Below are positions 1 through 30,902 of a stretch of 30,902 bases of DNA, in pieces. Positions within the stretch are counted from its first letter, which is position 1. Each line of letters opens with the position of its first letter. This DNA is from a virus: the IMG/VR virus record IMGVR_UViG_3300009370_000117, positions 1 through 30,902 of that record. One strand, 5' to 3'. The notes under the pieces are model-generated. The model worked only from the letters and a program-made list of their open reading frames with translations, did not search any database and was not told where the DNA came from. Made by a program: the position numbers and the translations under genes.

Positions 1-12
1 GAGCGGCCGCGA
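1..12. repeat. Left terminal repeat / cos cohesive end
   Basis: The first 12 bases, GAGCGGCCGCGA, are repeated exactly and in the same orientation as the last 12 bases. The core GCGGCCGC is a perfect palindrome (a NotI site), giving the rotational symmetry expected of a terminase nick site. Twelve bases is the overhang length of lambda, and the adjacent terminase is lambda-like. An adapter on both ends would give inverted, not direct, copies. Confidence 0.7.
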
Positions 13-71
13 CTCAAAACTTATGGGCATACGGCCCACAATGGGCATTTGCCCTGTTTTGAGTATTTTTT
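12..71 (+). terminator. Three-way folded hairpin with T-run near cos
   Basis: ACTCAAAAC (12-20) pairs perfectly with GTTTTGAGT (56-64) and is followed by ATTTTTT. The loop holds two small hairpins: TGGGC/GCCCA (24-28 with 34-38) and GGGCA/TGCCC (43-47 with 50-54). In the circularised or concatemeric genome this lies just after the right end, so it could terminate rightward transcription coming across cos. It could equally be a DNA element for the terminase. Confidence 0.5.
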
Positions 72-149
72 GGGAAAATGCCCGAAAATCACGTTGTTTA
101 GATTTATCGTGAAAAATGCCAGAAATGGGCTTTTTTTACCGTTACAAGA
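13..149. other. Candidate terminase-binding (cosB-like) region
   Basis: This gene-free stretch lies between the cohesive end and the small terminase gene, where lambda has cosB. It carries repeated copies of a GGGCAT/ATGCCC hexamer in both orientations: ATGGGCAT at 23-30 and 41-48, TTTGCCC at 48-54, AATGCCCG at 77-84, AATGCC at 115-120 and AATGGGC at 124-130. It would be bound by the HTH domain of the small terminase. Assignment by position and repetition only. Confidence 0.35.
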
Positions 150-152
150 GTG

Positions 153-686
153 ATGCCAAAAAAAGAGAAACAACCGGCGAAACCGGCGAAACCTAGCAAG
201 AGTGAAAAGAAAAAGCTTCCGCCGCGTGAGGCGCTGGCCAAGGCGTTGCACATCGGCGTGCGCACAATCGCCCATTTGCGCAAGCAGGGAGCGCCGGCCG
301 GCAATGACCTTGAGGCGTGGCGCAAATTCCTTGAGTTGCGAGCAACGGCCAACCTCACCGGCTTGAATGATGTAACGGCCGAGCATTTGCCGGCCGAGAT
401 TCAAAAACTCCGTGCGCGGCTCTTGGCGGCCCAAACCGGCAAAGAGGAGGCAATCCGCAAGTTGCGCGAGCTTGAATTGCGGCAAAGGTCTGAAAACTTG
501 GTTCCCATGGCCGAGGCCAAGGATGCGGTCAAGCGCGTGCTCGCTCCCCTGGCGGGCTTGCTTGAATCCATGCCCAAGGCGGTGGCGCTCCAAGCCAACC
601 CAACCGACCCGTTGCTTGCCGAGGAGGCGGTGCGTGCCGGGCTCGATAAGGTTTTCACCATGATGGGCGAGGAGCTTGAGAAATAA
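153..686 (+). CDS. terS: Terminase small subunit (Nu1-like)
   Basis: A 177-residue protein with a lysine/proline-rich start (residues 1-27), then a winged-helix/HTH segment (about 28-65, with LPPREALAKAL and RTIAHLRKQGAP) like the DNA-packaging protein Nu1, which binds cosB and hands the genome to the large subunit. A long charged helix follows (about 85-120), typical of the oligomerisation part. The start is ATG at 153; the GTG three bases earlier is possible. It is the first gene after the cohesive end, the lambda position. Unlike lambda, it is separated from the large subunit by a 136-base repeat region and two inserted genes. Confidence 0.8.
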   Translation: MPKKEKQPAKPAKPSKSEKKKLPPREALAKALHIGVRTIAHLRKQGAPAGNDLEAWRKFLELRATANLTGLNDVTAEHLPAEIQKLRARLLAAQTGKEEAIRKLRELELRQRSENLVPMAEAKDAVKRVLAPLAGLLESMPKAVALQANPTDPLLAEEAVRAGLDKVFTMMGEELEK

Positions 687-822
687 GGCAAAAATTAACC
701 ACCAAAACAACCAACAAGAAAAGCGCAACGAGCCCCAATTTTAGGGTGGTTTTGGCCCGAGCCTTGGGGCGCCTAACCACCAAAGTAACCAACGAGTAAC
801 CAACAAGCAACCACCTCTCAAC
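687..822. repeat. A/C-rich intergenic direct repeats
   Basis: The gap between the small terminase and the queD-like gene holds imperfect 23-base repeats at 696-718 and 774-796, each starting TAACCACCAAA, with 20 of 23 bases equal. A partial third copy (TAACCAACAAGC...) runs 797-815. Between them GCCCCAA and TTGGGGC could pair. The repeats may bind a phage protein or act as an unstructured A/C-rich leader like those at 19396 and 19660. No promoter is evident. Confidence 0.6.
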
Positions 823-1284
823 TTGAAAACCCTTGACCAAATTAAAATGCTAACGCTGGCGCTCGATAATGCTGTTGATAGGATTGCCGCCCTTGAAAAA
901 AAGCGGCGAGCCGGCCGCAACACAATCGTGCGCGCCTATGCCTTTGAGGCCGCACACGCCTTGACCCATTTGCCGCCCGCGCACAAATGCCACGCCCTCC
1001 ACGGGCACTCCTATGCGGTTGAGGTGGCAGTCACCGCCGAGCTTGGCGGGGGGGGTATGGTAATGGATTTTGCCGACCTTGACGCGGTTTTGTTGCCAAT
1101 CATCGAGCGCCTCGACCATTCAAACCTCAATGACCAATTTGATTTTTTCACCACGAGCGAAAACTTGGCGCGGTGGCTATTTTTCGAGGCGAGCAAGTCA
1201 ACGGTGTCGAGCGTTGGGATTGACTGGGTGAGCGTATCGGAGACACGGCGCAGCAAGGCAATTTATGCTCGTAATGTTGGGTAA
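823..1284 (+). CDS. queD: QueD-like 6-carboxytetrahydropterin synthase
   Basis: A 153-residue member of the 6-pyruvoyl-tetrahydropterin synthase/QueD family, which makes 6-carboxy-5,6,7,8-tetrahydropterin from dihydroneopterin triphosphate, the first dedicated step to preQ0. The signature residues are in order: zinc ligands H45 (FEAAH) and H60, H62 (LHGH), catalytic C56, the MVMDFADL strand, LDHSNLN (98-104) and SET near the end. It starts at TTG 823 in the track reading; ATG 847 is an in-frame alternative. About 30 residues before the QueD core form a predicted coiled coil not usual in the family. The first six codons copy the start of terL. It overlaps the next gene by 20 bases, so the two are probably co-translated. 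Confidence 0.85.
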   Translation: MKTLDQIKMLTLALDNAVDRIAALEKKRRAGRNTIVRAYAFEAAHALTHLPPAHKCHALHGHSYAVEVAVTAELGGGGMVMDFADLDAVLLPIIERLDHSNLNDQFDFFTTSENLARWLFFEASKSTVSSVGIDWVSVSETRRSKAIYARNVG

Positions 1285-1894
1285 TCATTCCAGCCCCCTT
1301 TTCCATTATTGGGCGGGACGTTTCCCGGGGCGCGTTGGGTGGTTAATTGGCCCCAGCGCTGAGTCAAAAACCAAGTTGCGCCCATGGGTTCCGTTTGCTT
1401 GCGATAATGACGCCTTTGCCGCATGGCAAAATGGCACCCCGTGGAATGAGGGTTTGTATTTTAAGTTTTTAGATTGGGTGGCAACCCAAGCACAAGAGCC
1501 CATGTGGGTTGCGGTTCCCGATGTGGTTACAGATCGCGAGGCCACCCTTGAGAATTGGGGAAAGTATGCGCCGAGGTGTCGGGCCTATGGTTACCCGTTG
1601 GCCTTTGTTATGCAAGACGGCATGGCCGCCGACGATGTTCCTCCCGATGCGGACTTGATTTTTGTGGGTGGATCGTATCGGTGGAAATGGCGCAACCTTG
1701 AGTGGATTTGCCGCACCTTTTCCCGCGTCCATGTGGGGCGCGTCAACACCTTGGGAAAGCTCAGGCGATCCCATGAGCTTGGCGTTGAGTCGGTTGATGG
1801 CACGGGATGGTTTCGGCGGCCGGAGGCCGATTTTCGTAAACTTGAGCTTTTCTTGAGCGGCGCACCCGACCCGCAACTTTTTTTGGATTTATGA
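1265..1894 (+). CDS. dpdA: DpdA/TGT-like 7-deazaguanine DNA transglycosylase
   Basis: A 209-residue protein whose motifs follow, in order, the tRNA-guanine transglycosylase fold as found in phage DpdA enzymes, which swap guanine in DNA for a 7-deazaguanine base. CDNDAF (46-51) matches the TGT TDSGGF aspartate loop. PDVVTD (85-90), FVMQDG (114-119) and FVGGS (133-137) match the base-recognition strands. HVGRVN (156-161) and SVDGTGW (176-182) match the strand with the catalytic nucleophile, here probably D178. It lacks the TGT zinc site and tRNA-binding tail, as expected for a DNA-acting form. It overlaps queD upstream and its TGA overlaps the ATG of terL, so it sits translationally coupled inside the terminase operon. 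The function is inferred from motifs and from the adjacent queD. Confidence 0.8.
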   Translation: MLVMLGNHSSPLFHYWAGRFPGRVGWLIGPSAESKTKLRPWVPFACDNDAFAAWQNGTPWNEGLYFKFLDWVATQAQEPMWVAVPDVVTDREATLENWGKYAPRCRAYGYPLAFVMQDGMAADDVPPDADLIFVGGSYRWKWRNLEWICRTFSRVHVGRVNTLGKLRRSHELGVESVDGTGWFRRPEADFRKLELFLSGAPDPQLFLDL

Positions 1895-3708
1895 AAACCC
1901 TTGACCAATACGCCCTCAACTTTTTCCGCGTAAAGCCCAAGATGACGGTGCTTGAGTGGGCCGAGAAATCGGTTGAATTGTCCGGGCGCATCACCGAGCA
2001 ACCCGGCCCCTACTCCACCCGGCTGCACCCCTACGTTCGCGAGGTTCTCAACTGCATGAGTGACCCCACCATCAAAAAAATCTCGCTTTGTTGGGGCTCA
2101 CAAACCGCCAAAACCACCTCGTTTTACGTCATGCTCGGCTGGGTGGTGGATCAATCGCCCAAACCCATCTTGTGGGTATTTCCTAACATGTTGCTTTGTA
2201 AGGCGTTTTCTTCTGAGAGGTGGTTGCCCTTCTGTCGGGAATCAAAAGCCCTTGTGCGGCATATACCGCTCTTTAATGATGGCACCATTGATCTTGACCG
2301 ATTCACTTTGCAAAAGCAGGAATTCAGCCGGTGCACCATGAACCTTGCCGGCGCCGGTTCATCGGCCAACGTGCGCTCGTTCCCCATCTCGGTGCTTGTG
2401 CTTGATGAAATTGATGTGATCGATGAGGGCACCCGGCGCGAGTGTCTCGACCGCATCAAGGGCAAGACCGACTACAAGATTCTGCAAAGCTCAACCCCGA
2501 TCAACGAGCAAGGCGGGATATGGCAGGAATTTCTTGAGGGCGACCGGCGCCGCTACTTCATGCCCTGCCCGCATTGCAATGAGCGGTTTTTCTTTCGCTG
2601 GAAAAACGACGAGGGCAAGCGCAACATTCAATTTGACGAGGCGGCGGTGCTCGATGATGGCACCCACAACCTCACCTTGGTGGCCAAGTCGAGTCGCTAC
2701 ATTTGCGAGGCGTGCGGCGAGGCCATCACCGATGCGCAGAAATCCAAGATGCTCCGAGCCGGTGAATGGGCGCCAACCTCAAGCTCGGCCGAGGAGGGCG
2801 TGCGGTCGTATCAACTCAACTCGATATATTCCCCGATCCTCACTTTTGGCCGCATCATGGTGGAATTCTTAAAGAGCAAGGCGACCGTTGACGGGTTCCG
2901 CAACTTTGTGAATGGGTGGCTTGCCGAGCCATGGCGCCCCGATATTGGCTTGGTTGACCCCCAGCAATTCAGGGGAATTGAGCGCGATTACCAGCGCGGC
3001 GAGATCAAAGGGGAATACCGCATCCTTGCGGTTGACGTTCAACGAAACCATTTTGTTTGGGTGGTGCGCGGCTTTGATGCCGACGGTCAATCCTACTTAA
3101 TCGACAACGGCAACGCGCCGGCCTTTGCCGATTTTGCGGCCCTTATTGACCGCTATGAGATCGCGTATGGCGTGATTGATACCGGCTACCGCACTCAGGA
3201 AATTTACGAGGAAATCTATACGCACCGCCCCTTTTGGTTTGGGGCCAAGGGTTGGGATCGGATGCAAACGCCTTTTCGCATGACCAAGCTTGACCCGTTC
3301 GCAGTCAATCAAGTGGCGGCCAAGAAAGTTGGTAAGCGCCACATCAACTTGCTGCATGTGAACAAGCAGACATGGCAAGAGGAGTTGCTAGCCAAGCGCA
3401 ATGGTGCCGCCGGGGATTGGTGGGTATATTCGGCAATCGATGCTGAATATTGCCGGCAAATGCTGGCCACCAACTTGGTTGAGAAGGTCAGCAAGGCCGG
3501 CCGCGTCAAGCGCGAGTGGGTGGTTGAGGGCCACCGCCAAGATCATTATTGGGATTGTGAAACCTATTGCCTCGCCCTGGCGCGGTGCTTTGGGTTGGGC
3601 GGTGCGATCATGCGCGGCGCGGCGCCGTCAAAAGCCCACTCAACCAAGCCCAAGAAAAAGGGTGGCAAGACGCCCAAGCCATCGCCGCCCTCAAGCTTTT
3701 GGGACTGA
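1891..3708 (+). CDS. terL: Terminase large subunit (lambda GpA-type)
   Basis: A 605-residue packaging motor and nuclease that cuts concatemers at cos and pumps DNA into the prohead. The ATPase half has a Walker A-like CWGSQTAKTT (67-76) and Walker B VLVLDE (168-173). A CPHC...CEAC zinc-like pair (226-229 and 272-275) follows, typical of the GpA family (PF05876). The nuclease half has VDVQ (D382), VIDTGYR (D430) and DHYWDCE (D551/D555). The length agrees with lambda gpA. The ATG overlaps the dpdA stop. Codons 1-6 (MKTLDQ) are duplicated at the start of queD, 1,068 bases upstream. GpA-type terminases are cos cutters, consistent with the 12-base ends. Confidence 0.95.
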   Translation: MKTLDQYALNFFRVKPKMTVLEWAEKSVELSGRITEQPGPYSTRLHPYVREVLNCMSDPTIKKISLCWGSQTAKTTSFYVMLGWVVDQSPKPILWVFPNMLLCKAFSSERWLPFCRESKALVRHIPLFNDGTIDLDRFTLQKQEFSRCTMNLAGAGSSANVRSFPISVLVLDEIDVIDEGTRRECLDRIKGKTDYKILQSSTPINEQGGIWQEFLEGDRRRYFMPCPHCNERFFFRWKNDEGKRNIQFDEAAVLDDGTHNLTLVAKSSRYICEACGEAITDAQKSKMLRAGEWAPTSSSAEEGVRSYQLNSIYSPILTFGRIMVEFLKSKATVDGFRNFVNGWLAEPWRPDIGLVDPQQFRGIERDYQRGEIKGEYRILAVDVQRNHFVWVVRGFDADGQSYLIDNGNAPAFADFAALIDRYEIAYGVIDTGYRTQEIYEEIYTHRPFWFGAKGWDRMQTPFRMTKLDPFAVNQVAAKKVGKRHINLLHVNKQTWQEELLAKRNGAAGDWWVYSAIDAEYCRQMLATNLVEKVSKAGRVKREWVVEGHRQDHYWDCETYCLALARCFGLGGAIMRGAAPSKAHSTKPKKKGGKTPKPSPPSSFWD

Positions 3709-3711
3709 GGC

Positions 3712-3736
3712 CGACTGAACGATTGGGCCTTTGGTG
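3712..3736 (+). repeat. Start-associated linker, copy 1
   Basis: A 25-base element reading CGACTGAACGATT, then GGGCCT, then TTGGTG. It lies between the terL stop and the ATG at 3738, which follows after one base. Three further copies are at 4588, 10242 and 17790. GGTG next to the start could pair with the UCACC part of the 16S tail, so the element may carry an unusual ribosome-binding site. Confidence 0.8.
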
Positions 3737-3737
3737 T

Positions 3738-4583
3738 ATGGCCGCCGCAAAAAAGCCCCGCAAAAAAACTTTTCTCCAACAAGTAAAAGCGAAAGGCGGC
3801 GCTGGCGCATGGACGTTAGACACCGCGGAATTCAACAAGATGCTTGTGCAATTACAGGATCAATTCAAGCCCCCGCTCACAGCAATTGAAGTAATGAATT
3901 CGGAAGCTCTGAGCATTTTGCAAGGAGCGGCGAGGAAAACAAAGCGCACAAACATCAACAAAATCAAGGCCCGATACAATCCCTCAAACGCAAAATTTAT
4001 TCCTTTTGTGCGACTTAACGGCAAGCTTGTGAGCACCCGCGTGTTGAAGGCCGGGGCCGGGCGGGATAAGGTGTCGGGTCGATTCATCAAGGCTCAAGAT
4101 TTAAGCTCGCACAATTCTCGCGTCAAGAAACGGCTCGATTTCTACAAGAAACGCGCCTTCGATCGCGTCGGGTTAAGCAAGGCGATCTTTTATGCAACGG
4201 CCAAGGACTCCCTCAAGCTGCCCGGATACGGAAGGAATTGGGGGGCAGATTCAAAATACATCAAAAAAGCTTACTTGGTTCAGAAGCGCGAAAACAAGGG
4301 GGCGGGCGCCCCCGGGGCAAAAGGTAAGGGGCCGAAGCACGGGGGGTCATCAAAACCATGGCTGCGATCCCAAACCGGCTCGGCAACTCAGGACAAGGAT
4401 GGTTACCTTATCAAATTTCAGATTGAAACATCAAACACGCTCAACCCCTTCACCAAAGGAGTCGCGGCCACGCAATCGGCCATCAACGGGCGCGTGGGTT
4501 TATTCAGAAAAGGAATGAAAAAAGGCTTTTTTGATGACCTGAAATTTGTGGCCAAAAACTACCCCAACGTGCGCGTTTCCTGA
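3738..4583 (+). CDS. Unknown protein between terL and gpW
   Basis: A 281-residue basic protein, lysine-rich at its N-terminus (MAAAKKPRKK). I do not recognise a family. Its middle (about 60-160) is rich in charged helices, and a glycine/lysine-rich loop (about 188-212) precedes a beta-rich end. Its position in the head-gene block suggests a structural or connector role, possibly a tail-completion protein moved from its usual place. Lambda has no gene here. The ATG at 3738 was chosen because it directly follows linker copy 1. The gene is bounded by linker copies 1 and 2, so it may be an inserted cassette. Confidence 0.75.
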   Translation: MAAAKKPRKKTFLQQVKAKGGAGAWTLDTAEFNKMLVQLQDQFKPPLTAIEVMNSEALSILQGAARKTKRTNINKIKARYNPSNAKFIPFVRLNGKLVSTRVLKAGAGRDKVSGRFIKAQDLSSHNSRVKKRLDFYKKRAFDRVGLSKAIFYATAKDSLKLPGYGRNWGADSKYIKKAYLVQKRENKGAGAPGAKGKGPKHGGSSKPWLRSQTGSATQDKDGYLIKFQIETSNTLNPFTKGVAATQSAINGRVGLFRKGMKKGFFDDLKFVAKNYPNVRVS

Positions 4584-4587
4584 CACC

Positions 4588-4612
4588 CGACTGAACGATT
4601 GCCCCATTGGTG
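4588..4612 (+). repeat. Start-associated linker, copy 2
   Basis: CGACTGAACGATT, then GCCCCA, then TTGGTG. Only four of 25 bases differ from copy 1. The next gene begins one base later at ATG 4614, as in copy 1. Confidence 0.8.
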
Positions 4613-4613
4613 A

Positions 4614-4853
4614 ATGGCGGCAAATGTCTCAATCGCAGACTTGACTACAATGCGTGACAATCTGGTCACGGCATACACTACCATTTCAACCTCACCAACG
4701 GCCACGTATACCCTCGGAGATCGCACTTTTGGGTACGAGTCGCGCCATTCCTTGCTCAAGGAAATACGAGATTTGACCCGCGAAATATTGGCCCGCGACA
4801 CCACGACCAAGGTGATCGGCAACAACCGGATGGATTTTCGCTCATGGAATTAA
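4614..4853 (+). CDS. gpW-like head-tail joining protein
   Basis: A 79-residue protein that would sit under the portal and connect head to tail. Size and position, directly before the portal, match lambda gpW. The order of an N-terminal helix, a YTLGDRTFGYES hairpin (about 32-43) and a long C-terminal helix (LLKEIRDLTREIL) is the gpW fold pattern. Its end overlaps the portal start by ten bases, so translation is probably coupled. It follows linker copy 2. Confidence 0.75.
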   Translation: MAANVSIADLTTMRDNLVTAYTTISTSPTATYTLGDRTFGYESRHSLLKEIRDLTREILARDTTTKVIGNNRMDFRSWN

Positions 4854-6349
4854 ACGGCACAACCACCCGCACCCATGGGTTGTGGGACAGAGCCAAGGCC
4901 GCTGGCCGCATCCTCTTGGGTTATGACGCGGTGAAAAACACCCGGAACCGGAAGAACCGGGGAATGATGCCTTTGCGCTCTGAGGAGATCGAGCTTCCGC
5001 AATATGATCGCGACCGGCTCATTTCAACCCTCATGGATTTCAAGCGCAACAATCCCGTTTGCAAGGCCATATCTCGCTTGCGCAAAACCGATGTGGTGGG
5101 CAATGGCGTGTTGCCGCAACCGGCCACAAACGATGAGACTTTCAACGATGCGCTCGTCAATTTGTGGGGTGAATGGAGCGAATATCCCGAGGTGACGCAC
5201 CAAATGAGCATGGCCGAGGTGCAAAAAGAGGTGGTCGATTCAACGCTATTTTTTGGTGACATTGGCTTGCTCCTCACCCGATCGGGCAAGCTTCAATTGA
5301 TAGAAGGCTCGCGGATCGGCAACGCCAACTCGGTTGCGGTCTGGTCTGAATCTGACCCCAACAAACAAGGCGTGATTGTGAATGGCCTTGGGCGCCCCTT
5401 GCGCTACTTGGTTGGGAAGCGCGTCAACGGTTCGCTCACCGATGTTAGACCCATTCCCGCCCGGGATTTCATTTTGCACTTTAAGCGCATGAGGCCGGCC
5501 CAATGGCGCGGCGTCGCTGAGTTGGCGAGTTGCGTGAATGCGCTTCAAGATTTGGACGAATACGAAACCATTGAAATCATTTCTGCCAAGGTTTCGGCCA
5601 GCTTGTCGGCCGTGGTGAAAAAAGATAATGCGGCACAATTTGAGCTCATTGACCGAATGAACGAGAGCGAGCAAGACAGCGTTGGCCGCCTTGAACGCTT
5701 TGAGCCGGGCACGTTTCATTATCTGGAACCGGGCGAGGACATTTCCACCATTACCACTTCGGGGCGCCCCAACGTAGATGGAATTCAATTTTGCATGTAC
5801 CACTTGCGAAAGGTGGGCTCGGCAATCGGCATCCCCGTTGAATTCATCCTTTCGACGATCGGCGAAACCTCCTTTTCCGCATCGCAAGGGTTGGTGCTTC
5901 AATATCAATCCGCACTTGAGGAGGAGCAACGCAACTTGGCCAACACCCTGAACAGGATTTACAAGTGGAAAGTCAAGCGGTGGATCGCCGAGGGAATAAT
6001 TTCGCCGCCGACTGGCGCCAACCCTTTTGCGGTGCGCTGGCAAACGCCAGGGTTTCGGTGGATTAACCGCGTGGCCCAAGCAAAGTCGGATTTATCCTAT
6101 TTGCAAGCCGGGGCCATGTCTCTTGACGACATCTCGACGCAATTTGGTTACACAGCCGAAAGCGCCCTTACCCGGAAAGCTCAAAACATCAAGCAAGCCG
6201 CCGAGATCGCGGAAAAATTCGGCATCCCGGGCGGGTGGAAAGAATTGTTCAACCCGTTCCCGGTTTTTGCCTCGGCTAATTTCACCGACCTTCTCGAACC
6301 CAATCAAGAACCCGTTGACCCGCAACTTGGGGGCAACGGCCAAGAATAA
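4844..6349 (+). CDS. Portal protein (lambda gpB-like)
   Basis: A 501-residue portal, the dodecameric ring through which DNA enters and leaves the head and to which terminase docks. Features of the lambda family: N-terminal N-P-V-C-K-A region after KRNN, DVVGNGV, the FGDIGLLLTRSGKLQLIEGSRI segment, LHFKRMRPAQWRGVAELA, and FSASQGLVLQYQSALEEEQRNL in the C-terminal half. The length is close to gpB (533). It overlaps the gpW gene upstream and is followed by a 15-base gap and a small ORF. Confidence 0.92.
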   Translation: MELNGTTTRTHGLWDRAKAAGRILLGYDAVKNTRNRKNRGMMPLRSEEIELPQYDRDRLISTLMDFKRNNPVCKAISRLRKTDVVGNGVLPQPATNDETFNDALVNLWGEWSEYPEVTHQMSMAEVQKEVVDSTLFFGDIGLLLTRSGKLQLIEGSRIGNANSVAVWSESDPNKQGVIVNGLGRPLRYLVGKRVNGSLTDVRPIPARDFILHFKRMRPAQWRGVAELASCVNALQDLDEYETIEIISAKVSASLSAVVKKDNAAQFELIDRMNESEQDSVGRLERFEPGTFHYLEPGEDISTITTSGRPNVDGIQFCMYHLRKVGSAIGIPVEFILSTIGETSFSASQGLVLQYQSALEEEQRNLANTLNRIYKWKVKRWIAEGIISPPTGANPFAVRWQTPGFRWINRVAQAKSDLSYLQAGAMSLDDISTQFGYTAESALTRKAQNIKQAAEIAEKFGIPGGWKELFNPFPVFASANFTDLLEPNQEPVDPQLGGNGQE

Positions 6350-6364
6350 AACCCAAAAAATACC

Positions 6365-6496
6365 ATGAGAAAAAAAGTCACCGACTACCTGACCAAGCCA
6401 TCAAAAAAGCTTTACGACCAATTGACCACCATGGAGCAAAAATTTGTGGACGCACAAAAGGACGCGGACAAGAAAGACGCCACCAAGAAACCTTAA
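6365..6496 (+). CDS. Small lysine-rich ORF
   Basis: A 43-residue ORF (MRKKVTDYLTKPSKKLYDQL...) that fills the gap between portal and protease with 15 and 2 bases to spare. It is predicted helical, with a Lys/Asp-rich tail ending in ATKKP. There is no recognisable family. It is accepted because it packs tightly into the operon. An A-rich AAAAAATACC precedes the ATG instead of a Shine-Dalgarno. Confidence 0.55.
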   Translation: MRKKVTDYLTKPSKKLYDQLTTMEQKFVDAQKDADKKDATKKP

Positions 6497-6498
6497 CC

Positions 6499-7986
6499 AT
6501 GGAAACCATATCCCTCGCCACCTCCCTCAACTCGGCCGGCCTTGCGCACGCCCGCAAGCTAATCAAGGCCGGCCGAGTCACCCAAACAGCAAGTTGGGAT
6601 GGCCCCAGCCCCGAGGCCGAAAATTCCTATATCGAGCGAGAGGGCTGGGATGATTTCGGGGATTGGTTTCTTGGCCACAACACAGAGGCCAACGCCGAGA
6701 CAAAAGGGCGTTACCGTTACCCCTTCACCGACAATTTTCGCACCGTTTCATTGAATGGATTGCGGGCGATCCGCACCCGATCGGCTCAAACCGGCGAGGA
6801 GGATATTTTCAACGCCGCTGGCGGCCTCATGGATTCGGCCCGGGCAAAGGTTGAGGCTCGATCGCTTCGGGCGTGGACATTTCAGGTGGGGCCACAAGGC
6901 GTCAACCGTGATGCCCGCGTCATCAATGACATTTCCATCATTAGCGTTGGCGAGGCCAAGGGTCATGGCATTCTAATCACGCAAAACACGTTGCGCGATG
7001 CGGCCACCAAGTTGCTTGATCGCAAGTTGCCCGCATACATCACGCACCGCAACGCCATGGGCGATCGGCTACTTGATGAGGTGGGTTTCTTCTCGGGCTT
7101 TTATCTCGATGGCGACCGAATCCGTGCGCGGGTATTTGAGGCATTTGAAAGCTTTGAGAAATTCCAAGCCGAGCGTTTTGAGCGCCTCTTTGAGATGGCC
7201 GAAAACATGCCCGACAATTTCGGGGTTTCGCTAGTTTTTGAGGGCAACCTTGTTTGGGAAACCAATTCGGGGCCGGTTGAATATGCGGGCATGAGCTCGC
7301 GCCCTGGCGATGCCCTCAATGAATTACCAAGTGTGCAAATGGTTGACATTCAGTCGGCCGATTTTGTCGACAACCCCGCCGCCAATGCGTCGCTTTTCTC
7401 TAATCCAGAATATGAAAAAAATAACCCAAACCCAATGAATACCGAAACACCAACCACCAATGTGATCGAGCTTGAGGGCAATGGCAGCGCCAGCGCCGAG
7501 CTCGAGAAACGCTTGGCAGAGGAGGGCAACGAGGAGTCAAGCGCAAGCGATGACGCCAAGCCCGCCGCCGCCAAGAAAAAATCAAGAAAGAAAAAGCAAC
7601 TTGATGCCGAGGCCGCACCCATTGAGGTGCTTGAGGATGCCGAGGCACCCGAGGCCAGCGCCGATCCGATCGAGCTTGCCTTTGCCGAGTACAAAACCCG
7701 AGTTGAGGAGCGTGACCGCATAATTGCGGACATGTCAACCGAGCTTACCAAGGCCCGCGCCGAGGTGGGCCGGCTCAATGAGTTAATCGCCGGCACCGAT
7801 CCGGTCGAGGAGGATTGTGCGCCCGATGAAGCCCTTGAGGTTGATGCCGAGGCAACCAAGCAAGCCCTTGTATCTGAGTATCTCGAAACGCACGCCGGCG
7901 CCACTCGCGCCATTGCGCTCATTGAGGTTTACAAGGCCAACAAGAATCTTTTCAACCAACAAACCACAACCCCACAACTCAATTAA
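6499..7986 (+). CDS. Prohead protease-scaffold fusion
   Basis: A 495-residue protein. Residues 1-115 resemble the leader module of many phage capsid proteases (LAHARKLIKAG, then DDFGDWFLG, TKGRYRYPF and AGGLMDSA). Residues 145-305 look like the serine-protease body, with ITHRN as a probable catalytic histidine region, then FGVSLVFEG. Residues 310-495 are acidic, Lys/Ala-rich and coiled-coil, as in scaffolds. It would direct capsid assembly and then digest the scaffold, the job of lambda C plus Nu3. An internal start at 7435 may give free scaffold. It begins two bases after the small ORF, in a CC-ATGG context. Confidence 0.7.
   Translation: METISLATSLNSAGLAHARKLIKAGRVTQTASWDGPSPEAENSYIEREGWDDFGDWFLGHNTEANAETKGRYRYPFTDNFRTVSLNGLRAIRTRSAQTGEEDIFNAAGGLMDSARAKVEARSLRAWTFQVGPQGVNRDARVINDISIISVGEAKGHGILITQNTLRDAATKLLDRKLPAYITHRNAMGDRLLDEVGFFSGFYLDGDRIRARVFEAFESFEKFQAERFERLFEMAENMPDNFGVSLVFEGNLVWETNSGPVEYAGMSSRPGDALNELPSVQMVDIQSADFVDNPAANASLFSNPEYEKNNPNPMNTETPTTNVIELEGNGSASAELEKRLAEEGNEESSASDDAKPAAAKKKSRKKKQLDAEAAPIEVLEDAEAPEASADPIELAFAEYKTRVEERDRIIADMSTELTKARAEVGRLNELIAGTDPVEEDCAPDEALEVDAEATKQALVSEYLETHAGATRAIALIEVYKANKNLFNQQTTTPQLN
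7435..7986 (+). CDS. Possible internal-start scaffold protein (Nu3-like)
   Basis: In-frame ATG 7435 inside the protease gene (MNTETPTTNV...) would give a 183-residue acidic, coiled-coil scaffold, as lambda Nu3 is nested in C. The start follows an A/C-rich run (AACCCAAACCCA). An eight-codon mini-ORF (ATG 7412 to TGA 7438) ends exactly over this ATG, allowing re-initiation. This is inference from sequence layout; no translation evidence is visible. Confidence 0.4.
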   Translation: MNTETPTTNVIELEGNGSASAELEKRLAEEGNEESSASDDAKPAAAKKKSRKKKQLDAEAAPIEVLEDAEAPEASADPIELAFAEYKTRVEERDRIIADMSTELTKARAEVGRLNELIAGTDPVEEDCAPDEALEVDAEATKQALVSEYLETHAGATRAIALIEVYKANKNLFNQQTTTPQLN

Positions 7987-7989
7987 ATC

Positions 7990-8370
7990 ATGGGATCAAC
8001 CACACATCAACTCAACAGCCGCACGTTTCAAGCAACGGCGGTTGCTCTCGGGGCTTACTCCCTCGTGACACTCGACTCAAGCGGCACAATTGCCGCAAGT
8101 GGCGACAATGCTACTGAACAAATCATCGGCGTTACAACCGAGGACATCGCGGCAAGCGGTTATGGCAATGTGCAATTGTTAAACGCCGGCGGCACCATTG
8201 AGGTGCTCGCGGGGGGCAACACCATTGCCGTGGCCGATACCGTGTACATCGACGGAAGTGGCAAGGTCGGCACCGACTCAAGCAACACCAAGATCGGCGT
8301 CGCGCTCCAAGCATCAAGCGCCGATGGCGATGTGATCGAGGTTATCCCTCACCAAACATTCTTGGCCTAA
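7990..8370 (+). CDS. Head decoration protein (gpD-like)
   Basis: A 126-residue, beta-rich, Gly/Ala/Thr-rich protein directly before the major capsid gene, the place and size of lambda gpD (110 residues), which caps the capsid three-folds. Repeated short motifs of the type IGVTTED, VYIDGSGKVG and KIGVALQASSADGDVIEV resemble the decoration (DUF2190-like) beta-tulip fold. It follows the protease by three bases and a 20-base A-rich leader separates it from the capsid gene. Confidence 0.7.
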   Translation: MGSTTHQLNSRTFQATAVALGAYSLVTLDSSGTIAASGDNATEQIIGVTTEDIAASGYGNVQLLNAGGTIEVLAGGNTIAVADTVYIDGSGKVGTDSSNTKIGVALQASSADGDVIEVIPHQTFLA

Positions 8371-8390
8371 CCCATAACCAAAAATAAACT

Positions 8391-9317
8391 ATGTCTTATT
8401 TCCCAAGTAGTTCGGCGAGCTTTTCGCCGGTAATTTCCGAGGTGGTCAATGCCGTTTCGGAGCAACCCTTTGTGGGTGAACAAATCGCACCACCGCTTGC
8501 CGTAAATACCCGCAAGGGCTCTTACGTCAACGTCGCGGCAAACCAATTCAACAACGACCTCACCAAGCCCCGGGCGGCTGGCTCAAACTATGCCAGCACG
8601 ATTTCGGAATATGGCTCGGCCACGTTCGAATGCATCGAGTATGGAGTCGAAAACCCACTCGATGACATAGAAATTGCTCAAGCAGAAACGGACGCGCAAT
8701 TTGACATCACCGCCAGCGCGGCGATGCAGTTGCGCGATGCGTTGCGGATCGGCCACGAAATTCGGGTAGCCAACCTCTTGAGTGGCGCGAGCTTCACAAG
8801 CACGGCGGCAACCGCCGCCATGAGCGTTGTGGCCTCGGCCACGCCCATTAGCGACATCAACGCGGCCGTGATGCGCCTGAATGCCGATGGCATATTTGGG
8901 GGCATCAATGTTGTGATGGAATCGAGCTTGTATCAAGAAATGTTACAAACCGACGACATGCGCAACTTGATTAACGGCTCTGGCACGCTCGCATGGTCCC
9001 AAGATCAAGTCGCCCGCGTGTTGGGTGTTGATGGCATCATCCTTTGCAATACGCGCTACAACTCGGCGATGAAGGGCCAAACGGCCAGCACCTCAAAGAT
9101 ATGGCCAACCACCTCTTACTACGTCATTCAAGTGAAGGGTGGTCCATTGTCGGCCGGTGGCGCCGCACGCACGCTTGCATATACCGAGCGAGGCGGCATT
9201 TACATCTCTGAGACATTCCGCACCGAGCAACCACCCGCAAACGTGGTGCGCGTGCGCATGTCCACCGATGAGATCGTTGTCAACGCGAACGCCGGCGAGA
9301 CGATCACCGGCGCATAA
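8391..9317 (+). CDS. Major capsid protein
   Basis: A 308-residue shell protein, identified by position (after protease and decoration gene), size and the family-like pattern: PVISEVVNAVSEQPFVGEQIAPPL near the start, AAGSNYASTISEYGSATFE, a helix with AETDAQFDITASAAMQLRDAL, and a C-terminal GIYISETFRTEQPPANVVRVR strand. It resembles the lambda E group of HK97-fold capsids. It is followed by two strong hairpins, as fits a gene that must be expressed far above its neighbours. Confidence 0.85.
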   Translation: MSYFPSSSASFSPVISEVVNAVSEQPFVGEQIAPPLAVNTRKGSYVNVAANQFNNDLTKPRAAGSNYASTISEYGSATFECIEYGVENPLDDIEIAQAETDAQFDITASAAMQLRDALRIGHEIRVANLLSGASFTSTAATAAMSVVASATPISDINAAVMRLNADGIFGGINVVMESSLYQEMLQTDDMRNLINGSGTLAWSQDQVARVLGVDGIILCNTRYNSAMKGQTASTSKIWPTTSYYVIQVKGGPLSAGGAARTLAYTERGGIYISETFRTEQPPANVVRVRMSTDEIVVNANAGETITGA

Positions 9318-9329
9318 TGCGCCGACCAT

Positions 9330-9357
9330 CTTGCCGGTAAACCCGGCAAGTTTGTTG
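9330..9357 (+). terminator. Hairpin after major capsid gene
   Basis: CTTGCCGG (9330-9337) pairs with CCGGCAAG (9343-9350) around a five-base loop and is followed by TTTGTTGT, the form of an intrinsic terminator. It is probably partial, since essential tail genes follow on the same strand. Confidence 0.6.
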
Positions 9358-9369
9358 TCGTGACAAACG

Positions 9370-9404
9370 GCCGCCGCCCTTGGCTGACGAGGGCGGCGGC
9401 TAAT
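9370..9404 (+). terminator. Second long GC hairpin after capsid gene
   Basis: GCCGCCGCCCT (9370-9380) pairs perfectly with AGGGCGGCGGC (9390-9400); TAATCTTT follows. An 11-base GC stem with a weak T-run could stabilise the capsid mRNA 3' end as much as terminate. Confidence 0.5.
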
Positions 9405-9412
9405 CTTTGAAA

Positions 9413-9748
9413 ATGGCCAGCATATCAACCGCCATCCTGAGCGCCGACATGGACCATGCGCTTGATGATTTCCCCGAGACGTTGACGGTGGTGCTCCCCA
9501 CCGGCTCGGTGGGTGTCGAGTTTTCGGCGACCCGCCAAGCAATGGTCAATGCCTTTGTGATTGAGGAGAATGGGCGCGAGACACAAATAGATGTGCGCTT
9601 TTTCCTCAACGGCAACGGCGTCTCAACCATGCCAAGCAAGGGGTGGGTGCTCGATGACGGCACCACAGAATTCAAGGTGGAAACAATCACCAAGGACGCG
9701 GCCGGCGTGGGGTTTGGCCTTGAATGCTCGGCTCGCTACCAAGCTTGA
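9413..9748 (+). CDS. Head-tail adaptor, FII-like (tentative)
   Basis: A 111-residue, beta-rich protein between the capsid and the tail-terminator gene. Size and place match lambda gpFII (117 residues), which closes the head and receives the tail. The N-terminal helix has SADMDHALDDFPE; the rest is strands. ATG 9413 was chosen over TTG 9407. The identification rests on synteny and size, not on a clear motif. The gene is separated from the next by three bases. Confidence 0.5.
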   Translation: MASISTAILSADMDHALDDFPETLTVVLPTGSVGVEFSATRQAMVNAFVIEENGRETQIDVRFFLNGNGVSTMPSKGWVLDDGTTEFKVETITKDAAGVGFGLECSARYQA

Positions 9749-9751
9749 CCC

Positions 9752-10234
9752 ATGGCCGCCACCGATCTTGACGACCTCCTTTCATTTGAGGCGCACTTTG
9801 AAAGCGCCGCCGCCACTTTCCTCAACACGGCCACCGGCTTGACCTGCACCCGCACGGCCAGCGAGGCCACGCTAACCTTGCCGCGCATTGAGGTGCGCCT
9901 TGACATGGGCGCCGCGATCGATCCCCCAGCGCCACGCAACGGGGGCGCCGCCCCCAATTCAATCGATTACCGGGCATTCAATGCGAGCTTCACGGCCGAG
10001 ATTGTCACCGATAACGCGGTTGGCCAATCAGCCAACATGGCCACGCACCGCACCAAGGTGCGCGTCGCCATGATGCGATCGGCAGATAATTGGGATTCAA
10101 CCACCCTCCCGTATTATGACATCAAGGATTTACGCGGCACAGGCGAGGAAATCATGGTCGATGAGGACTTGAATATTTCATCCCTGAATTATGCGGTAAT
10201 TTTTGAGATTCGTGACGATGCGTGGCCCGCGTAA
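9752..10234 (+). CDS. Tail terminator/completion protein (tentative)
   Basis: A 160-residue mixed alpha/beta protein directly before the tail-tube gene, the position of lambda gpU, whose ring stops tail growth and binds the head connector. An N-terminal helix (DLDDLLSFEAHFESAAATFL) leads into strands such as LTLPRIEVRLDM, and an ATHRTKVRVAMMRS strand-helix lies in the second half. ATG 9752 sits in a CC-ATGG context. The call rests on synteny and size. Confidence 0.5.
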   Translation: MAATDLDDLLSFEAHFESAAATFLNTATGLTCTRTASEATLTLPRIEVRLDMGAAIDPPAPRNGGAAPNSIDYRAFNASFTAEIVTDNAVGQSANMATHRTKVRVAMMRSADNWDSTTLPYYDIKDLRGTGEEIMVDEDLNISSLNYAVIFEIRDDAWPA

Positions 10235-10241
10235 GGGCGCC

Positions 10242-10266
10242 CGACTGAACGATTGGCCCATTGGTG
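10242..10266 (+). repeat. Start-associated linker, copy 3
   Basis: CGACTGAACGATT, then GGCCCA, then TTGGTG: the consensus form of the four copies. Unlike copies 1 and 2 no ATG follows at once. Its own GTG (10264) opens a 24-codon ORF. Confidence 0.8.
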
Positions 10267-10338
10267 AACAAGGCGGTGCTTTCCGCCTATGAGTTGAAAC
10301 AACCGACCCGCAAAAGCGGGGAAAAATCAAAGGCTTGA
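10264..10338 (+). other. Mini-ORF / structured leader of tail-tube gene
   Basis: From the GTG of linker copy 3 a 24-residue ORF (VNKAVLSAYELKQPTRKS...) runs to TGA 10336-10338, three bases before the ATG of the tail-tube gene. The same stretch holds two hairpins: AGGCGG/CCGCCT (10271-10276 with 10283-10288) and CCCGC-AAAA-GCGGG (10307-10320). It may be a leader peptide, a folded leader tuning a highly expressed gene, or simply a spacer. Confidence 0.4.
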
Positions 10339-10341
10339 ACA

Positions 10342-10710
10342 ATGGCAATTACCTCAGACGGAACCCAAAGTTTTGGAATCCAAGACTCGCCGGTGACAAT
10401 CAATTCCATTTCTTATGTTATGGAGAATGCAACTTTCACTTACGGATCAAACCGGGTGGATATAAACGACAGCAACGGCGAGCCTCTGGGCACCACGCTT
10501 GTCCCCAATCGCGTTGAGGGATCGGCAACCCTCCAATACTCGACCGACACCGCCGTTACCGCCCCCAACCCCTCGATCGGGCACGAGATGGTAACAAGCA
10601 CCACCAACGCCCGCAACAATTCAACCTATGTTTTGACCGAGGTTGGCGATGCCCAAACTCAAGGGGATTATGCGAAATGCTCAATTTCGTTCTATGAAAA
10701 AATAAACTAG
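10342..10710 (+). CDS. Major tail (tube) protein
   Basis: A 122-residue beta-rich protein between the terminator-like gene and the chaperone/tape-measure pair, where siphophages code the tube subunit. It begins with a strand-rich MAITSDGTQSFGIQD segment and includes NSISYVMENATFTYGSNRVDIN, GEPLGTTLVPNRVEGSATLQYS and a final strand YAKCSISFYEK. It is small for a tail tube, and no Ig-like extension is present. A 107-base structured leader with linker copy 3 lies upstream. Identified by position and strand pattern. Confidence 0.65.
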   Translation: MAITSDGTQSFGIQDSPVTINSISYVMENATFTYGSNRVDINDSNGEPLGTTLVPNRVEGSATLQYSTDTAVTAPNPSIGHEMVTSTTNARNNSTYVLTEVGDAQTQGDYAKCSISFYEKIN

Positions 10711-10717
10711 CGCGGCG

Positions 10718-11368
10718 ATGCTTTCCCGCGCTGAATTGTGGGAGCAATACAAACCCAAGCTCGCCGAGGCCAAGGAGTTTGACCGGCTTGAGGGAACGCT
10801 TGTTTTCCTTGCCCAACCGGCCAAGATCGGTCGGTTTAGGATTGCGCCCTTGACTCTTGAGCGCCTCCTGTGGCTTGAGGCGATTGACAGCCCATTTGTT
10901 GGGGCCGACAAGGCGCCCGGACGCATGGACGTGCTCAACCTGCTTTGGGTAATGTCGCCATACTTCCGCCCTGGCGGATGGCGGCGGCGCGTTTTTGTCA
11001 CCATCAACATAATCCTCAATTGGAAATGGTACGCGGTGGAAGTGGGTGAGCATTTCGCCGCGACAATGGAAATGCAATCAGCCAACCGGGCCGAGGCAGA
11101 TGGGGGAGAGGCATCACCAATGTGGGTGGCTCAAACATTGGACGGGTTTTGTTCTCAATACCATTGGCCCATGCGTGAGGTGCTCACTCTGCCCCTTTTG
11201 CAAATGAGCGTTTTGGCCAAGGCCATGGGCGTGCGGCTTTCAGAGGGAAAGGATACGGTTGCCTTCGGGCGCCACGCGGATCGGGCCAAGGCCGATTACC
11301 TCAAGAAAGTGAGCAAGATTGACGCCGCCGAAAGGGCCAACGGGAAACCAAAACCATGGCAAATCTAA
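10718..11368 (+). CDS. Tail assembly chaperone-like protein
   Basis: A 216-residue protein directly upstream of the tape measure, overlapping its start by 13 bases. In lambda this place is held by gpG/gpGT, which coat the tape measure during tail assembly. It is helical, with PAKIGRFRIAPLTLERLLWLEA (about 33-54) and a tryptophan-rich middle (LNWKWYAVEVGEH). I found no clear slippery site giving a gpGT-type frameshift product, so a single chaperone is assumed. The call is by position. Confidence 0.55.
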   Translation: MLSRAELWEQYKPKLAEAKEFDRLEGTLVFLAQPAKIGRFRIAPLTLERLLWLEAIDSPFVGADKAPGRMDVLNLLWVMSPYFRPGGWRRRVFVTINIILNWKWYAVEVGEHFAATMEMQSANRAEADGGEASPMWVAQTLDGFCSQYHWPMREVLTLPLLQMSVLAKAMGVRLSEGKDTVAFGRHADRAKADYLKKVSKIDAAERANGKPKPWQI

Positions 11369-14280
11369 AAAATGTCATCACCGCCGTGCTTGGCCTTGAT
11401 GCGTCGGGCATGAAGAAAGGCGCCAAGGATGCAGAGGGCGAACTGAGCAAACTAGGCAAGGCAACTCAAGCGGTTGGCAAGGCGGCCGCCGCCGCGTTTG
11501 CCGCCGCCGCCGCCGCCGTGGCCGCATTTGCCGCCGTATCGGTCAAGGAAATGATGGCATTCGATAAGGGCATGAAAGAGGTTTTCACGCTTTTGCCGGG
11601 CATCTCCAAGGGCGCCATGGGGGCAATGGAAAAAGACGCGCTCAAGCTTTCAAAAACCATGGGCTTTTTGCCAGAGGAGACGGTGCCAGCCCTTTACCAA
11701 GCATTGAGTGCGGGCGTTCCCAAGGGTAATGTTTTTGAATTCTTGGAGGTTGCCGGCAAGGCTGCCGTAGGCGGGGTGACATCTCTTGAGGTTGCCGTTG
11801 ATGGTATCACCTCGGTGGTAAACGCTTACGGATTGGAAACGATCTCGGCCGAGGAGGCAAGCGATGCCATGTTCACAGCGGTCAAGCTAGGCAAAACCAC
11901 CTTTGAAGAATTGTCGTCATCGATTGCCGTGGCCACCCCGATAGCAAAAGCGGCCGGGGTCAGCTTCAATGATTTGGCCGCAATGGCGGCTGCCCTCACC
12001 GCCAATGGTGTGCCCACGGCCGAGGCCATGACCCAAATTCGCTCGGCTATCTTGGCGATGAACACCCCCACCGAAGCGGGCTTGATGAAAGCCAAGGCGC
12101 TGGGGATAAGCTTTAAAGACATGGCAGAGGGAATCAAAAAGCCGGGGGGCGTGTTGAAAGTATTCCAGATGTTGAGGGAAAAAACCGGCGGCAATATTGG
12201 CGACATGAAAACGCTTCTCGGTCGAGTTGAGGCGGTGAATGCAGTTATGGGATTGACCGAGGGTGGCGGGAAAAAACTTGGGCACGCAATTGAGGAAATG
12301 GGAAAAAAGGCGGGCGCGAGCGGGCAAGCGTTCGGGACAATGGAGCTCTCTTGGTCGAGAGCTTTTGACAAAATGAAAGCCCGGCTCAAGGTTTTCATGG
12401 TAGAATTTGGGCAAAAACTCACCCCCATTCTGAAAGCAATTGGCCCGATCATCGATGAGGTTTTCAAGATGATTGAGGAGTTGCCTTGGCATGAGTTCAG
12501 CGATGCCATTAGTGATCTCGGCGAACAAATAAAAATTGCATTTAGTGGCGAGGGAAAGACCGCAATCAAGGACTTGGTTGATCTTGGATTTCAATTTTTA
12601 ATGTTATTGGTGAAAATGACCAAGGGCACGCTGGCCCTGTACAAAGGGCTTGCCGATGTGGGCGCCATTAAGTTTTTGATCGATATATTAAAGGATTTAT
12701 TTGCCATCATGGAGGCAATCATTGATGGATGGACAAAAATTGGCAGGGGCTTGTCTTGGTTGGCGGGGAAGGTCACCGGCGAGGCTGTCGCTTATGGGGA
12801 TGCGGTTGATTCCAAGATTGAGAAAATGCAGGAGCTTGATGCAAAGCAAAAGGAAATGGATCGGGAGAGTATCCGCCGCGAAAAAATGAAGAAAATGCGC
12901 GAGAGCAACGTGGCCCAAGTTGAGGCCGCCACCGCGATGTCATCAATCGAGGGGAAAAAGGAGTTGGCCAAATTTTTGCACTATCAGCTTGGAAGGAAAA
13001 TTTCTGTCTCAGAAATGATGCAGCTATATGAGTCGGGCGAACTTTCCAAGATGGAGGGAATGCAGGGGCAATCGATGGCGATGGTTGCCAGCGCGTTGGG
13101 CAAGCTCAAGGAGGTAGAAAGCAAGGAGGAGAAAAGCCTTGAGGCCAAGGGCCGGGAGATGGTGACCAAGATGGGGCTCACGCCTGCGATGGTTTTGGCG
13201 CTTCAAAAAACCCATGCCGTGGCCGGGGCAACCAACTTGCCTGAACTTTACAAGATGCTTGGGCGCGGCACTTTCACGCTTGAGAAAATGCTTGAGAATT
13301 CGTTTGGCAAAAGCCAAGCGCAAAGGATAGTTGCCATGGGCGCCAAGTTTGCCGAGCAACAACAATTCCTCAAGGAGTTGCAAAGCAAATCGTTGGCCAA
13401 GCTTGCCGAGAGCCTCGGCATGTCTGAGAAAGAAATGATTGCCGAATATAACGCCGGCCGAATTGGTGGGCCGGCCCGGCAAATCATAAGCCGCAAGCTC
13501 AATGAGCGCCTCGAAATCGAGCGCAAGATAATGGGCACGTCGAAGGCTGAAATCGAGGCACAGAAAAAGCGCGAGGAGATGCTAAAATTGCGCAATGCCG
13601 AGGAAGCAAAAAGGGCACAGGAGGAGGGCGAAAAGCGTGCCGAGATGTGGGAGAAGATGACCGAGGAGCAACGGCAAGCCGCCGAAACCCGGCCCGGTGA
13701 TTTTCAGAAAATCATTGATGAGCAAGTCGCCAGGACAAAGGGCGAGGGTGCCCAAGCGATGAAGGAGCAAACCGAGCAACAAGCCGCCGGCACCAAGGAA
13801 ACCGTCAAGGAGGTTGGCGCCGTTGGCGAGGCAGTCAAGGAGGGGGCAACCGAGGTGGCGGCCGCCGTGGGCGAGGTTGTGTTTCCCGATTGCGTCGCGC
13901 TTTGCGATGAGACAATTGAAAGGCTGGGTGCATATTTTGTGAAGGAAAAGGGCGGCGGGAAAATCGGGCCAAAAGACCCGCTGCCGTTTATGTTCCCCGG
14001 CCAAACAGGGTGGGAAATCAAGGAGGGTTTCAAGATTCCTAAATTTAGGGGCGGCGCCGCCGTGGGCGGGGCCATCGCCTTGACGCACGAGGAGAAGATG
14101 GCCTTGGGGCTGATTAAAAAGGAGGAGGGCGCCAAAAGAGTTGGCCATCAATTTGCCCCGCCACTATCATCAAGCGAAATGGCAACAAACCTCAAGGCGG
14201 CATTCACCTCAATTCATAACATTGACCGAAACATTGCCGCCATCGAAAAGCGGTTGCGCGGCTGCATCACCAACCAGTAA
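11356..14280 (+). CDS. Tail tape measure protein
   Basis: A 974-residue tape measure, which sets tail length and is ejected before DNA. The N-terminus has a LDASGMKKGAKDAE segment and an Ala-rich helix (about 38-58). Residues about 75-330 match the TP901-type tape-measure core (PETVPALYQALSAGVP, MFTAVKLGKTTFEELSSSIA, VSFNDLAAMAAALTANG, LGRVEAVNAVMGLT). Hydrophobic helices follow at about 410-460, then long charged coiled coils to about 870. With roughly 0.15 nm per residue, as in other siphophages, the tail would be near 145 nm. By length it is the largest protein in the window. Confidence 0.92.
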   Translation: MANLKNVITAVLGLDASGMKKGAKDAEGELSKLGKATQAVGKAAAAAFAAAAAAVAAFAAVSVKEMMAFDKGMKEVFTLLPGISKGAMGAMEKDALKLSKTMGFLPEETVPALYQALSAGVPKGNVFEFLEVAGKAAVGGVTSLEVAVDGITSVVNAYGLETISAEEASDAMFTAVKLGKTTFEELSSSIAVATPIAKAAGVSFNDLAAMAAALTANGVPTAEAMTQIRSAILAMNTPTEAGLMKAKALGISFKDMAEGIKKPGGVLKVFQMLREKTGGNIGDMKTLLGRVEAVNAVMGLTEGGGKKLGHAIEEMGKKAGASGQAFGTMELSWSRAFDKMKARLKVFMVEFGQKLTPILKAIGPIIDEVFKMIEELPWHEFSDAISDLGEQIKIAFSGEGKTAIKDLVDLGFQFLMLLVKMTKGTLALYKGLADVGAIKFLIDILKDLFAIMEAIIDGWTKIGRGLSWLAGKVTGEAVAYGDAVDSKIEKMQELDAKQKEMDRESIRREKMKKMRESNVAQVEAATAMSSIEGKKELAKFLHYQLGRKISVSEMMQLYESGELSKMEGMQGQSMAMVASALGKLKEVESKEEKSLEAKGREMVTKMGLTPAMVLALQKTHAVAGATNLPELYKMLGRGTFTLEKMLENSFGKSQAQRIVAMGAKFAEQQQFLKELQSKSLAKLAESLGMSEKEMIAEYNAGRIGGPARQIISRKLNERLEIERKIMGTSKAEIEAQKKREEMLKLRNAEEAKRAQEEGEKRAEMWEKMTEEQRQAAETRPGDFQKIIDEQVARTKGEGAQAMKEQTEQQAAGTKETVKEVGAVGEAVKEGATEVAAAVGEVVFPDCVALCDETIERLGAYFVKEKGGGKIGPKDPLPFMFPGQTGWEIKEGFKIPKFRGGAAVGGAIALTHEEKMALGLIKKEEGAKRVGHQFAPPLSSSEMATNLKAAFTSIHNIDRNIAAIEKRLRGCITNQ

Positions 14281-14285
14281 ACGCC

Positions 14286-15086
14286 ATGGCAATCACCTTT
14301 GACGCCCCCTCTACGAATTGGCAAACCGAGACAATCACCACCACCGAGCCGCGTGTTGATTATCCGATCCCCCAAAATACCTCGGCCATTTTTTATGAGG
14401 TTGATGTGGTCATCAACGAGGGGGATTTTTTCCAAACTTCCCTTGATACGGTCATGGCATCAACCACGCTCGATGGGGGGATCACTTCGGCCACCACCAC
14501 CGTTGCCGTTGATTCAACCTCTGGGTTTCCTCATGCGGGCAGTTTCAAGGTTGGTTCTGAGGAGGTGCCCTATACGGGAAGAACCGCAACAACCTTCACG
14601 GGTTGCACGGTGGTGGGCTCTCATTCAGACGGCGCAAATGTTTACTCGGTTGCCTATTTGGTTGAGGAGACATCACCGCGCAAGCTAGGCGGTGAAATGG
14701 TTGAGTTTACCCGGCGATACTCTACCGTGCCCAATTCTTGGTATGATTATAGTGAGGCGGTTTTTCAATTTCCCGGGTACTATGCGGTGCCGGCAGATAC
14801 CAACTACCGCGCCCCCCAAAACCTAAACTCAACAATCAGAACCACCGCCGACTATGCGTTGACCACCGACCCTGAAACCGACTTGACGGTGGCCAACCAA
14901 ATGTTTCGATCAATTGACAGTGGCGAGGCGGTGCTTGATAAGGTTGACGATTCAAGCACGCCAACATACTCGACCTATACCGGCTATGTCAGCGGCGGAA
15001 CTTATATTTATGCCGCACAATCGACGCTTGAAAGATTTGCCGGCAATATCTGGGTGCGGTACGAGCACCAAACGGTTGCTCAATAA
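14286..15086 (+). CDS. Distal tail / virion structural protein
   Basis: A 266-residue beta-rich protein between tape measure and fibre. Residues about 60-120 form a module seen in virion proteins, with TSATTTVAVDSTSGFPHAG, GSEEVPYTGRTATTFTGC and SHSDGANVY. The flanking parts are strand-rich and tyrosine-rich. It may be the distal tail or baseplate piece that holds the fibre. It starts in CC-ATGG five bases after the tape measure and ends two bases before the fibre gene. A precise role cannot be assigned. Confidence 0.55.
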   Translation: MAITFDAPSTNWQTETITTTEPRVDYPIPQNTSAIFYEVDVVINEGDFFQTSLDTVMASTTLDGGITSATTTVAVDSTSGFPHAGSFKVGSEEVPYTGRTATTFTGCTVVGSHSDGANVYSVAYLVEETSPRKLGGEMVEFTRRYSTVPNSWYDYSEAVFQFPGYYAVPADTNYRAPQNLNSTIRTTADYALTTDPETDLTVANQMFRSIDSGEAVLDKVDDSSTPTYSTYTGYVSGGTYIYAAQSTLERFAGNIWVRYEHQTVAQ

Positions 15087-15088
15087 AG

Positions 15089-17617
15089 ATGCCCCTCGTT
15101 CCAAAAGAGTCTATGTCCAGCGCCGCCGGCCGGCGCGGGAATAACCCGGCCGCTTCGCGCCTCGGGCAAGCCGTCGATTTTGTCATCAACGGGATTGCCT
15201 TTCCAAAGCTTCCGAGTTTCAAGAAAGGAACCTGCCCCACCCTGCTTGATGCGATCGAGGCGCAAAAAGTTAAGATGTTCATTGAGAACATTCTTTTCAA
15301 TACAGCGGGCCGCGTGGTGACCGGCTCGCCCCAGCGCAACCGCGCAGAGTTGGTTTTTACCCCCGACGGGAATTTTGTTGAGCTTTGGTTGCAAACTGAT
15401 TTGCGCTGGGACAGCGCACCCATGCTGTCGGCTGACCTCAACACAAATGGCAAGGTCATATATGCGCCGCAATTTGATTTATACCTAACGACAACTGTCG
15501 CGGGCACCGTTACAATCCAAAACACGGCGGGAGGGAGTGGGGTCTTGACCCTTGGGCGCGGTATGCCGGGAACCCGCAACCCCGGCACCCATCACGCCTC
15601 AAATTCATCCCCCGACGACACGACGTATTTTTGGCCAAACGATGGGAGCAACGGGCAGGTATTAACTACTGACGGCAACGGCAACCTTTCATGGGGAGCG
15701 GGCGGGAGCGGTGCCCCAACGGATGCAACCTATGTGGTAATGAGCGCAAGCGGCGACTTGAGCGCCGAGCGTGTCCTGACGGCGGGCTCGGGAATTAGCA
15801 TAACCGACGGTGGCGCCAATTCAACGGTGACGATCGCAGCAACGGGCGGCGGCGGGGGGATGACATCTTTTGAGGTAGATGGTGACAGTGGGCCGGCCCA
15901 AACTATTGAAGATGGCAACACGCTTTTCATCCTTGGGGGAACCGATCTGGCAAGCGTTGCAAGCGCAACCGACACAATCACGCTCAACCATTCCGCCAGC
16001 GGTGTATCTGCGGCAACTTTTGGGGATGCGTCAAACGTCGCCCAAATTGCCGTAAATGCACAAGGGCATATCACAAGCGCGAGCGAGGTGGCGATTTCGG
16101 GCCTTATCACGCAGGGGGAGGCGTTAAATTCGGCAGGCTCGCAGATGGCCTTGATTACATGGGCAGATGCAACACCCGGACGGATAACATTAAAGCAGGG
16201 GAAAAACATCACTATGGCCGGAGCTTCCGGCATAATGGAAATTGGCAACACGCACACCACTTTTGGGATCATGGGCGAGCTTTCGGGGCCAATATATGTC
16301 GATTTTACGACCACAAGAGCAACGGTTCGCCTTACTGGCGGCACCCGATACACTGGCGTGCCTTCATTCATTACAACGGGTGGCCCCGTCAACAATACGG
16401 CAGGCAGCATCGATGTTGTAGATCAACCGATTTACATCTCATACAACGCCGCGATTGTTCCAAACGTCTCCGACGGCGCAGGTGGGTGGAATCAGATTTA
16501 CGGCACGTCGGCGGATGCAAACCAATGGTTTATATACGCGGGCACAGGAATCACGGTAACGGGCGGTGGGGGTGCAGGGAATTCAATAAACATTTCCGCT
16601 GACAACAACGGCACCGTCACCTCAATTGAATGCGCCAACGACGGGACATTTATTGATCTCACAGGAGGCACAATCACATCCTCGGGAACCATCCGCGCTG
16701 ATTTAAGCGCGACGGGCACCGCATCCTCCTCAACATTTTTAAGGGGCGACAATACATGGGCCGACCCCGGCGCGGCTGGCATGACCTCCTTTGATTTGGA
16801 TGGCGACTCGGGAACCACCCAAACGGTTGAGGACGGCAACACCGTAACCCTGGCGGGAGGCAATGGACTCGATTCTGTGGCCAGCGCAACCGATACAGTC
16901 ACCTTTGCGATTGATGACACGGTGGCACAGTCAATTGATATTTCAGCCGACGGCGGCACAGCATCGGGGGATGGCACAGTAAATTTTGATAATTTTGTTT
17001 CCGCAAATTCCGTGGGCCTTGTCGCGGGCGACAACGTGACAATCACGGGAAGCAATTCAGCCGGCACAGTAAAGATTGAAGCGGCAAGCGGCGGGGGGGG
17101 CGGCGGTGCCCCAACGGATGCGAGTTATGTAACGTTGGGAGTCAATGGGACGTTAACCAATGAGCGTGTCTTGACTGCGGGCACAGGCATTTCCCTCACC
17201 GACGGCGGCGCGGGGTCGACGGTGACAATTGCCGCGACGGGCGGCGGGGGAGGCGGCCCGGGGGCAACCGAGCTAACGTCTGGAACATCCCACACGGCGA
17301 CCGCAACCGATGACCATATTTATTGGCTAAATCAAAGCGGACTGAGTGGCACTTTCACCCTCACCCTGCCCTCTGCCTCAAGCGTGGGCGGGGTCACGTA
17401 TAGATTTTATGCATTGGAGGCTAATTGGGAAACGTTTAAGGTTGCCGCCGCCGGGTCGGATGTGATCTTTGATAATTACGATGAAATTAACAATGCCACG
17501 GGAGGATTGAGTGCGATTGAAACCGCATATACATGGATTTCAATTGAGATGACCAGCGACGGCGACGCGGCTTGGGTGTCCTCATCCTATCATGACGGTT
17601 ACTGGTATTCCTCCTAA
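15089..17617 (+). CDS. Large repetitive tail fibre
   Basis: An 842-residue Gly/Thr/Ser-rich fibre likely to bind the host. Residues 1-150 form a distinct base domain (DFVINGIAFPKL, then a strand-rich part). NGQVLTTDGNGNLSW (about 189-203) is a common phage-fibre motif. Two pairs of modules are duplicated: TDA(T/S)YV...ERVLTAG(S/T)GIS near 15710-15855 and again 17104-17250, each ending in a Gly run; and MTSF(E/D)...EDGNT...SVASATDT near 15859-15990 and again 16780-16915. The C-terminus (about 740-842) lacks glycine repeats and may be the receptor-binding tip. The stop overlaps the next start (TAATG). Confidence 0.8.
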   Translation: MPLVPKESMSSAAGRRGNNPAASRLGQAVDFVINGIAFPKLPSFKKGTCPTLLDAIEAQKVKMFIENILFNTAGRVVTGSPQRNRAELVFTPDGNFVELWLQTDLRWDSAPMLSADLNTNGKVIYAPQFDLYLTTTVAGTVTIQNTAGGSGVLTLGRGMPGTRNPGTHHASNSSPDDTTYFWPNDGSNGQVLTTDGNGNLSWGAGGSGAPTDATYVVMSASGDLSAERVLTAGSGISITDGGANSTVTIAATGGGGGMTSFEVDGDSGPAQTIEDGNTLFILGGTDLASVASATDTITLNHSASGVSAATFGDASNVAQIAVNAQGHITSASEVAISGLITQGEALNSAGSQMALITWADATPGRITLKQGKNITMAGASGIMEIGNTHTTFGIMGELSGPIYVDFTTTRATVRLTGGTRYTGVPSFITTGGPVNNTAGSIDVVDQPIYISYNAAIVPNVSDGAGGWNQIYGTSADANQWFIYAGTGITVTGGGGAGNSINISADNNGTVTSIECANDGTFIDLTGGTITSSGTIRADLSATGTASSSTFLRGDNTWADPGAAGMTSFDLDGDSGTTQTVEDGNTVTLAGGNGLDSVASATDTVTFAIDDTVAQSIDISADGGTASGDGTVNFDNFVSANSVGLVAGDNVTITGSNSAGTVKIEAASGGGGGGAPTDASYVTLGVNGTLTNERVLTAGTGISLTDGGAGSTVTIAATGGGGGGPGATELTSGTSHTATATDDHIYWLNQSGLSGTFTLTLPSASSVGGVTYRFYALEANWETFKVAAAGSDVIFDNYDEINNATGGLSAIETAYTWISIEMTSDGDAAWVSSSYHDGYWYSS

Positions 17618-17796
17618 TGAGCAAAGAGTTAGCAGAAAAGTTTTTGGATGGCGACGACAGCGTTGCCAGTAAAATCCCCCTCAAAGATTTCTTGTGGGCG
17701 GTGCGGCAAAACCCCAAGCGTGCAAGCAAGGAATACCGGCGCCGGGGAAAGGCTGGAAAGCTGCCCAAAAGGAAGGGCCGCAAGCGGGTCAACTGA
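17617..17796 (+). CDS. Small basic protein
   Basis: A 59-residue ORF starting in TAATG with the fibre stop. The first half is acidic and helical (MSKELAEKFLDGDDS...), the second half strongly basic (KEYRRRGKAGKLPKRKGRKR). It ends inside linker copy 4, the linker supplying its TGA. There is no family match. It may bind nucleic acid or assist the fibre. It is accepted for tight coupling and a clear reading frame. Confidence 0.5.
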   Translation: MSKELAEKFLDGDDSVASKIPLKDFLWAVRQNPKRASKEYRRRGKAGKLPKRKGRKRVN

Positions 17797-17814
17797 ACGA
17801 TTAACCCAATGGTG
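17790..17814 (+). repeat. Start-associated linker, copy 4
   Basis: CAACTGAACGATT, then AACCCA, then ATGGTG: the most diverged copy, with four differences from consensus. Its ACTGA contains the stop of the preceding gene, and ATG 17818 follows three bases after GGTG. Confidence 0.75.
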
Positions 17815-17817
17815 AGT

Positions 17818-18033
17818 ATGGAGTTGGGCCAAATATTGCAAAGCGTGTTGACCATAGCGGTGGCGGTCTTTGGTTTCTTTTTCAAGAAACTATTTGACCA
17901 ACTTGAGGAAGGCGCCCGGCGCATGACAAAAATGGAAAAGGAAATATCACGACAAAAACAGCAAGCCGATGACCTTGATGGCCGGCTTGATCGGATCGAG
18001 GCAAAGCTTGATCGGTTATTGGAGCGCGACTAA
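17818..18033 (+). CDS. Single-TM coiled-coil protein, possible holin partner
   Basis: A 71-residue protein with one hydrophobic helix (about residues 5-24, LQSVLTIAVAVFGFFFKKLF from its QI) and then a charged coiled coil (MTKMEKEISRQKQQADDLDG, ending LDRIEAKLDRLLERD). Small one-TM coiled-coil proteins of this kind are common in phage lysis regions. ATG 17818 is preferred because it lies just after linker copy 4; ATG 17809 is in frame and would add three residues. It opens the lysis-like gene block. Confidence 0.6.
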   Translation: MELGQILQSVLTIAVAVFGFFFKKLFDQLEEGARRMTKMEKEISRQKQQADDLDGRLDRIEAKLDRLLERD

Positions 18034-18242
18034 TGGACACTCACACGGCAGCAACTTTTTTTATTGGCTTCACAATCGGCGCCGGCGTTATGTTTTCGGT
18101 GGTCGTCATTGGTTACCTCCTGAGAAAATTTGCCGCTTCGGCCGAGGCCGACGCATTGATTTACAACCTCACCGCACAATTGCGGGAGGATGTGAAACCC
18201 GAACCAAAGAAAAAAAATGTTAGACGAAAAACAAAAAAATAG
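18033..18242 (+). CDS. Small membrane protein in lysis block
   Basis: A 69-residue protein starting in TAATG with its neighbour. One transmembrane segment (FFIGFTIGAGVMFSVVVIGYLL, about 9-30) is followed by a helix and a Lys/Arg-rich tail (EPKKKNVRRKTKK) that should stay in the cytoplasm. It has i-spanin-like topology without the long periplasmic part, or could be a holin/antiholin component. It overlaps the next gene by 26 bases. Confidence 0.5.
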   Translation: MDTHTAATFFIGFTIGAGVMFSVVVIGYLLRKFAASAEADALIYNLTAQLREDVKPEPKKKNVRRKTKK

Positions 18243-18435
18243 CAGAGGCATCCGCACAAGCGAGTGGTGGCTAACCCTGGCGGCTTCATTGATCGGCTTG
18301 GCCGTGATGGCCGGGTGGATCAATCCCGAGGGCGTGAGCACCATTGACAAAATCAGCGGCATGGCCATGGCCGGCCTTGCGGCGCTGGGCTATCAAGTTA
18401 GCCGAGGCTTGGCCAAGGGATCAAAAAAGGATTAA
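18217..18435 (+). CDS. Putative holin
   Basis: A 72-residue protein with two hydrophobic segments (WWLTLAASLIGLAVMAGWI, about 17-35, and ISGMAMAGLAALGYQVS, about 46-62), a short loop between them and a basic end (KGSKKD). That is a class II-type holin shape: it would hold, then permeabilise, the inner membrane at lysis time. It is in an overlapping run of small membrane genes followed by a spanin-like pair. No family motif is certain. Confidence 0.5.
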   Translation: MLDEKQKNSRGIRTSEWWLTLAASLIGLAVMAGWINPEGVSTIDKISGMAMAGLAALGYQVSRGLAKGSKKD

Positions 18436-18594
18436 ATGCTCGCGGCCTTTTTCAAGGCATTGTTGGAAATCATCACCGAGTTGATAAAGGGTGAAGTCAA
18501 AAAAGACATCAAGGCCACCGACGCCGCCACTCCCCCTCAAACTTTGCGCGATCGTTTTCGCCGCAAGCTTGAGCGCCAGTTGCGCGACAAGTAA
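18436..18594 (+). CDS. Small amphipathic protein hosting a nested gene
   Basis: A 52-residue ORF beginning at the base after the preceding stop. It has an amphipathic N-terminus (MLAAFFKALLEIITELIKGE) and an Arg/Lys-rich end (ATPPQTLRDRFRRKLERQ). Small proteins with a similar TP-x-x-LRDR tail are frequent beside phage lysis genes. From 18491 a second reading frame starts inside it and encodes the lipoprotein, as in lambda Rz/Rz1. It lacks a clear transmembrane helix, so it is not a standard i-spanin. Confidence 0.5.
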   Translation: MLAAFFKALLEIITELIKGEVKKDIKATDAATPPQTLRDRFRRKLERQLRDK

Positions 18595-18778
18595 AGTGGT
18601 CTTTGTGGATACTTCACCCGACTCGGGGATGGTGCGCTTGGCTGACGACGTGCGCGGCCATGTGTTTTACTATTCCAAAGAAGGCGAGTGGATTCGATCC
18701 CGCAACAAGGTTACCTTGCCCGAGGGATGGTTTGCCGGCGGCATAAACCTCAACGATAATAACACGACAACCCCATGA
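18491..18778 (+). CDS. Lipoprotein, o-spanin-like, in an overlapping frame
   Basis: A 95-residue protein starting at GTG 18491 inside the previous gene. It has a basic, proline-rich start (MKSKKTSRPPTPPLPLK), a hydrophobic stretch and a lipobox-like LSASC, so the mature N-terminus should be an acylated cysteine. The mature part (VRLADDVRGHVFYYSKEGEWIRS, cut here) resembles small phage lipoproteins found next to holins. It is probably an outer-membrane lysis protein, as Rz1 is. A serine at -3 makes the lipobox imperfect. Confidence 0.6.
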   Translation: MKSKKTSRPPTPPLPLKLCAIVFAASLSASCATSKVVFVDTSPDSGMVRLADDVRGHVFYYSKEGEWIRSRNKVTLPEGWFAGGINLNDNNTTTP

Positions 18779-18897
18779 TTAGATCATTTATTCTCAAGCT
18801 CATAATGTATTTTGTGGTTATCGGCTTGCCGGTTTCCTTCATCGCCTTTCTTGTGCTCGGTTGCGTTTGGCTGGGTAAACAAATATTTGCAGGCTGA
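18775..18897 (+). CDS. 40-residue single-TM protein
   Basis: It starts in an ATGA overlap with the lipoprotein stop. MIRSFILKLIMYFVVIGLPV leads into SFIAFLVLGCVWLGKQIFAG: nearly all hydrophobic, with a positive N-terminus and Lys near the C-terminus. It is the last gene of the lysis-like block, just before a strong terminator. It may be a holin accessory or lysis regulator; no family is recognised. Confidence 0.5.
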   Translation: MIRSFILKLIMYFVVIGLPVSFIAFLVLGCVWLGKQIFAG

Positions 18898-18903
18898 CCA
18901 CGG

Positions 18904-18983
18904 GGGGCATCCAACCCAAGGCGAGTCGGCCCGGGAGACCGGGCCGGCTTTCCTTGTGTACACAATTGGCCCGAGGATGCCCC
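18904..18983 (+). terminator. Late-operon terminator inside a larger inverted repeat
   Basis: CGGCCCGG (18927-18934) and CCGGGCCG (18939-18946) pair around a GAGA tetraloop and are followed by GCTTTCCTT: an intrinsic terminator for the rightward late operon. It is enclosed by a perfect 9-base inverted repeat, GGGGCATCC (18904-18912) and GGATGCCCC (18975-18983). A further pair, GGCCCG/CGGGCC (18968-18973 with 18987-18992), overlaps it and could form an alternative fold. Confidence 0.75.
18954..18965. promoter_or_regulatory. Perfect 12-base palindrome (operator-like)
   Basis: TTGTGTACACAA is a perfect dyad immediately after the terminator stem and about 140 bases upstream of the strong promoter. 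It may be a repressor site or part of the terminator tail. No second copy was noticed. Confidence 0.35.
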
Positions 18984-19104
18984 ACACGGGCCCGGCGGCC
19001 GGTTTGACCATGGTTTTGGTGGTATTGACACCCGGTTGATTGCGGGGCAATTGTGGGCCGGTTTGTGGGGGCAAAATTATTTTCACTTTTTTTCAATTTA
19101 GGGG

Positions 19105-19133
19105 TTGACTGCATAGCGGGTATGCACTATAAC
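19105..19133 (+). promoter_or_regulatory. Strong sigma70-type promoter with operator in the spacer
   Basis: TTGACT (19105-19110), exactly 17 bases, then TATAAC (19128-19133). Between the boxes lies TGCATA-GCGGG-TATGCA (19110-19126), a perfect 6-base dyad with a 5-base centre. A repressor bound there would block polymerase. Transcription should start about 19140-19141, at or next to the ATG at 19141, so the first mRNA may be leaderless. It drives the small-gene operon and probably int. Confidence 0.8.
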
Positions 19134-19140
19134 TACACCC

Positions 19141-19386
19141 ATGACAGAGAACACGACAACAAAAACCACCGGCCAAACAATCACCATCAAGGGCATTAAC
19201 TACATCATCGAGCAAGTGATGACCCCGGCCGGCCACCGCGCCGAGGGCCGCAACAATGTCGCCGCCAGCCGCGAGAGCAACAACATTGCCGCTGACTTGG
19301 TGGTGCGCCGCCCGGCCGGGGCAAAGTTGCATCTTGTTTACCAAATGGCCAACACCGGCGGCCTAATTTACATTATGAGCTTTTAG
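19141..19386 (+). CDS. Small early protein, first gene after promoter
   Basis: An 81-residue protein with a Thr-rich start (MTENTTTKTTGQ) and a beta-rich body (TITIKGINYIIEQV, DLVVRRPAGAKLHLVYQ, GGLIYIMSF). There is no family I recognise. It is probably the first and most strongly transcribed early gene, starting 8 bases after the -10 box and lacking a Shine-Dalgarno. This position suits a host-takeover or anti-defence protein, but that is inference only. Confidence 0.65.
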   Translation: MTENTTTKTTGQTITIKGINYIIEQVMTPAGHRAEGRNNVAASRESNNIAADLVVRRPAGAKLHLVYQMANTGGLIYIMSF

Positions 19387-19395
19387 CAAACTAAC

Positions 19396-19433
19396 CAACC
19401 AACCAAAACCAAAACACACACGACAATGAAAAA
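19396..19433 (+). repeat. A/C-rich start-region repeat, copy 1
   Basis: This leader is nearly free of G and T and ends in AAAACACACACGACA followed by ATGAAAAA. The last 23 bases (19411-19433) are repeated exactly at 19672-19694, again across a start codon. The part CAACCAACCAAAACCAAA (19396-19413) is a perfect complement of 30551-30568. An unstructured A/C leader can load ribosomes without Shine-Dalgarno pairing. Confidence 0.8.
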
Positions 19434-19650
19434 CAGAATTGCAAAAACAAAATACCACCGGGCACTTTCGGAGAATCTCACGCCGGGCACCGAGTTTCTC
19501 GGCCGCCGATATGTACTTGGCCGCCAGATTCACAAGGTGCTTGCGGGCCATCGTTGGCGCGTCACCAAGCGCGACAAAGGCACCGTCTCCCTCGAGAAGA
19601 TCGTAGGCACAATGTGCGCCCCAACACACGTTATCCTTGAGCTTGTTTGA
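19426..19650 (+). CDS. Small basic protein flanked by start-region repeats
   Basis: A 74-residue, positively charged protein with TPGTEFLGRRYVLGRQIHKV and a WRVTKRDKGTVSLEKIVG stretch, predicted as small beta barrel plus helix. There is no known family. Its start region and the start region of the next gene share 23 identical bases, so this gene sits as a cassette of 261 bases between direct repeats. It may be a recent insertion or duplication product. Confidence 0.65.
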   Translation: MKNRIAKTKYHRALSENLTPGTEFLGRRYVLGRQIHKVLAGHRWRVTKRDKGTVSLEKIVGTMCAPTHVILELV

Positions 19651-19659
19651 TTTTAACAA

Positions 19660-19694
19660 AAACCAAAACCAAAAACACACACGACAATGAAAAA
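19660..19694 (+). repeat. A/C-rich start-region repeat, copy 2
   Basis: Second copy of the A/C-rich leader; 19672-19694 equals 19411-19433 over all 23 bases, including ATGAAAAA. The upstream part (AAAACCAAAACC) differs from copy 1 by one extra A. Confidence 0.8.
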
Positions 19695-20019
19695 TATTAG
19701 AGACTACACCGCAAAAATCAGCCGCAACAAACGGGGCGCCCGCGTATGGATGCAAGCCAAGTGGCTAACCGAGGCCGGCTTTGGGATCGGGCAAGAGTAT
19801 TCGGTTGAGTATGCACCCGGCAAGGCCATCATCACGGTGGGGGGGAAAAGTCAACCGCTTGAAACGCGCCGCCCTTGGATTTCCCGCAAGGTGGCCGTTG
19901 GCCATGGCCGCCCCATCATTGACCTCATCTCGGCAGAATTCACCAAGGTGATGGGCTCGGCCACGGCCGCCCACGTCATTGCAACCCCCGGCAAAATCAC
20001 CGTAACCGCAAAGGCTTAA
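19687..20019 (+). CDS. Double SymE/AbrB-like domain protein
   Basis: A 110-residue protein with two similar halves. Residues about 15-50 (WMQAKWLTEAGFGIGQEYSV, then GKAIITV) match the WL-x-x-AGF-x-x-G pattern of SymE/AbrB-type folds. Residues about 62-108 (RRPWISRKVAVGHGRPIIDL... GKITVTAKA) form a second unit. As I recall, this pair is found fused in front of some phage C5-cytosine methyltransferases; here it stands alone, 9 kb from the methyltransferase at 28790. It probably binds nucleic acid or assists the methyltransferase. The last codons lie in a 20-base repeat. Confidence 0.6.
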   Translation: MKNIRDYTAKISRNKRGARVWMQAKWLTEAGFGIGQEYSVEYAPGKAIITVGGKSQPLETRRPWISRKVAVGHGRPIIDLISAEFTKVMGSATAAHVIATPGKITVTAKA

Positions 20020-20024
20020 TCATG
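20005..20024 (+). repeat. 20-base gene-junction repeat, copy 1
   Basis: ACCGCAAAGGCTTAATCATG covers the last codons and stop of one gene, the spacer and the ATG of the next. It is repeated exactly at 20328-20347, so the 106-residue gene between is a 323-base unit flanked by direct repeats. Confidence 0.85.
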
Positions 20025-20342
20025 GCATTCATTGACCAGATTGAAACAGAGAAAAAGCGCCACGCCGAGCTTGATGCGGCCACCGTTGGCCTTGCCGCTC
20101 TTTTTGGCGACTTCATGCATACAAGCAAGGTGGCCTTGTCGGCGGCCGAGCCCCCACCGCGCTTGCGGTTTGAGGTATGCACCGGGCGCCGCATGTTTGT
20201 GATGTGGGCCACCGATCGCAAGGAGGCATACAAGGATGCGTGCGCCTTGAAAGGGCTTGCGCCCGGCTCACCCTTTCCCGGCTCAATCAAGCAAAGAGAG
20301 AGGGGCAAAGCGGCAATTTACAACATCACCGCAAAGGCTTAA
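20022..20342 (+). CDS. Unknown 106-residue protein
   Basis: A helical start (MAFIDQIETEKKRHAELDAA) is followed by an alpha/beta part with RLRFEVCTGRRMFVMWATDR and ending YNITAKA. There is no recognisable family; the RKEAYKDACALKG helix may be part of a small binding domain. It is unusual because the whole gene is bracketed by exact 20-base repeats that carry its own ATG and that of the next gene, and its C-terminal TAKA matches that of the preceding protein through the repeat. Confidence 0.65.
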   Translation: MAFIDQIETEKKRHAELDAATVGLAALFGDFMHTSKVALSAAEPPPRLRFEVCTGRRMFVMWATDRKEAYKDACALKGLAPGSPFPGSIKQRERGKAAIYNITAKA

Positions 20343-20347
20343 TCATG
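20328..20347 (+). repeat. 20-base gene-junction repeat, copy 2
   Basis: Exact second copy of ACCGCAAAGGCTTAATCATG; it ends in the ATG of the gene at 20345. Confidence 0.85.
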
Positions 20348-20707
20348 CACCCCGACCACAAAATCAAAGACCCCGGCACCCCCGGCTCGATTGGTGCTTG
20401 CGGGCACTCGATCACCCGTTTGCTTTCCATGGTTGAGGAGGGCGATGGCACCATCACGCTCGACCTCAAGGCGGCGCATGACATCTACTTGCTCGCACGC
20501 CTTGGCATGGATCGCCTCACCCTAAATGATTGCCGGCTAACGGCCAAGCACGGCAAGGCCATGCCGGCCAGCCTCAAGCAAACCCGCGAGGAGGATGCGG
20601 CCACCCTCACGGCCATGGCCAACAAGATCAAGGAGGCCAGCGCCGGCGCCCTTGAGTATGGGCCAACCCGCGCCATCATCCCGGCACCCAAGGAGGGCAA
20701 AGCATGA
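20345..20707 (+). CDS. Unknown 120-residue helical protein
   Basis: ATG 20345 was chosen because it lies in the junction repeat and the upstream part of the open frame overlaps the previous gene. It has a mostly helical composition, with GHSITRLLSMVEEGDGTITL, AAHDIYLLARLGMDRLTLND and a Lys-rich end. No family is recognised. Its TGA overlaps the ATG of the next gene, so the two are co-translated. Confidence 0.65.
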   Translation: MHPDHKIKDPGTPGSIGACGHSITRLLSMVEEGDGTITLDLKAAHDIYLLARLGMDRLTLNDCRLTAKHGKAMPASLKQTREEDAATLTAMANKIKEASAGALEYGPTRAIIPAPKEGKA

Positions 20708-20943
20708 TGACCCTCTCAGGCATGACCCCGCCGCCACCGGGCATGGTTTACCGCAAGCCCGGCGAGCGAGTCATCCTTGATGGCCACGAGTTTGAGGTTG
20801 TGCGCGTCACCGAAAGCTCGGCAACATGCCGCATGGCGGGCACGCGGCAACGATCATTCACCGACGTGCGCACCGGCAAGCTTGTGGAATTCACCGCCCC
20901 ATATTCCCGCGTTGCCCACATCACCGCAACCCGCGAGCGTTAA
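20704..20943 (+). CDS. Unknown 79-residue beta-rich protein
   Basis: It starts in an ATGA overlap. A proline-rich beginning (MTPPPPGMVYRKPGERV) leads into strands ILDGHEFEVVRVTESSATCR and RQRSFTDVRTGKLVEF. It resembles small SH3-like or beta-barrel phage proteins but has no definite family. It ends two bases before the metallopeptidase-like gene. Confidence 0.6.
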   Translation: MMTLSGMTPPPPGMVYRKPGERVILDGHEFEVVRVTESSATCRMAGTRQRSFTDVRTGKLVEFTAPYSRVAHITATRER

Positions 20944-20945
20944 CC

Positions 20946-21200
20946 ATGGCCCGCCGGCGCATCAAGATTGAACTCAAGAACCTCCCCCGGGGCGAGGATT
21001 ATGGGCAAGCTTTCCCCCGCGAGCGGCGCATTGTGATTGATGTGGACATCCACAAGACCGAGCGCGAGTTGCTCGACACCGTTTGCCACGAGGTTTTGCA
21101 TGTTGCGAGCGAAGATTTACTTTCAGAAAACGCGGTTGAGGCAATTGCCGCCGACTTGGCCGACGTATTAACTAGAATGAAATGGCGGCGGATACACTAA
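20946..21200 (+). CDS. HExxH putative metallopeptidase domain protein
   Basis: An 84-residue protein with a zincin motif, CHEVLHVASED (about 47-57): two histidines and a glutamate placed to bind zinc and activate water. Acidic residues in the helix after it (SENAVEAIAADLADVL) could supply the third ligand. A basic start (MARRRIKIELK) and a strand RRIVIDVDI precede it. Small phage proteins of this kind are known but their role is unclear. ATG 20946 lies in CC-ATGG directly after the preceding stop. It is too small and lacks any cell-wall-binding part to be called an endolysin with confidence. Confidence 0.65.
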   Translation: MARRRIKIELKNLPRGEDYGQAFPRERRIVIDVDIHKTERELLDTVCHEVLHVASEDLLSENAVEAIAADLADVLTRMKWRRIH

Positions 21201-21237
21201 AAATGGAAGCGACAACGACACCAAAGGAGGTAAACGC

Positions 21238-21429
21238 ATGAATGCAGAGGTGAGCAAATACATGGCCGAAATTGGCGCCAAGGGCGGCAAGGCCGGCAAG
21301 GGATCGCAAGCAGTAAAAGCCAAATGCAAGGCGGCAGCCAAGGCGCGTTGGGCCAAGCACCGCGCCGCCAGGGCGGCGGCCAAAAAGAAAAAGCAAGAGG
21401 AGGGCGCGGCGGGTGGCGTCAAGAGTTGA
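21238..21429 (+). CDS. Lys/Ala-rich KGG-type small protein
   Basis: A 63-residue protein, highly basic, with AEIGAKGGKAGKGSQAVKAK and Ala/Lys/Arg repeats after it, like a histone-tail or nucleoid-binding protein. It has the clearest Shine-Dalgarno of the window, AAGGAGGT six bases before ATG, so it is probably well translated. It lies just before the gene-free region that precedes the integrase. A DNA-bending aid to recombination or packaging is possible but not shown. Confidence 0.65.
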   Translation: MNAEVSKYMAEIGAKGGKAGKGSQAVKAKCKAAAKARWAKHRAARAAAKKKKQEEGAAGGVKS

Positions 21430-21906
21430 GATATGACAAGGTTTCCCGACCCTCCAAAAACTATGTCAGCAAAGCTTGAGAGACTAGAAGTGCCCATGGC
21501 CTCGTCTACTCACCACGGGATTTGGGGGCGAGAGGGGTGAAAAAGAGCACAAACATTTGCACCCGTTTTTTGATCACGGTGGCGCCCGGGCAACAATTCC
21601 CGTTTTATAACGGGAAAACCGCCCGCGCCACCGCCTTCTCAACTCCCGACCTTTGCACCCCCAGTAAGGCGCACCCCGCAAACCCGTTTTGCGGTTTCCC
21701 GTTGGGTTTTGCGTTTCGCGCCGACCCCATTGGGCACAACTCAACATTACCCCCGAAATCAATGCGACCATGGGCGACCATGGGCGACCATTTGGGGCAC
21801 AAACGCTTGCACTGGTTTTTTGAGAGCGGGGCACAACATTGGGCGAATTGTGGGCGCAATTCACCAGCGACAAATCACGACAACAACACGACAACAAAGG
21901 AGCAAC
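21430..21906. other. Candidate attP / integrase arm-site region
   Basis: This 477-base stretch has no convincing gene and many repeats. Two 33-base copies (21548-21580 and 21797-21829) agree at 26 positions, sharing GCACAAAC, TTGCAC and GTTTTTTGA. TTTGCACCC recurs at 21557 and 21652. There is a hairpin TTCCCGTT-TTAT-AACGGGAA (21597-21616) and three tandem GCGACCAT-type decamers (21764-21793). Such arm-like repeats next to int fit an attachment site; no tRNA-like segment was found. The integrase Shine-Dalgarno AAAGGAG is at the end. Confidence 0.5.
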
Positions 21907-23274
21907 ATGGCACGGCACGACATTACCAAGAACATCATCAAGCATCATGGGCGCTATCATTTGCGCAAGATGCTACACGGCGAGCATCATCTTGTGGATT
22001 TGCACACCATGAGCTTGCGCACGGCCAAGGCAAGAGCCCGGGCCGAGTGGCGCGACATACTCAACCGCGAGGCCAACGGCGGCATCGCCAAGGCCAAGGC
22101 ATACCGATCGGTGCCCACGTTGGGCGAGGTTTCCAAGGTTTACCTCGCCGCGACCGTTGGCCCCAAGGCCGTAACGCGCCGGCACAACCTGTATTGCTTG
22201 CGCCGGCTGGCCGTTGATGTGCTCGGCATCACCCACGCCGCCGCCGACAAGATGCGTGTAAATGAGGTGGCCAACGTTGACTTGCTGGCGGCTTGGATCA
22301 ATCAACGCAAGGCCACGCCGCCCAAGCTATCAAGGCACGAGGCGGCCACGCGGGCACCCCATGAATTGAGCAAGCCGGGGCGCCTAACCCCGTATGATCT
22401 CAACACGGTGCTCATTACGATTGAGGGCGCCATCAAGCACGCCCGAGGCGTTTTTTCGGAGCGATCAATGCACAAGGATTTTGGTTGTTTGCGCAATTTC
22501 AACATCCCCGATCTTGGCGGATTTATGTCGCTGCCGTTGCCCGAGTACGAGGCCCGCATCTATCGGCCACCCTCACCCGAGGAGATAGGCCGCGTGATCG
22601 AGGCGTTGCCGGCCCTTGAGGAAAAGAGCCCGGCGGTGTTTGTGGCGATCCTCTTGGGCATCGGCCTCGGCTTGCGGCGCGGGGAAATTCAACATGCGCG
22701 CTGGTCAATGATTGAGTGGGTTGAGGGCATCCCCGTGCTTGTGATCGGTGCCACGCATGATTGGGCCGGAACCAAAGGCAAGCACGAGCGGCGGGTAGAG
22801 ATCGCGCCAAGCGTTTATCGTAAGCTGATCGAGCACAAGGGCAACGAGACTTTTATTGTGCCCGATGCCCGGGGGGATGATGCAAGCGTGCGGCCAGCCG
22901 ACAACCGGCCACGTTTCCAAGGGCGCACAAAGAAACGCGCCGCCCTGGCGACTGGCAAAACAAGCCCCGACTCATACCGCAAGAGCACAAGCGGCACTTG
23001 GGGGCTTGCTTGTGATTGCGGCCGGTGGCTCAAATCGATCGGGTGGGTGCGGCGCCAAAAGCTTCACGAGATGCGCAAATATTTTGGGGCGATCGTTTGC
23101 ACCGAGGCCGGCATTTATGCGGCCAAGGAATTGCTTGGCCATCAAGACATCAAGACCACCCGCGACTCATACGCCGGATTGGTTGAGCGCGTACAATTCA
23201 CGGGCGCCCTTGACTCGGCGCTCAAGCTCAAGGCAAAGGGCAACGGCAAGACACGCAAGCGCCGCGCCGGTTGA
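21907..23274 (+). CDS. int: Tyrosine-family integrase
   Basis: A 455-residue site-specific recombinase that would insert the phage into, and help remove it from, the host chromosome. The N-terminal part (1-70) is arm-binding-like; residues about 71-190 form the core-binding domain; the catalytic domain follows with R257 (LGLRRGEI), a beta-hairpin lysine near 290-292 (GTKGKHERRVEI), H387-x-x-R390 (LHEMRKYFGA), H412 (LLGHQD) and nucleophile Y422. All catalytic residues are present. ATG 21907 has AAAGGAG before it; the open frame continues upstream to 21709 but that part is in the repeat region. The C-terminus is basic (NGKTRKRRAG). Confidence 0.93.
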   Translation: MARHDITKNIIKHHGRYHLRKMLHGEHHLVDLHTMSLRTAKARARAEWRDILNREANGGIAKAKAYRSVPTLGEVSKVYLAATVGPKAVTRRHNLYCLRRLAVDVLGITHAAADKMRVNEVANVDLLAAWINQRKATPPKLSRHEAATRAPHELSKPGRLTPYDLNTVLITIEGAIKHARGVFSERSMHKDFGCLRNFNIPDLGGFMSLPLPEYEARIYRPPSPEEIGRVIEALPALEEKSPAVFVAILLGIGLGLRRGEIQHARWSMIEWVEGIPVLVIGATHDWAGTKGKHERRVEIAPSVYRKLIEHKGNETFIVPDARGDDASVRPADNRPRFQGRTKKRAALATGKTSPDSYRKSTSGTWGLACDCGRWLKSIGWVRRQKLHEMRKYFGAIVCTEAGIYAAKELLGHQDIKTTRDSYAGLVERVQFTGALDSALKLKAKGNGKTRKRRAG

Positions 23275-23307
23275 TAAGCGGGGAATTGTTCGCGGGCAAC
23301 TTTCCCT

Positions 23308-23336
23308 TTGTCCGTTCGGCGCGGTTTGGGTATATT
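23308..23336 (+). promoter_or_regulatory. Promoter for xis-replication operon
   Basis: TTGTCC (23308-23313), a 17-base spacer and TATATT (23331-23336), matching the sigma70 consensus at 4 and 5 of 6 positions. It lies after the integrase stop and would transcribe xis, ssb, the methyltransferase, exonuclease and initiator genes. The leader would be about 157 bases long. Confidence 0.6.
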
Positions 23337-23416
23337 TTCACCGTGCCAAGGTTTTTGAAATCTTGTGATGTGCCGCCCCTCTCTTGGAGGTTCACGCGCA
23401 CTTTATTTTTTTTCAA

Positions 23417-23434
23417 GAGGTGGGCAACCACCTC
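23417..23434 (+). other. Leader hairpin with GNRA loop
   Basis: GAGGTGG-GCAA-CCACCTC is a perfect 7-base stem with a GNRA-type loop in the leader of the xis operon. It follows a T-rich run instead of preceding one, so it is not an ordinary terminator. It may fold in the mRNA to control translation or transcript stability. Confidence 0.45.
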
Positions 23435-23500
23435 AAGGGGGTCGGCCTTGCGGCTTGGCACGAGACAAAAGGACGCCCCCCACCCTCTTTTTATTTGAAA

Positions 23501-23710
23501 ATGGAAACCCCCACCCCTCTTGATGATCTTGCCCTTGTGACCAAGGCCCGCGCCGCCGATTTGCTCTCGGTAACAGTGCGCACCGTTGAGCGCATGGTTG
23601 AGAGTGGCGATTTGCAAAAAATAGTTTTGAGGCCCAAGGCGGTGAGGATCACCACGGCGAGCCTCAAGGAAATAATCCAACCGACAACAAAAGGAAAAAA
23701 CCAATGCTAA
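23501..23710 (+). CDS. Excisionase-like HTH protein
   Basis: A 69-residue MerR/HTH_17-type DNA-binding protein: LVTKARAADLLSVTVRTVER (about 10-29) is the helix-turn-helix and KIVLRPKAVRITTASLKEII the wing. Proteins of this size and fold next to a tyrosine integrase usually act as excisionase (Xis), bending attP/attL to drive excision; some act as regulators. ATG 23501 was chosen since the frame upstream lies in the leader. It overlaps the SSB gene by seven bases. Confidence 0.75.
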   Translation: METPTPLDDLALVTKARAADLLSVTVRTVERMVESGDLQKIVLRPKAVRITTASLKEIIQPTTKGKNQC

Positions 23711-24114
23711 TCAGCGACGTATATACCAGCGGCTATCTCAAGGCCGAGGAATTGGGCGCCAACCGCCCCACCGTGACCATCTCTCAATGCAACGCCGAGG
23801 AGTTTGAAAAAACCGATGGCCCCAATGCCGGCCAAAAGGAAACCAAGCCGGTGCTTTCATTTGAAGGCAAGTCGGCCGTGCTCATTCTCAACAAGACCAA
23901 TGCCAACTCAATCGTTGAGCTTTATGGAAATAATACCGACGATTGGATTGGCAAAAGCATCACCCTTTTCAGCGCCAAGGTGCAGTTTGGGGCCAAAATG
24001 GTCGATGCAATCCGCGTATCCGCGCCCGAGGCGGCCGCACCTCAACCTCAACCACAACCAACACCCCCAGCACAACCCGCCGGCATTGCCGAGGATGACG
24101 ACGTGCCTTTTTGA
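23704..24114 (+). CDS. SSB-like single-stranded DNA-binding protein
   Basis: A 136-residue protein with a beta-rich OB-fold-like body (PTVTISQCNAEEF, KPVLSFEGKSAVLILNKTN, KSITLFSAKVQFGAKMVDAI), a Pro/Gln-rich linker (about 112-127) and an acidic tip EDDDVPF. This tail is the hallmark by which SSB proteins recruit replication and repair partners. It should coat single-stranded DNA during replication and recombination, with the exonuclease two genes away as a likely partner. The sequence body differs from bacterial SSB and agrees better with a phage-specific family. Confidence 0.75.
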   Translation: MLISDVYTSGYLKAEELGANRPTVTISQCNAEEFEKTDGPNAGQKETKPVLSFEGKSAVLILNKTNANSIVELYGNNTDDWIGKSITLFSAKVQFGAKMVDAIRVSAPEAAAPQPQPQPTPPAQPAGIAEDDDVPF

Positions 24115-24788
24115 TGAATTTGCACGATTGGAACATCAACGAAATGTTTGCACCAATCTGGATCGATAAAGGCGTTTGCGTCGTTTCTGAGGGCGTCGAG
24201 GAACCGCCCGATGCGGTTGAGGTTTTCCGCCTTGTGCGCTCGACCACCTTTGGCACAGGCGGCCACCCAGCCACCAAGGCGGTGCTCGACGCATACCGGC
24301 GCGTTCGGTCGGCCCACATGGCGCCCGAGGCCCGGGTGCTTGATTTTGGTGCCGGCACCGGCCTTCTCTCATTTGTGGCAAAGGCAAAGTGCGGGGGTGA
24401 CATCGTGATCGCGGTTGTTAATCCTGACGACCATGAAACCATTGAGGCCAACCAACGCATCAACCCGGCCAAGATTGACGACGTGGTGATGCCCGGATAT
24501 TTCAGCAACGCCGATGCCCGGCGGTTTTGGGAATCATTTTTTGACATCACCATGACCCACACCGGGAGCATTTTCATGCTTGACCGCCTTGAGTTGCTCG
24601 AAAAATACACCGCACCCGGGGGCACTCTCATTTTTGGCGGCCATAAAGCGAGCGATCACCGTTTTTGCCTGAACCGGGTAACCGAGTATTTCCAGATTAT
24701 AGAAGTTGAATCTCACCACGGTTGGCCGGTCATTCTGGCCGAGCCATTGCCCAAAATTCCCGACACACCCATCAAATATGATAATTGA
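24114..24788 (+). CDS. PrmA-like SAM methyltransferase
   Basis: A 224-residue class I methyltransferase that matches the catalytic domain of ribosomal protein L11 methyltransferase (PrmA): TTFGTGGHPATKAVLDAYRR is the PrmA signature (FGTG-x-H-x-T/A-T), followed by SAM-binding motif I VLDFGAGTGLLS and AIEANQRIN-like motif TIEANQRIN. The N-terminal L11-recognition domain of PrmA is absent, so the substrate may be different. It starts in TGATG with the SSB stop and overlaps the exonuclease gene. It is unusual cargo inside a recombination operon; it may modify the host ribosome or a phage protein. Confidence 0.75.
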   Translation: MNLHDWNINEMFAPIWIDKGVCVVSEGVEEPPDAVEVFRLVRSTTFGTGGHPATKAVLDAYRRVRSAHMAPEARVLDFGAGTGLLSFVAKAKCGGDIVIAVVNPDDHETIEANQRINPAKIDDVVMPGYFSNADARRFWESFFDITMTHTGSIFMLDRLELLEKYTAPGGTLIFGGHKASDHRFCLNRVTEYFQIIEVESHHGWPVILAEPLPKIPDTPIKYDN

Positions 24789-25662
24789 AACAGAAACAAA
24801 GACAGCCGCCCAAGCTGTTGCCAGCGCAAACCGCCCCCCGGCCGATGCACATTGGTACACTCTCGGCGGCGAACCATGCCACCTCAACGACAAAGGCAAG
24901 CCGACTTCCTTGCGTGAGGCTCGCAAGGAAAAGCTTTTGCCAAGCATCACCACGGTGCTTGGTATCGTTGACGCAAAAGGGCTCAACATTTGGAAGCAGA
25001 ATCAAATTGCCCTGGCGGTGCACAATTCAAAGCGCGAGGAGAATGAGCCCCTTGAGGATTATTTTCGGCGCTGCATTGATGAGGCGAGGAGCGTGCCCAC
25101 CGATGCGGCCGAGCGCGGCAAGGAGATTCATGCGGTGGCCGAGGCCACGTTGCTCGGGAAAGAAATCGATCCCGAGGGCGACCCCCAGAAACAATCGGTT
25201 ATTGATTGGATCGTGGCCAATGTTGAAAAGGTTTTCTTTGCCGAGAAACCCCTAGTCCATCCCGAGCTTGCCATGGCCGGCTGCGCCGATGCTTGCGTTA
25301 AGCTCAAGGACATTGAGGGGCGTGTGGTGCTAGATTTCAAAACCCGCAAATTCAAACAATATAAAACGCACCCCACTTGGCGTGCAGCTTGGTACACAAA
25401 GGATTTGCGGCAACTTTCATTCTACGCGGATTGCTTGCCCGATGAGCCGGCGCCCCGCGTGGCCAACGTGGGGATCAACACGGCCATTGATGAGCCTTGG
25501 CCCGCTGAATTCAAGTTGTGGCCCGAGGAGGAGGTGGCGGCGGCCATTGAGGATGTCCACGCGGCGCGGGTGCTTTGGTGCTCCGAAAATAAATATAAAC
25601 CCGAGTTTTCGGTTGATGAATTCTTGACCGTTTACGGCACCAACGTGGGGGTGCGGGCGTGA
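24778..25662 (+). CDS. PD-(D/E)XK exonuclease
   Basis: A 294-residue RecB/lambda-exo-type nuclease. LLPSITTVLGIVDAKGLNIW near 50-69 is the leader helix common in phage nucleases of this group. The active site is AERGKEIHAVAE (E/H of motif I), AGCADACVKL (D of motif II) and VVLDFKTRKF (D-x-K of motif III). With the SSB-like protein it should form a recombination/replication module acting on double-strand ends. ATG 24778 overlaps the methyltransferase stop by 11 bases. Its last codons (GVRA) lie in an 18-base sequence that is repeated before the next gene. Confidence 0.85.
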   Translation: MIIETETKTAAQAVASANRPPADAHWYTLGGEPCHLNDKGKPTSLREARKEKLLPSITTVLGIVDAKGLNIWKQNQIALAVHNSKREENEPLEDYFRRCIDEARSVPTDAAERGKEIHAVAEATLLGKEIDPEGDPQKQSVIDWIVANVEKVFFAEKPLVHPELAMAGCADACVKLKDIEGRVVLDFKTRKFKQYKTHPTWRAAWYTKDLRQLSFYADCLPDEPAPRVANVGINTAIDEPWPAEFKLWPEEEVAAAIEDVHAARVLWCSENKYKPEFSVDEFLTVYGTNVGVRA

Positions 25663-25664
25663 AT
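25647..25664 (+). repeat. 18-base junction repeat, copy 1
   Basis: GGGGGTGCGGGCGTGAAT spans the end and stop of the exonuclease gene; it recurs exactly at 25787-25804, where its GTG is the start of the next gene. The 122 bases between the copies carry the twin palindromic units. Confidence 0.85.
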
Positions 25665-25687
25665 TCCTTTTTTTCATCAATTCCACG

Positions 25688-25777
25688 CCTCTTTCCATGT
25701 GTAATTACACGTAGAATCCATGTGGAAAATTCCATCCTCTTTCCATGTGTAATTACACGTAGAATCCATGTGGAAAA
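25688..25777. repeat. Twin 42-base palindromic direct repeats
   Basis: Two exact 42-base units (25688-25729 and 25736-25777, period 48). Each holds the perfect palindrome GTGTAATTACAC (25699-25710 and 25747-25758) and is bounded by TTTCCA and TGGAAA, an outer inverted repeat. It has the form of a cooperative protein-binding site: an operator for the replication operon, a partition-like site or a second replication element. It forms the only gap of any size in the 24-30 kb gene run. Confidence 0.85.
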
Positions 25778-25786
25778 AGGATCAAG

Positions 25787-25804
25787 GGGGGTGCGGGCGT
25801 GAAT
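25787..25804 (+). repeat. 18-base junction repeat, copy 2
   Basis: Exact second copy of GGGGGTGCGGGCGTGAAT; its GTG at 25799 starts the 72-residue gene. Confidence 0.85.
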
Positions 25805-26017
25805 CTCACCGACTCACTCGCCATCGGCGAAATCCTTGCGGGCCGGGGCTCTTGGTTTGGTGCCCGGCTCTTGCGATTGATTGCCAAGGCCGACCCGGTG
25901 AACCGCGACAAGTTGCGCAAGGTTTACCCCGCCGAGGTTGCCGCCGTTGAGCGTTTCCAGAAAGGTGAGGAGGGGGCGCAATCATCCTTTGATTTTGACA
26001 AGGAGGGCACCGCATGA
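25799..26017 (+). CDS. Unknown 72-residue protein before initiator
   Basis: GTG start inside the junction repeat. It is helical, with IGEILAGRGSWFGARLLRLI and KADPVNRDKLRKVYPAEVAA; small proteins with an F-x-A-x-LLRLIAKAD core are common in phage replication regions but their role is unknown to me. Its TGA overlaps the ATG of the initiator gene, so it is likely co-translated with it. Confidence 0.6.
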   Translation: MNLTDSLAIGEILAGRGSWFGARLLRLIAKADPVNRDKLRKVYPAEVAAVERFQKGEEGAQSSFDFDKEGTA

Positions 26018-26862
26018 CCTATCGAGTCAGGGATTGGGCCGAGCTTTATGAAACGGCCAGCACGCGCAAGCGGCGCCAATTGGGGTGGGTGCTCATTCCC
26101 AACCGCCATGATTCTCTTGGGTACAATCAGTTGATCTCCCGCCCCGATGGGCTTGAGATGTTTGCGGCGTGGGTTTTGATTCTGCAATGCGCCAGCCGAT
26201 GCCCCGAGCGTGGGTTGCTCGTGTCGGATACCGGCAAGCCTTACACCGCGCAAGACATCGCTGCAAAAACCCGGGCACCCGTTGACAAGATTGAGGTGGC
26301 CTTTGCGGCGCTGGTGGAAATCGGTTGGCTTGAATCTGCCAACAAGGTGGCACGCCGTGCCAACAAGGTGGCAGATGATGCCAACAAGGTGGCAGATGAT
26401 GCCAACAAGGTGGCAGATGATGCCAACAAAGTGGCAGATGATGCCAACAAGGTGGCACGGTCTGCCACTTTGTCAGGATCAATGCTGCCACTTTGTCAGG
26501 ATGAAGAAAGAAAGAAAGAAAGGGAGAAAGAAAGAAAGAAAGCCCCCCTTACCCCCCAAGGGGAATTGGGGGAGGGGGATTTTGATTCCTCTCTTTTTAG
26601 CGATCCCGAGTTTGTGCGCATGTGGGCGGCTTGGCTTGACCATAACAAGGACAAGGGGCAGCCCCTAACGTCAGCCCGCCAAATTGCTCACATTGAGGCT
26701 CTTGAGAATTCAACCCCCACCGAGGCGGTGGCCCGCTTGCAGCTTTCCATTGCGAGAAATTGGCAAGCGCCGGCCAAGGCCGAGGAGGAACCACCCAGCA
26801 CCCGCGAGCGCCCAAGGGACAACACCGCGCTCATTGAGGAGCTCACCAAAGGCTTGCCATGA
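26014..26862 (+). CDS. Replication initiator with embedded heptad repeats
   Basis: A 282-residue protein. Residues 1-108 look like the winged-helix N-domain of phage replication initiators/replisome organisers (LGWVLIPNRHDSLGYNQLIS, FAAWVLILQCASRCPERGLL, and a helix-turn-helix ending VEIGWLES). Residues about 109-150 are six copies of ANKVADD-type heptads, encoded by 21-base DNA iterons. A charged Lys/Glu run follows, and residues about 190-250 form a C-terminal helical domain like the helicase-loading part (FVRMWAAWLDHNKDKGQ). This parallels lambda O, whose gene contains the origin. ATG overlaps the previous stop. Confidence 0.75.
   Translation: MTYRVRDWAELYETASTRKRRQLGWVLIPNRHDSLGYNQLISRPDGLEMFAAWVLILQCASRCPERGLLVSDTGKPYTAQDIAAKTRAPVDKIEVAFAALVEIGWLESANKVARRANKVADDANKVADDANKVADDANKVADDANKVARSATLSGSMLPLCQDEERKKEREKERKKAPLTPQGELGEGDFDSSLFSDPEFVRMWAAWLDHNKDKGQPLTSARQIAHIEALENSTPTEAVARLQLSIARNWQAPAKAEEEPPSTRERPRDNTALIEELTKGLP
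26337..26541. other. Candidate replication origin (iterons plus purine tract)
   Basis: Six tandem 21-base units start at 26337, 26358, 26379, 26400, 26421 and 26442, each beginning TGCCAACAA(G/A)GTGGCA, so that neighbouring TGGCA and TGCCA form dyads. Two inverted part-copies TGCCACTTTGTCAGGAT follow (26463-26479 and 26486-26502), their first 11 bases being the complement of the iteron core. Next comes an A/G-only tract to 26541 that could unwind. The order matches the lambda-type origin inside gene O. Confidence 0.65.
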
Positions 26863-27302
26863 TGTTGATTTCAGACATTTACCCCCCCAACCCCTATGCC
26901 CGGCAAGTTGATCAACCCGTATTTGGTTGGCCGGTTTCAAAGGATTGCCCCGTCTGCGGAACGCGCATTGATTCAATTGTGGCCGAGGGATGCCCCAAGG
27001 AGATTGCGCAGCTTTTCGCGATCGTTGCTTGCGAGGATTGTGCAACCCTCCATGAGCGGCTCAATAGGGCCAAACAAAACCTTTGGGATGAACAAGGCGA
27101 ATTCAGCCGGCGGGCAACCGAGATCAAGCGCCTTGAACGGCTCATAAAGGGCACCCGTGATTCCCACAAGCGCCAAAAGTTTGAGGGGCGCCTTGCCAGC
27201 GCCCGCGAGGATCAAAAGTTGAATAAGGATAATGTTGACCGCGCACGGGAAGGGCTTGAGCGCGTGCAACAAGCGGTTGGCACCGTGAAAGGAAAGCGAT
27301 GA
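26859..27302 (+). CDS. Zinc-ribbon coiled-coil protein
   Basis: A 147-residue protein starting in an ATGA overlap with the initiator. Two CxxC pairs, CPVCG (about 30-34) and CEDC (about 58-61), should bind one zinc ion. Residues about 64-140 are a long charged coiled coil (LHERLNRAKQNLWDEQGEFS onward). Its position after the initiator would suit a replication accessory, but no helicase-loader ATP motif is present. No family is recognised. Confidence 0.6.
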   Translation: MMLISDIYPPNPYARQVDQPVFGWPVSKDCPVCGTRIDSIVAEGCPKEIAQLFAIVACEDCATLHERLNRAKQNLWDEQGEFSRRATEIKRLERLIKGTRDSHKRQKFEGRLASAREDQKLNKDNVDRAREGLERVQQAVGTVKGKR

Positions 27303-27643
27303 TTCAAAGCGAGTTATTCAATGAGGAGGAGGCACGCAAGCGCCGGGATGAAGGAATGAAACGCGCCGAGGATGGCGCGGCGCCGATCTGGAAAGATGCT
27401 GCCCTCTTTGCCGTGATGGAGGCGGCCAAACACAACCAGTTTTTTACCGCCGACGATATTTGGCAATTTATGCCCCCGGGGGTGACTACCGCCGACAACC
27501 GCGCTCTTGGCCCTGTTATGATGTCGGCTTGCAAAGGCGGCTACATCACCCGCACAAATGAGGTGCGCGAATCTACCCGGCCGGCGCTTCACATGTGCCC
27601 GAGGCGCGTGTGGCGCTCCAATGTTTACCAAGCACCCGCATGA
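27299..27643 (+). CDS. Phage winged-helix-like protein
   Basis: A 114-residue protein starting in an ATGA overlap. The core WKDAALFAVMEAAKHNQFFT then DDIW, GVTTADNRALGPVMMSACKG and GYITRTNEVRESTRPALHM matches a small family common in phage replication/recombination regions, with the look of a winged helix (restrict-type three helices and a wing). Molecular role unknown; probably DNA-binding. The stop overlaps the HAD gene start. Confidence 0.6.
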   Translation: MIQSELFNEEEARKRRDEGMKRAEDGAAPIWKDAALFAVMEAAKHNQFFTADDIWQFMPPGVTTADNRALGPVMMSACKGGYITRTNEVRESTRPALHMCPRRVWRSNVYQAPA

Positions 27644-28038
27644 GCCGCACCCGAAAAACCCGCCGCCCTGGCGACGCCGGCTTTCATCGGTTGGCCATTG
27701 ATTTTGATGGGGTGCTCATGGAGCCGGTGCGCACCCACCGTTTTGACGCCGGGCAATGCCTCGGCAAACCAATGCCCGGCACCCGCGAGGCGCTGGCCGA
27801 TCTTTCCCGCCGCTTTGAGCTTTGCGTTTTATCTGCCCGGGCCACCAACGCCCACGGGCGGATCGGCATTGCCTCATGGCTGCGAGATCAAGGTTTGCTC
27901 AAGTTTATCGGGGGAGGCATCACCGGCGAGAAACCCAACGCGCTGGCCTATATCGACGACCGAGCCCGGCGTTTTGATGGGTGGCAGGGGGTGCTTGAGG
28001 AATTTGGGACGGGTGGGACGGGCAATTTTTATGAGTAG
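27640..28038 (+). CDS. HAD-family phosphatase
   Basis: A 132-residue haloacid-dehalogenase-type hydrolase. Motif I is AIDFDGVL (nucleophile first Asp), motif II VLSARAT (Ser), motif III the lysine in GEKPNA and motif IV AYIDDRA (two Asp for magnesium). The small size and lack of a cap fit a nucleotidase or a DNA 3'-phosphatase like that of phage polynucleotide kinases. It may serve nucleotide metabolism or end repair. ATG 27640, in an ATGA overlap, was chosen over the longer frame from 27595. Confidence 0.75.
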   Translation: MSRTRKTRRPGDAGFHRLAIDFDGVLMEPVRTHRFDAGQCLGKPMPGTREALADLSRRFELCVLSARATNAHGRIGIASWLRDQGLLKFIGGGITGEKPNALAYIDDRARRFDGWQGVLEEFGTGGTGNFYE

Positions 28039-28372
28039 AAAAAAACGAACAACCGAAAAAAGCGGCGCCCCCTTAAAACCAATTGAACACCCGGTGGCCC
28101 AACCATTTCCCGAAAATTTGAGGCCAGATTTGCGAGACGAGGCCAATCTGAAAAAAGCGTTTGAATGGGAGCAAAAGCCATATATGAGCCCCGAGCATAT
28201 GTTTATGGTTATTCAAGCCATTAAAAAAGCCCGGGGTTGCTCCTTCACGGAGGCAAACAAGTTTTTCCTTGTAAACACCTTTTCGGCCGACAATCCAATT
28301 GTTTTCCCCGAGGTGATGTGGGCTGACCCTGCAATGTTTCTGAGTAGATATGACACCCAAAAAAACAATTGA
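28031..28372 (+). CDS. Unknown 113-residue protein
   Basis: ATG 28031 lies eight bases before the end of the HAD gene. A basic start (MSRKKRTTEKSG) is followed by PLKPIEHPVAQPF, then a helical part (EQKPYMSPEHMFMVIQAIKK) and NTFSADNPIVFPEVMWADP. No family. The IEHPVA segment is coded by a 21-base sequence repeated in the next gene. It overlaps that gene by 23 bases. Confidence 0.6.
   Translation: MSRKKRTTEKSGAPLKPIEHPVAQPFPENLRPDLRDEANLKKAFEWEQKPYMSPEHMFMVIQAIKKARGCSFTEANKFFLVNTFSADNPIVFPEVMWADPAMFLSRYDTQKNN
28080..28100 (+). repeat. 21-base repeat in two neighbouring genes, copy 1
   Basis: A 21-base sequence beginning CAATTGAACACCCGGTGG is exactly repeated at 28366-28386. It codes IEHPVA near the N-terminus of both proteins, 286 bases apart. 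Confidence 0.85.
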
Positions 28373-28562
28373 ACACCCGGTGGCCCCTCAAAAGCTCGGC
28401 GATCTTGAGGCCCGGCTTGTGATCGTTGAGCGCCACATCGTTGGTTGTGAGGCGCTATTGACCGAGATGCGCGAGGAACATGCCGACCTAATAGCGCAAA
28501 TCAAACAAAGAGCCAAGGGGGTGCGCATGGCATTCACCGGCAATATCGATGATCGAAAATAA
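28350..28562 (+). CDS. Small coiled-coil protein
   Basis: A 70-residue protein: MTPKKTIEHPVAPQKLGDLE then a helix with heptad spacing (ARLVIVERHIVGCEALLTEM, then REEHADLIAQIKQRAK). Such short coiled coils are often oligomerisation parts or regulators; there is no family match. Its IEHPVA start is a copy of that of the preceding protein. Confidence 0.55.
   Translation: MTPKKTIEHPVAPQKLGDLEARLVIVERHIVGCEALLTEMREEHADLIAQIKQRAKGVRMAFTGNIDDRK
28366..28386 (+). repeat. 21-base repeat, copy 2
   Basis: Exact copy of 28080-28100; it lies at codons 6-12 of the 70-residue gene. Confidence 0.85.
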
Positions 28563-28566
28563 TTTT

Positions 28567-28797
28567 ATGAGCCCCACCCGGCCAATGGGTTGGGGGCACC
28601 GGGACACAAAAGGCGTGCCGGCGCGGCGTTTGGTTTTGCCGCCCGGTTTGGGGCTTTCCATGGCCCCAATAAACTCCGACTCCTTGGCGGCGCCTTGTTC
28701 CTTTCATGCCCCAACCCTTTTCATACCCCCGGCCGGCGTGGGGCTCACCAATTTCAACCACGGGCGTGCCACCGTTTTTTGCGGCGGCCATGGTTAA
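28567..28797 (+). CDS. Doubtful small ORF before methyltransferase
   Basis: A 76-residue frame four bases after the preceding stop (MSPTRPMGWGHRDTKG...), ending eight bases into the methyltransferase gene. It is rich in Pro, Gly and Ala without clear structure. It fills an otherwise 227-base gap, which argues for it; its composition and the presence of open frames in all three phases here argue against it. Confidence 0.35.
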   Translation: MSPTRPMGWGHRDTKGVPARRLVLPPGLGLSMAPINSDSLAAPCSFHAPTLFIPPAGVGLTNFNHGRATVFCGGHG

Positions 28798-29911
28798 AAA
28801 TGACACCCCCCTCACCCTTGGCAGTTTGTTTGCCGGCATTGGCGGGTTTGACTTGGGCTTTGAGCGTGCCGGGTTTCGCACCCTTTGGGCGTGTGAGTTC
28901 GACGCAAAGTGTCGCCAGGTGCTCGCCAAGAAATTCCCCGAGGCCAAGCAGCACGATGATGTGGCCACATTTGTGCCCGACAATTTTGAGTGCCCCACCG
29001 CCATCACCTTTGGCAGCCCATGCCAAGACTTGAGCATTGCAGGAAAACGCGCCGGCCTCGATGGATCGCGCTCGGTTTTGTTTTATGAAGCAACAAGAAT
29101 TATTCGCGGACATGTCGCCCGAGGATTACGCTTTGCGGTGTGGGAAAATGTTCCGGGGGCTCTCTCATCAAACGGAGGAGGAGATTTTGCGATGGTCTTG
29201 CGGGAGTTGGCAAAATGCGGGGCGGTGGATATCTGCTGGAGAATTCTGGATGCTCAATGGTTCGGAGTGGCCCAAAGACGGCGCCGCCTGTTTGTTGTCG
29301 CAGATTTTAGAGAAAAAGGCGCCGGGCAAGTATTATCTTTCGCCGAAAGCGTGCAAGGGCATCCTCCGCCGCGCAGAGAAAAGGGGGAGGGTGTTGCCGG
29401 CGATGTTGCTGGCAGCGTTAGAGGCAAGAGCCGCCACGGCCTAGACTCTCGCGGGGCATATATTCCCGAAAACACCACCCCCACGCTAACCCCCGCCTAT
29501 GGCACAAAATGGGGGCTTGATAATCAGCACATTGATCAAGGCATGGGGTTGTTTGTTCCCGAGGTTTGCGGCCCGTTGACCGATGGGGCGCACCATGGTG
29601 GCGGGATGAATGGGCAAGATGCATACAGCGGGAGGATTTTTGCCGTCCATACCCGACAAGACCCCATCACGGCAAAAGACCACACGCCCCCGCTCGATAA
29701 TTCCCAGCCGCAAGGCGTGGCGGTTACTGAGGGCATCACCGTGCGGCGCTTAACCCCCCGCGAGTGTGAGCGCCTTCAAGGTTTCCCCGATGATTGGACA
29801 AAAGGCCACGCCGATGGCCCACGCTATCGGATGCTCGGCAATGCCGTGACCGTGACCGTGGCCGAGTGGATTGGCAGAGGTGCGGCAAAAGCCTTGGAGG
29901 GGTGCCAATGA
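28790..29911 (+). CDS. dcm: DNA C5-cytosine methyltransferase
   Basis: A 373-residue enzyme that transfers a methyl group from SAM to C5 of cytosine. Motif I SLFAGIGGFDLGF (12-24), motif IV GSPCQDLS with catalytic C78, motif VI WENV (118-121), motif VIII AQRRRRLFVVAD (161-172), a target-recognition region (about 180-320) and motifs IX-X with RECERLQGFPDDW and YRMLGNAV are all present. It probably shields phage DNA from host restriction. No partner nuclease is coded nearby. ATG 28790 lies in CC-ATGG and directly precedes motif I. A second gene is coded inside it in another frame. Confidence 0.95.
   Translation: MVKNDTPLTLGSLFAGIGGFDLGFERAGFRTLWACEFDAKCRQVLAKKFPEAKQHDDVATFVPDNFECPTAITFGSPCQDLSIAGKRAGLDGSRSVLFYEATRIIRGHVARGLRFAVWENVPGALSSNGGGDFAMVLRELAKCGAVDICWRILDAQWFGVAQRRRRLFVVADFREKGAGQVLSFAESVQGHPPPRREKGEGVAGDVAGSVRGKSRHGLDSRGAYIPENTTPTLTPAYGTKWGLDNQHIDQGMGLFVPEVCGPLTDGAHHGGGMNGQDAYSGRIFAVHTRQDPITAKDHTPPLDNSQPQGVAVTEGITVRRLTPRECERLQGFPDDWTKGHADGPRYRMLGNAVTVTVAEWIGRGAAKALEGCQ
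29085..29444 (+). CDS. Second gene coded inside the methyltransferase
   Basis: A 119-residue protein in an overlapping frame wholly inside dcm (MKQQELFADMSPEDYALRCG...). It does not look like a random frame: it has a balanced composition and a region EFWMLNGSEWPKDGAACLLS then YYLSPKACKGILRRAEKRGR and LPAMLLAALEA. To my recollection, this LS-P-K-A-C-x-G-ILRRAE-x-RG pattern occurs as a separate conserved protein overlapping C5-methyltransferase genes in many phages. Function unknown; it may assist or regulate the methyltransferase. It covers motifs VI-VIII of dcm, so both frames are constrained at once. Confidence 0.7.
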   Translation: MKQQELFADMSPEDYALRCGKMFRGLSHQTEEEILRWSCGSWQNAGRWISAGEFWMLNGSEWPKDGAACLLSQILEKKAPGKYYLSPKACKGILRRAEKRGRVLPAMLLAALEARAATA

Positions 29912-30363
29912 CCGAGCACCGGCTTTTCGATCTTCATGGGGCCATTGATTTTGATTGGGATGCCATCGATCCATTTCCTGACCCCGACGACGTTGCCACC
30001 GCAATTGTGGCCGAGGTTCTTTCTTTTGTCTTTGCTTTTGTTTTTGCCGGCACCGCCACCACCGCAACGGCCTTTCGGCGCTTTGTCGCTGTGGCCTATA
30101 TCGTGCGGCCCGATCTCCTGCAAAACCGATCGCAAGCCCGCCTTGCCCATGAGCTCAAGGTGACGAAGAGCGAGGTGGCCCGGCATGTGGCCGCCGTGCG
30201 CGATGAGTTGGGAGTCAGCGGCGCCAAGCTTTTGCCGGTGGCCATGCGCCTCAAGATCAAGGCCGGGCAGTTGCGGGCACGCCAAGAAAAATTGCGCCCC
30301 CCACTCCGTGCCAAGAAAAAACCCAGCCGCCCCCAGCGGGCGAGGAGAGCGCCGAAAAAATGA
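29908..30363 (+). CDS. HTH DNA-binding protein
   Basis: A 151-residue protein starting in an ATGA overlap with dcm. An acidic start (DFDWDAIDPFPDPDD) is followed by a hydrophobic helix (VLSFVFAFVFAGTATTATAF), then a helix-turn-helix (NRSQARLAHELKVTKSEVAR) and a very basic tail (AKKKPSRPQRARRAPKK). It may be a late regulator or a DNA-packaging aid: it is the last sizeable gene before cos. The usual regulator families do not fit clearly. Confidence 0.6.
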   Translation: MTEHRLFDLHGAIDFDWDAIDPFPDPDDVATAIVAEVLSFVFAFVFAGTATTATAFRRFVAVAYIVRPDLLQNRSQARLAHELKVTKSEVARHVAAVRDELGVSGAKLLPVAMRLKIKAGQLRARQEKLRPPLRAKKKPSRPQRARRAPKK

Positions 30364-30569
30364 GGGGGAGGTGGCAACCTGGCGACGCTGCCATGGCGAT
30401 CGGTATTTTTGTTTTGGTTTTCGCTGCCCTTGTGGCCGGCACCGAGCACGCCGACCAAATGCGCGGCGTGATCGGTGCGTGGATCGCGGTGGTGGGGGTC
30501 GTGGTGCTCGGGCTCGCGTCGGCGCGGTTTCTCGTTTTGGTTTTGAGTTGTTTGGTTTTGGTTGGTTGA
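30360..30569 (+). CDS. Small two-TM membrane protein
   Basis: A 69-residue protein in an ATGA overlap. Two hydrophobic helices (AMAIGIFVLVFAALVAG and GVIGAWIAVVGVVVLGLASA) and a hydrophobic end (LVLVLSCLVLVG) whose codons merge into the T/G-rich tract. It is holin-like in shape, but far from the lysis block; a superinfection-exclusion or membrane role is possible. The C-terminus may have been reshaped by growth of the tract. Confidence 0.5.
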   Translation: MRGRWQPGDAAMAIGIFVLVFAALVAGTEHADQMRGVIGAWIAVVGVVVLGLASARFLVLVLSCLVLVG

Positions 30570-30850
30570 TTGGTTGATTGGTTGATTGTTTGATTGTTTG
30601 TTTGTTTTGGTTGTTTTGTTTGTTTGTTTGTTTTGTTTGTTTGTTTTGTTTGTTTGTTTTGTTTTTTTAATTTGTTTGTTTTGTTTGTTTGTTTGTTTGT
30701 TTTGGTTGGTTGTTTGTTTTGTTTTTTTAATTTGTTTGTTTTGATTGGTTGTTTGTTTTGTTTTGTTTGTTTTGATTGGTTGGTTGTTTTGTTTTGTTTT
30801 TTTTAATTTTGTTTTGTTTTTTTTAAATTTGTTTGTTTTTTTAAATATCC
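30570..30850. repeat. T/G-only low-complexity tract
   Basis: About 280 bases of almost only T and G on the + strand, built from GGTTGATT, GTTTGTTT and GTTTTGTTTG units and broken by TTTTTTTAATTTG, which occurs four times in variants. Unit TTTTTTTAATTTGTTTGTTTTG-like runs repeat 60 bases apart (near 30663 and 30723). The open frame here (Cys/Phe/Val/Leu only) is an artefact. Bases 30551-30568, at its edge, are complementary to the A/C leader at 19396. Confidence 0.9.
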
Positions 30851-30902
30851 CCCCGTTTAAGGTACTCCCTTTTCTTTCTTTTTCTGAGGGGAGCGGCCGC
30901 GA
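30851..30902. other. Right cos flank and terminal repeat
   Basis: After the T/G tract comes a pyrimidine-rich run (30866-30885) framed by CTCCC (30865-30869) and GGGAG (30889-30893), which can pair and includes the first bases of the cohesive end. The last 12 bases (30891-30902), GAGCGGCCGCGA, equal bases 1-12. This side would hold the site at which packaging of one genome ends. Confidence 0.65.

Follow-up and report, generated by a model that had tools for sequence, protein, structure and literature searches.

A putative palindromic operator within an early promoter of an uncultured phage and its covarying counterparts in related phages

Genome setting and the early promoter

The window analysed here comprises all 30902 bases of an IMG/VR virus record. 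A nearly identical contig, G001, continues from the right end of the window into its left end, and the distance spanning the junction, taken between two points common to both, is 739 nt in G001 and 751 nt in the window. As G001 bridges the window ends, the genome was regarded as circularly permuted and about 30.9 kb in size. All assigned genes point in one direction, with late genes at 150-18897 followed by a hairpin, a promoter and the early genes. The hairpin (18927-18946, plus strand), which separates the last late gene from the early promoter, is G+C-rich and terminator-like, with an 8-bp stem and a short T run 3' of the stem, and generated no strong match in a terminator scan. The 81-aa gene 1 (19141-19386, plus strand) is the first gene after the late genes and this hairpin, in support of the preliminary description of this DNA, which had placed the first early gene at the promoter. 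Further small early genes on the same strand follow at 19426-20943 (74, 110, 106, 120 and 79 aa). The 110-aa product of early gene 3 (19687-20019, plus strand) is SymE-like (SymE_toxin, E = 1.2e-5, just under the Pfam curated cut-off), and this toxin likeness is one to an AbrB-like fold family. A tyrosine-recombinase integrase is encoded at 21709-23274 (plus strand; phrog_1, E = 4.9e-23; start codon uncertain), and the early region further encodes an HTH_17/excisionase-like protein, an exonuclease, a replication initiator and a cytosine methyltransferase. A terminase query of genome_contigs, by sequence and by alignment, found neither a prophage nor a host.

Elsewhere in the window, about 260 bp of TTTG/TTTTG low-complexity repeats (30586-30850) separate the gene for a 151-aa protein from the terminase genes close to the permuted junction, and the replication-initiator-like gene carries 21-bp in-frame repeats (ANKVADD; 26316-26478). 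An intergenic region (25688-25777) contains, with the palindromic GTGTAATTACAC, two identical copies of a 42-bp direct repeat that are 48 bp apart and are possibly iterons or protein-binding sites. In the related phage G007 (see below), the 3' half of a tRNA lies next to int, in a piece (L055:1-120, minus strand) identical to G007 just 5' of the integrase gene. Its anticodon loop reads TTACGGA, it ends in CCA, and by eye it is probably Arg-ACG; this half is likely the attP core of G007. ARAGORN found no whole tRNA on the L055 piece, and no tRNA 3' half of the G007 type was found in the window.

The sequence at 19105-19133 reads TTGACT GCATAGCGGGTATGCAC TATAAC, that is, a -35 box (19105-19110) and a -10 box (19128-19133) on the plus strand, spaced by 17 bp, with the perfect dyad TGCATA-GCGGG-TATGCA between them (19110-19126, centre G19118), as the preliminary description had given them to the exact letter. 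The dyad takes in the final base of the -35 box and stops 1 base short of the -10 box. Directly 5' of the -35 box lies an A/T-rich tract (19073-19100, plus strand) that may act like an UP element. Only two sites in the 30.9 kb, at 19105 and 14914, are within two mismatches of TTGACA-(16-18)-TATAAT; the latter is within a coding region, and the former is the only intergenic one. A stock promoter scan skipped the 19105 site because it requires T as the last -10 base. Possible extra operators upstream (18992-19002, CCGGCGGCCGG; 19039-19051, ATTGCGGGGCAAT) were not above background, and no match to known RNA families was found.

The dyad by itself is weak evidence. A perfect dyad with 6-bp arms occurs in about 2% (1.9%) of random 24-mers of the window genome, and the window contains 15 GCGG-centred places that pair at no fewer than 6/8 positions (scored as described below) and two GCGG[C/G]-centred places that pair at 7/8. 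Outside evidence was therefore needed for an operator claim, and was sought in related phages.

Related phages and covariation of the operator arms

A terminase search yielded 28 loci, to which a query with the 81-aa protein added G029. Terminase identities to the window were 62% for G010, 64% for G029 and 64% for G007. In G010, the sequence 5' of the homolog of the 81-aa protein (41% identical) is TTGGAC-16-TATACT-8 nt-ATG, with the spacer palindrome ACGAGGC-G-GCCTCGT, and this cassette occurs five times, each time before a different ORF, one copy being degenerate. G029, whose homolog is 50% identical, carries three copies of its cassette; in one, TTGACA-17-TATGCT-9 nt-ATG surrounds GGCAAGCGGCTTGGC, and the other two have the -10 box TAGAGT. 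The G010 and G029 dyads have the GCGG core of the window and different arms. A/T tracts comparable to that of the window lie 5' of the -35 box in the cassettes of G010, G029 and G020.

G007 carries near-copies of the window operator itself. Those 5' of its first two early genes read TGCACAGCGGCTATGCA and, in opposite orientation, TGCATAGCGGCCATGTA; the two genes are non-homologous to those of the window, yet the operators occupy the same genome position. Close to the contig end, 13 nt separate a third site, TGCATAGCGGCTAAGAA, from an ATG, and this site may be inside a longer reading frame. In all, three G007 sites differ from the window operator by at most three mismatches, against an expectation of 0.04, and randomised sequences gave at most 1 in 100. 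Several operator copies per genome were thus found in G007, G010 and G029, and one copy in the window. The whole-promoter pattern generated no match in viral_contigs. The operator consensus TGCAYAGCGGSTATGCA matched four stretches there, two of which were G007 or its identical twin; the other two were one coding sequence and were judged to be chance matches.

Similar short-leader arrangements of boxes and ATG were also observed. G020 (L035, minus strand, starts 2256 and 3462) has TTTACA-17-TATATT/TAGATT-6 nt-ATG before two different ORFs, which share the first codons MLNGTN, and shows no clear GCGG dyad. The viral contig L056 (8382-8419) has TTGACC-17-TATATT-6 nt-ATG with a GCGGC-centred dyad pairing at 6/8 positions before an ORF beginning with MTRTNNTTEG, and is a possible further case of the cassette. 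Short hairpins such as CCCTGAAAAAACAGGG were seen 5' of G029 and G010 cassettes (L050, approximately 5899-5948, 7356-7405 and 8709-8758; L048), and are maybe terminators insulating each unit.

For comparison of the arms, dyads were aligned on the central G and eight positions were scored for pairing, the outer six being used for an arm swap. Among these phages, of which few are independent, and with copies within one phage not independent of each other, the best copies of the three arm types paired at 7/8 positions and lesser copies at 5-6/8; two of the three G029 copies and two of the five G010 copies reached only the latter. In the arm swap, the outer pairs matched at 6/6, 5/6 and 5/6 positions with their own partner, and at 1-3/6 with a partner from a foreign phage. 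In a control set of approximately 65 viral sites with the same boxes, a GCGG core and a nearby ATG, mostly 2-4/8 positions were paired; the maxima were 6/8 in the L056 contig and 7/8, a value reached only by G029. An ordinary promoter whose spacer is palindromic by accident would agree with the background of dyads in random 24-mers and of GCGG-centred places given above, but the dyad recurs in the early promoters of three relatives with its half-sites matched, while the control set is at chance level, and we regard such an accident as very improbable. Judged from the sequences compared, the combination of promoter, dyad and recurrence with covarying arms is far beyond chance. The promoter with an operator in its spacer, as first proposed, is supported by this recurrence, and the covarying sites of the relatives make the reading of the palindrome as a putative operator convincing.

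Covarying arms around constant central bases also form a stem-loop-like pattern, as would be seen if transcription started further upstream and the palindrome folded in the mRNA before the ATG, controlling translation by itself or via a protein. The dyads indeed fold with a GCGG-containing loop, at -4.9, -6.5 and -7.9 kcal/mol for the window, G010 and G029. However, in all three the dyad is bracketed by good -35 and -10 boxes with the spacing of a promoter, copies 2 and 3 of G029 keep the boxes and the distance from -10 to ATG with the dyad largely lost, and no better promoter was found upstream. In addition, one of the G007 operators is inverted, as would suit a site that is bound as DNA. An RNA hairpin was considered improbable, and the palindrome is treated below as a DNA site.

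Start of transcription and candidate regulators

The ATG of gene 1 (19141) comes 7 nt after the -10 box, and the distance from -10 to ATG is 7-9 nt in eight cassettes of three phages (the window, G010 and G029), or nine when the degenerate G010 copy is counted. Given the usual spacing from -10 to +1, transcription is predicted to start at 19139-19142 (plus strand), where A19141, the A of the ATG, is the sole purine. From the -10 box to the point where the 81-aa protein becomes conserved, no other in-frame start was found. The mRNA of gene 1 is predicted from this spacing to start on the ATG and to be leaderless or nearly leaderless. A leaderless mRNA had been proposed in the preliminary description, and a very short or absent leader is supported by the distances in the eight cassettes; the accompanying argument, that gene 1 has no Shine-Dalgarno sequence, carries little weight because only 9 of 40 listed starts, some of them approximate, have one. 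Leaderless starts are not shared by all of these phages, as the genes of G007 have longer leaders that contain AGGA. Genes 2 and 3 of the window have near-identical A/C-rich leaders (19396-19433 and 19657-19694) that end with ACACACACGACAATGAAAAA and contain no Shine-Dalgarno sequence, and similar AACC-rich leaders were observed in G010 and G029.

The model of the 81-aa protein (pLDDT 87) is small and SH3-like and contains no HTH, the fold name being tentative as the best Z, 5.7, is too low. A search among phages and plasmids found no homologs of this protein. Autoregulation by the product of gene 1 is unlikely, since the G010 and G029 homologs are 84% identical though the operator arms of these phages differ, and since its model lacks an HTH. 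The absence of a typical repressor gene, remarked on at the outset, was borne out: none of the 71 early-region ORFs on both strands matched a CI/Cro/S24-type repressor in Pfam or PHROG. The only HTH matches in the early region were HTH_17, in the excisionase-like protein (23501-23710, plus strand), and a weak one in the 151-aa protein (29908-30363, plus strand). The HTH_17 gene is located directly after int, with a like gene in the same place in G007 and G010, and its product is named here, tentatively and with considerable doubt, as the first candidate for operator binding. The 151-aa protein, conserved in G007 and G010, is a second candidate with a poor model (pLDDT 60); it is disfavoured because G007 clusters with G010 by this HTH but with the window by the operator.

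That no phage repressor was recognised among the 71 ORFs would also fit control of the promoter by a host regulator, such as host LexA or another transcription factor, in place of a phage repressor. E. coli symE is LexA-controlled, and a symE relative is present in the early operon; the LexA version of this explanation calls for a host LexA motif like TGCATAGCGG. On the other hand, variation of the arms between related phages and several copies per phage are features seen more typically with phage-specific repressors. Host control was regarded as unlikely, and a phage-encoded repressor is preferred in what follows.

Proposed mechanism and relation to known systems

As read from the boxes, the dyad, its recurrence, the covarying arms and the short distance from -10 to ATG, 19105-19133 is probably a sigma70-type early promoter with a palindromic operator and a repressible, leaderless or nearly leaderless start; from the same features we infer its activity, its repression, its start site and the kind of protein that binds it. 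The promoter would drive the early operon, with the spacer palindrome as its operator. A dimeric DNA-binding protein, more likely encoded by the phage than by the host, would occupy the operator and block RNA polymerase, so that expression of the early genes would be lowered in the lysogen or at a late stage of infection. Transcription would begin at the ATG of gene 1 or no more than about 2 nt away from it. In the relatives, an A/T tract, a -35 box, a GCGG-centred palindrome, a -10 box and an ATG after 7-9 nt would serve several early genes in the same manner, and arms that differ between phages would be expected of different repressor specificities. The distance from the core to the -10 box varies by cassette (10, 10, 7 or 3 nt); blocking of polymerase fits this variation better than activation does, and activation in place of repression is disfavoured accordingly. 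The integrase makes lysogeny plausible, the phage being probably temperate, and the promoter may, as had been supposed, be the main lysis/lysogeny switch; early/late feedback control would give the same sequence picture.

The closest precedent in anatomy is the ESAS of cluster K mycobacteriophages. In TM4 and Adephagia, ESAS consist of SigA-type -35 and -10 boxes spaced by 17-18 bp together with an imperfect inverted repeat of 15-17 bp; they are dispersed before non-structural (early) genes, the repeat consensus varies by subcluster, and the binding protein is not known (PMC3203893, PMC11373665). The window element likewise has a promoter with an inverted repeat of this size. In contrast, ESAS are followed by a 13-bp SAS close to the start codon, whereas here the ATG follows the -10 box after 7-9 nt; the SAS GGGATAGGAGCCC is absent at the window start codon, with one 2-mismatch match elsewhere at chance level. 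ESAS also occur in several copies per genome and the window element in one, and cluster K phages carry a recognisable, oppositely transcribed repressor, while none was detected among the 71 early-region ORFs of the window.

The cI/cro region of PY54 has mapped leaderless mRNAs of switch genes, an A/T-rich UP-like element and a palindromic operator with specificity determined by its outer base pairs (PMC4488713). The window resembles it in the predicted leaderless start, the UP-like tract and a palindromic operator with putative specificity in the outer pairs, but neither cI nor cro was detected, and the operator lies in the spacer whereas OR3 of PY54 lies some 40 bp from the cro promoter (PMC4488713). 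CI/Cro-like genes beside the operator, as in a lambda-type immunity region, were not found among the 71 early-region ORFs. In acr promoters, which drive small early genes, an inverted repeat between -35 and -10 is bound by an HTH dimer, Aca or AcrIIA15, that blocks RNA polymerase and represses the promoter (PMC10901769). The window has the same placement of an inverted repeat in a promoter for small early genes; unlike acr operons, it has no Aca-like HTH gene adjoining the first small genes, no HTH match being found before the integrase, and no evidence of an anti-CRISPR. The -35 and -10 hexamers, with a spacing within 16-18 bp, lie directly 5' of early genes, and the palindromic operator overlapping the boxes is conserved or covarying in the relatives. 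As a defining feature is missing for each of the ESAS, PY54 and acr types, the element was filed only as an operator-controlled phage early promoter. Taken as such, a real regulatory element of an ordinary kind, a putative palindromic repressor operator within an early promoter, is well supported.

Of greatest interest are the leaderless start cassettes that occur in several copies in the relatives, the covarying operators being also notable. Several of the G010 and G029 copies (5 + 3) include the first codons and stand before otherwise unrelated ORFs. It is conceivable, though doubtful, that the A/T tract, operator, -10 box, ATG and first codons form a duplicating start cassette whose arms diversify around GCGG as an immunity series, read by a repressor class missed by domain models. 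If this is true, the phages may acquire new early genes by fusing them to an existing start that is repressible and leaderless. The repeated cassettes of G010 and G029 would then illustrate how early genes can be added to a phage under control that is already in place. The protein that binds the operator, once found, could define a repressor class overlooked by domain searches. For this uncultured phage group, represented by metagenome contigs only, the gain would be a readable and testable regulatory code, with one operator type per phage ahead of its early genes.
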